A program made the translations under genes and the position numbers. This document shows, piece after piece, positions 1 to 64,000 of a DNA stretch of 64,000 nt (position 1 is the stretch's first letter; every line of letters starts with the position of its first letter). The notes under the pieces are model-generated. The model was given only the letters and a program-made list of their open reading frames with translations, searched no databases and was not told the DNA's origin. Origin of the DNA: Paraescarpia echinospica (lineage: Eukaryota > Annelida > Polychaeta > Sabellida > Siboglinidae); assembly GCA_020002185.1 (NCBI GenBank), contig CM034534.1, positions 14,019,636 to 14,083,635 on the forward strand. The letters are read 5' to 3'.

Positions 1-357
1 AGGTATTTGTAGGGGAAGTTGCACAGGCTTTGACATTAAAAGTTTTGTATCCACTGGCCCAAGGGGCAAGCAGATATCAAAAGTTACCGGCCCCCCAAAA
101 AATACTGTAATAATTGTGCAAAAATATGCATTTAAAAAAAAAAATGTCCACAACAGGTCGCTGTGAGCAACATCACGTGAAACTGTTATTTGTGCAAATT
201 ATTCTATCACTTGTCACCCTCCGCAAGGAAAAAAAGGGACTTAGAAGTGTGCAGAAAAGAAGAAGTTCAGTCCATGAGTTTCTGGCAAAGTCATAAAATA
301 TTGTGCTTTTGCAGTGATTGGGTAGTATGTAAATGATTCTTTTCTTTGTGACTGCAG
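1..357 (+). other. Intron upstream of first visible exon
   Basis: No coding segment recognised. The stretch ends in a pyrimidine-rich acceptor (cag at 355-357) directly before the first macro-domain exon. That exon enters with two bases of a split codon, so an upstream exon carrying the first half of the macro domain must lie outside the window. Confidence 0.6.
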
Positions 358-822
358 GAGGACCAGAGATTCAGCGGGAATGTAAGAACTATGTGCAACA
401 ACATGGATGTCTTACATTGGGCGAAGTGTACGTGTCAACATCAGGCCGACTGCCATGTAAGAGGGTGATCCACGCCGTGGGTACAGAGAAGTTTTGGGAG
501 GCTGTAAAACAAATTGAAGAACGGAAAGTCTATGACGCCGTCTATGAAAGCCTGGTGGCTGCTGAGAAGTTGTGTTTCTCCTCGATTGCAATTCCCGGCC
601 TTTGCTGTGGGAAAAGACAGTTTCCCGAAGAAGTGACTACAAAGAGAATCGTCCTTGCAGTCAAAGATTTCTTTTCAGTTCGGGGAAAGACTTATCTGAA
701 GAAGGTGTCACTGGTTGATCGAAACGAATGCGTAGTCAGAGAATTCCACAAGCATCTTGGTGCCGAGTTCCCGTTCCTTATGATGGACTTTGATGGTGAA
801 CAAAACACTCATCTGGAAACAG
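358..822 (+). CDS. Exon: C-terminal half of macro domain
   Basis: The reading frame shows the macroPARP-type macro-domain signature after the first beta strands: GGPEIQRECKNYV, then GEVYVSTSGRLPCKRVIHAVG, then SLVAAEKL, SIAIPGLCCGKRQFPEE and a final strand KKVSLVDRNE. The AxGxxI/GEV/LPCKxVIHAVG spacing is that of ADP-ribose-binding macro domains. The NAAN-containing N-terminal part must be in an upstream exon. The exon enters in phase 1 and leaves in phase 1 at a GC donor (cag|gcaagt), an allowed minor donor class. Reading through that donor gives a stop at 906-908. Using it joins GA(A)-ACA-G to CT-TGT of the next exon in frame. Confidence 0.8.
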
Positions 823-3648
823 GCAAGTTGTATGAATTTTCTAAGACTTACGGCTACACACTCCATAAATTAGTGAGTCGCATGATTTGTCGAACTACAT
901 TGGATTGACTGAATGTAATTTGTATTCTCGTTTTGTTTATGAGTGCTATTCAAGTTTACACTCTTCCATCCGTGATGCAGTAAAAACCTAGCACTACAAT
1001 TAACACCTTTAACATCTTACACTTGTTTATGAGTGCTATACAAGTTTACACTCTTCCATCCGTGATGCAGTAAACCTAGCACTACAATTAACACCTTTAA
1101 CATCTTACACTTGTTTATGAGTGCTATACAAGTTTACACTCTTCCATCCGTGATGCAGTAAACCTAGCACTACAATTAACACCTTTAACATCTTACACTT
1201 GTTTATGAGTGCTATACAAGTTTACACTCTTCCATCCGTGACGCAGTAAACCTAGCACTACAATTAACACCTTTAACATCTTACACTTGTTTATGAGTGC
1301 TATACAAGTTTACACTCTTCCATCCGTGACGCAGTAAACCTTGCACTACAATTAACACCTTTAACATCTTACACTTGTTTATGAGTGCTATACAAGTTTA
1401 CACTCTTCCATCCGTGACGCAGTAAACCTAGCACTACAATTAACACCTTTAACATCTTACACTTGTTTATGAGTGCTATACAAGTTTACACTCTTCCATC
1501 CGTGATGCAGTAAACCTAGCACTACAATTAACACCTTTAACATCTTACACTTGTTTATGAGTGCTATACAAGTTTACACTCTTCCATCCGTGATGCAGTA
1601 AACCTAGCGCTACAATTAACACCTTTAACATCATACACTTGTTTATGAGTGCTATTCAAGTTTACACTCTTTACACTCTTCCATCTGTGACGCAGTAAAC
1701 CTAGCACTACAATTAACACCTTTAACATCTTACACTTGTTTATGAGTGCTATACAAGTTTACACTCTTCCATCCGTGACGCAGTAAACCTAGCGCTACAA
1801 TTAACACCTTTAACATCTTACACTTGTTTATGAGTGCTATACAAGTTTACACTCTTCCATCCGTGATGCAGTAAACCTAGCGCTACAATTAACACCTTTA
1901 ACATCTTACACTTGTTTATGAGTGCTATTCAAGTTTACACTCTTCCATCTGTGACGCAGTAAACCTAGCACTACAATTAACACCTTTAACATCTTACACT
2001 TGTTTATGAGTGCTATACAAGTTTACACTCTTCCATCCGTGACGCAGTAAACCTAGCGCTACAATTAACACCTTTAACATCTTACACTTGTTTATGAGTG
2101 CTATACAAGTTTACACTCTTCCATCCGTGACGCAGTAAACCTAGCGCTACAATTAACATCTTTAACATCTTACACTTGTTTATGAGTGCTATACAAGTTT
2201 ACACTCTTCCATCCGTGACGCAGTAAACCTAGCGCTACAATTAACACCTTTAACATCTTACACTTGTTTATGAGTGCTATACAAGTTTACACTCTTCCAT
2301 CCGTGACACAGTAAACCTAGCACTACAATTAACACCTTTAACATCTTACACTTGTTTATGAGTGCTATACAAGTTTACACTCTTCCATCCGTGACGCAGT
2401 AAACCTAGCGCTACAATTAACACCTTTAACATCTTACACTTGTTTATGAGTGCTATACAAGTTTACACTCTTCCATCCGTGACGCAGTAAACCTAGCGTT
2501 ACAATTAACACCTTTAACATCTAACACTTGTTTATGAGTGCTATACAAGTTTACACTCTTCCATCCGTGATGCAGTAAACCTAGCACTACAATTAACACC
2601 TTTAACATCTTACACTTGTTTATGAGTGCTATACAAGTTTACACTCTTCCATCCGTGACGCAGTAAACCTAGCACTACAATTAACACCTTTAACATCTTA
2701 CACTTGTTTATGAGTGCTATACAAGTTTACACTTTTCCATCCGTGACGCAGTAAACCTAGCGCTACAATTAACACCTTTAACATCTTACACTTGTTTATG
2801 AGTGCTATACAAGTTTACACTCTTCCATCCGTGACGCAGTAAACCTAGCGCTACAATTAACACCTTTAACATCTTACACTTGTTTATGAGTGCTATACAA
2901 GTTTACACTCTTCCATCCATGACGCAGTAAACCTTGCACTACAATTAACACCTTTAACATCTAACACTTGTTTATGAGTGCTATACAAGTTTACACTCTT
3001 CCATCCGTGATGCAGTAAACCTAGCACTACAATTAACACCTTTAACATCTTACACTTGTTTATGAGTGCTATACAAGTTTACACTCTTCCGTCCATGACG
3101 CAGTAAACCTAGCACTACAATTAACACCTTTAACATCTTACACTTGTTTATGAGTGCTATACAAGTTTACACTCTTCCATCCGTGATGCAGTAAACCTAG
3201 CACTACAATTAACACCTTTAACATCTTACACTTGTTTATGAGTGCTATACAAGTTTACACTCTTCCATCCGTGACGCAGTAAACCTAGCGCTACAATTAA
3301 CACCTTTAACATCTTACACTTGTTTCTACTGACACATTTCATTCCTGCCATCAAACATGAAGCCACAATATCAGGGACACATATATAAATAACTTGGTGT
3401 AACTACCTTTGTGTTTTTTTTAATGCATTGTCAATTGGTAGATTAGAAGCCAATGTTTGAAGGAAGAGAATGACTACAAAAAGAGGTATGTGCACCTCGG
3501 CACCTGGGGGGAGATGGAGCCAAACTCCCCAAAGTTAGCGGATTAATAACAATATATGGAGTAGAAATGACAAAACACAAGTGAATTTTGTCTGTATTGT
3601 GGACCCAACTTTAACTAAATGTTTTGTGTTGTTCTTAAAACTTGGCAG
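823..3648 (+). other. Intron 1 (GC-AG) filled by minisatellite
   Basis: The donor is gcaagt at 823-828 and the acceptor is cttggcag ending at 3648. About 85% of this 2.8-kb intron is one 88-bp tandem array. The remaining 3326-3640 is unique AT-rich sequence without recognised features. Confidence 0.65.
933..3325. repeat. 88-bp minisatellite, about 27 copies
   Basis: The unit contains cttgtttatgagtgctat, caagtttacactcttccatc and gcagtaaacctagc. The key word recurs every 88 bases (for example cttgttt at 1022 and 1110). Copies differ mainly at a few sites: gatgcag/gacgcag, tagcact/tagcgct, ctatac/ctattc. One copy near 1665 carries a 9-bp internal duplication (tttacactc). The first copy directly follows the in-frame stop of the extended exon. 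Confidence 0.95.
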
Positions 3649-3833
3649 CTTGTGTCCAGCCGCATCAAGTGACACATGACATGGAGCAGCAGTCGAGTCA
3701 TGGGTTGACACAACAGAACGTGTCAGACACCGTCACAGTGTCAATATGTCACTCCACTTCTGGGATGACACAACAAAAGGTGTCCGAAAGTGTCACATTG
3801 TCACCACAGAAATCTGAAACTGACAAAGCAGAG
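3649..3833 (+). CDS. Exon: low-complexity Ser/Thr/Gln linker
   Basis: This short exon is phase 1 in and phase 0 out, with donor gag|gtacac. It encodes two imperfect copies of a motif like GLTQQNVSDTVTVS / GMTQQKVSESVTLS, rich in S, T, Q and V. There is no recognised domain, and it probably forms a flexible linker between the macro domain and the Death domains. The internal duplication of about 25 residues is visible at DNA level (ttgacacaacagaacgtgtc versus atgacacaacaaaaggtgtc). The assignment rests on frame continuity with both neighbours rather than on homology. Confidence 0.55.
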
Positions 3834-3851
3834 GTACACAGTTGGTACTTA

Positions 3852-4745
3852 TCACATCTGTCCATAGCTTATCACATCTGCCCATAGCTTATCACATATG
3901 TCTATAGCTTATCACATCTGTAGCTTATCACATATGTTCATAGCTTATCACATCTGTCCATAGCTTAGCACATCTGTCCATAGCTTATCACATCTGTTCA
4001 TAGCTTATCACATCTGTTCATAGTTTATCACATCTGTCCATAGCTTCACATATCTGTAGCTTATCACATGTGTAGCTTATCACATATGTCTATAGCTTAT
4101 CACATCTGTAGCTTATCACATATGTTCATAGCTTATCACACCTGTCCATAGCTTATCACATCTGTCCATAGCTTATCACATCTGTCCATAGCTTATCACA
4201 TGTATGTAGCTTATCACATCTGTAGCTTATCACATATGTTCATAGCTTATCACATCTGTTCATAGCTTATCACATCTGTCCATAACTTATCACATATTTT
4301 TATACCTTATCACATTTGGAGCTAATCACAGTTGTCCATAGCTTCTCACATATGTCCATAGCTTATCACAGCTGTCCTTAGTTTTTCATATCTGTCTATA
4401 GCTTATCACATCACATTTGGAGCTGATCACATCTGTCCATAGCTTATCCCATCAGTTCATAGCTTATCACATCTGTCCATAGCCTATCACACCTGTCTAT
4501 AGCTTATCACATCTGTCCATAGCTTATCCCATCAGTTCATAGCTTATCACATCTGTCCATAGCTTATCACACCTGTCTATAGCTTATCACATCTGTCCAT
4601 AACTTATCACATCTGGAGCTCATATGTGAAGCTTAACACATCTGGAGTTTATAATATCTGAAGGTTATCACATCTGGAGTCCGAGTTTATCACATTTGGA
4701 AGTTATTGTGTCTGGAGCCTATCGCATCTGGACCTTACCATATCT
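3852..4745. repeat. 20-bp / 16-bp minisatellite in intron 2
   Basis: Tandem copies of cttatcacatctgtccatag (20 bp) alternate with a 16-bp short form lacking the tcca segment, and grade into degenerate copies near 4600-4745. The array starts 18 bases downstream of the donor at 3834, so it reaches almost to the exon boundary. Confidence 0.9.
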
Positions 4746-4765
4746 GTAGCTAATCACTCGCTAGG

Positions 4766-5150
4766 CACTGTATAGATTGCGCTATTCTACGGCAGAAGTA
4801 TCTTGTCAGTCGATGCTTGGCGTCTGCAGCTATTTATAGAACAGTGCGGTGCAGGTGATATGTTTGTCGTCGTTAGTTCTCGGGAACACAGGACACGCAT
4901 GTGCTGCATCTAGTGATTGTGTTGTTGATAAGAATTGATTTATTTAGTGTTGTTAGTTTGCAACAGTATACGTCATAAATAAATCCTTATCATCAACACA
5001 ATCACTACATTCGGCACATGCTTGTCTTGTGTTCCCGAGAACTAATAACGGCAAACATATCGCCTGCACAAGACTGTTCTATAAATAGCCGTAGACGCCA
5101 AGCGTCGGCCGACAAAATACTTCTGCCGTGGAATAGCACAGTCTATACTG
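4766..5150. mobile_element. Foldback (long inverted repeat) element, about 385 bp
   Basis: The left arm 4766-4946 is the reverse complement of the right arm 4977-5150 at roughly 85% identity by eye. Shared words on the two arms include tagttctcgggaacaca, ctatttatagaacagt and acggcagaagtat. The loop is about 30 bases. The arms are non-coding and no target duplication is clear. It lies in intron 2 of the macro/Death/RRM gene; a foldback MITE is the simplest reading. Confidence 0.8.
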
Positions 5151-5955
5151 AGCCACTTTAATGTAAAGTTCTTAAGAGTAACTATGTTGAAGGTATACTG
5201 CCTGCCAAATTGTGCTTAGTATGTCCGTAACAACGGACGTAATTTGAAGGTACGACTACGGGAACATGCTCACATAGTATACAAAACCTCCAGTTTTAAA
5301 ACAAGTTTGATTGGCAATATGTCTGAATCGGGCAGAGTTAACTGCTATTCCCTTTGATGTTCAACTTTCCAATGTTCAACACAGCAGACTTCCTGTTACA
5401 AATTACTACGGCTGCTAATTCCAGGTAGACGAACATACTACTTCCCTTTAAGGTGTCTGAGGCTGTTGGCATTTCATTAAAACATCTGGTCAGATCTACC
5501 TACCAGTTGGGACATGCGCTGTTAACATTGCACCTGAAAATGTTGGCAGTCCATGCATTTTCTGTAGATCTTTGCCAGAATGTTTAGTTTAAGGGATGTT
5601 GTCTGTTCCGTAATCAGAATCAGCCGAAGGTTGTAATCATTAGCAGGAAGTTGGCCAGATAATTGTCTTCAGTGTGGTAACCACATGAATTTGTGCCCGA
5701 CATCAAAGCGTCTTGTGGTTAACCCAGCCAGCCTCTGCAGTATTATCAATAGTGTGGGTTTATAATCTGAATGTTTTGTTTATAATTTGAACCTTTCATT
5801 TTCACAACATTCAAAACTGTAAACACTGTTTCGGGTTTAGTAAACATATTTTCACGGGCAGTAACTATCAACATATTTATTGTTGTTGATATTACGTAAT
5901 TATATTTTTAAATGAGGAAAAGACAGCTTTACTTTTTCTGTTATTTTGCTTCCAG
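5151..5955 (+). other. Rest of intron 2, no recognised feature
   Basis: Unique, AT-rich, with stops in all frames. It ends in a good branch/pyrimidine region and acceptor (tttgcttccag) at 5955. Confidence 0.5.
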
Positions 5956-6732
5956 ATGTTATCTGATGTTATGGAGCTGGTGTCGCTCGAGTCGCAGCCA
6001 GTTATACCACATCGACTGAAGATGGAACTCATGACCCTTCTTGACCCCTTCGATCACGTGTACGGTCGCGACTGGCGCCTTCTGGCGAGTGAACTACGAC
6101 TCGACGGAAAGATTCACTACTTGGAGAGCAAACCGAATCCGACAGAACTTCTCTTGAGGAAATGGGAGGTAAGAAGTGAAACTCTTGTGACACTGGCTGT
6201 CCTGCTGCGAAACATGAAACGTGGGGACGCAGCGGCATTGGTAGAAAACCACATCAGCGCAACCATTGAGAAGACTTTGGACGCAAACCAAACGAAACCA
6301 TCTCCTTGTGGTGTTGGCGTCGTTTCACTCGATTACAGAATTCCGGAGGAATTAAAATCGAGCCTCGCCATGCTGCTCGATCCTGTTGATCCGGTGACAG
6401 GGCATGACTGGCGCCACCTGGCAAGCCAACTGGGACTTGATTTTAAAATAGACTACATGAAGTCGAGGGGTAATCCAACCCACCAGCTCCTTGTGGTGTG
6501 TGAATCGCGCCAATTTGGCATGTTGACCTTGGTGGCCATGATGAGGTCAATGGGTCGTGAGGACGCAGCCAAGGTCATAGAGCAGTACGACTGCAAGAAA
6601 GAACCTGAAGCGGCAAGAAAAGGCGCTGAAAACTTGCAGGAAACGGAAAGATGTATAGAAAGACAGTGCATAGCTGTAGATAGGTGTGCATCCGCATCAC
6701 TTCCTATGTCCACTGCGAGGGAACAAACACTA
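5956..6732 (+). CDS. Exon: two tandem Death domains (UNC5-like)
   Basis: This 259-codon exon enters and leaves in phase 0; its donor is acta|gtgagt at 6733. It encodes two copies of the same fold. Copy 1 (about residues 14-100) reads LLDPFDHVYGRDWRLLASEL, then a PTELLLRKWE motif and a final GDAAALVENH helix. Copy 2 (about 125-215) reads LLDPVDPVTGHDWRHLASQL, then PTHQLL and REDAAKVIEQ. The LDP..GxDWR.LA...PT..LL..WE pattern matches UNC5/netrin-receptor-type Death domains. Copy 2 has VCE where copy 1 has KWE, so the conserved Trp is lost. The tail is charged (KKEPEAARKGAENLQETE). Reading past the donor gives a hydrophobic stretch and a stop at 6879 that I treat as intron. Confidence 0.8.
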
Positions 6733-7127
6733 GTGAGTGAAGCACAACCTCATGTAGAGATCATCGTAGATTGTAGGAGGGTTCTAAAAACAATAATTAT
6801 AAACATAATTGCTTTGCTAGTGAGTTTTCTAAGAATCTTAAATCTAGCAGTAATTCACTCAAAGGCAACTGCAATATGATGAGTATAGGACTGTATTTAT
6901 TGAACAATCGTTAATGACCATTATTATTTAACAGTTAATTGTAATCATATAACTAAATGCAGTATATAATTATGATAATTTATTTGGAGAATAGTTTGTG
7001 TACAGAAGGCTAGTTCCTCTGGTTGTCTTTTCTGAACTGAACATAATTTTCATATTGTTGTTATTTGGATGTTCAACCAGTATAACTTTTCACAAGAGAC
7101 ACGCATTGACTGAGACTATCCTTCCAG

Positions 7128-7209
7128 AGTAATGAAGAATCTTGCTGTAGACTAGTTGAGGACAAAACATTCAAAGAACAGACATCCACGACATTACAGG
7201 ACACTGAAG
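7128..7209 (+). CDS. Small linker exon
   Basis: An 82-base exon between acceptor cttccag (ending at 7127) and donor gaag|gtaaga (at 7210). Only phase 0 entry avoids stops, and this matches the phase of the preceding Death-domain exon. It leaves in phase 1, matching the next exon. It encodes SNEESCCRLVEDKTFKEQTS followed by TTLQDTE, a charged linker without a recognised domain. It is supported by splice sites and phase only. Confidence 0.6.
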
Positions 7210-7261
7210 GTAAGATCTGAATGTATGTTGTTATGGGTGGCAGTCATCCCTCTCTTGATGG

Positions 7262-7522
7262 AACGCGGTGGCTAGAATATCGGACTCTCAACTGAGAGAA
7301 CGCGGGTTTGAATCCTGTCCTGCCGTGTCAAACCTTGGGCAAGTTCATTCTACTTTGCTCCAGTTCACTCAGCTGTATGAATGAGTACCTGGCTATATAG
7401 ACAGTGGTGGATATTTGTATACGAATAGTCTTCGCACATAAATTGTAGCATGGCTGAATGCTTCCCAGAGAAGTCGAGATAGTGTTCGATTGAACAGGTC
7501 TGTGAAGGAGTAAAGTGTAAAG
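7262..7522 (+). mobile_element. tRNA-derived SINE
   Basis: An RNA polymerase III promoter layout is visible: an A-box-like gtggctagaat near 7268 and a B box ggtttgaatcc at 7305-7315, about 37 bases apart as in tRNA genes. A tRNA-unrelated body follows, including gagtacctggctatatagac and gtaaagcactttgagc. It sits in sense orientation in intron 4 of the macro/Death/RRM gene. The intact clover-leaf is lost, so this is a SINE head rather than a functional tRNA. Confidence 0.65.
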
Positions 7523-7876
7523 CACTTTGAGCAGTCCTAAGGACTGGGTACTGCAGTGGAACTTGCCACTTTGAGCAGTCCTAAGGACTGGGTACTGCAG
7601 TGGAACTTACCACTTTGAGCAGTCCTACGGACTGGGTATTGCAGTGGAACTTGCCACTTTGAGTAGTCCTAAGGACTGGGTACTGCAGTGGAACTTGCCA
7701 CTTTGAGCAGTCCTAAGGACTGGGTACTGCAGTGGAACTTGTCACTTTGAGCAGTCCTGAGGACTGGGTACTGCAGTGGAACTTGCCACTTTGAGCAGTC
7801 CTAAGAACTGGGTACTGCAGTGGAACTTGCCACTTTGAGCAGTCCTAAGGACTGGGTACTGCGCTAGAACTTGCCT
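7523..7876. repeat. 44-bp tandem array grown from the SINE 3' module, 8 copies
   Basis: The unit cactttgagcagtcctaagg plus actgggtactgcagtggaac and ttgc recurs every 44 bases from 7523 (7567, 7611, 7655, 7699, 7743, 7787, 7831). The first copy is continuous with the SINE body (gtaaagcactttgagc), so the array arose by tandem expansion of the SINE tail. Copies differ at single sites. Confidence 0.9.
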
Positions 7877-8282
7877 TATCTTTACTTACTCAAACAACAT
7901 CCTCGATTCTCAGTTTCTCCTTTCAACTTGTAAACAGTATAAATTTATGGACACTGTAGAATAGTGCTAATCTGTGGAATTCCTGAATTTGTGTCAATTC
8001 TTGTACAGGAGTGGTGAATGGTATCAGGAAATCACAAGAGGATATGACTAGCTTTTCAGATGGAGGTTCTCTGTTTGTTTTTATTGTAAAATCATGTTAC
8101 GCAGTATAAACTAAATGCATTCTAACTTACAAGATGCTAGAGGCCTGTCAACTTGTTAAGAAAAGAAAACAGACATTTCATTATGGTTTGGAGGGAATAA
8201 TTATGGAATACAGACTTAGAGAAAATGTTTTCACACAGTTGTGCTTCCCTGTGTATTTATTTGATGGTTTCAACTGTTTCAG
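7877..8282 (+). other. Rest of intron 4
   Basis: No feature seen apart from a pyrimidine-rich acceptor (ttcaactgtttcag) ending at 8282. Confidence 0.5.
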
Positions 8283-8480
8283 ATCTGACTCCGCCTAAGG
8301 CTGATCAGAGTTCTTGGCGGCTGCGGACTGTTGAAGTGTCAGGAATCAGTCGGTGTACGACGTTTGAGTACATTCAACTGTTCTTTGAGAACCCACGTCG
8401 GTCGGGTGGGGGAGACATCGATGTCCTCAAGTATGAGAGCGAAAAGGGAACAGCCATTATCACATTCAAGGAGACACAAT
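8283..8480 (+). CDS. Exon: first RRM-like unit, N-terminal part
   Basis: Phase 1 in and out; donor caat|gtatgt at 8481. It encodes the beta1-alpha1-beta2-beta3 part of a PARP10/PARP14-type RRM: RTVEVSGISRCTTFEYIQLF followed by FENPRRSGGGDIDVLKYE and GTAIITFKETQ. The VEVSG (RNP2-like) and FEN.RRSGGG.I.V signature is characteristic of the macroPARP RRM array. The domain is completed by the next exon (alpha2-beta4). Confidence 0.75.
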
Positions 8481-9404
8481 GTATGTAAACTGATGCAGGT
8501 TTTTCATTCTTCTTTTGTATGGATAGAATTTAATTTGTTGTATTTTGAAGTTGCTGATCCACTTGGTTGCTTTAAAGGTGGGTGGAAGTGGGGATTTCTC
8601 CAATGACCGCAAACATTCAGTGGTTGATGACGTGAAATATTTTCAGAAAAACAGTTTTAACACTTATTGTTGCCGCATTGGAGTCTTTTTTTGATGCACT
8701 GTTTTAATGATCCACTGGCATAAAATAGGTCAAACTCACACTCATCTCAACCTCTCTTTCTTAATAATAAAATAATAGTAATATGAAGGAAGTTAACCTT
8801 AGTAAATTATGAAATGATTAATTACATTAAGTTCCACACAAGTGGTAGTGTGTCTTGTAATGCAGCGAAGCATTCCAGTCTTGGAAGTTATTGATAACAT
8901 AATAATAAAGTACACATGTACACATAAAATACAAGAAACAAAAATACAAAGAATATATAGACATATTATCATGGAATAAAAAAAGTTGGTTAATAAAAAA
9001 AATTAAAATGTGCGTTCAAGTATATAATTGGATAGTCCATGATTTTAAACATAGGACTTCTAAAATTTATATCAGTATAAAAATAATTTAAAAAAAAGTT
9101 GATTTTCAGAGAGTTGAAGATAACATGACAGCGTTTTGTTTCAACAGTAGTGAGTTATCGCAATAAGTGATGTTTGTGTTTGGTTGGTTAGTGTTTGGAT
9201 ACTTCCCAAAAGTGTCCTAGTGCCATGGTTTGGCCCCCTCGGACATCAGAATGTGACACTTGCTTGATGCTTTTACAAATGTGTCTTTCATTTTCAGAGA
9301 GCAGGCACAGTGGTGTTAGAACCACCTCTTCTACACTGGAGTGGACATTTTTGAAAGGTTTATAACTACATCTGCACAGTATGCTTTCATTTTCAAATCC
9401 ACAG
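8481..9404 (+). other. Intron 5, no recognised feature
   Basis: Intron of 924 bases, AT-rich in 8750-9120, with no repeat or element recognised. An earlier acceptor at about 9298 was rejected because it would create an in-frame stop at the junction. Confidence 0.5.
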
Positions 9405-9641
9405 GTGCCAGTCGAGTGGTGGAGAGGGAGTCCCTCACAATCCTTGGTGCCAAAGTGAAAGTGAAACTGATGGGGCCATTGGAGGAAGACAAGTTTCTAC
9501 TGACGGGAGTATCACCATTGTCTACCAGAGATGACATAAGGAAGTTCTTCTCCACAGCAAAGGTTGAAAGTAAAATACAACAACTGACGTTTAGTCAACA
9601 ACATGGGGTCGTCATGCTGCAGTTTGCTTTCCCACCTCCAG
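9405..9641 (+). CDS. Exon: end of RRM 1 and start of RRM 2
   Basis: Entry after tccacag in phase 1; exit at cctccag|gtaaaa in phase 1. It completes RRM 1 with ASRVVERESLTILGAKVKVK, the usual alpha2-beta4 form (A..V....L.L.GA.V.VK). It then starts a second unit with DKFLLTGVSPLSTRDDIRKF and a beta2-beta3 stretch QQLTFSQQHGVVMLQF. The second unit lacks the FEN.RRSGGG signature and is more diverged. The donor lies eight bases before a mariner-like MITE. Confidence 0.7.
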
Positions 9642-9648
9642 GTAAAAA

Positions 9649-9835
9649 CAGGTGAACCTCGTTTTATGGTCACCTCGTTAATACAGCCACCTCACAATTA
9701 AGGTCACCCTACGACAGTCCCAAATTATTTCCATATGCGATAAAGTAAAGGAAATTAGACCTGCTAATAAGGTCACCTTGCTATTCAGGTCACTTGTCCA
9801 GTCCAAAGGGTAACCATAATAGCGAGTTTCCACTG
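9649..9835 (-). mobile_element. Mariner-like MITE, copy 1
   Basis: About 187 bp with imperfect terminal inverted repeats: left CAGGTGAACCTCG with ATGGTCACC, right (reverse complement) CAGTGGAAACTCG with ATGGTTACC. It is non-coding. The interior is closely related, in inverted orientation, to the MITE at 11676-11853, with a 29-bp perfect complementary match (9680-9708 against 11794-11822). Clean TA target duplications are not visible for this copy. Confidence 0.65.
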
Positions 9836-10675
9836 TACCACCTTCCAACTCTACTTAGTATTCCTCCATCAGAACAAATTCATCCAGTTAGCTTCATCAT
9901 ACAGTATTATGTACATTTCATATTGCTTTTTAATTAGCAGTTTCTGAATAGGTAAAAACAAAGTGAAAATTATATAAATGCTATAGACAGAATTAAATGT
10001 TATCAATTTCTTTGCCATTTCTTTTGAGATAATCAAGCAGTCTATAAAAAATATATTAAAGAAGACATTTACTACTGGTACAGTACTGTTGATTAAGAAT
10101 ATAATTATAAAAAAATGTACGGATGGATTATAGTAAAATGTATGTGTAATTGTATTTGACATTAATGAAATGAAAGTATGTGTATGTATAAATACTTCTA
10201 TAAAGTATTTGAAAAATTAAAATATTATTCCAAATACTTTGGGCATTGGTATAAATAAAGAGCAAGCTAGATCTTATATAATCCTGCAAACCAACTACAC
10301 AAGCTACGAAGGGCTGCAATGCTTGGGTGAAGTCATAGGGCATTATTTGTTGTCCATGGGTTGAGGAGAAGGTAGGTCTTCCAAGCTATATGGCATCGTC
10401 AGTTGGCATCATTGCTAGCCTACAATGTAATTCCAGACATAGCCAGTGAATATTTCACGTCATAATCGTACAGCATTGTACAAATTATGTTGATAAACAA
10501 TACCGGAGTAATTGGATTTGTATTTGAACCCTTCAAGAATATTTTCATGTACAGGTATATTTCAATACATGTCAATGTATTTGACCAGGTTTGCAACTAA
10601 CCTATGAATGGTTAATATGTTACAAAGTTTATATCAAAATTTTTGTTATCACTGAATGAATGAAACTTTTGGCAG
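9836..10675 (+). other. Rest of intron 6
   Basis: AT-rich. The minus-strand open frames here look like chance. No element recognised. Confidence 0.45.
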
Positions 10676-10906
10676 ATTTTGACATCCTGCGGGAAGTGTG
10701 TGCCACCAGTGGACTACAGGGAGCAGTCATTAGTGTACACAGAGTGGCCATGTCTCGAACCATCCAAGTTCACAACATTGGTAACATCAGCGAAGACTTA
10801 CTCAGCTTGTATTTTGAGCACAAGCGCAGTGGAGGCGGCGAACTGGAACATACACAAGTGTGGCGAGAGGACGACTACGCACTTGTCAAAGTAACAAAGC
10901 ATGCCA
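10676..10906 (+). CDS. Exon: end of RRM 2 and start of RRM 3
   Basis: Entry after ttggcag in phase 1; exit at gcca|gtgagt in phase 1. It encodes the alpha2-beta4 end of RRM 2 (DFDILREVCATSGLQGAVIS) and then a third unit with the full family signature: RTIQVHNIGNISEDLLSLYF followed by EHKRSGGGELEHTQVW and DYALVKVTKHA. The exon is flanked by two inverted MITE copies in the neighbouring introns. Confidence 0.75.
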
Positions 10907-11673
10907 GTGAGTGAGAGTATCTAAGTATATTAAGACGCTGATTTAATGGCTCTGTAAGTGTACCTCTGTTGAGGTGGCATGGTCCACCTGCCTCTGTCTA
11001 TGATCTACCGAAGTTCCGGCTGTACATTTCGGAAGCAGTTACTATTATTTTCAACGGATACATTGAGTGGTCATGCATTCCAGGTGATTCCCCCAGATGG
11101 CACCACAAGTTCATAATATTGTAATGGTGACATCTTCCGCCCTTGGTTTACTGATCCATGGGTGGTGTTAGCTAGTGGATATATAGGCTTCGATTGACTT
11201 GGGACACCAAGTCTAAGTTGTCTAACATGTATGATTGCCTTGGTTGCAACTTTTGACCATCTTTGATAGGTCGTTTGCAATATGCCATCCGATAATAACC
11301 AACTATTTCATCAGAGAAGTTGTAAAATATTACTGTTGATATTGTTTTTGTAATTATTTATTAATCTGTAACTGTTTTTCTTGTAGTTCAGTTAATACAA
11401 AAAGTTTCACTTATAATGGTTACATAATATCAGTTTTAGTTGGATGGTTAATTAAATATCTGCATACAGTTGTCAAGGTGACCAGTAGACTGGTGGTCAT
11501 TTAGGCAGGTCTCCAATAATCAAGCAACTTTGACAATTACCATGTTTTATAACTGTGCTATTACTTTTATGTTTAATCTGAATACATTGATCTCTGCACA
11601 CATATAAACAAAATGGAAAATGATGATAGATCAAAAAAATACATAATGTATTTTAAAGAACGAACAATTCAAG
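10907..11673 (+). other. Intron 7, upstream part
   Basis: AT-rich, non-coding, without recognised features. Confidence 0.45.
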
Positions 11674-11675
11674 TA

Positions 11676-11853
11676 CAGAGCAACCTCACCCTTCGGACTA
11701 GGAGAAAGTGACATGACTGGCAAGGTGTCTGTATTAGCAGGATAACGTTCCTAAACTTTGAAACTTTATACACATAATTTGGAACTGTGCTATGGTGACC
11801 TTAATTGTGAGGTGGCTGTATTACTCAGGTGACCGTAAAGCGATGTTCAACTG
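11676..11853 (+). mobile_element. Mariner-like MITE, copy 2 (inverted relative to copy 1)
   Basis: About 178 bp starting CAGAGCAACCTC and ending GATGTTCAACTG, flanked on both sides by TA (11674-11675 and 11854-11855), the target duplication of Tc1/mariner elements. It shares ggtgaccttaattgtgaggt and the following ggctgtatt with the reverse complement of 9649-9835. It is non-coding. Confidence 0.7.
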
Positions 11854-11983
11854 TACATCATATCTAGTGCAGAATCTCCTGCTAAATGTAGTGGATGTTT
11901 TGTACTTGACACTGTTTACATAGTTTCCTCGTTATAAACCAACTCCCTATATTCAGATGACATGCTCTGTTGCAATGTTTCAG

Positions 11984-12382
11984 CTGTTCAAAGCATCCTT
12001 GCCATACAGAGCCACCGGCTTGAGGGTCGCGCACTGCATGTGCAAGTTTACCACGACTGTCTGGGACTGACTCCGCCACACCTCGACACTACAAGTACAG
12101 ACGGGTGGATACCAAGGACTGTCACAGTTACAGGGTTCAGTGTAAATGTCATGACGTACCTTTTCATTTCTCCCGTGTCCAGGGAGAAGGTGGGTAAAGA
12201 GATGGCCACTGTGGCTGCTGCAGTAGACTGGGAAACATACAGTGACACATCCAGTAGTGTTGAGTTAAGGTGCACCCTTAGCCACAAGACGGAGGGCGTG
12301 CGTGAATTGGCCAAAACATGGAGCCACATTGCAACAACAACTTTCTTGCGGCTAACAAACACTTTGCAGGAAGAGTTGAACA
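11984..12382 (+). CDS. Exon: end of RRM 3 and RRM 4-like unit
   Basis: Entry after aatgtttcag in phase 1. It completes RRM 3 with SILAIQSHRLEGRALHVQVY (alpha2-beta4). A linker (DCLGLTPPHLDTTSTDGW) is followed by a fourth unit starting PRTVTVTGFSVNVM and containing VELRCTLSHKTEGVRELAKT, which is clearly diverged from the canonical signature. A donor (aaca|gtgagt at 12383) gives phase 1 like the earlier introns. Reading through gives only five more residues and a stop at 12397-12399, so this could also be the terminal exon. Confidence 0.65.
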
Positions 12383-12399
12383 GTGAGTTAATGTATTAG

Positions 12400-12947
12400 C
12401 AGGACAGGGTGTAATGTCTTGCACTTGCTGACTATGTCAATGATTTGTTGCCACACATGATCCGGTGAGTGGTAATTTAGCAAGGGGTTTGCAATAACTT
12501 GGTAAGGTATTGGAAACAAACTACCTGCAATATGGGGAAATTCAAATTTGTGAAACGTCTTAATTCGTATTGTTTTCTTGGTAGGACACTGGTCACTATG
12601 CATATTCATTAACAAAGACCTCACACCAAAGTGCTCCAAACTTGCATTCGAAACCCGAAAACTGAAAATGGTGAACAAAATAATGACTATTGGACGGCCA
12701 GCGGAAAGGTCATAATAAAAGACAACCGCAACACGATTCATGAAATCACGAGCTCCAAAGACCTTCTTGCATACATGTAAACTCTATCAAACTACTTGTG
12801 TTTATCAGGAATAATAACATTGTAAGATGCCTCCAATTCATACACATTATTCGATGGCCACGCACAGCCGCGAATTACACGTGTTTGCTCCTACAGTAGC
12901 TGCAATAAGCACTGTAGAAACTATGAATGGTAGGGGTAATCTTAAAG
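12400..12947 (+). other. No confident gene
   Basis: No further RRM, KH, macro, WWE or ART segment seen. A tiny exon-like stretch exists near 12897-12929 but is unsupported. The region ends at the left copy of a 9-bp target duplication (12939-12947). Confidence 0.4.
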
Positions 12948-13902
12948 GGAGTCGGATGTTTCGGCCCCTGACGGGTTCGGCCCATGGGGCCGAACAATCC
13001 GTTTGCGCAGCCGGTTAACTATGACCTGCTTGCGTTCGCGTGGGCCGAATCAACCGTTTCTGTAAGCGTTGTCGGCGGTGAAGTAGGCCGAACCATCCGT
13101 CCTCCTTCTGTTTAGAAATATGACTTTTGCGACCTTAGTTACTGCGGAAATCGAAGTATTTGATTTGATAAATGTTTAAATAATTCATATATTGCATGCT
13201 ACTATTTTGACTTGCGTATTTTCGGTAAATATTATATATTTACGCGTAATGTGTCAATGTATAGCTTGCAATAATAATTATATTTATTCTGGAAAGGAGA
13301 CACATTCGTCATCATCATACAACCCTTGAAAAATCGTTACAATAGAGCTGTGAAATTTAGAATAACACCTCCATCAATGCGTCTTTGAAAAGTGTGGTCA
13401 CGCATTTTATCTGTTCAATCGACATCAACTACATAAAGGGAGTGAGGACATTGCATGTGCTCACATCGTGTGGTCCGTTACCGTGTTTGTTTAGCTTACT
13501 GCTAGGATACTTTGCAACAAACAAACAAATATCACACATACAAGCAATCCAGGTAAGAGTGCGAGTTCAAACAAACCAACAAACAATAAAGCGGTGGTAG
13601 GTAATTTATTGTGAAACATCAAAAACAATCTTCAAAAGCAACGTGCCGAATCAAACGCAGTGGGCTGAGGCAGGACTGACGTGACCGCTGCTTTGATAAT
13701 TATCAATGGGCATGTCAAATTTTCGGTGAAGTGGGCCGAAACATCCATCGGTGCTGGATCAGCATGGGCCGAAACATCCGACCTTGCATAGCGGATTTTT
13801 GTTACGTGGGCCGAACCATCCGTCGGCGTGGGCCGAAACATCCGGGCCGAACCATCCGTCTGCGTGGGCCGAACACGTCGGGGGCCGAACCATCCGGGAC
13901 CC
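12948..13902. mobile_element. MITE with subterminal GGCCGAAMCATCCG arrays and 9-bp target duplication
   Basis: The element is bounded by ATCTTAAAG on both sides (12939-12947 and 13903-13911). The ends form an imperfect inverted repeat: CGGATGTTTCGGCCCC near 12953 and, reverse complement, CGGATGGTTCGGCCCCC near 13880. The motif GGCCGAAMCATCCG is repeated in the left 150 bp (12953-12967 inverted; 12986-13001, 13040-13055 and 13086-13099 direct) and the right 170 bp (about 13733, 13766, 13808, 13830, 13844 and 13882). The middle is AT-rich and non-coding. An 8-9 bp duplication fits hAT or Mutator-like mobilisation. Confidence 0.85.
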
Positions 13903-14021
13903 ATCTTAAAGACCTCTCAAACAAGTGTAGACTACCAAACAGAGACTACGGAATTTAGCTTCATGTCGCATCATCAAATCAAATCGTGACATTTATATTG
14001 CGCCGTTCCAACAATCGTTGC

Positions 14022-15672
14022 TCACGGCGCCGTACAGAATGTTCGGGAAAACAGATAAGTTTTAAGGTTTGATTTAAAATCGGTGTTTGTCATTCTTGTT
14101 GCAGTCAACTTTTTCGGCAGCAAGTTCCATAGTGTTGGGGCTGCCACGCAAAAGGATCTATCACCCCAGCGACGCGATGCACGTGGTACACATAAATGAT
14201 TGTGTTCACTGCAGCGCAACAATCGAGTTGGCTGACGTCTGTTCAAACATTTGGTGATATACTGTGGTGCACAGCCAGTCAGTGCTCGGTGCGTGAGTAG
14301 AAGTATCTTATACTCTACTCTAACTGCTATTGGCAGCCAGTGCAGCTTCATCAATAGAGGTGTGACATGACAGAACTTCCTGGCGCCGTCGACAAGGCGG
14401 GCCGCCCAGTTCTGTACTCTCTGCAACCGTTCTAGTTGTTTCACAGGCAGTCGGTGGAGTAATGCATTGCCTATGACTTGTTCCGTCGCTGCAGGCGTTA
14501 GATAACGTCTTATTCTTGCAATATTTCGGAGATGGAAAATTGCAGATCTACAGACAGCAGTCACGTGTGTCTCCATCTTCATCTCGGCATTGATCTGTAC
14601 ACCAAGGTTCCGTACATTCTGAGTTACAGTGACCAAGCAGTCTCCAATGCATAGTGTGCGCAGCTCAATTGTTTTTAGTTGTTGCGCAGAGCCGAGCACG
14701 ATGACTTCTGTCTTTGAGTCATTCAACTTTAAAAAGTTTGTCACCATCCACGTCCTGATCTCCGCTACACATTCTTCAATACAGACGACAGCCGCAGCAA
14801 TTTCCTCTTGGTGTGGTTTCACTGGAATGTAGATTTGAGTATCATCCGCATAGAAATGACACATCAAATTGTACTTGCGAATAGTCTTAGCAACTGGTGC
14901 TACATAGATGGAGAACAGCTGAGGACCCAGCACGGAGCCTTGTGGTACCCCGTATACCAGAGGACGAGCAGGCGATGTAGCACCATGAATGTGGACAGAC
15001 TGGACTCTGTCTCTTAGGTATGACTTAAACCAGTCCAGTGCATCTTGGACCACTCCGATATCATGTGAGAGTCTGCAACATCACTTCATGGTCGACAGTG
15101 TCAAACGCAACCGATAGATCAAGGAGAACCATGATGATACCATGCTGATTGTCCATTGCGTGCAGGATGTGATTCTGCACACAGACAAGGGCCGTCTCAA
15201 CGCTGTGATTCGGCTTGTACGCTGACTGATAGGGCTCACAGAGATCGTGCTCTGACATGTGAGCTGACAATCTCGCAGCAACGACACGTTTTATTGTCTT
15301 CGATAGATAGGGTAGATTTGACACGGGTCGGTAGTTATTCAAGACAGTTTTGTCTAGACTCGGTTTCTTGAGTACTGGCTGATGTGCGCTTCCTTCAAGT
15401 GCGAAGGCATTACACCCATTCTCAGAGACAGGTTAACAATTGTCATGAGCACAGGTACAACATCGTGCGCACAGTCTCTAAGAAGCCATGTCGGAATGGG
15501 ATCAAGTTTACAAGATTTCACTGGCGATGACTTCAACAACATTCCAATTTCAGCCTCAGTGGCTGGCACAAATGCAGTCAGCAGACACGTCTGCGGTGCA
15601 TCATCAGCAGAGGCATTTACAGTGATGACATTCTGATTCAGTTCAGACCGAATTTTCGATATCTTTTTTATC
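14022..15672 (-). pseudogene. LINE ORF2: reverse transcriptase part, frameshifted
   Basis: Three frames must be combined. The first has the pre-RT linker and LDPIPTWLLRDC. The second has NNYRPVSNLPYLSKTIKRVV and DLSVAFDTVDHE, including the catalytic motif A Asp. The third has VYGVPQGSVLGPQLFSIYV and CHFYADDTQIYIPV, the YADD motif C. The C-terminal region contains LLMKLHWLPIAVRVEYKILL, typical of CR1/L2 elements. The catalytic residues are present but the frames are separated by indels near 15370 and 15060, so it is dead. Confidence 0.85.
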
Positions 15673-17106
15673 AGTGTGTAGGAGCTTGGCAACAATCTTG
15701 AACAGCTGCTTCTGGTCACCAGATGCATTAGCAATTTGATTCGTGTGGTATTCAAGTTTTGCACGGTGCACAGACGAAGTGACGAGCTGGCGCTGGAGGC
15801 AGTAGGCAAGCCTGTCAGACTCCAGTCCAGATTTTCTCCATGTTCTTTCCAGTTGTCGTCTAACACACTTTTGCGATCGTATGCCATCATTATACCACGG
15901 CGTGTGTGGTCGTACAATCACTGTGCGGTTCTTTAACGGTGCTTGCTTGTCAATGATAGCCGCAATGGTTTCATTGTACATGTCAACAGCATGGTTCATG
16001 TCATCAGACAGATGATTTGACAGTAGCAACGAACGGATTTCATCACATATCGCAGTGGTATTGATATGTCGATAATTTCGACTCGTCGTCGTTACCCGGA
16101 CGTTTGGTGGTTTCACGAGTTGCAGTGTGCAATGAATTGCCGAGTGGTCTGACATGTGTGGGATGTCTGTTCGTATATTGTTCAGAAACGTATCAGATGA
16201 ACGCGTTATAAGCAGGTCGATGGTATGTTCAGCAACATGCGTCGGGACTTCCACGTGCTGAGTAAGATCTGCTGCATTTAGAATGTTTTGAAAGCGCTTA
16301 GTGTCATTGTCTGATGTATTGTCCATGTGGAAGTTAAAATCACCTGCGATCAGCATGTTTGACGTATACATCGACATGGAGTCCAACAAATCACCAAATT
16401 CTAGGAGAAATTCCGCAGTTATAAAGCCATTCTTGGAATTTGGCGGGGGACGATAGACGACAAGAAGATGAACAGACTGAGTGTCATTGCCGAGTTGTAG
16501 ACACATCGATTCAAATGTCTTTGATTTCGGCATCTCGAGATGTCGCATAGTGAAGCCAGATTTGTAGACAACTGCAACACCACCACCGGTGCCGTACGTT
16601 CTCGGGACATGTCGTAGTTGGTAACCAGCAGGTGTGATGCAACCAGTAGAGAAGGAGTCATCAGCACTCAACCACGTCTCTGTGATGGCGAGTATGTCTA
16701 GATCATTGTCCTCAATGAGGTCACATATCACGGTCGCTTTCCCCGCTTGCTTCGCGTCACACACCGATCTGGCATTCAACAAGCAGAAACACACTTGGCG
16801 TACAGATGGTATGTCACATACACTGTCGAGTCGAATCAAATTCGATGTGTAGGTTTCACATCTCACGATGACCGATGATGGGAAGTGAGGAGTAATCAGA
16901 ACAGGAATGGGTCTTTGCTTTGACCTCCCTGCCCTACACCCCCTACGAGTCCGCCGATTGTTCACGCGTTCTAGTGGTCGTAGTGGTGCCACACAAGCAT
17001 CTATTAAAAGGTAGCATCCAGTAACAATAGAACGTCCAATTCGCAGTAGATCCAATCCGTTGTATGTGATCATGCTGTGGCAGTGCATTGTTCTAGTTGT
17101 CGTCAC
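15643..17106 (-). pseudogene. LINE ORF2: apurinic-type endonuclease part
   Basis: A long open frame with the EEP endonuclease landmarks: CFCLLNARSV near the start, ILAITETWLS (the catalytic Glu region), GTGGGVAVVYK, LIAGDFNFHMDN (the GDFN motif) and PHMSDHSAIHC (the SDH motif). A basic N-terminal tail (NNRRTRRGCRAGRSKQR) precedes it. Such endonucleases nick the target for target-primed reverse transcription. The frame ends at a stop inside what should be the linker to the reverse transcriptase, so this frame alone is not a functional ORF2. Confidence 0.85.
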
Positions 17107-18640
17107 GCCTGGTCAACCGGCTACAATGTTGTGACACAGGTGCAGTTCACTATACTGGTAGGCACTGCATATAAATTACAAAAATGCTAAAATGTCATTA
17201 AGTACTTGTTAAAATGGCGCAGTCCACCTTCGACCCGAGACATTCATAAAAAACAACTCTAAAATTGCACTGCTGTTCCACGGTTAAAAACAGGTAAAAA
17301 TGTAAAATATCCACGAGCTTGTTTTGGTGCAGCCACATAGAGGCGCGACACAATCAACATTTGGTTGTTCTTTGTAATGTTTAGACAAACATCATACACC
17401 ACCACTACTACCAGTGGTTTAGGTATGCATTATATGATCAAGTCATGTTTTTCCATTATTTTTAATAATACATGTTATATTAAAAATTTTCCTACTTAAT
17501 GATGCTACGTTTCACTTACTAATTTTTGTTTTGCTTTGTTTTTTGCCATGCAGTATTTAGAGTAACATTGGTTAACTGGTTCTTTTAGGATACCTGCTAA
17601 TAATTGACGTGTTTTTAGTATGGTATGAATGATTGTAATTATGTTATCATTAACAACATTTTATTATATGTGTTTCTTTAATTTCTATTCTCTCATATCA
17701 AATTGAACAGATAAACACATTGTTTGACGTCGCTTTGACACATATAGTTTGTTAACATAATTAAAATAAAATATGTTCATTTAAATTCTTTACAATGTTT
17801 AGACAAGCTTTGTACAGCCAGTGGTTGGTTTACATAAGATGTTACCTTTTACTTATTAGTTATATGCAGTGTTTACATATAAACTTAGCACACCTAGTTA
17901 TTCTAGGGTATACACTAACATGGCTTAGACATGGTTTCAGTATGTAATGCGTAATGTTACTTAGTAATGCTTATATATCTTTTGTATGTACATTACTTAA
18001 TTTCTGTTAAATATGTGTACCTTTAATTTTCATTTAATGAGGTACCTTGCAGTGTTTAAACAAATATATCACACCTCTTTGTTGTACGTTATGGTACGGC
18101 AGTATCTTTTTTATGCAGCCAGCTAAACCAATAACGTTTTATCTGTTTCTGTTTCTTTGTATTCAATTTACATACTGTATAGATACATGTCCATCGTCAT
18201 AGTATTTTGCTTTACTTGTTGAACATTGTCTAACAAAATATACAAACAAACACACCTATGCAATTACTCAAAACAACATAATTCAGTTAGTGATCACCTC
18301 TTCATTATTTATTGCCTCCTCGATTCAGACACCTTCGTTACACACAGGACTATGCACGTGTTCGTGTTTGCTGTCTATACTTCTTAAACAACGAATTAAT
18401 GACTGAACATTTTGATCGCACTTTTCTTTCATACTTGGGTGGCATTGATAACAACAATTTAATTAACATATTAGATATTGATAAAATGAACTGCAAGTCA
18501 TAAAACATTCATCTTATTATGGCATAGATCACTTTAAAATACTTGTTGCTGAAAAAGTAAACATTTCTCAGTACTCAGCTTAAATATTCAATGTATAAAT
18601 CTTTGCAAACGACATTCATTATAATGGTAATAAAGATTAT
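17107..18640. other. AT-rich region without recognised genes
   Basis: Several loosely similar stretches contain tgtttagacaa or gtgtttaaacaaa, but no clear repeat boundary. The first 200 bases may be the 5' UTR of the LINE at 13971-17106. Confidence 0.4.
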
Positions 18641-20193
18641 AATAACTAACATGATACTGTCCACTCCGTTTTTAGTCTAATAAATGTTGATGAAGAAATA
18701 GTCAAGAAAACCATTGAAAGCCTTCCCAATAAAAACAAAACGGTTGTGGTTGTGACAGTATTTCCTCTAAATTTTTTAAAATAATTTAACCCTCCATCAT
18801 CAAACCAGTAACCCTTGTAATAAATCAAGTAATAAATACTGGTATATTTCCTTATATATTAATGATTTTCCTAAAGCTAGCGAAATGTTTAACTTTATTG
18901 TGTATGCTGATGATACCACCTTATTTAGCACCTTCAATTATTTTCATGGTAATTCCACAAAAAGAAATATCAAATCGGCAATAAATTATGAACTCCTTAA
19001 AATACTTGAATGTTTAAACATTAATAAATTATCCTTAAACCGAAACAATTCTAAATATATCATTTTTTACAAGCAAAATAAAGCTGTCAATAATGTTACG
19101 CTCAATATCAATGGTCCAAACATAGAAAGAGTGGATGAATTACATTTTTTAGGACTTACTTTAGATACAAATTTAAATTGGAATAAACACATTGAAAAAG
19201 TATCAAGCAAATGTTCCAAAACAGTTCAAACATCTTAAACAGACTAAAGTGTCTTTCCTCTAGAAATTAAAATTCTCTTGTAATAATACGTTATTATTAT
19301 CACATGTCAGCTGTTGTATTATGGCGTGGGAATACCAAGGTAGTTGAATAGAAGCTATGAGAATTTTATCTATAAGTAAATATAATTCACACTCAGCCAC
19401 TTTAAAAAAAATTGAATATCTTCAAAATTAATGACATTAAAATTACATGACTAAGTTTTATTTCAAATACGTACTTCATGACCTCCCTGCCTACCTGTTA
19501 AATTGGAAACTAAATACAAATGCTTACGTACACAATTACAACACAGGGAAAAAAACTATTACACCCATTCAGGACAAAACATGAATTTGCCAAAAGATGT
19601 CTTAGATACAGTTTGTCACATGTCATTAACAATACCTAAATTAGTCACAGAGATGATTGGAACACTTAGCTTCAGAGGTTGTGCTAATTATGCAAAAAAC
19701 AATTTATTAGAAAAATACATACATACGTGTACAATACAAAATTATTAAACTGCTATACATGCTATCAAAGTCAATAAACTGTATTATTGTATGTGATATG
19801 TATGGATATCTATTATATATCAGCATATGGATATTGTATCTGTGCATATACATATGTATGTTTTTACAAGTATATTGATGTGTATTATTGACAACTATCA
19901 TTTGTTTATTTTAACATATCATAAATACTCCAATACATGCATATATATCATCAAGCAATCTCGGTTCCTTTTTTTCATGCACATTGCACTTCCTTTGGTA
20001 AAATTGAGTTGAACAAAATTATTATAGTGGCTCCTATGAGAGCGACTGTTATTGTCTTAATAGGAGTCACAGACCCCACCTAATTTGAAATTGCACTGCA
20101 TTTGTATATATGAATATATATGCCTATTCATGTTACGTTAATTTGATATTATACATATATTGTAATTGGGGTCTAAATAAAACTTTAATATAA
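18641..20193 (+). pseudogene. Decayed LINE (CR1/Jockey-type RT) with internal deletion
   Basis: The plus strand carries a pre-RT fragment (NVDEEIVKKTIESLPNKNKT), then jumps directly to YINDFPKASEMFNFIVYADD and TTLF (18860-18930), losing most of the fingers/palm region. The thumb follows (NINKLSLNRNNSKYIIF, ELHFLGLTLDTNLNWNKHIE) and then a broken C-terminus to about 19750. The 3' UTR runs to an aataaaacttt signal near 20180. The tail ends directly against the next LINE fragment. Multiple stops; not functional. Confidence 0.75.
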
Positions 20194-20199
20194 TATAAC

Positions 20200-21187
20200 A
20201 GATTCCAACACAAAGTCCAACTAAACACAACTACGTACGAACACTGGGAGGGACTTATAATTAACGTAACTGGTGGTGGCCTACCAAAACAATTACTATT
20301 GGTAATATATACTTACCCCCAAGCATGGTAAGAGTACACGACAGCCAATTTATTAATTAATTCACCACACTTATCTTGTCAGTAGAACAATCTAACACAA
20401 CTATTAACATAGCTGGGGACTTCAATCTTAATTTCCTTTAAGATAATTTTTTTTCTCAATATGCAGCGATTTCTTTGATATGTTGACATCCCACAGTTTA
20501 TTTCTTTAAATCACACTTCCTACTAGATTATGCTGTTCAAACAGCACACTAATTGACAATATATTCTGTAAAAGTGGGAGATCTATAGCCAGAACTACAT
20601 CAGGTATATTAATAAACAAGTTATCTGATCATCTCCCATACTTTATTCTCTCGGAAAGTTCGTTAGTCAATCCATCAAACCCAAAATGGATTAAAATTAA
20701 CATACAAAACAACAAAACCACTCAAAATATAATAAATTATATCAATGCATCCGATTTCTACAACAAACTAGACAAAAATCTGAAGACCCTAATCTAAGTT
20801 ACGATATTATATGCGAAGTAACTGATAAAGCCAAGAACAATGACATCAAATTAGTCGGATTTAATCAATACAAACATAACAAATGTAAATGGATCACCAT
20901 GGGTCTGCTAAAAACCATAACGTTTCGAGATGAGTTTCGACAATGAAACTTACAAATCCTAATTCACGGGAATACGAAGTAATGCTCATTAACTTAAAAT
21001 ATACGTGCATCCAAACAACATTATTATGTGTCCACGTTTGCTAAATATAAATCTGACATCAGAAATACACGGACAACTATAAATGAAATTATCTCAATAA
21101 AAAAACACAACAAATCTTTTACCCGAATCTTAATATAAACAATAAAGAAACAACAAACAAATAGATATAGCTAACGCATTTAGCACG
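20200..21187 (+). pseudogene. LINE endonuclease fragment, left half of a split LINE
   Basis: Combining frames gives EEP endonuclease landmarks: LIINVTGGGLPKQLLLVIYT, TINIAGDFNLNF, STLIDNIFCKSGRSIARTTS and NKLSDHLPYFIL (the SDH motif). The linker to the reverse transcriptase follows and breaks off at IANAFSTFF (21160-21193), immediately before the target duplication of an inserted DNA element. The matching continuation (FFTNVGTKLANNIM) is at 25605-25650. Many stops. Confidence 0.75.
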
Positions 21188-21251
21188 TTTTTTTAGTCCT
21201 TTGGGTCCAATGGACTAATGCTACCAGTCTGCGTCCGCCGTGTGCCGTCAG

Positions 21252-21520
21252 CTGCCATATCTCAGAAACCGTTCAGCAACTTTTTCTCTAATTTTGCACA
21301 GACGTATCTTAGGGTACTGCCACTATGCACGAGAAATCTGTATTTTATGAAATCATTCTAAGGGCCCCCGAAACTTGTAAATTTTAACATTTTGCCTATT
21401 TTTTCAAAATCTCATCAGTAACCTTTTCTCTAATTTTGCATAGACGTATCTTAGGGTACTGCTACTATACACAAGAAATCTGTATTTGATTGAATCATTC
21501 TAAGGGCACATAAGGGCCCC
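21252..21520. repeat. Direct duplication of about 120 bp
   Basis: tttttctctaattttgcaca, gacgtatcttagggtactgc and aatctgtatt occur at about 21279-21360 and again with small changes at about 21424-21505. It lies in the left part of the composite element. Confidence 0.75.
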
Positions 21521-21565
21521 CAAAAATGCTAAATTTCCCAAAAATTTGCCTGTTTCCTTACTACT

Positions 21566-23489
21566 GTGGCAGAACCTGCCCAGATAGCACAACTACAGCG
21601 GGCCGACAGCGGGCCGACAGCGGCAAAGTCATCGGCCCGCTGTCGGCATCCGCCTGCGGGCCGAGGGATTTTTTGTCCGGCGGCTCGCCTTCGGACCGAG
21701 GGCGGCTCATAGTCGGACGCCGATACTCTGCCGATGGTTAGCCGCTCATATGCTGACTGTGCCTAATTTTGCTAAATGTGTGTATTGTGTGTGTTTTCAA
21801 GTAATAAGACCAAATTATACACATACATTTATGTGTACTGGTCTCATAACTTGAACATTTCTATAGTAACCATCATGCATTGTAACTATAATGTTAAAAT
21901 GAACATTACTTGATACACATTCATCAATTTATTGAGATTAACTGGAATTTGGAAGTTCAAAACAATAAAATAATATAGTAATATATTATTTAGGAACATA
22001 AATGTAATCTGCTTCAAAAAGAGAATGGGTGTCGAGTATCCCATCCAATTATAAACTATAATTAAATACGCAAACAACTCCAATGCGCATAACAAACACA
22101 TAATTTAATACAAGAAAATCAAAAGGCGAAGTTGCAATTAGTGTCCATTGATTCATGCGGCACATGACAACTCAAAATATTTTATAAAAAGGCTGCTTAA
22201 TTATTAATGTCCATAAAGTCTTTTCTGCTACATCCAGCTGCATTTGTCATCCGGTGCTGTCTAACACCATTCCCGTCAGAGGCAGTCTTGGGAGTACTTT
22301 CGAATTTTCTCCTGATGTTGTATACGTGAGTGGCAATGTTGCTACTTCATTCTTTCTGACAGCATCTGGAATATTAACGTACAAATATTTAATTTCTTCA
22401 ACGAAGGTACCACATTGTACAATGCATAGTATCTATAAAATTGGTAAAATATTAAACATATTTTGTCTCATAATAAGGTCACATAAAATAATTTTTCTTT
22501 ACTTTTATAAAATAAATTCCCGGTTTCTCATCAGCACAAACATTTTAAACAAGCTTCCACAAAACTTTATTTTGACATATAGTTATCCTTTGATTAAATA
22601 TGCATGCAATAATTCTGCGCAAAAAAGAGAAAGCTATATTTCACGCCAAACCAAAGGAATGTGCCTACTTGTAAGAAATACATTCAGTAGACATCTTAAG
22701 ACTTTTAAGTTGTTAATTGTTGACGATGAGTTGCATTGATAGTTGTTAGTACCGTCATCAGGATCAACATACACACATTTACCATAAATTGCACCCCTCA
22801 TTTACATATTAATGAAGTTCTGATGAGAAACCTGGAATTGTTTTATATAGCCCTAAAGTAAAGCGACATAAATGCCAGAAATCGTGTGGGCCATAAACTG
22901 ACAGAAGGCGCCTAGTGTAAGCACTTCATCCATCACACATTTACCCTGTCACGCAAACAAACAGGAACACGCAGCACAGGGACAACATTTGTTGTTGAGA
23001 TCCGTTCATCTTCATCATATCATCGTCATCCATAGCCTATAGGGCGGCCACAATCATGACATCAGGTTATTCTGCCCCACATTTTATTTCATGTTTTATG
23101 CATAAATAACAAGTTTCCACACAATCAAATGTGTGTTTATAAAGTCATGCCCAAATTAATGTATTTGAATAATCTAGAAATATACAAAGATTTACAACAG
23201 AATGTCTAAAAACGTACCTTTTTCCCCGGAGCTCTGCTTTGACTGTTTCCTCTAACCGTCAGTCTGGACTTTGTTCAAAAATGGCGGTACACCGTAGTGT
23301 CAAATGTCACAACCCCAGTGTTCCAGCCGAGGCAGGCCCGACTGCTGATAAATGACTAACGGACTCTGTCACTGGGTCAACGGCGGCTAGGGAGCGGCTG
23401 GCAGGCGGCTGTCGTGTGCCGACGAGTGCCGCTTCCCAGCCGCTCAGATCGGGCCGAGGGAGGCGTGCTGGCTGGGTGGCCAGCTGCCA
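21566..23489. mobile_element. Putative nested MITE-like element with GC-rich ends
   Basis: The ends resemble an inverted repeat: TGGCAG..CCCAGATAGCAC at 21566-21589 and, reverse complement, TGGCAG..CCCAGCCAGCAC at 23465-23489. Both ends are unusually GC-rich (repeated cagcgggccga on the left; gcggctagggagcggctggc on the right) around a 1.5-kb AT-rich middle. The middle has one open frame (22254-22739) without recognised homology. No clear target duplication, so boundaries are tentative. Confidence 0.4.
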
Positions 23490-23702
23490 AGTTCTGTGTA
23501 TTGCTTGCTCTGCCTCCCATTGTCTCAGTGTTGAACATAATGAATGCCTCAATGTGGACTGTGACTAATGTGTACAGCTTTAACCCATTAGGCCCCGGCC
23601 AGTTAACCCATGCTGCTGCCACATATTTCAACATTTCTGGGTGCCTGCAGGTTTTAAGCTGTATCTTCAAAACTATTGAATTTTGGGAATATGCCTTCTA
23701 GG

Positions 23703-25004
23703 CAGGGTTGGTTTTCTGCCGTGCCCAGGGCAGAAATAGGGTAGAAAGTATGTCTGCCGGGCAGAAACTGTTTCTGCCCGGCAGAAATTGCAACAATAGG
23801 AACTACATGCCATTGGTAGGCAAACGTGTTCTTTTTTTTTATAGAAAACGTCAGTTTCTATCTATACCTATCTACGTGTTATAATTATTTGTCCTGCCCT
23901 TCTCACAATAAACAAGAAACATCACATGAATGGCAACAAGAATATCACTGCCACTTAACTTATGGATTATTATTATAAAACTGCTCTGGTACTGTTTGGT
24001 GGGCAGTTAATTAGTGGCTCAAGCTCAAATACGTCAGGATGTTTTTCGCACCTGCATGGTAGTTTAGGCTCAGTAGTGAGCTGGCAGCCACTTAAACTAT
24101 AAGCATGTGTGAAAAGGATAGTTGGCAGAAGAACTAACTTCAAAGCACCATTGCATCCATTTAGCCAGGCAGCAGTCACACTGTTCCAGTGTCTGCTGCT
24201 ATGTAAACTCTAGAGGAGTCTACTTTTCCTTGTAAATAATTAAATACCCTAATCACAGAAGCATAATGCAAATTCTACTTTTCCAAAAATGTCATTGAAC
24301 TACAATACTACTATATGATTTACATCCTTGCCGAGTGCCACATTTTCTGCATCTTGCCAACTTAGTGTCATTCTCTTCAACAGGCAAAAATTTTCCCAAC
24401 CACGACCTACCACCTTAAAACATGGTTACAACATAGCAGTATATCAGACTTATGTATAGAGAGTGAGACAATCTGACCCCTGCCCCATGTTTCTGGATTT
24501 GTGGTGTGCACTGGGCCAATTAAAATTCAGTTATATGCAGTGACCGCTGTCTGTGCCTACTGCATAACTGACTTCAAACTATTGCCCAGCCAAGTGCTGC
24601 CCTAATACAAGATGCAGATATTCTGGCAAGTTAAATCTCTTTATTGTCTGGACAGTACTTGAAGTCAGCTCACTTTTACTATTTGTTGAAAAGTTATCAG
24701 AGGTAGTCAATAGCGTTTGAAGCATTGTACTGACTTTAGTAGTGGCAGTATTTGGTGAACTGGAGTATTTGTGTAGATGAAGTGGGAGAATGGTTGGGGG
24801 GAGGGTGCAATGAAGGTAACCAGTTTGGGTAAAAATCGCATGTGAAACCGGAATGTTTATCGGTACTGACTGGGAAAAATTGAACGTTTTGTGAGTTTCT
24901 GTCCTTACGGCAGAAACTAGGGGAGAAAGGTATTACTGCCGCTCAGGCAGAACGTATTTCTGCTGCACGGTTTCTGCCGCTCGGGCAGAAACGTGCAAAC
25001 CCTG
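23703..25004. mobile_element. hAT-like MITE with 8-bp target duplication
   Basis: The element starts CAGGGTTGG and ends with the reverse complement CAGGGTTTG, the usual CAGGG start of hAT elements. It is flanked by CTTCTAGG on both sides (23695-23702 and 25005-25012). Both ends carry subterminal repeats of tctgcc/ggcagaaa in palindromic arrangement (for example gccgggcagaaactgtttct at about 23757). The 1302-bp interior has no transposase, so it is non-autonomous. Confidence 0.85.
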
Positions 25005-25604
25005 CTTCTAGGACTTATCTTTGCCTAAGGTGAATTACTGAGAAATTAATTCTTGGATATTCCTTCCATGAAGACCCAAAATCAGTATAAACAAAAGGAA
25101 TGATTCTAGGGAAATACACATGATCATTATAATATATAACTAAATATGTAATATATAATAATATATAACTAAATATGTTTTAACTTTTTTCACTACTCCC
25201 CGCAGGTGTATTTACCAAGTTATCTCCTATTTTACATAATCACAATGGTAAAATTGTAATAACAACCTTTAACTGTGCTACATGCGAAATTGCAACTCAG
25301 CAACTCTCCTGCAAGGTTTCTACAACCACTGAAAATCGGCCTAAATAGCAGAGTATCAGGATCAAATTCAACAGTATTTGTAATAACACATTAACTAATA
25401 ATATACAATCTTCACAAAACGGTCTACTCGAATATTTTATTTCCAGATGTATTTTCACTGGCATGCATATAGTCACACTGCTAAACGTGTAAACATTTTG
25501 CTTCCATCATAACCCTTAATGATCTGTAACTATGATTCACCCAAAAACATTTCATTAATAATTAAAAAATCACAATATAGTCAAAAGGACTTCAGGGCCT
25601 CTTG

Positions 25605-26190
25605 GACCATTTTTTTACAAACGTCGGCACAAAACTGGCTAACAACATAATGTACTCTGGAGAAAAAGATTTCAAGCACTACCTTGACACAAATTGTAAC
25701 TGCAAATTCGTAATTAATAACGTTGACGAACTAATTGTACAAAAAACAACAGACAACCTTCCGTCTAAACTAGTACCGCGTGTGATTCCATTTCAACAAA
25801 CTGACTAAAACAAATCGCACCAAAAATAATACAATCTTTAATGCTACTTATAAATGAAGTCTTTAGCACGGGGATCTTCCCTAAAAAAGCTAAGGTGACC
25901 AAAGTCATTCCGCTATTTAAAAATGGTGATCCGTCAATAATCAACAACTATAGACCAATTTCTCTTCTACCAGCTATATCAAAAGTATTGGAAACATTAC
26001 GGGAAATCAACTATCGTCGTATTTCAAAGTAAAAAAAAAACTGTTTTCAAAATCTCAATATGGCTTCCGTTCTGGTCATTCGACCGAATATGCTGCATTA
26101 GACCAGGTAGACCAAATAACAACCGACATGGATAATAATTAGGTACCATTCCTTTGACACTTTAGACCATAATACATTACTTTGTAAATC
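25605..26190 (+). pseudogene. LINE reverse transcriptase fragment, right half of the split LINE
   Basis: It continues the endonuclease fragment at 20200-21187: FFTNVGTKLANNIM, then LLINEVFSTGIFPKKAKVTK, VIPLFKNGDPSIINNYRPIS and LLPAISKVLE. In shifted frames it continues with a GFRSGH-like and FDTLDHNTLL segment (motif A region). It breaks off at a long (TG)n microsatellite near 26199, so motif C and the rest are missing. Stops and frameshifts are present. Confidence 0.8.
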
Positions 26191-26198
26191 AAAACGCT

Positions 26199-26321
<123 letters not shown>

Positions 26322-26329
26322 CTCGTACC

Positions 26330-26498
26330 AACAAGCGTTGTAGTTGCGTTGCATCACAAAAATCGCGATCAACGGTTTGTGATCGGTCTTCACTGTGAAA
26401 TTACGCCCATAGATGTAACTATGGAATATTTCGCATGCAAATACCACTCCGAGCTGTTCCATCTTAATCTGTGCACAATTGCGTTCAGCTGCTGTCAT
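26330..26498 (-). pseudogene. Gypsy RNase H fragment
   Basis: Reads MTAAERNCAQIKMEQLGVVF, ACEIFHSYIYGRNFTVKTDH and KPLIAIF, matching the E..Y.QIEKE.LAVVFA...F..Y..G...V.TDHKPL segment of Gypsy RNase H. It is then cut by the microsatellite. The catalytic Glu and DHKPL region are present, but the C-terminal half is lost. Confidence 0.8.
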
Positions 26499-26662
26499 GG
26501 AGCGTGATGCGTATGCGACTGTCCATCAGCCTCTTGTAGTAGAACTGCTCCGATGCCATCTTTGGATGCATCACTCGTTTCATAGGCTTCTTCTCGCCGT
26601 AATACTGTAGCACTGAATAGCTGGACAGGATCTGTTTGATTTCTTGCCATGCTTTCTCGTCT

Positions 26663-27158
26663 TCAGGCAGCCCTTGCCAGTCTACGTCCTTCTCTAGTAG
26701 CCGATGTCCTGGTTGACATATTCGATATGAATCTTGCCATGCTCAAGACTCGTTGCAGTTCGCTTCGGTCTTTCGGTGTAGGCTTGTCCTCAATCGCTTG
26801 TACTTTGATCGGGTCTGGCGTTACTCCTTGTGACGTCAACAATTTGTCAATGTTGATACGCAGCCCTATCTGTACCAGATTATTTACGGCTTTCTCTAGA
26901 TACTCATCATGTTCTTCGATCGTGGACCCCCATACGATAATATCGTCGAATGTAAACACGGGCGCCATCAAGGTCCTCGAGGTACTGGGACACCGTCTTG
27001 TGGAAGGCGTCAGGTGCTGTGCAGATTCCCTTTGGCAGTCGAAAATATCGATGTCTTCCAAATCGCGTGTTAAAGATGGTCATCATGGATGATTTCTCGT
27101 CAAGTTTGATTTGATGGAAGCCCATGCACCGTAGCATCCATCTTCGAGAAGCGTGTCG
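26663..27158 (-). pseudogene. Gypsy reverse transcriptase, second half, frameshifted
   Basis: Frame one: MDATMGFHQIKL-like start (RRWMLRCMGFHQIKLDEKSS) and YFRLPKGICTAPDAFHKTVS. Frame two: VFTFDDIIVWGSTIEEHDEY (the DD of motif C), then GLRINIDKL and ELQRVLSMARFISN. This is the palm/thumb part of a Gypsy RT, with a frameshift near 26950. Confidence 0.8.
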
Positions 27159-27678
27159 AATGAATGAATGAACGTTTATCCAGAACATTGGCAACAATAT
27201 ATATACAAGACAACCAAACAAGCTTAAATATAACACAAGTGAGAATATACAATGTTTGAAGGGGTAAATACGAATTAAGTCATTGACTTTTGTGTAAATT
27301 TACCTCACGACATATATTTATATATAACTATATGTATACACATACATGCATATGTACATATACATATAGACACACACACCCATATATATACATACACATA
27401 CGTACGTACATCGGTACATGTATATTGAGACATCTATATTATATTAATTGAACTTGCTATTCATCTAACCATCTAGCTACAATAATTGAAAACATGTAAT
27501 GGAATATGTACATGTTCAAAATTTAAAGTATGTGATAAGTACACATCTTTACACATATTGTATTTTCCTCAATGGCATGATTATATGTGTGTATGATTTT
27601 GTTTAGATTTCCACAACCAGATATTTCTTAAATAAAAGGTTCTTGCATTTAAGCTTAAATTCAGTAATAATATTAGTA
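27159..27678 (-). mobile_element. Inserted LINE 3' tail (5'-truncated)
   Basis: It interrupts the Gypsy RT between its ILSELAN and FSKMD-like segments. On the minus strand it begins with an ORF2 C-terminus (EFKLKCKNLLFKKYLVVEI and stop). An AT-rich 3' UTR with many tata/tgta words follows. It ends in a CATTCATTCATTCG tail (27160-27175), typical of CR1-like 3' repeats. Confidence 0.7.
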
Positions 27679-28563
27679 GTTGTTAGCAAGCTCACTGAGT
27701 ATCGTTTCCTTCGTTGGAATCTGGAAATATTCTCGTTTGATTGCCTTGTTGACGTCTTTTGGGACCATGCAAATTCGGAGGTCGCCATTTTGCTTTTCGG
27801 TAATTACCATCGACCTGACCCAGTCAGTAGGTTTGTTTACCTTGGCCAGGTAACCTTGCCGTATCTGTCGAACCAGCTCTTTCTTGAGTCTTGGTCTCTT
27901 TGCGAAAGCCACTCGCCGTGGTGCCCGAATGGCCCCGGTTGAGCCTTCCTTGAGCACAAATGAGTGGGTGCTTGGCAAGCTTCCGTTGCCCTTGAACAGC
28001 TGGGGATATGTGTGATCAATTGTATCCACACGCTTGATAAGCCCTAGGCATTCACAGTCATTGCTGCCTAGAAGTGACGGTCTTCGGTCCTGGACGACTT
28101 CCATTGTAGTATAGATTCTCCTGTTCTGGTAGCGCACTTGGACCCTACGTACCCCTATGCTGGGTACGGGCTTGCCTTTGTAAGCCTTCGTGGTGGTGAC
28201 ACTCTTTCGCAGCTTTGGTCTGGGCTGTAGCTGCATGTAATCATCTTTGCAGATGATGTTTGTATCAGCCCCAGTGTCCAGCTTAAAGCTCACCTGCAGT
28301 TTGTTTACTTTAAGGTCTTGATTCCACGTTTGTCCTGTGGTCTCGGCCGTTTTCACCATGCCAATGAAAACGTCGCCCTCACACCTGTCGTCAGATTCTC
28401 GTAAGTCCTGACTGACATACTGTATTTCCCCCCTTGGAAGCTTTTGGAGATCTGCACACTTTGGAAAAGTGACCCAACTTTCCACAGTTGTGACACAATT
28501 TGTTGTAAGCAGGGCATTTCCTCGGTGGGTGCTCCGTGCCACAGTTACCACGTTTCTGTGCAT
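27673..28563 (-). pseudogene. Gypsy protease and RT N-terminal part
   Basis: A 296-codon frame. It starts near the end of the nucleocapsid region, then reaches VSFKLDTGADTNIICKDDY (the LDTGA aspartic protease motif) and PSLLGSNDCECLGLI. The RT N-terminus follows (RPRLKKELVRQIRQGYLAKV, DWVRSMVITEKQNGDLRICM and PKDVNKAIKREYF). It ends artificially at the inserted LINE tail. Confidence 0.85.
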
Positions 28564-28820
28564 AACTGGGTTCCGCCTTTTGTGTCATTCTGTTGTTTCC
28601 GTTTTGTGTCGTTGTAGTGCATCCGTCCTTTCGTCTTGCAGTAGTGTATAGACCTTTGTGCGGAATGCGTGTCTGAACCAAGGGTGGTTATTTGCCGCTG
28701 TGTGGCTTCTGCTGCCTGGCAGATCTTTATGGCAGTTGCCAATGTTGGATCTTCTTCACGCAGCAGTCTTTCCCTCACCCTCTGGCTCACGATGCCCAGC
28801 ACAATACAGTCGCGTGTCAT
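28391..28820 (-). pseudogene. Gypsy gag remnant with zinc knuckles
   Basis: Overlapping frames give a capsid-end segment (MTRDCIVLGIVSQRVRERLL) and CCHC knuckles: CGTEHPPRKC (first knuckle region) and CHNCGKLGHFSKVC (canonical CX2CX4HX4C). The gag N-terminal part further along the strand (28820-29200) is too decayed to read. Confidence 0.75.
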
Positions 28821-29587
28821 GCTGTCACACGTCTCCCCGAATGCACACGTCTGAGCGTTCAGCTCCAGATCTGTGACGAATTGTTCGAATGGTTCTCCTT
28901 ATGCCTGGTTTTGTGTGTAAAAGATGTAGCGTTCGTACGTTTCATTTCGTTTGGGATTGCAGTATGCGTCAAATTTTGTAATCACACTGTGAAATTTACC
29001 TTCTTCTGCAGCCACAAAAGTGAAGGTGTTATATACATCTACGGCTGGCGTCTTTGCTACATGTTTGTTTGTTTTGACATCAAGTCCAGCTGCAGCCAGA
29101 TACAGCTCAAACTCATGTTTGAAATGACGTCAGTTTTCAGCAACATTCCTGTCAAATTGACGCAACTGGCTGAGCAATTGATTCTGCCATAGTAAATGTT
29201 CACAACAGACAAATGCGCACTGGTATACACGGACCTGCAGTACGCAGCGATACAGCGTGACAGACGTGCTCAAAACGGACAGTAAACACAGTCACACATT
29301 CCTTGCCTACCGGACACAGAACAGCCAGGCAATAAAAAAACAGTGTATGTGTGCTATACTAATGTTCCTGGCCTGTGTCAGTGGTGCATCGCAGCCAAAC
29401 AAGGTCCAGAGTCCACAAGGCAGCTTGGGCACAACCTTGTTTACGTCACCGTCCCAACTATGGCAACAAATTAGCAACAAGGCTACACACCGTTCTAGTT
29501 ATCAACAAGGGTACACGTCGTTCTAGATGACCTTAGCAACCACCTTATCCGTTTTTTGAGAGTTAAATCCGTCTTCTAGACACCATA

Positions 29588-29852
29588 TGTTAGGATTTGT
29601 TCTATCATAAAAGCAATTTAATAACCACCGGGTTCGAGTACAAATAACTGCTGACGTGGCTTTATTTAGACCATACGGTGGTGCAGCTGAAAGGTTTTGG
29701 TGAGCTTCAGACCCCCTCAGCCCCACCCCAATATTCACCACATCCTGACGCCTATGTAGAGGGGATGTAGTAGTCCGAAACTGTATCCGATTGCATTTCG
29801 AAGCCAAAATAAAACATAACAAGGGCACGAAGAACAACACAGGACTTCTACA
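29588..29852 (-). repeat. Possible 5' LTR of the truncated Gypsy
   Basis: A 265-bp segment starting TGTTAGGATT and ending ACTTCTACA on the plus strand (so TG...CA on either strand). It lies just upstream of gag in the element's orientation. No second copy is in the window because the 3' half is lost, so the call rests on position and TG/CA ends only. Confidence 0.35.
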
Positions 29853-30278
29853 TTGACCATTGAGCTTAATTTCTAAAGATTTAGGCGCAGAAGAAGTTAC
29901 TTTATATTATTATTGAATGACATATATTATTATTAGATGGCATCCATCTCTAATAAAAAGTGGACATGAACCTTTAATAGTGCAGCATAGAAACAATCAG
30001 TGCTGCCTGGATAACATGCGTTTATTCCTTACGCACGTACATTTTCCTGCTAGGTCTACTATCAAACTACGCAGTCCACATCCTACTGTAGCAGAGACTA
30101 CAGAGGCAGCATCATTGGCTGCATGTACAAGAACACACTGGTTGACCTGTAGTAGATTGAGGAAGCAGACTATGATGAACATGCTTACTACATAGTCACT
30201 ATACAGTGATACGATGAAGGCAAATGTCTTGATAGATAATTAACTTCTGGGTTTGTCGTCCCAATGCAAATTCCAACT
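29853..30278. other. Spacer without recognised feature
   Basis: No gene or element recognised. Short open frames overlap on both strands without recognisable domains. Confidence 0.4.
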
Positions 30279-32078
30279 ATTCCAGGACAGTGACTACAAC
30301 ATATAATGCAGACTTCAATGTGTACAGTGCATTTGTAAGACGGGCCCATCTTGTCTAACAAAGTATTCCAGGACAGTGACTACAACATATGATGCAGACT
30401 TCAATGTATACAGTGCACTTGTAAGACGGGCCCATCTTGTCTAACAAAGTATTCCAGGACAGTGACTACAACATATAATGCAGACTTCAATGTGTACAGT
30501 GCATTTGTAAGACGGGCCCATCTTGTCTAACAAAGTATTCCAGGACAGTGACTACAACATATAATGCAGACTTCAATGTATACAGTGCACTTGTAAGACG
30601 GGCCCATCTTGTCTAACAAAGTATTCCAGGACAGTGACTACAACATATAATGCAGACTTCAATGTATACAGTGCATTTGTAAGACGGGCCCATCTTGTCT
30701 AACAAAGTATTCCAGGACAGTGACTACAACATATAATGCAGACTTCAATGTGTACAGTGCATTTGTAAGACGGGCCCATCTTGTCTAACAAAGTATTCCA
30801 GGACAGTGACTACAACATATAATGCAGACTTCAATGTATACAGTGCATTTGTAAGACGGGCCCATCTTGTCTAACAAAGTATTCCAGGACAGTGACTACA
30901 ACATATAATGCAGACTTCAATGTATACAGTGCACTTGTAAGACGGGCCCATCTTGTCTAACAAAGTATTCCAGGACAGTGACTACAACATATAATGCAGA
31001 CTTCAATGTATACAGTGCATTTGTAAGACGGGCCCATCTTGTCTAACAAAGTATTCCAGGACAGTGACTACAACATATAATGCAGACTTCAATGTGTACA
31101 GTGCATTTGTAAGACGGGCCCATCTTGTCTAACAAAGTATTCCAGGACAGTGACTACAACATATAATGCAGACTTCAATGTGTGCATTTGTAAGACGGGC
31201 CCATCTTGTCTAACAAAGTATTCCAGGACAGTGACTACAACATATAATGCAGACTTCAATGTATACAGTGCACTTGTAAGACGGGCCCATCTTGTCTAAC
31301 AAAGTATTCCAGGACAGTGACTACAACATATAATGCAGACTTCAATGTATACAGTGCATTTGTAAGACGGGCCCATCTTGTCTAACAAAGTATTCCAGGA
31401 CAGTGACTACAACATATAATGCAGACTTCAATGTGTACAGTGCATTTGTAAGACGGGCCCATCTTGTCTAACAAAGTATTCCAGGACAGTGACTACAACA
31501 TATAATGCAGACTTCAATGTGTACAGTGCATTTGTAAGACGGGCCCATCTTGTCTAACAAAGTATTCCAGGACAGTGACTACAACATATAATGCAGACTT
31601 CAATGTATACAGTGCATTTGTAAGACGGGCCCATCTTGTCTAACAAAGTATTCCAGGACAGTGACTACAACATATAATGCAGACTTCAATGTGTACAGTG
31701 CATTTGTAAGACGGACCCATCTTGTCTAACAAAGTATTCCAGGACAGTGACTACAACATATAATGCAGACTTCAATGTATACAGTGCATTTGTAAGACGG
31801 GCCCATCTTGTCTAACAAAGTATTCCAGGACAGTGACTACAACATATAATGCAGACTTCAATGTATACAGTGCACTTGTAAGACGGGCCCATCTTGTCTA
31901 ACAAAGTATTCCAGGACAGTGACTACAACATATAATGCAGACTTCAATGTGTACAGTGCACTTGTAAGACGGGCCCATCTTGTCTAACAAAGTATTCCAG
32001 GACAGTGACTACAACATATAATGCAGACTTCAATGTATACAGTGCATTTGTAAGACGGGCCCATCTTGTCTAACAAAG
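30279..32078. repeat. 86-bp minisatellite, 21 copies
   Basis: The unit contains attccaggacagtgactaca, acatataatgcagacttcaa and gacgggcccatcttgtctaa. Starts at 30279 and 30365 give the 86-base period; 1800 bases equal 21 units minus one 6-base deletion (in the copy near 31180). Copies are almost identical. Two variants (tgtgtacagtgcattt and tgtatacagtgcactt) are interspersed. It lies in the space between the truncated Gypsy and the FReD gene. Confidence 0.97.
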
Positions 32079-33923
32079 CGAATGCAGCGTGCACTCCTCG
32101 CTGAATGCCATATTGGCAGCTCCTTCATCACTGAGTGTATATTTCCGCCACCGAAACTCCATGTTCTTCCTGTGGAACTATACACTTTGTGGACCGTACT
32201 TCATCAGTTGTGCTGGCAGCTTCAATCATTCCAAGATATCTACTGGGAATGCAAGGAGATGCAGATACTTTTTTGGGAAAGACTTAAAACGAATTATCTC
32301 ACATCTGTTAAAAAAAATTATAATTTCAATAATTTGTGTCCACATTGATGGGCAAATGAATTAATAGGATGTTTTCAGTTAGCATCAAGAAAGGATGTTT
32401 ATTATTGTGGGGCATTGGCTTTATAGTTTTCCAAAGCTAGAACTATAGGGAGTTAAGCTACGTGTCATTCTTAAGGGTAACAGTGACAAAGCCTACTCCT
32501 CTTCATCAATGACTTTCCCATGTTCTCTACCCTTGACCAGCACTTCTCCCTCCTGTCCACCAGCTACTTAATCATTAACAATACCAATATCAGCTGCGTC
32601 AATAGTTATTTGATAATTAAAAACGTAACTTGCCGATTTCTTTTGCCGATGTGAGGCTACGTCAACGCCACCATTAAGGGCTTGTGCGCTATCGCTGACT
32701 TCATAGTAGCTTCATGCTTCTGTTAGTTTCGCTCCATAGAGGTAGTCAAACATTTACAAATTGTTGCAAGTGAATGATGACATACATTATAGGTCTATGT
32801 TTGCCTAGACACCGACTTGCCCGTCGGCCGTTTACCAGCGGCAACAACTTTGTAGGGCTGCCTGCTTCTTGTAACTTCATCCTGGGTCATCAAAGTATTG
32901 ATACATTGTTACAAGTTAATGATAAAATTTTCTTTGCCAGCAACGTTATCAGTGCTTCCAGCAGCCACTGTCTTAAATGGATTTTTTGGTATGATAAATT
33001 GGTGTGGAAGCACGTGCGTACGTGTGTACGTGCGTACGGTAGCTACGCCCCTGATTGTCTATCCAATATTTAAGTCAATTAATACATGTTATGTTCTATA
33101 ATGTTTACATAAACATACCAATATCTTATTGGTGTGGATCAACGTGTTTAATTATGTAGGGACACGATAGTCAGTGAGTCACGCAAACATGAATGCCATG
33201 AGACTCTCGGAAGTCCCGTCTACGCATGCGTGTGTAATCATAAAGAAAGGGGGACAGATCACATTGTTTATCATAGATACGAAACATGATTGTTATGAGC
33301 TACAGGACATTACAGGATCCATATTCGTATTGTTGTATTGTTCACCCGGAAGACGCAGGTTGAAGATTTGTTCAGTTGTGTTCCACCCACCTGGCTGTTC
33401 GACAATGAACGTTACTGCGGTAGACTTAAATATGTCAGCACGTGACCTTTCTTACTGGCTGATTGACTGTATAGTAAATTTTACAATTGTTAAGATTACT
33501 TGTGCTACAAACGAGCCTAGTACACTTACGTAGCCTCTACTACGTAGCAACGTGCTATACAAACTTATAACTTGCTACACAGCAGCCTGCTACTACTTGA
33601 TTGAGGTGGTAATACAATGATTAATTTTATTATCAATAGTTGTGGGGCCGAATAGGTGTATGAATAACACAGCTCAAATACTTTCAAATGTCTTGATGTG
33701 TGCACATGCATGCTGGTTGCATACATGCATGCGTGGGTGTAATATCAACGGGATGTTAGGTCGATATTAATATAACATTGTGCCACACATTGAGTACCTA
33801 TGTTGATACGTAACACCAGTTAATGTTAGTAGGCATGGTGATATCAACCAAACAACTATGTAGCAATTTAAACTAAAATGCTGCATGTTCTGACTAAAAC
33901 GATTAACATTTCAGTTGAACTAC
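32079..33923. other. Intergenic, no recognised gene; FReD 3' flank
   Basis: Open frames at 32082-32348 and 33174-33533 show no recognisable domain. On the minus strand an AATAAA lies at 33626-33631, about 295 bases past the FReD stop, and could be its polyadenylation signal. Confidence 0.45.
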
Positions 33924-34177
33924 TTAAGTATCAATAAATGGTCGCAGTTTCATGTCGACTGTTTTAAACGAATAATGTTCACGCAATTGCTCCCACGAAA
34001 CACCTTGCGCACGAGGATCTGGTTTGTTTCCAATGTATAGCCCGTTTATGTTGATATCGAAACAACGCCCGTACCACCAGGCCCCGCGGTACAATTGAGC
34101 GCAACTATAAGTGGCGATGTCGTTGTCGCGGTCTTTCGTGCTGAACTGCATGCCAGCGTGGATCGCCAATGAGTCTC
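33924..34177 (-). CDS. FReD exon 5: calcium site and C-terminus
   Basis: Entry after cattattgtag in phase 1. It encodes DSLAIHAGMQFSTKDRDNDI, with the DxDND calcium-binding loop. Then come the second Cys pair and sugar-pocket region (YSCAQLYRGAWWYGRCFDIN, INGLYIG) and the end SFKTVDMKLRPFIDT before a stop. The GAWWY..C....LNG.Y and MK.RP signatures are those of intact FReDs. The domain is full length with no break. Confidence 0.92.
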
Positions 34178-34239
34178 CTACAATAATGTACATTGTCATA
34201 TCATACATCACCATGGGCTTGACTAAATATCAAGTCGCG

Positions 34240-34584
<345 letters not shown>

Positions 34585-34783
34585 GTCATTGATAAAATGA
34601 AACCTGACATCTTTCGTCAGTTGTCAACAAACGTGATGCCCTTGTAAGAAACAGACAAGCGCAGGTCCAAACGGAATGCAAACAGACGAGTTTAGACATT
34701 TGTAAGGCGGGTCAATACATTTGCTTCATTCTTGCTATACATAAATATAATATATAAGACCAAACTGAAGACAAGAGTGTTAC

Positions 34784-34948
34784 CTGCTGTTCCGCTATAC
34801 GCTCCAAATGCAATTTTGTATTTGTCACATTCAGATGCCACAGTAAAATACGTATATTTAGCGTATTTTGTGACATTATTGAAGTCTTCTATGTCAAATC
34901 TTAGTTCATATTGTTTGCTCGACGTGATATCATGGAGATTGTCGTTGC
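34784..34948 (-). CDS. FReD exon 4
   Basis: Entry after tttacattgcag in phase 1; exit at gcag|gtaaca in phase 1. It encodes NDNLHDITSSKQYELRFDIE, DFNNVTKYAKYTYFTVASEC and DKYKIAFGAYSGTAG. This is the GN..LH.LT....YELRIDLED....YA.Y..F.V segment of FReDs, ending in the conserved YSGTAGDSL joint. An NVT glycosylation sequon is present. Confidence 0.92.
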
Positions 34949-35742
34949 CTGCAATGTAAAAATAACGAGGTTGTCATACCTGGTTACAACTATTAGTAAT
35001 GGAAATAACGATTGTCTGAAAATAATATTGTGTGAGTGAGCGTACGTGCTGCTTGCGTGATTGTATGCGTGCCTGCATAATCAATGTTTAAGCTGCTTCC
35101 TCAGCTCGTTTGCCCATCGCGAACCCGGTACTTGTATGCGTACTATTTTAAACGTCTAAAGAAATAACTTTGTTCCTTAGATCTGGTAGCTTGCTAAAGC
35201 CAATTGCCCGGTCGACATGTATCGCCCACCTATAGAACTTGTCCATCTAGAGCATTTCGCTAGACAACAAAACGCGAAACACGTGCGTCACTTTTGTCCA
35301 TTACCTTAATACATCATCACGATCGGACTCTGTCACTGGCTAGATTCGGCTTTAAACCTCCTTTTAGCTGACAATAAAAGTGGCGAACTTGTCATGTAAA
35401 AAAGCATGCCGAACAATTTCCAATCGATTCGTAAATAAGTTTACAGTTTGTCTGCTAATTACACAATAATAAACACGCACAAACTAGCATATGTCATAGT
35501 GAATAGTAGGTAAGTTTTCCTTTTTTTGCGAAATTACTCTCAAATATGAGGGTGGAACAAACATTTCGAATTGAACGATGTATATAACATCTATGCCTAA
35601 TTATAAGTCACGTGCCATAGTGGTGGTTACATAATTATAATCGTTACAATTGTTATGATACTGTGCTTATTTGGAAACATAACAGTATCGAATGCAACGC
35701 ATCGCTATGTAACAAAAATAGTGTTTGTTCAGTTTGACCCAC
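34949..35742 (-). other. FReD intron 3
   Basis: No element recognised. Confidence 0.5.
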
Positions 35743-35839
35743 CAAGCCAGAATTCGCCAGATACGTTGCCAAATCCTTCCTTGTAGCAGGTCCAGTCGAG
35801 GTAGAAATCAACGCTACCATCTTGGCGACGCTGTACCAC
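35743..35839 (-). CDS. FReD exon 3
   Basis: Entry after ttgcctacag in phase 0; exit at cttg|gtgggt in phase 1. It encodes [20 protein letters not shown] and [13 protein letters not shown], matching the FReD core (V.QRR.DGSVDF.R.W..Y..GFG...GEFWLG). An extra Cys sits in the DWTCY position, where most members have W..Y. The exon is too short to be a long open frame but is unmistakable by sequence. Confidence 0.92.
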
Positions 35840-35901
35840 CTGTAGGCAACAACCGGTACTAAATATTTTGCCTGATTATTATATTACACTGTTACACGCA
35901 T

Positions 35902-35932
<31 letters not shown>

Positions 35933-36253
35933 CAGAGTGGCACAGACACACACCTGAGCGTTTGCGAGTATGTGTGCATTAGCGAACATGAGCATGCGTG
36001 CGCAATGCCGGCCGGTTTACACTAAATGTGTGATATTTCACACTAAGAGGCGGGCCAAGCGAAATTGGAATGGTCACTTTATAATAATAACGATAACAAT
36101 AATAATTATTATTTGTTATTACTATCATTATTTATATATGTAAGAACCAAAAGTAACATAGCATGGAAAGTTATATAAATGAACTCTCGAACAATGTTGG
36201 ATAGTGGCCCATTAGCAGATACGGCATATTAATAGGTGTACTTCTGAGGAATA

Positions 36254-36373
36254 AATCAGAAGACAGAAGTGGACCTGGGCAGGACACATCAGCAGACTAC
36301 GAGATAACCGATGCACATCCGTATCACAACCTGGAGAGCTTACGACGGGAAACGATCTAGAGGAGTCGGTGGA
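36254..36373 (+). mobile_element. RTE-like LINE 3' end, first half of a split copy
   Basis: Collinear with the LINE tail at 55051-55170 in this window: shared words include agtggacctgggcagg, agcagactacgagataaccg and gggaaacgatctagagga. The copy stops around 36365-36373, and the rest of the same tail resumes at 46630. Confidence 0.85.
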
Positions 36374-36386
36374 TCAAAAAGAGCCA

Positions 36387-37365
36387 ATGGTATACCTTTG
36401 AATACCATTCTGTACCCTTGGACCATTCAATGGTAAATCAGGAGGACTCAGTGGTACTTTCAATGGTATTTGAAAATACCATTCAGTACCACTGGACCAT
36501 TCAATGATAAATCAGTGTCTCAATGGTACTCTCAATGGTATTTGAACATATCATTCAATACCATTCAATGATAAATCAGTATGTTTCAGTGTTACTCTCA
36601 ATGATATTTGAACATACCATTCAATACCACAGGACCATTCAATGGTAAATCATGTTTCAGTGGTACTCGCAATGGTATTTGAATATACCATTCAATGAAA
36701 AACCTGTATATCTCAGTGGTACTCTCAATGGTATTTGAACATATCATTCAATACCATTCAATGAAAAACCTGTATATCTCAGTGGTACTCTCAATGGTAT
36801 TTGAACATACCATTCAGTACCAACGAACCATTCAATGATAAATCAGGTTTCAGTGGTACTCTCAATGGTATTTGAACATATCATTCAATGATAAATCAGT
36901 ATGTCTTAGCGGTACTCTCAATGGTATTTAAACATACCATTCAATGATAAATCAGTATGTCTCAGCGGACAACATACAATTCAGTACCATTCAATAATAA
37001 ATCAGTAGGTATCAGTGGTACTCGTAATTGTATCTGAAAATATCATTCAGTACCATTATGACTCTCAATGGTATTTGAAAATACCATTCAGTATCACTGG
37101 ACCATTCAGTGATAAATCAGTAGGTGTCAGTGGTACTCTTAATGGTATTTGAAAAGTACCATCCATTACCTTTGAAAGGTTACCGACTAAACCACTGCAT
37201 ATATACAGTCGAGCCTCAAAAGTAAACTGGCAAATCTCAGCCATATTTGAAAACATAATTCACTATACTGAACGTTGACAGCGTACCTCTAGATACCATT
37301 GAACCTTCAGTGGTAAACTGAATGGTACCTTCAACTCAATGGTACCATAAACGGTAACTGCATAT
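36387..37365. repeat. Left terminal array of palindromic accattcaatggta motifs
   Basis: Irregular units of about 80-90 bases built from caatggtatttgaa, ataccattca, accattcaatgataaatcag and cagtggtactctcaatggta. Because ACCATTCAATGGT is near-palindromic, single-strand copies can form many hairpins. Confidence 0.85.
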
Positions 37366-39372
37366 GTTTTTGAAACGTATGTATTTTGTGTCATGTGCTC
37401 ATGTGGTGAATGCTTGAGTCAGAATAAAGATTATAATAAGTATATGTATGTCTAAGTTACGATGTTTTATATAACTCTACTGAATAAATTAACCCGCGAA
37501 TATAAACTCAATTCGCGCCGCTCCACAAATTTGAAATTACCCGTGAGTCATTTCGACGCGCGCCAACTTTTAAACTGATTTGGTTTTTTTCGCGGTCAAG
37601 GAAAGAAACATTATCAGTGGTAGATTTGAAGGTGTAACTTCAGGTAGTCCAGACGGATTACCAATGTATGGAATTCAGTAATCCGTCTAGAAATCTGGTA
37701 ATCCGTCAAATTCATGTAAAATGAAAAAACGTGACTACCATAATTTAAATTTCCGTGTATAATACACCCACATGTATTATACGCACCCTGACTTTACAAT
37801 TTTTTTTTAAAATTTCTATATCACCACGTATAATACGCACCCTGACGTTTGACATCAATATTTTGCTTAAATCCATCAATCCGTCTCAGAATCGTAAACA
37901 TGTCACCTATGCAAGTTACGATATTGCTGCCGGCTTGTCGCTCGTTAGTGACAAGCGTGTAAGCACTATATAACTTGTTTTGTAGCTTGACGATTGCGCA
38001 ACTGATTAAATCAGTGCTTGCTAGAACTTACATTATGTCGTTCTGATTTCACTTTTAAATTAACGCCAAATTATATTCTGAAATGCCACATGCAAACCTG
38101 GTACTTTCAACTGCGAAGCATACATGCGCTCCATTCGTCTTTATTTACATTCACAACATTTGCATTCACAACTTTAAACATGGAGTCACACTTGTTGACA
38201 CTCGACCCGTGACGCGGGCATCATTCACGTGATTCAGGAAATCACTTGTCATTTGTCCAATCACAGAATATTCCCGCGGGATCCCCGTTGTCTCCAATGG
38301 TGACACCTAGCAGAGTTTTGACATACTAGAAATCTAACATGAAGTCCAAACGGTAACTGCGTTTGGGTGATATATATGGAACTCAAAGAAAACGGTAGCC
38401 GAACTAAGATGTCTTTTGCGCTCAATTTTACTATTATAGTATGTGCCCACATGAACTCATAATGCTGGTGTACCTATTTTCCAACATATAGCGGTAATCC
38501 TGCCGGATCCCCGTAGCGTCGAGTCTGGTAATCCGTTGCAAAATCTGGGGTGCTCGGAGTAAAGGAATACTATTAAAATCGACCCCTGAATGGTCAATAA
38601 TGACTGTGAGCATGCACTATTCGGAAGGACGGAATATCCCAGGCTGAGATACTTAAAGTTTGCTGAGTAATTATCCAGACTATCAATAATTGTCCAAATG
38701 CTCCAGTTTTTTATTGACAGTACAATATTATACTAGCCACACACATTGTATTTTTATTGTTTTCTTTTCCATTTATTTCAGCTTGATGTCATCGCTGCAT
38801 GATGGCCAAAAGCAAGCTTTCTCCAGGCTGCACAACAATTAAATCAGTAACAGTGGTATAGTGTTTGTGTGTATGCATTTTGAATTATTGAATATTATTA
38901 TATCATATAATGTATACTGTACATATGTAAGGTTTCAGGGCAAAGCGCGATATATCAAAACTCAATTATACGCTTCATCGTTATAGTGTAAATGAAAACT
39001 TTGATATAATATTGGAATGTCTTAATAATACAAAATCATGATGATTGATATTAAGAGCCAAACTGTTTTTTATAGTAACTACTAAGACCTGTTTTTGGAC
39101 AACCATCTGCTTTTTCACTTCCCCTTAAAATTGACCACCTTTACAATGTTTATTGACATGCCATATGATAAGGCCAGACACGACAGGCAGATAGGATTAT
39201 TTTTTTATTTGTGGAAATTGTGTCTGCCCAAAATATCGAACGGATCATACTGGATAAAAATATATTTAACTTTTTCAGGCCAAACTCTTGTTTCTATGGT
39301 AAAAAACAAAATGGCCACCATTTTGAGCCAACATTGGCACATTTGGAAACACTGCCATTCTTTTTGGAGCAC
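37366..39372. other. Insertion interior, left unique part
   Basis: No gene recognised. The word ggtaatccgtc recurs at about 37665 (inverted), 37680, 37702 and 38523, hinting at a smaller nested repeat (about 37650-38540). The words gtataatacaccc and gtataatacgcaccc are also duplicated near 37757-37850. Confidence 0.4.
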
Positions 39373-39402
39373 ATATATATGGTCAAATCCAACGAACGGG
39401 GT
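39373..39402 (+). repeat. Internal inverted repeat, left copy
   Basis: The segment atatatatggtcaaatcc plus aacgaacggggt matches the reverse complement of 43614-43644 except for a one-base gap. It lies 2999 bases from the left end of the insertion; its partner lies 2985 from the right end. Confidence 0.8.
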
Positions 39403-39730
39403 ACACGGCATGTTTAGACATGTATCTTGAGAAATTATGCTGCGTTTATTCGGCTCGATGATACCTTTCGAGGGATGTATAGTTTGTTTTATCTAGTTTG
39501 AAAATCTTTGGAACTAAAGCTGATAAACTGGTCGTTTTTGGCCATTTTTTAAATGTTGACCTCTATATTTTTTTCAAATCAGTTAGTAATCATCGTAAAC
39601 CATGAATATGCACTGTGTTTATTACTTTATTAGAACGCCACGTGTGTCTATGTTGTTACTGCCTTGTGGTTAATGCAATTTGCAAATAACCTGATTTTGT
39701 TTACAATATATTGGTCATGGGGAATATTGG

Positions 39731-40435
39731 TGTTATCGTCCGAGAACCATTTTTCCTAATGGCATATTCATGAAAAATTATTAATCGATAACATGCATAT
39801 ATTTAGCTGTACATATATACTAACATGTGTAGTACCATAACGCACTGCTATTTTTCAGATGTACCTTTTGGTATTTTTGTTTCTTTTTTCTCCGCCGACT
39901 CAGGTTTGGGGAAGTTTTTCGCGTTATCATCCGGGGCCCTTGTTTCTTTCGTTTTAACTCAAACTTGTGAAGAATAGTAGGAGATTTTTATTCGTACTAA
40001 AGAACATCTCTCTGGCTATCCGAGCAGTCATTTGAACTCACCCAAAATATTTTCTCTGTATGATATGGCCCGGGAAAAGCATCAAGTTACCGTCCGATTA
40101 TAGTTATCGTCCGATCCGCGAGACGGTGGTAGTGTTTTGAGTGCTTTTGAGTAGCCTCTATCGTTCATCATCTTGTTAATGTGCGCTACAAAAGATCGCA
40201 CTAAGTAAGTATATTTCCTTATTTATTACTGTTTTGCTACATGTAGATTGTTTTTGCTAGACTATTCTGATCTACGGTAACAGTCATACACATGTTATTT
40301 ATGCGTGATAGTGCTCGAACTTGATGTTATATGTGCCTCTCAATGACGACCACATATCATAACGCATCAGCTATAATACTGCGGGATACAATGTTTTTAA
40401 AAGGGGGTCGATAACGATGATCCACGGATGATAAC
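39731..40435. promoter_or_regulatory. Cluster of GTTATCRTCC motifs, left side
   Basis: Direct copies: 39732 (gttatcgtccgag), 39923 (gttatcatccg), 40086 (gttaccgtccg) and 40103 (gttatcgtccg). Inverted copy: 40425 (cggatgataac). They precede the THAP ORF. Further inverted copies are at 41884 and 43438. Whether they are protein-binding sites is inference. Confidence 0.5.
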
Positions 40436-40746
40436 GCAATATGTTGTTAAATGCCATATCCTGGGAGAAAAAAAATTGCTAATAAGTATAAAAATATGCA
40501 TGTACATATGTGTTCTGCAATATAATGACAACCCCAAAACCACACATTTGCTGAAACATTTCTAAAATTGACATTAAACGGGACCTGTCTTGGTGCAGGC
40601 TTCGAAAAGTCTGTTTTCCGGAAATGCCGCGAGGGGCAGAATCGTGACGTCAGTTGTGGAAAACATTCCCGGGATCGCAAGCGTTCTCGGCGGCTGGATT
40701 TCTTTGGTAGATGTTTGAACTGGTATACATTCGTTCACATATAGAA

Positions 40747-41133
40747 ATGGTGAACAAATGTGTTGTTGGAAACTGCAACAATTCGAATCTGACTGGCCAT
40801 TCTGAGCACACATTTCCCAAAGAGCCAGTTACTCGGCAGAAATGGGAACGTTTTGTTCGAAACAGCAGGGCCGACTGGACGCATGCTACGGCAACTAGCA
40901 TTATTTATGGTTCGCATTTCATTGCGCCTGACGACTTCGAAGGCTTCGTACAATGGAAGATGGGTTTCAGGCGTAAGTCAGATGTAAAGAAATCTGTCGT
41001 TCCTTTGAAGAACACAACAGAGGCGAAGCCTACGGCGAATCGGTTACCGGCGAATCTGCGCAAGTGGGCCCGGTCAGTTGTCGGAGCATCTTCACTGGTT
41101 CATGTCTATACGGTGCCACAACGTGCTGACTAA
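40747..41133 (+). CDS. THAP-domain protein (zinc site altered)
   Basis: A 128-residue frame. I chose the start at MVNKCVVGNCNNS because THAP domains begin at the protein N-terminus with a few residues before the first Cys. Visible: C-x4-C (CVVGNC), F in HTFPKEP, KWERFVR with the conserved Trp, and the final helix/loop GFRRKSDVKKSVVP in the place of the AVP box. The third ligand, normally Cys in a CSxHF motif, is Tyr here (IIYGSHF; codon tat at about 40909), so C2CH becomes C2YH. THAP domains bind specific DNA sites and occur in transposases (P, Kolobok) and host regulators. No transposase domain follows. The upstream 150 bases are GC-rich with a tgacgtca word. Confidence 0.7.
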   Translation: MVNKCVVGNCNNSNLTGHSEHTFPKEPVTRQKWERFVRNSRADWTHATATSIIYGSHFIAPDDFEGFVQWKMGFRRKSDVKKSVVPLKNTTEAKPTANRLPANLRKWARSVVGASSLVHVYTVPQRAD

Positions 41134-41955
41134 CATCAACATTGTCGATCTCGCCAATGTCATCCTCACTGTCACCGAAATATATGATCAAACGTTTCGT
41201 GATCCGTGTCAAAATTGATATCGCTCTCTGAATTACTCGAGTAAGCCGCCATTTGTATCGAGTTGTTTACATGACACCGCGCGACTGCGCAGGGCCGCAG
41301 GCGTGAAGCCGCTGCACTAACTGACGGCGGAACCACAACTGACGTCACGTTTCAGCAACAAATGCAAACCCAGCATCGCTCGGGAGTTTCCGTAAAATGG
41401 CAAATTTAAAGGCTCTTTTTATGTCGTATGCTCATATACGATATTTAAACATTTTGGCACTATCATCATTTGAAAGGGTATCAACCGCTTGTTATTAAGG
41501 GACAGAGCACATTTTATTCCAGGATATGGCCTTTAATAGTAATACTGCATTAAGAAAGGCATTGTTTGAAATAGAGTCATAATATGCCATTGTGTGTGTG
41601 TTATATGATAGCCAATATATCTTCCTGTCCAATATGACTCATTAAGTGCATTAATTACCATTATGCGTGGCATTATATCGGTTTCGGTAGAATTTGCACA
41701 TTATTTCCTGATTTATTAGGATTTGGAAAAAGCTGTCATACCAAATAGTCTGCAAAATAGTAAAAGTTTAGCATTCTATCGCAAGCTATTGTATGTTACG
41801 CACACTGTGGAGAGGTTATTTTGGCCAAATTAAGATAAAATAGTGCTTTCTAGAGGGAGCCACGGTCGATAACCGTGACCCATGGACGATAACACAATAC
41901 ACTGGTAAAAGTAGTACTGCATTGTGCTGACTTGTTTTGTCTTGTCTTTTAACAG

Positions 41956-42085
41956 GCCAACATGGGGCTATAAAGAAAAAGGCTGACAATCTCATCAAGA
42001 GTGGAAAGATCATCACCAACAGCGGTGAATTCTGCAACAAGCTCAGAGAAGTGAAGACCACAATGAGGTGCAGCGATGCAAGGGT
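41956..42085 (+). CDS. Possible exon upstream of the charged ORF
   Basis: A good acceptor (cttttaacag, ending at 41955) is followed by an open stretch reading QHGAIKKKADNLIKSGKIIT and NSGEFCNKLREVKTTMRCSD. It could end at a donor gcaagg|gtatgc near 42087. The frame then stops. It may link to the charged ORF at 42226 or to the THAP exon; phases could not be settled. Confidence 0.3.
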
Positions 42086-42225
42086 ATGCTAGAGTCTTGG
42101 AAGGTGACAGCAATGCCGGGCATCATAAATGCACATACGATCGTGCCAGTGGGTCCATGCATGATTATTCGAGAGACATCATGCTTCCAAGACTGCTATG
42201 AACAAGGGGGTGTTTTGTACCCTAC

Positions 42226-42846
42226 GTGTGTAGGGTGGACAAAACACTTCTGCAGATCGAGAGGAAGAAGACAGCAGTGGCAGACAAGGAAACAGAAGTG
42301 CATGAGAAAGAGGTGAATGTGAGAGTGATAGAGGTGCAGGAGACAGAGGTCACGGAGAATGCAGCAAAGGACAAGGAGGTGCAGGAGAAAGAGGTGGATA
42401 TGATGAGGATTGAGGTGCAGGAGACAGAAGTCACGGAGAATGCAGCAAAGGAAAATGAGGTGCAGGAGAAAGAGGTTGGTGTGAAGGGGATAGAAGTGAA
42501 TGAAAATGAAGAGAATCACGGTGCAGTTAAAGAAAGGGAGTCGGAAATGGGAGTACAAAAAGTGGTGGTAGACAGTTGGTTGGCCGTTCGATTTAACAAG
42601 AAATGGTACACGGCCCGGGTGCTGCGTATCACGACCGATGGCATGTTTGAAGTAGCATACATGACCCGCACTCGAGGAAACTGGAAATGGGGGAGGCTTG
42701 AGTTTGGGATTGTGGAAGCCTCAGACATCATCAAGGTGGTATCATCTCCTACAGCGGTAGGCAATGTGTTCACCTTCAAGCCTCATGAAATAGAAGTTAT
42801 AAAGAAATGCCTTGCTATGGAGGAAAAGGACGATGATGATGAGTAG
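42226..42846 (+). CDS. Charged repeat protein with C-terminal Tudor-like barrel
   Basis: Up to 206 residues; the true start is unknown because it is probably a downstream exon. The N-terminal half has repeated acidic/basic units (EVTENAAKDKEVQEKEV and EVTENAAKENEVQEKEV), likely helical or coiled. The C-terminal part reads DSWLAVRFNKKWYTARVLRI, TTDGMFEVAYM, GNWKWGRLEFGIVEASDIIK and NVFTFKPHEIEVIKK. It resembles the small beta-barrel (WxAV.Y....Y.G.V......F.V..M...G..WKWP) found at the C-terminus of many uncharacterised transposon-linked animal proteins. That comparison is from memory and uncertain. It ends EEKDDDDE. An AATAAA follows at 43095. Confidence 0.55.
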   Translation: MCRVDKTLLQIERKKTAVADKETEVHEKEVNVRVIEVQETEVTENAAKDKEVQEKEVDMMRIEVQETEVTENAAKENEVQEKEVGVKGIEVNENEENHGAVKERESEMGVQKVVVDSWLAVRFNKKWYTARVLRITTDGMFEVAYMTRTRGNWKWGRLEFGIVEASDIIKVVSSPTAVGNVFTFKPHEIEVIKKCLAMEEKDDDDE

Positions 42847-42847
42847 A

Positions 42848-43012
42848 CGATGTGATGGACATTGGACACAGAGTAGACAATGTGATGGACACTGAGTAGA
42901 CATTGTGTTGGACACTGAGTAGACAATATGATGGACACTGAGTAGACAATGTGGTAGACACTGAGTAGACAACGTGATAGACACTGAGTAGACAATATGA
43001 TGGACAGTTAAA
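42848..43012. repeat. Short tandem repeat after the stop codon
   Basis: About seven imperfect copies of gagtagacaatgtgatggac plus act (22-24 bp), beginning at the stop codon of the charged ORF, in its 3' UTR. Confidence 0.9.
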
Positions 43013-43094
43013 AACGTTATCATACCAAAGTGTTGCCGATTTATACTGTTTTATTTGTATGTAAGTACATCTATTATATTTGTTAATCTTTTTA

Positions 43095-43100
43095 AATAAA
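43095..43100 (+). terminator. Likely polyadenylation signal
   Basis: AATAAA in tttttaaataaaattgg, about 250 bases downstream of the charged ORF stop. Confidence 0.5.
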
Positions 43101-43613
43101 ATTGGTTTAATGTTCGAGTAATGCCGAGTTATGGCTCAAACAATGACATTATTAATTTGCAGACATTGCTCAGTGTAGTAAATAATGTAGAGACAGTTTA
43201 CGTGTTTGTCTTTTTGTACAAGTAATGACAACACATTCGGAAAATACAGTAGGGCAATATTGAAGTGTGAAAAAAACTTCACCGCACTCTGATAACTCTA
43301 AATAAGTACCCCCACCCCAAAGTCACGCCGTTATAACATATGTCCACATGTTATCCATCGACAAAAAGTTAAATATCCAACACAACACCTTTGTACTGTT
43401 GGTTATGTCCTGCCAATGGACGACAACTTGTGGTCCTCGGATGATAACATATAGAACACACCTTTGAACTTCAAGCAACTGTAAAATCGTCAATGTTGTG
43501 AATTAGTATGCCCAATTTTTTGGGAAGTCGCCTCAATATTATGCACATTTAATACCACAACTGAACAAAAGATCCAGGCAATTCTATTTTTGACCTTGTG
43601 TGGAGCTCCAAGA

Positions 43614-43644
43614 CCCCAGTTCGTTGGATTTGACCATATATATA
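43614..43644 (-). repeat. Internal inverted repeat, right copy
   Basis: Reverse complement of 39373-39402: agttcgttggatttgaccat plus atatata, preceded by cccc. Confidence 0.8.
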
Positions 43645-45699
43645 ATTGTGATTCTTGCAAATCCATGTTCTGTATACATTCTATTGTGAGATGATCATAT
43701 AATTTTTTCGTATGTTTTAGTTTTAAAATAATTTGGTTGGTAAAGTGCAAAAAACTTGTTTTTTTTGCAACAAATGTGCTTATCTCTTTCAAACTATTGA
43801 TTATTAAACAAAATTCTGATCATTTTACACTTCTGTGTCTGCTGAATGCAACACTGAAAACCTTATTTGTATATAGCATAATTATTTCCACAGATATCCC
43901 ATTTCGAAATGAAGAAATTTGGGAAAAAATGTTTTTTATCAAACTGGTTTGTTATGAAAACATGGATTATTAAAAAGGTAGGTCATACATAAATTCATGT
44001 TATTTACTGTAAATTAACTATCAATCTATTCTAGCATTTTATATACGTTATGTTTAAGGTTCTTGTGATGGCTTCTGCAAGAGTTAATTTTTTTATTCAT
44101 AGCTCGAACATTTGTAAGTGTTGGTATGGATGCGTATTGTACAAAGCAAATATTGCACTAGCATCATATTATGTAAATACGTCCTTTAAAAAACTGGTAG
44201 TTGACATGTCTCAGTGGATATACTATCGAAATTCTTGAAGACGGTGACAATGTTACAAATACTTTTTTCTTCAAGAGTCCATTATTTTATTTATAATATA
44301 ATCATCACAATTAGCTTAAAATGTGATAGGCTTAATATTCATAGACAGCCAAGATATTAAACTGCCTCTTATTTTTTAATCTACGGTGAAATATTCCTTT
44401 ACTATGGTACCGGGATTTTTTCTGAAATTTCATCACATATATCATAGTTTGATTGCTGTTTTTGTTGCTTTCTAAAAACATACTTTTGCATATACATGTG
44501 TGTACATTTAAATTGTATGGCATGTTCTTGATTTGTATATGTCATATGAGCTAAACATGCAGACTATATAAATATATCTATATATATAAGATTATAACAT
44601 TACTTAATTACTTAATTGTATTAATTAATCAATTTAAACAACTTGTAGCAGTAAGCACCATGGACCGAGACGGGTACTATTTGAAATTTGACAGGTACTA
44701 TTTGAAATTTCACACATTTACCCAAAAGAATAGGTTGTTTATACCTTGCTGATGGTTAATGGCAGAACCCTGAGCTTGTTTGTTATAAGAATTGAACAAG
44801 CATGAATGCAGTTGGTAACGGTCGTTTAATAATTGTATCTTGTATCCAACAGGAACAAATCAAATTCATCACTCGATGAGATAAAGCTTAAGCGCTAAAC
44901 AACTGACACTATCATCGAGGTACTACAAACAATTATTAAATGATAAATCAGATTAGCAAAGGTAGGGTGGTAATGTTTCCCCCATCCCATATCAAACAAT
45001 AATGTGTATATACATATTCAGCACAGGTACAATAGACAATTGGAAGTGATAAACACAACTATCTCCAACGTTATGGTAACACTTGCAAAGAAAGTATAGG
45101 CACATACAAGTGCCGCAGGTTCATCACAGCCTGCTACCAAAGAAATTAAATATAATTAGGTATCATGCAACAAAGTATCATGATGGTTGAAGCAAATCTT
45201 CCTTTGTGTTGAAACGGCAAAGACTTTCGCTGCCATCATATTCCAACACAAACGGACAGTCAACACCCAACCTCGTTTTGATCCTGGGTGAATGTTTACG
45301 TAATTCGGAACGGTGGAAGACTATTGTGACAACGGATCGTTGACAGATTATTCGCATCACATTGCATAAATACTATTTTTGACATATGTAAAAATATTCA
45401 TGTGTTTGACGTGTACATGCAGTACTATACGATAGATATATAATAACTTATTTGTAACATAAATTGGAGGTGGTTGGAAAAATGTAAAATTTTTAAGTGA
45501 TAAAACCTTTTTTTATACATTTCCGAATATGTTCGGGAAATCTTCCCACTTCTGGGCAGAGACCAGAAGAAGTCCTCTGAAGTCGCCTTCAATATGCTTT
45601 GTCGTTCAACGCTTTCGAATGTCAAAAAACAGTCGCAAAAACTGTTGTTAATTTACCTTCACTATGTTTTCTGTTCTATGTGTGCTCAAAAGTAACACC
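43645..45699. other. Insertion interior, right unique part
   Basis: AT-rich, no gene recognised. A 25-bp direct duplication (acgggtactatttgaaattt / caggtactatttgaaattt) lies near 44669-44712, and a (TA)n run near 45773. Confidence 0.4.
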
Positions 45700-46620
45700 T
45701 TTATGTGCATGGTATTCTAAATGTTAATGTCAATGGTATTTTAATTGCATCATTTCGTGGTATATATCCCATATATATATATATATCCCTTTTTACTGGT
45801 GTGTGTTTGTAATACATGAAGTACCGATGGGCAATTTAACTGCCGTTCAGTAGTGCATGCACTACATTGAGTGATAATCAATGGTATTCAAAAGTTTATA
45901 TAAGCTTGAATTTGTTATTTAGAATACGCTGTTCAATGGATTTTTGAATGGTTTTCAACATATGCTTCAGTGGTATACCATTCGGTGTAATCCAATGGTA
46001 TTCTGAATGGTTTACCAATGGCATACCATAGATCGGTATAATAAATTATACTGACAAATACCATTGAAGACCATTCAGATTCCAATTCAATTATATTTTG
46101 AATGGTATTCTGAATGGTCCTCAGTGTTATGCCATTCAATGATATACCACTGAGGACCATTCAATACCATTTGATTAAAGACCATTCAGAATACCATTGA
46201 ATGATATTTTGAATGGTATTCTGAATTGTCCTCAGTGGTATATAATTCAATGATATACCACTGAGGACCATTTAATACCATTGGGTTAAATACCATTCAA
46301 ATACCCTTGGCATTAATACCCCCTAATACCATTGAAGACCATTCAGAATACCATTGAATGATATTTTGAATGGTATTCTGAATGGTCCTCGGTTGTATAC
46401 CATTCAATGTTATACCAGTGAAGACCATTCAATACCATTGGATTAAAATACCATTCAAATACCCTTGGCAATAATACCCCCTAATATCACTGAAGACTAT
46501 TCAGAATACCATTGAACAGTACAGAAAGGGTTAATTACAAGGATCATTCAAAATACCATTGAAGACCATTCAAATACCATTGGCCATAATAGACCATTCA
46601 ATGATATTTGAGTGGTATTT
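45700..46620. repeat. Right terminal array of palindromic accattcaatggta motifs
   Basis: Units such as gaatgatattttgaatggta, ttctgaatggtcctcagtgg, tataccattcaatg and ataccattgaagaccattca repeat down to 46617. Composition and motif match the left array, and most units read as its inverse. Confidence 0.85.
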
Positions 46621-46629
46621 TTTGTAAGG

Positions 46630-46765
46630 GGAGAGATGAACTAGACGGGTACTGAAAGGGCACCATCTGGCAGAGGATAGCGCAAGACAGACATATTTGG
46701 AAACGACATGCTGAGGCCTTCGCCCAACCACAGGACACAACGGCTGCACAATGATGATGATAATT
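46630..46765 (+). mobile_element. RTE-like LINE 3' end, second half of the split copy
   Basis: Continues 36254-36373: gagatgaactagacgggtac, gggcaccatctggcagagga, tagcgcaagacag, catgctgaggcctt and a gatgatgat tail. It is collinear with 55169-55320. Confidence 0.85.
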
Positions 46766-46837
46766 ATGACTTTTGAGGAAGTTCCTTTTGTACGGCAAAC
46801 ACAACAGAGCTAAAAACTACTCAGGGCGTATACCTAC

Positions 46838-46977
46838 CAGCCAGCCACCGCCGTCTGTCTCCATGTCGCAGTACACTTGAATGTACCGTCCTGTCTTGCG
46901 CATGTACACGTCATAAACCCCACTTTGCGTGTGACCCTTCCGCAGTAGATCGGCGCAGTCCTCGGGCCTGTTCAACA
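46838..46977 (-). CDS. FReD exon 2: start of fibrinogen domain
   Basis: Entry after ttcatgcag in phase 1; exit at ctg|gtaggt in phase 0. It encodes LNRPEDCADLLRKGHTQSGV, YDVYMRKTGRYIQVYCDMET and DGGGWL, the canonical DC.....G....GVY.I......VYCDM.T.GGGW opening of FReDs, including the first disulphide Cys pair. Confidence 0.9.
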
Positions 46978-48269
46978 CTGCATGAACAGAAGCAGTCCTT
47001 GAGAGTTGGTCCGTGATACGATCTACAGATTCTACACAGTACGGACTACGTGATTGCAGAGAACATGACCAAACACTCATATGCTTAGATGTGTTATTTT
47101 GTTCCACGTTATTGCTGACTAAATCTGCCGCGTTTAGGAAACATGTCCAGCGCAGTAAAAGAAGATACCGGACGAAATTAAGATTTGAGCGGCGTGTCAG
47201 TAGATTTCTTTACTTTTTTCTTTATAGAACACTAGTAGGTGTTGGTATGAACATATGTGCTACAAAAGAAAACATGGCATTAATGCCATATGTCACACCG
47301 TTCCATGCTCGACAACGCCGCCATTTGTTAGTAACCCCGGGTTGAACCCTGACCAATCATGTGCCACCAAAACGCAGACTAGCACGTGGAGCGGTAGGCC
47401 AGTCATAAACACGAACTCGTTCGATATTTAGTCTTTACAAATACAGATAGCAAGGCCTAGTTGGCAGGACAACATGGGGATATCTCAAAAACAGATGTCT
47501 CCGTCAATTTGTATTAAACATAAACTGCTAACCAATGAAACAACGTTACATTTCATCCAAACCACGTATCTGGTGACATGTCTGTTATCAATGACAACCA
47601 GGAAGCATTGCTCAATGTATTTTTTTAAACTGCAATAGTTACGAAGCTATAACTTGGCACGCACGCTGGCCTTACATGTGCGCCAAATTGCACGGGATTG
47701 ATTTACGATCGGTGATGGGGTTGTACCAAAAATACACTTCAAGTTTTGGCTGTCTGTCAACATTGTTGTAACATTTTTATGAAGATGTAGCACGCTTAAT
47801 ATGCATTTGTTCACAAAACAGACCCGTGGGAATGTCAATAATATATTTGTGCATACAAACATGCAACTTTTTCGTTCAGGGTATTTCTCAAAATGAAATC
47901 AAATGCCATTTTGAGGTGATTTTTGACATATTTTTAAATTGTCTTTAAAAGCATGTAAATGACACTAAACAACATAGAAACGTAAGTCTTTTTTCACTAG
48001 AGTATTGCTTGATGTATTAGGCAGAGTCTTCAAAACTTTTATTAGAAATGATTAATTCAAAACAAGAGCCACCTTAAAGTAATGCAGAGTTTATTTGTAG
48101 TTATTTTAAAAACATTTCTAACGTATCAGTACATAATTTCAAATTATCCAGGTTTTCAGTATTCAATATACACATACACTTGCACACGCACACACTCACT
48201 CACATACACGCACGTACGCACGCACGCACGCACCCCCCCCCCATACACACGTACACACACAATACTTAC
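46978..48269 (-). other. FReD intron 1
   Basis: No genes. A microsatellite of mixed (CA)n/(ACGC)n with a C9 run lies at 48176-48262, directly downstream of the exon 1 donor in the sense of the gene. Confidence 0.6.
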
Positions 48270-48468
48270 TCTCTTCAAACTGCGCTTGTCGCGTTTGCAA
48301 TGATTGTATCTGTTGTTGCTGCTCCGCTAACTGCCTCTGTAGACGTAAAACAACCGACGACAAATCCATGTCCTCGGCGCCCTTATGGCAATATTTCGTT
48401 GTGCACTGGGAGTTCACAGATCCCGTGTACAAAATGTACACGGTGACTAACACTGCTTTTAAATACAT
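48270..48468 (-). CDS. FReD exon 1: signal peptide and coiled-coil stem
   Basis: I chose the start at MYLKAVLVTVYILYTGSVNS because it gives a classic signal peptide with cleavage near SVNS-QC. The open frame extends 48 codons further upstream, so a longer form with an internal membrane anchor is possible. Two Cys follow (QCTTKYCHKG), which could link subunits. A heptad-like stretch comes next (LSSVVLRLQRQLAEQQQQIQ and SLQTRQAQFEE). The donor gaga|gtaagt leaves in phase 1. Confidence 0.8.
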
Positions 48469-48689
48469 GCCTTTCCCTAAGTTGCTTCGAGATGTTTGGC
48501 TAACCTGACGAGCAATGTCATGTTGTAACAGGTACGTGGAGCTCCACTTCGTGTCACTGCTACGCCGAATGGGGTTAGTGCTATTCTCGATCGACCTACA
48601 TTTTGCCCTCATAACTGCATAATAACCATTGCAGTACGACAGGCCGGATTTCAGGCCGCACTGTCTGTGACACTTCGGTACGTACGCCG

Positions 48690-48975
48690 GTTAGGTTTCA
48701 TGACACAGTTAGATTTCCTGTTTGGTTAAACAAATGCAGTGTAATTTTTAGAAATTATTTGTTTTTACAAAATTCACCTGCTCTGACATAAGTGTATTTG
48801 AGTAGTCAGATTTCCAGGTGTGATTGTAGTTGCTGTTGACAGTAAAATTACATTCTGACTAAACTCGACCAGCATGTCAATGCGATGATAATAACAGCAG
48901 GTCAGAAGTTTAAGAAATTGTGTAGGTCACGTTTTCTTATAATCAGACAAAATATTAACATGATCGCCAATGGGA
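48690..48975 (+). repeat. Direct repeat R, copy 1 (short form)
   Basis: Matches 55676-56095: tcatgacacagttaga, ttacaaaattcacctgct, gagtagtcagatttccaggt, gtgattgtag, ctgttgacagtaaa and gatgataataacagcaggt. It lacks an internal segment of about 130 bases that is present in copy 2. Confidence 0.85.
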
Positions 48976-49042
48976 AAACTAACAGTGTGCTGAGTCCAAT
49001 TAAAGTCCCTAGCAACGGAAACACGCTACACAGTGAGGCATC

Positions 49043-49475
49043 ATGGCGGACACATTTTATAAAAAATATTCTGATAAAATTAATGAAAATGTGTGTATTT
49101 CAACAAACAATAAATGTATATTGTGGACAGGCTGCAAGAAAGGCACAGACGAGAAATACGGTGCAGTTAACTGCAAGTTTAGATGTGACAATAGACATAC
49201 CATCACGACACACCTGTTAAGGTACATGCATGCCCCACAGGAGAACATTTATAAAAACGAATCTAGATGCTTCACATGTTTGCCACAATAGTCTTTGTGT
49301 GACAGCCACACATGTCAGCCTGGAATCACACCGTGTCGATAATGAAAGAATTTCTTGCGTGAATGCAAGCGAATGTCATGGTCATGGTATTTACCCTGCA
49401 TGCATGTTAGATTTAAAATTAAATCCATTAAAAATGGTGAGTACTTACATTTTTCGGGAGTTGGTGTACGATTAA
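49043..49475 (+). pseudogene. His-Me finger (zinc-loop homing-type) endonuclease, frameshifted
   Basis: Frame one (49043-49291) starts MADTFYKKYSDKINENVC and has CILWTGCKKGTDEKYGAV, the usual opening of zinc-loop nucleases. Frame two (49230-49475) continues with DASHVCHNSLCVTATHVSLE, VDNERISCVNASECHGHGIY and PACMLDLKL. The SH.CHN..C....H box and C.....C.GHG.YP.C loop are the zinc/catalytic signature of the His-Me finger family (zf-His_Me_endon type). The break is a frameshift in an A-rich run near 49250, so it is a pseudogene. It converges on the transposase pseudogene on the other strand. Confidence 0.75.
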
Positions 49476-49783
49476 CTTTTCCGAAGTGTGATCGTTACGA
49501 CTGGTCACTGATATATGTCAACATCAGTCAGCCCCTGCTGTCACTGATGTAGCATTGCATCGTGTCGATTGATCATGGTACTCAAGATGTTCTGACTGAT
49601 TGTGTTCGCATGAATGTCGGCAGGCAGATGGTGTCGTGTGTGTCGGATGGTCTAAGTCTTCGCATTGTGTTTGCATGGATGATGGTCAGTTTGCAGCCCA
49701 AGTAGACGCTGCAGAAATACAGAATGTCATATTGTTAAAATATTGTGTCTGCACATTGTGCTCGTGTGTGTCTGTGTATCTGT

Positions 49784-51936
49784 CTACTCTCTGCTTGCGT
49801 AAGAGTGATCAGCCGATTTTCGTGACCTTAACGAATATGGGTGATCGGTACGATTTTCAGGTGGCTGTCGGCGCCTCCTTCTCATTGGTGTAACTGCCGT
49901 TTCTGCCACTGCTACTGTTGTTACTGTATGTCTTGCTGGTTTGGGATCAAGGTGACTCTTTCTGTATATGTCGTCTTGACATCTCTGTCGTTTCGCCTTA
50001 AAGTAGTCTTTCATCCTCTTTGACTTGGTGGCTCGTCTGTGTAGGCGCACCGATGGCCGTCTGGCATATTGTCGTTGGTAAACTACATCTTGCTGGATCC
50101 GTTTAACCGCGCAAGCAAATCTTCCGCCCTCCGTAATGGGACACCGCACATTTTCCAATTTTCGTAGCATTGAATCTCCAGCACCACAGTTTAGGCGATC
50201 GATGACTGAACACACACGTCCCAGAGCATTTGGACTGAATTTAATGTTCTTATGTATCAACGCGGAATAAGCTCTGTTTGCGGATTCATTTCGATTTGTT
50301 GTTAGTCTGCGTAGTGTCATTTGAAGTGCGGCATTGCAAAGACGCATTTCGATCAGTCCTTGAAATGTTGCTCGATTACTGTCTTTCATATTTACTCGCG
50401 TGAGGTCGCAGGCCTTCAAATGCTGTGAGGTGTTCCACCAATTTTTGCGACCACCACGGCAGACAATATCATATCTGTGACAGTTTCTGCACGAGCCAGA
50501 AGAGCAGCCAAGTGTGGCTTGAATGATGTCCGGCATACGTCTATAGCTATAACTCTTGTGTCACTGCCGTGGAGTGTGTGGACACTAATGTAGATCTTCT
50601 GGCATCTTGTTTTCACATCTTTCGCAATCATTCTTCTGTTTTCTGCTCGCCTTGCAGCAGTTTCTCCTGGAAACATCCTGGGGGAGAATGATGCTTTCAT
50701 GATATGACGAAATTGCGTTTGAGACAGATGCGTCGCGTCGGATTGTCTCTGTGTCTCCATACCTGCTGGCATTGCATCCTGTAAACCACGCGATGCTAAC
50801 GCATCACCGTCTGAAGCAACATACCTGATTGCGACGTCATCTTGTGCCAAACTGTCGCCAATCTTTTTCCAAATTCTGTACTCGGACAGCGGATCTGTTG
50901 CTTACACATTGGCCGGGAAACCAGCATGGCCAGGACACGTGACATTGATACCCTTGTTCCGAAGTGAAGATCCTAATTTACACAGCTTGTCCATCCAGAA
51001 AGCTATGATTTCCTTTTCACCGGTTTGCCAACTGATTGCAGTTCCCAAAGCCTGTGACGCATTCTGCCCACAACAGCTGTAACTGTTTTGTGGAGTTGTA
51101 CCGAACATCGACGCTTATATTAATCGGAGCATCTTCTGGCAGACCACGCAGAGTGTTAGTCTCTTTTGTTTTCCGTCTTATCCTGTGTAAGTCGTCCATG
51201 GTTGCTTGTGCGGTGACAGTTGCGACCTTGTTTGCAGTTCTCTGTAATCCCGTGTGACTAGATGGTGGTGTGTCCATTGCAGCTAGAATGTGACGGATCT
51301 TTGTGGTCCCTATTGTCGAATCCTGGAGACCGACGTGAAGTGCAACGTTAGTTATAGCAGCTCGCTGACCACAACGTCCGGTGTCGACCTCAGGGTACAG
51401 TAACTACAGGCGCGATCGAATGATAGTCAAAATGTGCACATCGAAATTGTGGAAAAGTGCACATCTTCTTGCTGGCGTGCTCAATGTAACATTCATTCCA
51501 CATCTGAGCACTCTTTTCCATATTTAGCAGACGCATCTCGGAACCTCCTTGATTTTCGTCTGGTTGGAGGTAGCTGTCGGTCTGGCCGCAGTCATAGAAT
51601 TTTGCTATTACCAGGCCTGCCGTCAGCATCGGGTACCGTTAACAGTTCACCTGAAGTTTCTTGTACGACTCTTGAAAAGTCAGCCATGCCGAATCGTGGC
51701 ATCCATACCAGACTGTGAGGTGTTTCTGTTGATTCACCATGCATTGATTCAAAATATGGGTGGCCTTGTTGGAAACCGCGCCGATTTCTCCCCATTCCTC
51801 CAACAGGCGGTGTCTTCCTATCACTATGTTTGCTAAGTTTATCAGTCTCATTATTCCCAGTCTCCTTCATTGTGATAATGCAGAATAGTCCCAGCAAAAT
51901 CACCGTTGAAACGGACAAACCGTTATTTGAAATCAC
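49784..51936 (-). pseudogene. Mutator-like transposase, broken into several frames
   Basis: Read on the minus strand from 51936, successive frames give PRFGMADFSRVVQETSGELL, NMEKSAQMWNECYIEHASKK, TKETNTLRGLPEDAPINISV, CGQNASQALGTAISWQTGEK with VTCPGHAGFPANV, AIRYVASDGDALASRGLQDA, DATHLSQTQFRHIMKASFSP, and a C-terminal CHRYDIVCRGGRKNWWNTSQ with NCGAGDSMLRKLENVRCPIT. This is the animal Mutator-like transposase family (VTSDGD / D-HL-Q / NASQA-type motifs). The C-terminus is basic and nuclear-targeting-like (KSKRMKDYFKAKRQR, RRRRRQ). At least four frameshifts or stops, so it is dead. Confidence 0.8.
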
Positions 51937-52480
51937 AAACTTCTAATGAGTCTGAAAGTCCAAATCACAGTAACAGAACTTGGGTGTGATAAGGGGGGTC
52001 GGAAGAGAATCACATTAGTGAAGCCTCCATTTGGAAATCTATATCAGAAATGGACCAGTGACATTGCAGAAGGGTGATTAAACAATCTTTTTTTGTTTAC
52101 TTCAGCTAATTAAACATGCATGAAGAGGTTGAGAGCGACCCTAGTGACATATTGGCAGAGTGACTACTGGGAATCCGCTCCTAGGCCCACGCTGCCAGGA
52201 CATACAGTCACCTGACTTGATCAGTACTCAATCAGGCAAGTGCCACAGTGTAATCAATGTCTACTAATTGGGTTGTGTAATGCTATGCAATTGAACTCAT
52301 TAAGACGTTGGCCTTTGAAGAATCCACACTTTAACGTCATATATCATGTATATTTACAGTTGTCTAATATTAGACAGCGTGGAAGGGTAGGCCAACAACA
52401 CCAGCATGCAAAGTATAATGAAGCCAAGGTCCCCAGTTCCCAGCAGCAACAAGGAGGCGGATCGGGTCAACTACGTCTAC
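51937..52480. other. Spacer, no recognised gene
   Basis: No domain seen. It may contain the 5' UTR of the RTE-like LINE that follows. Confidence 0.4.
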
Positions 52481-52541
52481 GTGCAGGGGTGCTAAGAATT
52501 TCTGGGTCAAGAAGAGCCGCCGAGAGAAGGTAAGTAGACTG

Positions 52542-53240
52542 AAGATAGCAACATATAACGTAAGAACACTACTAAGAGATGAACAGATGCAAGAACTGGA
52601 GGAAGAACTTAGGGAAACCAAGTTGGTATGAGATGTGATTGGGATCGGAGAAGTCCGAAGAAGAGAGGAATGCTTCACTATCTTACAAAGCGGCCATCTA
52701 CTATACCATTCCACAGCGAACAACGGCCAAGCAGGAGTAGGCTTTCTCATAAACAAGAAATAGAAAGACAATATAGCGAAGGTTAACAGCATCAGCCCCA
52801 GAGTAGCAGAATTTGCTCTATGCATAACAAAGCGCTACAAACTGAAGATAGTACAAGTATATGCACCAACAACAGCATACTCAGAAGAAGACACAAACAA
52901 CTTCTACAACGACGTGGATGAGACCTTACAAAAGCCAACCCACTACACGATAGTGATGGGAGACTTCAATGCGCAAGTATGGAAACAAACAGACATTTCG
53001 GAAACGGCAACAAGCAAATTTGGCCTAGGTGGGAGAAACGAAAGAGGCAAAACCTTGATAGAATGGGCAACATAAAGAAAGTTCAAAATCATGAATACCA
53101 TGTTCCAGAAGAAAGCAGGGATGAGATGGACATGGAAAAGATCAAATGGAGAACGAAACTGACTACATCCTGACAAACAGGCCAGACATGGTCACTGACG
53201 TAAATGTCATCAACCAAGTCAACATCGGAAGTGACCACAG
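52542..53240 (+). pseudogene. RTE endonuclease domain
   Basis: Across frames: IATYNVRTLLRDEQMQELEE, VIGIGEVRR (position of the catalytic Glu), VGFLINKK, IVQVYAPTTAYSEEDTNNFY, YTIVMGDFNAQV (GDFN), GGRNERGKTLIEWA and NIGSDHRMVMS (SDHR). All EEP landmarks are visible, but three stops and one frame change break it. Confidence 0.8.
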
Positions 53241-54721
53241 AATGGTAATGAGCAACATCAAACTGGACGTCAAGGCTGAAACGAAGAAATTTATAAACAA
53301 GAGACCACCGAATGTAGATACCACACAAACCGGAAGAAAAAATATCGAATTCCAACTCGAACTGCGAAATCGATTAGAGACACTACAGGAACTAGACGAC
53401 ATAGACACCATCAGCGAAAACATCACTGAGATGATCCAACTAAGTGCGACAAGTGTAGCCAAAGCAATCAACAGATATGTAATGACGAGAATATCATCAC
53501 TGACACGAGCACTAATGAAGAAACGACGAGAAATGGTGGATAACGACGACCGTAAAAACCAAATAGAGTACGCAGAAATATGCAAGACCATTAAAAAGAA
53601 ATCAAAGGAGGACATCAGAAAGTACGAACAAGAGATCATACGACAAACGATTATGTCATCAAAGAGCTTGAACAAAGCAAGAAGAACACAGGTACTAGGC
53701 CGAGACAGACTGATTACACTTCTAGACAAGCAGGGTAGAGAAATACAAGACCAAGATATGATCATGGAACGAATAGAGGAATTCTACACCGAGCTATACG
53801 AGAGTGAACAGAGTACCATAATTCACACCAACCCGAAAGAAGAACCAGATATAACACCATGGGAGGTGGAAGCAGCGCTAAGAGATATGAAGAATGGGAA
53901 ACATCAGGCAACGACCATGTAAACATTGAAACATTAAAAGCAGGAGAAGATACAATCTCGAAGACACTGGCTAAGCTGTATACTAAATGCTTATCAGAAA
54001 GACGAATACCCGCCGCTTGGAAGAACGCAAAGATGGTGATTATCTTCAAGAAGGGAAATAAGAAAGACTTAAAGAACTACAGACCGATATGTATATTATC
54101 AAACATCTACAAATTACTCACAAAGATACTAACGAATAGGCTAGAGAAGACACTCGACGAAAACCAACCACGAGAACAAGCAGGATTCAGAAGCAGGTAC
54201 CGAACGACAGACCACATACACGCCGTAAACCAACTGAAAGAGAAATGCCGAGAATATAATATCCCGCTCTGCATCGCTTTCGTCGACTACAAACTCATGC
54301 AATACTGACCTCCCTTCAAGAACAGGGGATAGAAGATGTGTACATCGATCTCCTGAAAAACATCTACATTAACAGCTCGGTGACAGTCCACCTACACAAA
54401 AAGAGCAACAAGATCAACATCAAGAGAGGAGTACGACAGGGTGACACCATATCGCTCAAGTTGTTCACGGCAACACTCGAAAGAATATTCCGAAGACTGA
54501 CCTGGGAAACCAGAGGCTTGTTGATAGACGGAGAATATCTCAGCCATCTTCGCTTCGCCGACGACATAGTCATATGCGCTACTACACCGCAAGAACTACA
54601 AAACATGCTGCAGGAGCTAGCTTATGAAAGTGAAAAACAAGGTCTAAGGATGAACATCTCGAAGACAAAAGTGATGCTAGAAAATGACACACCAATATAC
54701 ATATCAACACGACGCAGATAG
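53146..54721 (+). pseudogene. RTE reverse transcriptase domain
   Basis: A long linker frame (53146-53922) is followed by RT: PAAWKNAKMVIIFKKGNKKD, LKNYRPICILSNIYKLLTKI, EQAGFRSRYRTTDHIHAVNQ and CIAFVDY. The sequence then jumps to THAILTSLQEQGIEDVYIDL, KRGVRQGDTISLKLF and HLRFADDIVICATT (FADD). The part that should hold the second half of motif A after FVDY is missing (about 54287-54290), an internal deletion with frame change. Confidence 0.85.
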
Positions 54722-55070
54722 AGAACGTTGAAAGCTACGTCTACCTGAGACAAAAACCAAGACAAGGAGATTCAAAGAAGGATCACCGCCGGCTGGACAG
54801 CTTTCGCCAAACACCGGGACATCTTGAAGGGTAACTTTGGAACCTGCTTGAAGAGACAAGTCTTAAATTCATGCGTCCTTCCAGCGATGGCATACGGCGC
54901 GGAAGCATGGGCACTCACCATCCAGGCAAAGAACAAGCTAGCAGCCGCACAAACAAAGATGGAAAGAAGTATGTTAAACATCACATATCGGGAGAGAAAA
55001 ACAAACATCTGGGTAAGACAGAAGGCAAAGGTCATAGACGTGATAAAAAAAATCAGAAGATAAAAGTGGA
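54722..55070 (+). pseudogene. RTE ORF C-terminal region
   Basis: Frame-shifted remainder of the ORF: ITAGWTAFAKHRDILKG, then LKRQVLNSCVLPAMAYGAEA and WALTIQAKNKLAAAQTKMER, the usual RTE C-terminal signature (R.VL..CVLPAM.YG.E.W.L). Stops before the KW.WAGH segment, which continues in another frame. Confidence 0.75.
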
Positions 55071-55330
55071 CCTGGGCAGGGCACATTAGCAGACTACGAG
55101 ATAACCGATGGACATCGCATATCACAACCTGGAGATCTTACGAAGGGAAACGATCTAGAGGAAGACCAGCTAGACGATGGAGAGACGAACTAGACGAGTA
55201 CTGGAAGGGCACCATCTGGCAGAGGATAGCGCAAGACAGGCAGATTTGGAATCGACATGCTGAGGCCTTCTCCTTCCGCACGGAACACAACGGCTGCACA
55301 GTGATGATGATGATGATGATGAATGGGGAA

Positions 55331-55675
55331 AAAGTAAAAAGTCAATATAAATGCAACATAACAACTGCCCGTACGTGATACGTTTTCAGAACACATACTG
55401 GACATTCTGGAAAATAGGGTTAGGTGTTAATATATGCCGGATGAGAAAGTATGTACAGTGTAGAGATATGTTAGATTAGAATATGTCCAACAGTAAAATG
55501 GTGCGTCATAAAGTTACTCATATTGTGCCCTGTCAAGTGGGGTGGCACGTTTGAAATGAGTATACAAAAAAACTTGTGGATGAATGACAAAAAATATTGC
55601 AAAGTGTTTGAGACATGAGTGCCTCTAAAATATTTTACATTATTTTCAATTTCTGTCTCAAAAATTGCCATGTCT
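55331..55675. other. Spacer, no recognised feature
   Basis: AT-rich and non-coding. Confidence 0.4.
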
Positions 55676-56110
55676 ATTTGGGCTCATGACACAGTTAGAC
55701 TTCTTGTTTGGTTAAATAAATGCAATGTAATTTTTAGGAATAATTTTTTTTACAAAATTCACCTGCTGTGATATATGTGCATTTGAGTAGTCAGATTTCC
55801 AGGTGTGATTGTAGAAGCTGTTGACAGTAAAGTGGTGTATTTTAGCTGATTTTACTAAGCGGAAGGGTATTTGGCAGCAATTTGGCTAGTTGATCCTTTA
55901 GCCGGATTACTGCCTGCATCCATTCGTAAATATTGCCGGGTATCATGCATAGAGGCATTTTACGAGAGCTATAGATATTAGATTTTGACTAAACTCGATT
56001 AGCATGTCAGTGAGATGATAATAACAGCAGGTGAGAAGTTTAAGACATTTTGTAGGTCACGTTCTCTTATAATCAAACAAAACGTTAACATGGTTGCGGA
56101 AAACTAAACT
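55676..56110 (+). repeat. Direct repeat R, copy 2 (long form)
   Basis: Matches 48690-48975 but contains about 130 extra bases at roughly 55835-55975 (gtggtgtattttagctgatt ... agagctatagatatt). Directly downstream is a hairpin, ggaaaactaa actg ttagttttcc (56098-56122). Confidence 0.85.
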
Positions 56111-56256
56111 GTTAGTTTTCCCATTGTGTCGGCGAACTCAGTATACAACTGCATGTTCACCAACTGCAAAAACGTTGAAATATTGGCGGCCATCTTGGAT
56201 TGATGGTTACCATGACGACGGAATATAAAATGATATGGCTAATTTTACTTGGTGAT

Positions 56257-56399
56257 TATAAAATAGTGACACGTGCATCGTGGCTTCGGTGACAGAACTA
56301 ACTTCTTTATTCTCGTAATTACAGGAGAGTTCCAACATGTTTAAATCACTATAAACTATACGACAGGTGGCAGCATCAGACGGTGTTATGTTCATTACA
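56257..56399 (-). repeat. Gypsy 3' LTR
   Basis: 143 bp, from TGTAATGAACATAACACC (minus strand, at 56399) to CACTATTTTATA (at 56257). It differs from the 5' LTR at two sites (acgtgcatcg/acgtacatcg and gttatgttc/gttttgttc on the plus strand). It contains AATAAAG on the minus strand, a possible polyadenylation signal. Confidence 0.93.
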
Positions 56400-56411
56400 T
56401 CTCCCCAAACT
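56400..56411 (-). promoter_or_regulatory. Polypurine tract
   Basis: The minus strand reads AGTTTGGGGAGA immediately before the 3' LTR, the expected second-strand priming site. Confidence 0.75.
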
Positions 56412-56488
56412 GTATACCAATGTTTTGCAAATAAACAAAATATCGCCTGATATGTTAAAACTATACTCACTACAGTGTTGAAACTACA

Positions 56489-58019
56489 TCACTGTTTACA
56501 GAAACTAGGCAGGTTTACACGAAAACCTTCAAACCGTTTGGGTACACTCTTAACCCTAGGTGGACGACTGGGTGGAGCATGCACGGAAGGGGAAAGACTC
56601 GTACTAGCCTCAGTTGAGTACGGAGATCCCACTGGATAACTTACTGGGACTATTGGGGGTACTACAGTAGGAGCTGGGTCAGGTTCGACTGGCCTGTATT
56701 GCAACGGCTCAATGTCAGTGCTGACTCTGCGAAAATGACTTGTGTTTCGCGCCTTGACCTCCTGGCCTCTTTGTGCTGTTACCATTGTACCTTTCCTGTC
56801 TATGACCTCGAAAGGCTCATGTTGGAATTTGGGCACTAGTTTCCCTTGTTGTGCCACATTCTTCAACAACGCTATCTCCGATACCAATGTCAGACTTGGT
56901 TATCTTTCGTCGTGCTTCCGCATATTCCTTCATCTTGTTCTTTGCCGCCCAATCCTTTTGACGGAGTGTTTCATCCATTTCTTCAGCATGGACCTGGGGT
57001 AGCTTCATCTTCAACGGTACACCATTCAAAACCGTTGCTGGTGGTAATCCTGTCGAGGTATGCGGGGTTGCCCTGTAGTTTCTAAGAAACCGGTACAACT
57101 CTCGTTTCCAGGGTTTACCTTCTACCTGTGCACATTTGCAGACTTTGCCTATGGTTCTCATGAACCTCTCGGCTACACCATTCGCCTCAGGCCAATATGG
57201 TGTTACTCTTTGGTGGAGAAAACCTAGGTTGACAGCAAACCTCTTAAACTCTTCACTTTGGAATGGAGTTCCATTGTCTGTTTTCAGGTTGTCGGGAGTA
57301 CCTCTTGACGAGAATATCTTCTCGAAGACTGGAATAACTGTCTGAGCCGACAGGGATCTTATCACTTCGACTTCAGGGAATCTGGAGTACTCGTCCATGA
57401 CAACAAGGAGGTAGTCACCTGTAGGTAATGGTCCATAAAAATATGCGGATAGATGAGACCATTTCCTTAACGGAAGATCAGACATGACCAATGGTTCTCT
57501 TGGCTTTGGATCATAAACCGCTTTGCACGCTACACATTCATCAAGTAGCTTAGTTACCATAGCGTCAATTCTGGGAAACCAGACTTTCTCTCTGAGGAGA
57601 GCCTTGGTCTTGTTTATCCCTTGATGCCCTTCGTGGGCCAGATGGATTACCCTGTGCTGTAGACTCGCTGGAACCGCAATACGGGTTCCTCTCAACACTA
57701 ATCCATCTCGTGTTACAGTGAGTTCATTTCCAACTCTGCTGTACGATTGCATCGCTTCAAAGTCCACACCTGGATCTTGTCCATACTTTGTTTCAAGCAT
57801 GTACCATTTTCCAGTTAACAGAAGATCTTTCACAGCACTGAGAGTTGGGTCTGCCAACGTTGCTTCTAAGACTTATGTACTACTCACTGCTTTTGGGATA
57901 CTTTCCTCTGTGACTTCTGCCACAAGTTCTTCTCGAGAACTTCTGTCTGACACTTGCGGATGGCGAGATAAGTAATCCGACGGATTATCTTTACCCTGAC
58001 GGTACTCGATAACTGGCTG
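56489..58019 (-). pseudogene. Gypsy integrase region (catalytic residue changed)
   Basis: From the minus strand: zinc-finger part HEGHQGINKTKALL with CVAC (HHCC), then the catalytic core HLSAYFYGPLP, LLVVMDEYSRFPEVEV, LKTDNGTPFQ and PYWPEANGVAERF. The second Asp and the Glu are present, but the first catalytic Asp (normally in a DF.GPLP motif) is Tyr. A frameshift near 56870 separates the C-terminal part (GKLVPKFQHEPFEVIDRKG, VKARNTSHFRRV), followed by a Pro/Ser-rich tail. Two in-frame stops lie upstream, near 58018 and 57873. Confidence 0.88.
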
Positions 58020-59410
58020 TTATGGCAGTAGCCTCATAGCCCATCTTTCTAGTCTCAGGGGCAGCTTGGCGCCGGGATTTCCATACAACGTTACTAACGG
58101 CTTGTGGTCAGTTACCACTTTCACTGGCGCACCGTAGACATACACATGAAAGTATTCGCAGGCCCAGACAACTGCCAGCGCTTCTCTTTCTAGTTGACTC
58201 TTGTACCGCTGCTCAACTGGTTTTAGGGCTCTGCTCCCGTATGCAACTACTTGGGGCTTCTTGTCTTGGTATTGTACTAGCATCGCACCTAGCCCTACAG
58301 GGGATGCATCTACAATGATTTCTGTCTCCTTCTTCATGTCGAAGTAGGCAACGATTGGATACGTACCAAGGACACCCTTCAGCATCTCAAACGAGGACTG
58401 TTGTTCAAGCTCCCACTTGAACTCTTGCTTCTTGCATGTGAGCTTCCGTAGTGGTGCTGTTACTGTCGAGTAATTGGGAATAAACCTTGCGAGGTAGTTT
58501 GTCATTCCCAACAAACTCTGCACTTCTCCCACATTGACAGGCGGCTCCATTTCTAGGAGTACTTCTACTTTCTTCGGATCTGGTTCGATTCCGTTCTTTG
58601 AGAACATCATACCGTAGAATTCCATCTTTGGCTTTCGAAACGCACACTTGGCAAGATTTGCTGTGAGTCCATTCTCATCGAGCCTCTTCTGCACCTGATC
58701 CAAACTCTTGTCATGTTCGGCATACGCTTCCTCGTCGGTTTTGCCCTTACCGAACACAAATATGTCGTCGGACATATTGAAAGAACCGTCAATTCCTTCA
58801 ATGACATTTTCAACAACATTCTGAAACACTTCGCTCGCACTCGAAATACCAAAATTAAGGCGTTTGTATCGCCACAAACCATATGAGTGGAGAATGTGGT
58901 GATATAGCGAGACTCCTCTGCAAGCATCAACTGATGATAGCCTGATCTTAGATCAATCTTGCTGAACACACGCGCATTGTTCAGTTTTTGAACAATGTCA
59001 TCAACTGTAGGCGACGGGTGTCGCTCTCTCATGATTGCTTTGTTCGCCTGTCGCATATCGACACAGATACGAACCTCACCGGGCCTTTTGGGTTTCGGTA
59101 CCACCACTATTGGGGACACCCATGGAGTTGGACCCTCTACCCTTTCGATCACATCATTCCTTTTCAACTCAAGCAGTTCCTTTGTAACCTTTTGACGTTC
59201 ATGAAAAGGGATTCTTCTGTGGCGCTGAGCAACAGGGGGGATAGCTTCATTGATGTGAAGCTTTACCTCAAAGTTCTTTAACCTACCAATACCCTCAAAT
59301 ACCTTCGGGTATTTCTTCACTTCTGGGCACTCAGTATTTCCGACATTATGCACCACATGATCTGCAACCTGAATGAGTCTGAGTTTTTGACTCACATTTA
59401 CACTGAGCAA
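58020..59410 (-). pseudogene. Gypsy reverse transcriptase and RNase H
   Basis: Frame one (59410-58607): NFEVKLHINEAIPPVAQRHR, GPTPWVSPIVVVPKPKRPGE, VRICVDMRQANKAIMRERHP and FSKIDLRSGYHQL (motif A Asp). Frame two (58877-58020): WRYKRLNFGISSASEVFQNV, SFNMSDDIFVFG (DD of motif C), FYGMMFSKNGIEPDPKKV, then RNase H with IIVDASPVGLGAML, SQLEREALAVVWACEYFHVY and VVTDHKPLV. The two frames meet at a frameshift near 58880, just after the FSTHMV/GLWRY joint. All catalytic motifs are visible. Confidence 0.9.
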
Positions 59411-60650
59411 ACATCCAGTTTCCTTTCACTACATAGAAAACATCACTAGCAGTTTTCTTACCACACACAATAGTACTATGAAACTTTCCAATGGTTACTA
59501 TACGTGTACCACCATATGCATTCTGTTTGTCATGACATGTTTCAAGACGAACACTCTTGAATTTGTTCTGAAACGTACTCTCATCAATTAGACTATACGA
59601 TGCACCACTATCAGCTGTCATCATCACTGAACACTTTTCAAACTCGATTTTGAACTTCGGCGGTTTTGCTACAAAAGTGCTATTGTAAACACCATGTATA
59701 CTACTTTCACAAACATCACCCTCAGTGTTTTCGGAAACATCATTTATACTATTTTCACAACCATCACTCTCCGTGCTTTCATCATTTACAGTCCCTACTG
59801 TAAATACGTAATCCTCAACCTCATCACTAACTTCACGAACTGATTTCTTCACAAACTGTTTGTTTGTGGTACTTTTCTGACCTTTCTTAGGAAAAAAATT
59901 AGCAAAATGGTTTCTTCCATGACACACAAAACACTGTTTACCAAATGCCGGGCAAGTTTCCTTGCCTCCTACTTGCGGAAAACCTTTCCCACAGTATCTA
60001 CATTTTGTTACACCCTGTTGTGGTTTTCTACGTTTCGACTGTCCGAACTTGCGACCGATTGTCTTGGCATCTTGTTGGATGCCTGTCATGTCTTTTTCAA
60101 TGTCCAAACTTTGGGCTTGCGCTAGCTCGTTATTTCGACCCGCTTCGATTATGTCGCCTAGCGTCAACGCATCGTTTGTCAGTCCTTGATTACGCAGTTT
60201 TGAGTCTGTGGTTGTCTGTATCACGTGTGATTTAATTTCACCGTTAATGTCGTTGAACTCGCAACTGGCCGCTGCCTGGCGGAGACGGGTATGGTAAGCA
60301 TCAATTTTTTTGCCACTCTCTTGACGTATGCGTCTAAACACGGCACGTTCATACTCACGATTAACCTTCGGCTTGAAGTATGCTGTTAGCGCTGTTTTGG
60401 CCTGTTCATAAGTTGTCCCTCTGTTCGGCAAGTTGACAAAAATATCGAATATTTTACTGCCAACTGCATGCAACAACAGTGCTCTCTTCTGTCCTTCGTC
60501 AGTTACTGCGATGGCGGACATATAGTTCTCAAATCTGAGTAGCCACTTATCCCATTTGGGACCTAACGAGGCGTCACTATCGGAAAGTTCGCTTTCAAAA
60601 GGCTGTACGCACGGCACATTTAATGACGTTGCCATGACTGCATCCTGCAC
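59346..60650 (-). CDS. Gypsy gag-protease ORF
   Basis: A 434-codon open frame. The gag part: MATSLNVPCVQPFESELSDS, WDKWLLRFENYMSAI, then the typical retrotransposon gag stretch FVNLPNRGTTYEQAKTALTA and FRRIRQESGKKIDAYHTRLR. Two zinc knuckles follow: CRYCGKGFPQ...CPAFGK region and CFVCHGRNHFANF, the latter missing its last Cys. An acidic spacer precedes the protease core VMMTADSGASYSLIDESTF (DSGA active site). The end of the frame runs into a frameshift relative to pol near 59400. Translation of pol is probably by a different frame or by fusion. Confidence 0.88.
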   Translation of the reverse strand: MQDAVMATSLNVPCVQPFESELSDSDASLGPKWDKWLLRFENYMSAIAVTDEGQKRALLLHAVGSKIFDIFVNLPNRGTTYEQAKTALTAYFKPKVNREYERAVFRRIRQESGKKIDAYHTRLRQAAASCEFNDINGEIKSHVIQTTTDSKLRNQGLTNDALTLGDIIEAGRNNELAQAQSLDIEKDMTGIQQDAKTIGRKFGQSKRRKPQQGVTKCRYCGKGFPQVGGKETCPAFGKQCFVCHGRNHFANFFPKKGQKSTTNKQFVKKSVREVSDEVEDYVFTVGTVNDESTESDGCENSINDVSENTEGDVCESSIHGVYNSTFVAKPPKFKIEFEKCSVMMTADSGASYSLIDESTFQNKFKSVRLETCHDKQNAYGGTRIVTIGKFHSTIVCGKKTASDVFYVVKGNWMFAQCKCESKTQTHSGCRSCGA

Positions 60651-60979
60651 AAATCTACTCCATGCAGATACAGTCTACTGAATCACGACTGCTGGCTTGT
60701 TTACTAGTTGTACACAGTAAACAACCGACTGGATACGAATGTCACATGTTCGCAGTATGCGTGGTTCCCGCTCATTTTGCACACGTCACTGTCTGTGGTA
60801 TGGTTCTCGTGGCTGACAATACGGCCAACGGATTAAAGTTGAACAACACGTTCATAACGGACTTAACACTAACCGTTTCTTCATATACGCATTTTACACA
60901 CGTCTCTGTGCTGTGTGGTAGACGACACTACTCACACACTTGTCTTTTGGTTCTGTTTCGCGCATCTCTCGTCGCCAAA

Positions 60980-61122
60980 TATAAAATAGTGACACGTACA
61001 TCGTGGCTTCGGTGACAGAACTAACTTCTTTATTCTCGTAATTACAGGAGAGTTCCAACATGTTTAAATCACTATAAACTATACGACAGGTGGCAGCATC
61101 AGACGGTGTTTTGTTCATTACA
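60980..61122 (-). repeat. Gypsy 5' LTR
   Basis: 143 bp, 141 identical to the 3' LTR. Followed (minus strand) by TTTGGCGACGAGAGATGCGC, a typical start of the primer-binding/leader region in this Gypsy group. Confidence 0.93.
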
Positions 61123-61350
61123 GTGATCATGATGTTTTCCGAAAATTTTTAACATTCCTGTTCATAAATGCATTTTTGTTGCTCAAATCTTGACTTGAAG
61201 TGAGGTAATCCGTTGTCTTGCATATTCACTGGGAAAAAAAGTATTCAGTACTCACAGATGGTCAGGGCTGTAGAACTGAAATGGTTAAACAGATTCTGCA
61301 TGTGCAGCCGTTAGGGCATCTAAGAATCATTTCGCGAATTGCCCTAGTGC

Positions 61351-61395
61351 AGTGTTTCTCAACCGGTGTGCTGTGGCGCACTGGATCTGATTCAT
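61351..61395 (+). mobile_element. hAT-terminus-like relic
   Basis: cagtgtttctcaaccggtgt followed by gctgtggcgcactgg resembles the well-known hAT terminal sequence. No matching second end found, so probably a fragment. Confidence 0.35.
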
Positions 61396-61399
61396 CCCC

Positions 61400-62380
61400 C
61401 GCAAATTTAGTAACTGGTACTGGCAGTGAACATATATGGTAAACACTGAGCTGAAATACTCATTTAGGGTCTCGGCCATATGAAACCCATCAGATAAAAC
61501 GTTTCCTGCACATTTATCAAGTGGTCCAACTTTATCTCGAACTTTCTGTTTACTACTTACATAAGCGTAGCAACTCTTATTTTTTATATAATTCGCCAAT
61601 TTTTGCTGAAAACTTCGTTTGGATTTTCTAATTTCGGTTGTGATTGGGTTAAGGGCCTCTTTGTAGTTATTATAATCTTCCATGTTTGTAGTGTTTCTGT
61701 AAACTCTCCACATAATTTGTTTGTAAGCAATATTTCATATAGCTTCGATCTTTTGATAGGTGTTTCTTCCTAGATCGTTTCCCTTGCTTTTTTAGGGGAA
61801 CAAATCTTTCAATAATGCCTTCAATTTCATATTTCAAATTGGTCCAACATTCTGTTGCTGTCTTGTTCTTCATTAAGGTAGTCCAATCTATGTATGCTAA
61901 ATATTTTCTCGTCTGTTTATATTTGAAGTTTCTCTTCCGTTGCTCTTTACCATTATTCCCTGATTTTATTTTTGTATTAAAATGGATCTAATCATGATCA
62001 CTAGATCCCAGAGGCTCATATACTTTCACATTATCAACTAATTCCTTCTGAGAAGAGAACACTAAATCCAACACATTCCCACCTCTAGTTGGTTCCAAAA
62101 CATGTTGAATAAAAAAACAGTCCTGTGTAACAAGCAAAAACTGTTGGTCATTACCTCTAGCACTCTCTAATGATTTCCACTGAATATGTCGGTAATTAAA
62201 ATCACCCATTATAACACATTCCCCTTTGCTAATCTCCTTTATAGCGTTGTGCAGGTTTACATCATCCTCGTGTCGTATGCCAGGACTACTATAAACTAGT
62301 CCTATTGTTAAAGTTGACTTTCTGGTAACTATGTTGCACCAAATAGCGTTCTCGTAATCTGCTTCACATTTCAGTCATTC
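61400..62380 (-). pseudogene. CR1-like LINE ORF2: endonuclease fragment
   Basis: The minus strand reads CEADYENAIWCNIVTRKSTL, IGLVYSSPGIRHEDDVNLHN, ECVIMGDFNYRHIQWKSLES (GDFN) and YEPLGSSDHD (SDH). In other frames, WTNLKYEIEGIIERFVPLKK and MAETLNEYFSSVFT follow, the linker to the RT. It stops at about 61430 where a hAT-like relic begins; the RT is absent. Stops and frameshifts are present. Orientation and order fit the ORF1 remnant at 63193-63968 as the same element. Confidence 0.8.
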
Positions 62381-62384
62381 TTCA

Positions 62385-63160
62385 TATGTATATATATTCT
62401 TTAATATATAGAACTAGCTGAGGTACACGGCGTTGCCGGGGAAATAGGTAGACACCCCAAACCCATCCCAAATGTTTCCATGGTAACTGGTCACTGGCAT
62501 AGTTGTTAGTACATATTTTTTTTAATTTCAATCTAAATCGCTCACCCGTCTAACTGACGTAACCAGCAACAGCGGATGCTGGGTTGAAATTTCAGCCAGA
62601 TACATGCAAAACTAACGGAGATGTGGGTGCACAGACAAACAGAGAACGAACTGTTTTATAATATAGATATGTCGTATTCCTAGTTATCGAATATAACTTT
62701 TGACACTCACTTTTTATAATACACTAACTTGACTGGCGATAATTTCGACGCTGAATAATAAAATGACACATAGCTCCATCTGTAGGAAATATATGAAATG
62801 CGAAAGAGGGCGCTACTTTTAAGTCCAACGACAGGTAGACCTTGTGCATGTTGAGCGCTGAGGATTTTCAAACGTCAATAACTACATTCAGCGACATATT
62901 TGTAGATGGCATAATTATCTTTACGATGATATAGAAAAATATTAAATTCAGCGGCTGGAACTCCACGTACAGCCTTTTGAAATATTGAGCCCCCCAAATT
63001 ATCCACCCCCCCTGAACGAATTTCGAAAATGTGTAAATCTACGAACCATCTCAATGGGCCTGCTAGATCACATGCAAAATGTCAGCCCGATACATGCAAA
63101 ACTAACGGAGATGTGGGAACACAAACAAACAGAGAACGAACTGTTTTATAATATAGATGA
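62385..63160. mobile_element. Dispersed repeat inserted between LINE ORF1 and ORF2
   Basis: It starts near ctagctgaggtacacggcgt and carries a 76-bp module twice in direct orientation (62593-62668 and 63083-63158), each ending tgttttataatatagat. It separates the truncated ORF1 (from 63193) and endonuclease (to 62380) of one LINE. It is non-coding and its class is not recognised. Confidence 0.5.
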
Positions 63161-63192
63161 CCCCGCCTCCCCTTCTCTCTTGTCTGTCCTTT

Positions 63193-63525
63193 CTAAACAT
63201 GACGTAACCTGTCATATTTATACTCATCCTCCATACACAACTTCTGTAACAGTGTGTTAATGACCATTCTTCTATAATCCTTGTAATACTGTCCCCTGCC
63301 ACCCATTTTCGGCAGTATACCCGATAACACAATGTGTCCAAAGCGTGCCTCTTTCAGTGTGCGGACTACTCTCCTATACTTGCAAAAGATGGCCGTCGTA
63401 CCTTCCTTCTCAGCATTATTGGTGCTCTCGTGCACAAGAATAGATCCGCCGTAGCCGTTACCCATGACCTGATCTACTAGCTCTGTGACAGCCTCTATCT
63501 TCGCTCCTGGTAGATATACTGTCAT
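63193..63525 (-). pseudogene. LINE ORF1 SGNH-hydrolase-like domain, truncated
   Basis: Reads MTVYLPGAKIEAVTELVDQV, GNGYGGSILVHESTNNAEKE, GTTAIFCKYRRVVRTLKEAR, HIVLSGILPKMGG and MVINTLLQKLC. The LPGAKI..V, ILVH.GTNN and LSGILP motifs are those of the SGNH esterase-type ORF1 found in CR1-like LINEs of many animals. The usual VHVGTNN is changed to VHESTNN. The C-terminal DG.HLS block with the catalytic His is missing, cut by the inserted repeat. Confidence 0.8.
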
Positions 63526-63968
63526 CCCTCCCCTTTGTTTATTGTCTTGCCCAACTTCCTGATAATATAATCCCTCATGTGTACTCTCAGTTTCCTCCCT
63601 TTCCCATTAACTACTGCATATGCATAGCTCTTGTCTACCTTCTGTTGTAGTTCGTCAACACCGACCTGTTTACCTTTCTTTTGCTGAACACTCTGTCTTC
63701 TTCCGTCTGCTTTCTTCTCAATATTTTGTTTCACAGTCTTATCAACTTTCTCGGTGGTATCTACCTCTTGGTCACGTATATCGCAGTCGTTTCTCTCCTC
63801 ATTCTCTACAGTCTGACCACATGGTGATATGTCCCCACTGGCCCGTTTATCTTTCCTCTGCCGAACACTTTTCTTCTTCTTCTCTCGTTCCTTCTGTTTT
63901 ACAGTCTCACCAACTATCTCTCTAGCATCTCTCACCACATCACCTGTCCCCTTCATTTCCACTGTCAT
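63522..63968 (-). pseudogene. LINE ORF1 N-terminal charged region
   Basis: A Lys/Glu/Asp-rich open stretch (KQKEREKKKKSVRQRKDKRA, KVDKTVKQNIEKKADGRRQS) ending YIIRKLGKTINKGEG. It overlaps the SGNH frame by a few bases and fits the charged linker upstream of it. Its 5' end continues towards or past the window edge. Confidence 0.6.
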
Positions 63969-64000
63969 GTCACCTGATTTCCCTTCCTCGTTTGTGTTTC

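Follow-up and report, generated by a model that had tools for sequence, protein, structure and literature searches.

Within the window (the whole 64,000-nucleotide stretch of Paraescarpia echinospica DNA that was analysed), the tail of a LINE is interrupted by a block whose ends carry palindromic arrays and whose interior holds a THAP-domain ORF and a second, charged ORF (Table 1). An earlier note on this DNA had read the interruption from the sequence, and the alignments bear it out: both LINE halves are collinear with an unbroken copy farther along the window, at 91% and 89%, and the block ends at 46630 rather than at 46629 as first given. When its flanks are fused across a 2-bp GA duplication they read GGTGGAGAGATGAAC, where the unbroken LINE copy reads GATGGAGAGACGAAC. 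About 10 bp of the LINE left half are missing beside the junction. Because the left tip of the block is damaged, the window copy alone is a weak case, and the two LINE halves could have been falsely joined by misassembly or separated by two unrelated insertions, the right junction not having been seen on a second contig. We consider this very improbable, however, given that the left junction recurs with identical damage on contig C650 (about 96% alike over 34908-38875 of the window), for which reason its misassembly was rejected, and that the right tip and the GA duplication are intact and a collinear unbroken LINE copy exists. Contig C650 is likely the other haplotype.

Table 1. Features of the interrupted LINE tail and of the elements stacked within it (window positions)
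Feature	Position	Strand	Basis
LINE tail, left half (target)	36250..36373	+	36250-36364 aligns to 55047-55162 (91%); TSD copy GA at 36372-36373
LINE tail, right half	46631..46769	+	46630-46769 aligns to 55179-55319 (89%); TSD copy GA at 46631-46632
Unbroken LINE tail, empty-site reference	55047..55319	+	Collinear with both halves
Outer element grown by nested insertions; likely a TRC-type CACTA, non-autonomous	36374..46630	+	Tips and 2-bp TSD from 15 copies; 130 left tips genome-wide
Right terminal inverted repeat, CCCTTACAAAAAA (minus-strand reading)	46618..46630	-	Tip comparison
Left subterminal palindromic array	36401..37176	+	TRF repeats with periods of 56-74 bp or multiples of these; words of the CCATTCAATGG type
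Right subterminal palindromic array	45930..46620	+	TRF periods 111 and 157 bp
Nested insertion, about 0.96 kb, GA on both sides	37625..38587	+	Not at the same place in other copies; junctions vs 6 copies
Best conserved interior stretch of the aligned part, exon-like, preceded by TTTATTTCAG	38782..38838	+	0.975 mean pairwise identity
Possible 8-bp TSD on the left side, ATATATAT	39373..39380	+	Flank comparison
Nested inverted-repeat element, 4.26 kb, tips GGTCAAATCCAACGAAC, with charged/Tudor-like ORF	39381..43635	+	Absent in 6/6 copies read at the site
Possible 8-bp TSD on the right side, ATATATAT	43636..43643	+	Flank comparison
Charged repeat and Tudor-like ORF, 214 aa between stops	42202..42846	+	No Pfam match
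TTAA, left TSD copy	40447..40450	+	Single TTAA at empty site in 8 copies
Innermost 1.08-kb element, TTAA-flanked, Kolobok-like; tips ATGCCATATCCTGG / AGGCCATATCCTGG (inverted)	40451..41532	+	Empty-site comparison
THAP-domain ORF, 140 aa	40711..41133	+	PF05485, E 3e-8
TTAA, right TSD copy	41533..41536	+	Empty-site comparison
Nested insertion, about 0.66 kb	44739..45399	+	Absent in 5/5 copies read there
Site of about 1-kb internal deletion vs copy C10:25.58M	45634..45640	+	Copy comparison

The proposal that the block is an inserted DNA transposon was right, as was the remark that it shows no transposase. A genome search with its ends recovered many copies, and neither outcome that the note had named as refuting was encountered. 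The left 28-mer (up to 3 mismatches) occurs at 130 places against 0 for a reversed control and CCCTTACAAAAAAM at 261 against 35, and at least 71 left-end and at least 156 right-end matches, counted as pieces, were obtained from the 40 of 275 (left) and 40 of 206 (right) candidates that were scored. The tips of this outer element read CCCTTACAAAAAA...TTTTTTGTAAGGG, and in better copies CCCTTACAAAAAA stands at both ends as a terminal inverted repeat (TIR) beginning CCC. What had been described as weakly inverted tips is really a damaged left tip in the window copy, which has TCAAAAAGAG where better copies start CCCTTACAAAAAAGAG. The duplication, previously taken to be a 3-bp GGA, is a 2-bp GA, and a target-site duplication (TSD) of exactly 2 bp, variable in sequence, was found in 14 of the 15 copies that were read at both tips (13 of 14 once the window copy, with its damaged left tip, is left out), the tip boundary having been chosen while viewing the very copies scored. 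The remaining copy, C4:5.70M, has no TSD. Other lengths fit few of these 15 copies (1 bp in three and 3 bp in one, so that a 3-bp TSD was rejected), and shifting both edges inward by one base left the best TSD length in 1 of 14. Among the 14 copies with a 2-bp TSD, the outermost tip bases deviate from CCCTTAC/GTAAGGG in C10, C269, C9, C836 and C3:45.42M. Complete copies measure 6.16 kb (C10:25.58M, at C10:25578610-25584770) and 4.39 kb (C9:44.62M); right tips are often missing, a properly oriented one being present in one of ten left ends read with about 12-13 kb downstream.

The earlier note had seen in this locus a single 10.26-kb transposon with the THAP and Tudor-like genes as cargo, and within the window alone the segment does sit between one pair of tips. 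Other copies from the same genome show a stack instead. Ten further outer copies were compared, and the six that run across 39380|43635 are all empty there, the other four falling short of the site. Eleven further copies of the Tudor-like element were read; nine reach the THAP site, all without the insert (two fall short), and eight of the nine have an exact TTAA at that place, the ninth (L057) having a different sequence. Each insert is, moreover, bounded by inverted tips and a flanking duplication of its own, and the cargo reading is accordingly most improbable. The order of nesting is LINE tail, outer element, 4.26-kb Tudor-like element and, innermost, the TTAA-flanked 1.08-kb THAP element. 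Since other transposons landed inside the outer element, the THAP ORF, which does exist, belongs to a passenger and is not the block's own gene. Copies in the same genome thus cleanly break up what looked like one large transposon, with a THAP gene as cargo, into smaller stacked elements.

The charged ORF of the 4.26-kb element is likewise real and has 170 matches genome-wide, and the right tip of this element is also present in L050 and L055. A Pfam search at E 1 found nothing for the ORF, and the label "Tudor-like" therefore describes its look alone; none of 150 candidate homologues reached E 0.001, and matches in the PDB were weak (E 0.27 or worse). P and hAT elements make 8-bp target duplications, and ATATATAT flanks the Tudor-like element on both sides; its target is an AT repeat, which makes the TSD length ambiguous. 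No Pfam family of P or hAT transposase was found in the Tudor-like ORF of the window copy. THAP domains are linked to Kolobok, and the innermost element is likely a Kolobok derivative. Kolobok elements duplicate TTAA and follow an RR rule at their termini (PMC9587614). The 1.08-kb element shares the TTAA duplication and one end starting AG, whereas its other end starts AT, outside the 5'-RR...YY-3' rule, and it is without a transposase domain: in the 140-aa ORF, Pfam found the THAP domain alone and no Kolobok DDE transposase.

The palindromic arrays reported just inside both ends of the outer element stood up to word counts and shuffling. There are 11 words of the CCATTCARTGG type within the left 803 bp and 5 within the right 800 bp, where shuffles average 0.04 and 0.03, and none occurs in the three other stretches of the window. 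Folded as single-stranded DNA, both arrays beat all 20 of their shuffles (z -9.8 and -12.9). By analogy with plant CACTA elements, they may be where a transposase or an accessory protein binds.

No ORF longer than 165 aa was present in the three outer-element copies checked, and Transposase_21 is not encoded there; the element is therefore non-autonomous at best, and the name CACTA is drawn from its ends. A 165-aa minus-strand ORF in copy C10 was rejected as a gene, being broken in the other copies translated. Taken together, the block is quite probably a copy of a non-coding element that is present many times in the genome and has CCCTTACAAAAAA tips and a 2-bp TSD, likely a non-autonomous TRC-type CACTA (EnSpm) element, here enlarged by nested transposons. 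We make this call because three of its features agree with published animal TRC-type CACTA elements: tips beginning CCC, duplications of 2 bp, and subterminal arrays that form stem-loops. In animal TRC elements the TIRs open with CCC and there are 2-bp repeats at the insertion site (7 of 14 SmTRC1 copies; PMC1636069), CCC tips with a 2-bp TSD are also reported in PMC4298943, and in CACTA elements TNPA recognises the subterminal repeats, which can form stem-loops (PMC2613891). TRC elements (SmTRC1 of Schistosoma mansoni, with relatives in Tribolium and Aedes) share with the outer element a CCC TIR, 2-bp repeats at the insertion site, an animal host and some insertions into other repeats, but SmTRC1 has a 54-bp TIR and a Transposase_21 ORF, whereas the outer element has a 13-bp TIR, no long ORF and palindromic subterminal arrays (PMC1636069). 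Spongebob_HMa / EnSpm-4N1_HM of Hydra is alike in its 5.8 kb, CCC tip, 2-bp TSD and a transposase made unreadable by stops or frameshifts, but differs in its TIR, listed as CCCAGCCAACATTGAC (17; PMC4298943). Tgmt* of soybean, similarly, has a 13-bp imperfect TIR and asymmetric subterminal direct and inverted repeats with the capacity to form stem-loops, but a CACTA tip, a 3-bp TSD, coding capacity and a plant host (PMC2613891).

Because no autonomous partner with CCCTTACAAAAAA tips was found among the copies read, we infer the superfamily. The outer element is likely a non-autonomous CACTA element moved in trans, in which case it would be cut and pasted by a CACTA transposase supplied from another place in the genome. 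Superfamilies such as ISL2EU also make 2-bp duplications, which alone cannot fix the superfamily, and the outer element could belong to one of these or to an undescribed one, moved by its own unseen transposase. Its TIR of just 13 bp, an interior without a long ORF and the fact that no transposase is tied to the tips would all fit. We nevertheless think this unlikely, since CCC tips with a 2-bp TSD are the reported ends of animal CACTA/TRC elements, CACTA elements are known to have subterminal repeats that form stem-loops, and the genome has four Transposase_21 matches, all over the cut-off (C4:43673163, C4:43681766, C222:157462 and C12:11656384). In our literature searches, no title described the family; it is likely unnamed, and a kind of element already known.

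The outer element, likely of CACTA type, adds a well-delimited family from an animal whose subterminal arrays are long and palindromic, and it is well suited to studying which factors bind arrays of this sort and how the arrays turn into satellites. One speculative idea, which we think rather doubtful, is that the ends of the family are long expandable palindromic arrays, that these arrays vary in length from copy to copy because they seed hairpins or unequal exchange, and that the right end, now a 1,875-bp satellite, is a transposase-binding region caught turning into satellite DNA.

Three other candidates were set aside. An 18.75-kb copy at C6:31.5M, considered as a possible autonomous element, proved over the 16 kb read to be the outer element with LTR-retrotransposon-like and other-transposase-like ORFs (by eye); a facing CCCTTACAAAAAAA pair at C2:32.48M was again the outer element, inverted; and in a transposase-like ORF downstream of copy C5, an exact 12-bp match to the tip was judged a chance occurrence. 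Compared with other copies, the window copy lacks about 6 bp at the left tip and, in its interior, about 1.6 kb. Next to the 0.96-kb insertion, about 0.6 kb of the outer element is lost; part of that insertion (38241-38475) is also present in the C3:43.5M stretch, outside the element. The identity of the exon-like interior stretch was reached by one of 192 windows (mean 0.913).

The block that interrupts the LINE tail, on C4 of the 1.08-Gb assembly (G000), is one copy of a repeated element. A genome search with the end kilobases of the block, as the earlier note had proposed, found many copies, with at least 71 matches to the left kilobase (40 of 275 candidates scored) and at least 156 to the right (40 of 206 scored). 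The tips defined from these copies are CCCTTACAAAAAAGAGYCAATGG and GGTATTTTTT(T)GTAAGGG. A search for the left 28-mer that allowed up to 3 mismatches hit 130 places, against 0 for its reversed control, and CCCTTACAAAAAAM was present at 261 places versus 35 for the reversed pattern. The outermost tip bases are variable in the copies on C10, C269, C9 and C836 and in C3:45.42M (contig:Mb position), and the left tip of the window copy is short by ~6 bp. Left tips also lie face to face ~2 kb apart, twice (C13:37710292-37712295 and C13:37728200-37730204); it is possible that these are double-left-end elements.

Both tips were read in 15 distinct copies, and the 2-bp flanks match in 14 of them (GA, TA, CA, AA, AT, GC, CT, CG, GG, TA, AG, AA, GA and GT), the exception being C4:5.70M, while lengths of 1, 3 and 4 bp matched in 3, 1 and 1 of the 15, respectively. 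When the boundaries were shifted by one base, at most 1 of 14 copies (both sides, any length) or 3 of 14 (one side) matched. The set of 15 leaves out C8:56.57M, whose flanks are identical to those of C2:0.03M, C5:58.40M and C291, which have common flanks and a degenerate right tip, C12:36.66M, whose right tip is absent from the fetched stretch, and C12:18.3M, which is without a right tip. The 3-bp GGA duplication suggested previously thus gives way to a 2-bp one, GA in the window; since the left tip there has lost ~6 bp, support for it comes from the right tip and the uninterrupted LINE copy.

The interruption of the LINE itself was borne out, since both halves are collinear with the unbroken copy at 55047-55319 (36250-36364 with 55047-55162, 91% identity; 46630-46769 with 55179-55319, 89%). 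With one GA taken out, the joined flanks restore the unbroken sequence, barring substitutions and 10 bp missing at the left. Contig C650, which is likely the other haplotype, has the left junction and the same damaged tip (~96% identity to the window) and carries at its end 118 residues of the Tudor-like ORF (100% identity). The left junction thus does not hinge on one accidental assembly path. An assembly error, the alternative raised earlier, is therefore countered at the left junction, although the right junction was seen on one contig only.

The THAP and Tudor-like ORFs, taken previously as genes of the block, instead belong to nested elements, as other copies have empty sites at both levels. 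The 4.26-kb Tudor-like element has its own inverted tips GGTCAAATCCAACGAAC, is bordered on each side by ATATATAT, and is missing across 39380|43635 in the 6 spanning copies (10 others compared; 4 stop short); C12:18.3M, C6:31.5M and C2:32.48M also align there without it. Its ORF has at least 170 genome matches (150 of 279 candidates scored). The THAP segment was in none of the 9 other Tudor-like copies reaching 40450|41533 (11 fetched; L053 and L055 stop short), which makes the THAP ORF third-level. The empty site GTTGTTAATAGTAAT was present in 8 of these copies, where the window reads TTAA, 1,082 bp, TTAA; the ninth (L057) has a different sequence. Of two further segments, 37625-38587 was not at this place in the 6 copies read there, part of it recurring outside the outer element beside the C3:43.5M copy, and 44739-45399 was not at this place in the 5 read there. 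The Tudor-like ORF also occurs in a tandem series of period ~5.6 kb (C6:18726885-18782694), and a 23-bp minisatellite downstream of it (42863-43006 in the window) is strongly variable in copy number, as seen in two fetched copies (L054, L056).

Complete outer-element copies measure 6.16 kb (C10:25.58M) and 4.39 kb (C9:44.62M), and no ORF longer than 165 aa is present in either of them or in C12:18.3M; the 165-aa ORF of C10 was rejected as an element gene, being broken in the other copies translated. The part of the element at 38782-38838 is the most conserved of 192 windows (0.975 vs. a mean of 0.913; part aligned in seven copies) and has a good 3' splice site ahead of it. It may be the remnant of an exon in an otherwise non-coding element.

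The palindromic arrays noticed earlier hold up, with word counts far above chance and folding as single-stranded DNA at z of -9.8 and -12.9 (vs. 20 shuffles each). Three copies (C10:65.22M, C11:44.17M, C7:45.99M) keep the left end, break at differing points inside the left array and continue into unrelated sequence. Animal TRC (CACTA-related) elements are reported to have inverted repeats beginning CCC and 2-bp repeats, the latter seen in 7 of 14 SmTRC1 copies (PMC1636069), a 5.8-kb Hydra element was placed in TRC on both features (PMC4298943), and in plants TNPA recognises the subterminal repeats of CACTA elements, which are able to form stem-loops (PMC2613891). All three features (CCC tips, 2-bp repeats and stem-loop-forming subterminal repeats) are present in the outer element, which lacks a transposase. 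The genome has 4 Transposase_21 matches. An ISL2EU or other superfamily origin is possible but less likely; the outer element is best read as a non-autonomous CACTA transposon. Its mobilisation would occur in trans, by a CACTA partner encoded elsewhere, and the palindromic arrays would be where a transposase or accessory protein binds.

Positions of the nested elements and of other repeats in the window
Feature	Position	Strand	Remarks
Outer element	36374-46630		likely TRC-type CACTA
Tudor-like element	39381-43635		4.26 kb
THAP segment	40451-41532		1.08 kb, TTAA-flanked
Tandem array, 88-bp unit	933-3325		94-97% matches (three arrays)
Tandem array, 86-bp unit	30278-32078
Tandem array, 44-bp unit	7523-7875
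Long ORFs resembling LTR retrotransposon gag-pol	56817-60674	minus	judged by eye

The right end of the outer element also recurs in tandem every 1,875 bp (one spacing 1,881) at C3:23106800-23113800 (L043) and C3:23148148-23152643, with three matches per strand in two clusters. The three plus-cluster repeats fetched have a common variant tip and an identical flank; judged from sequence, the tandem right ends of this cluster are a satellite derived from a transposon end.
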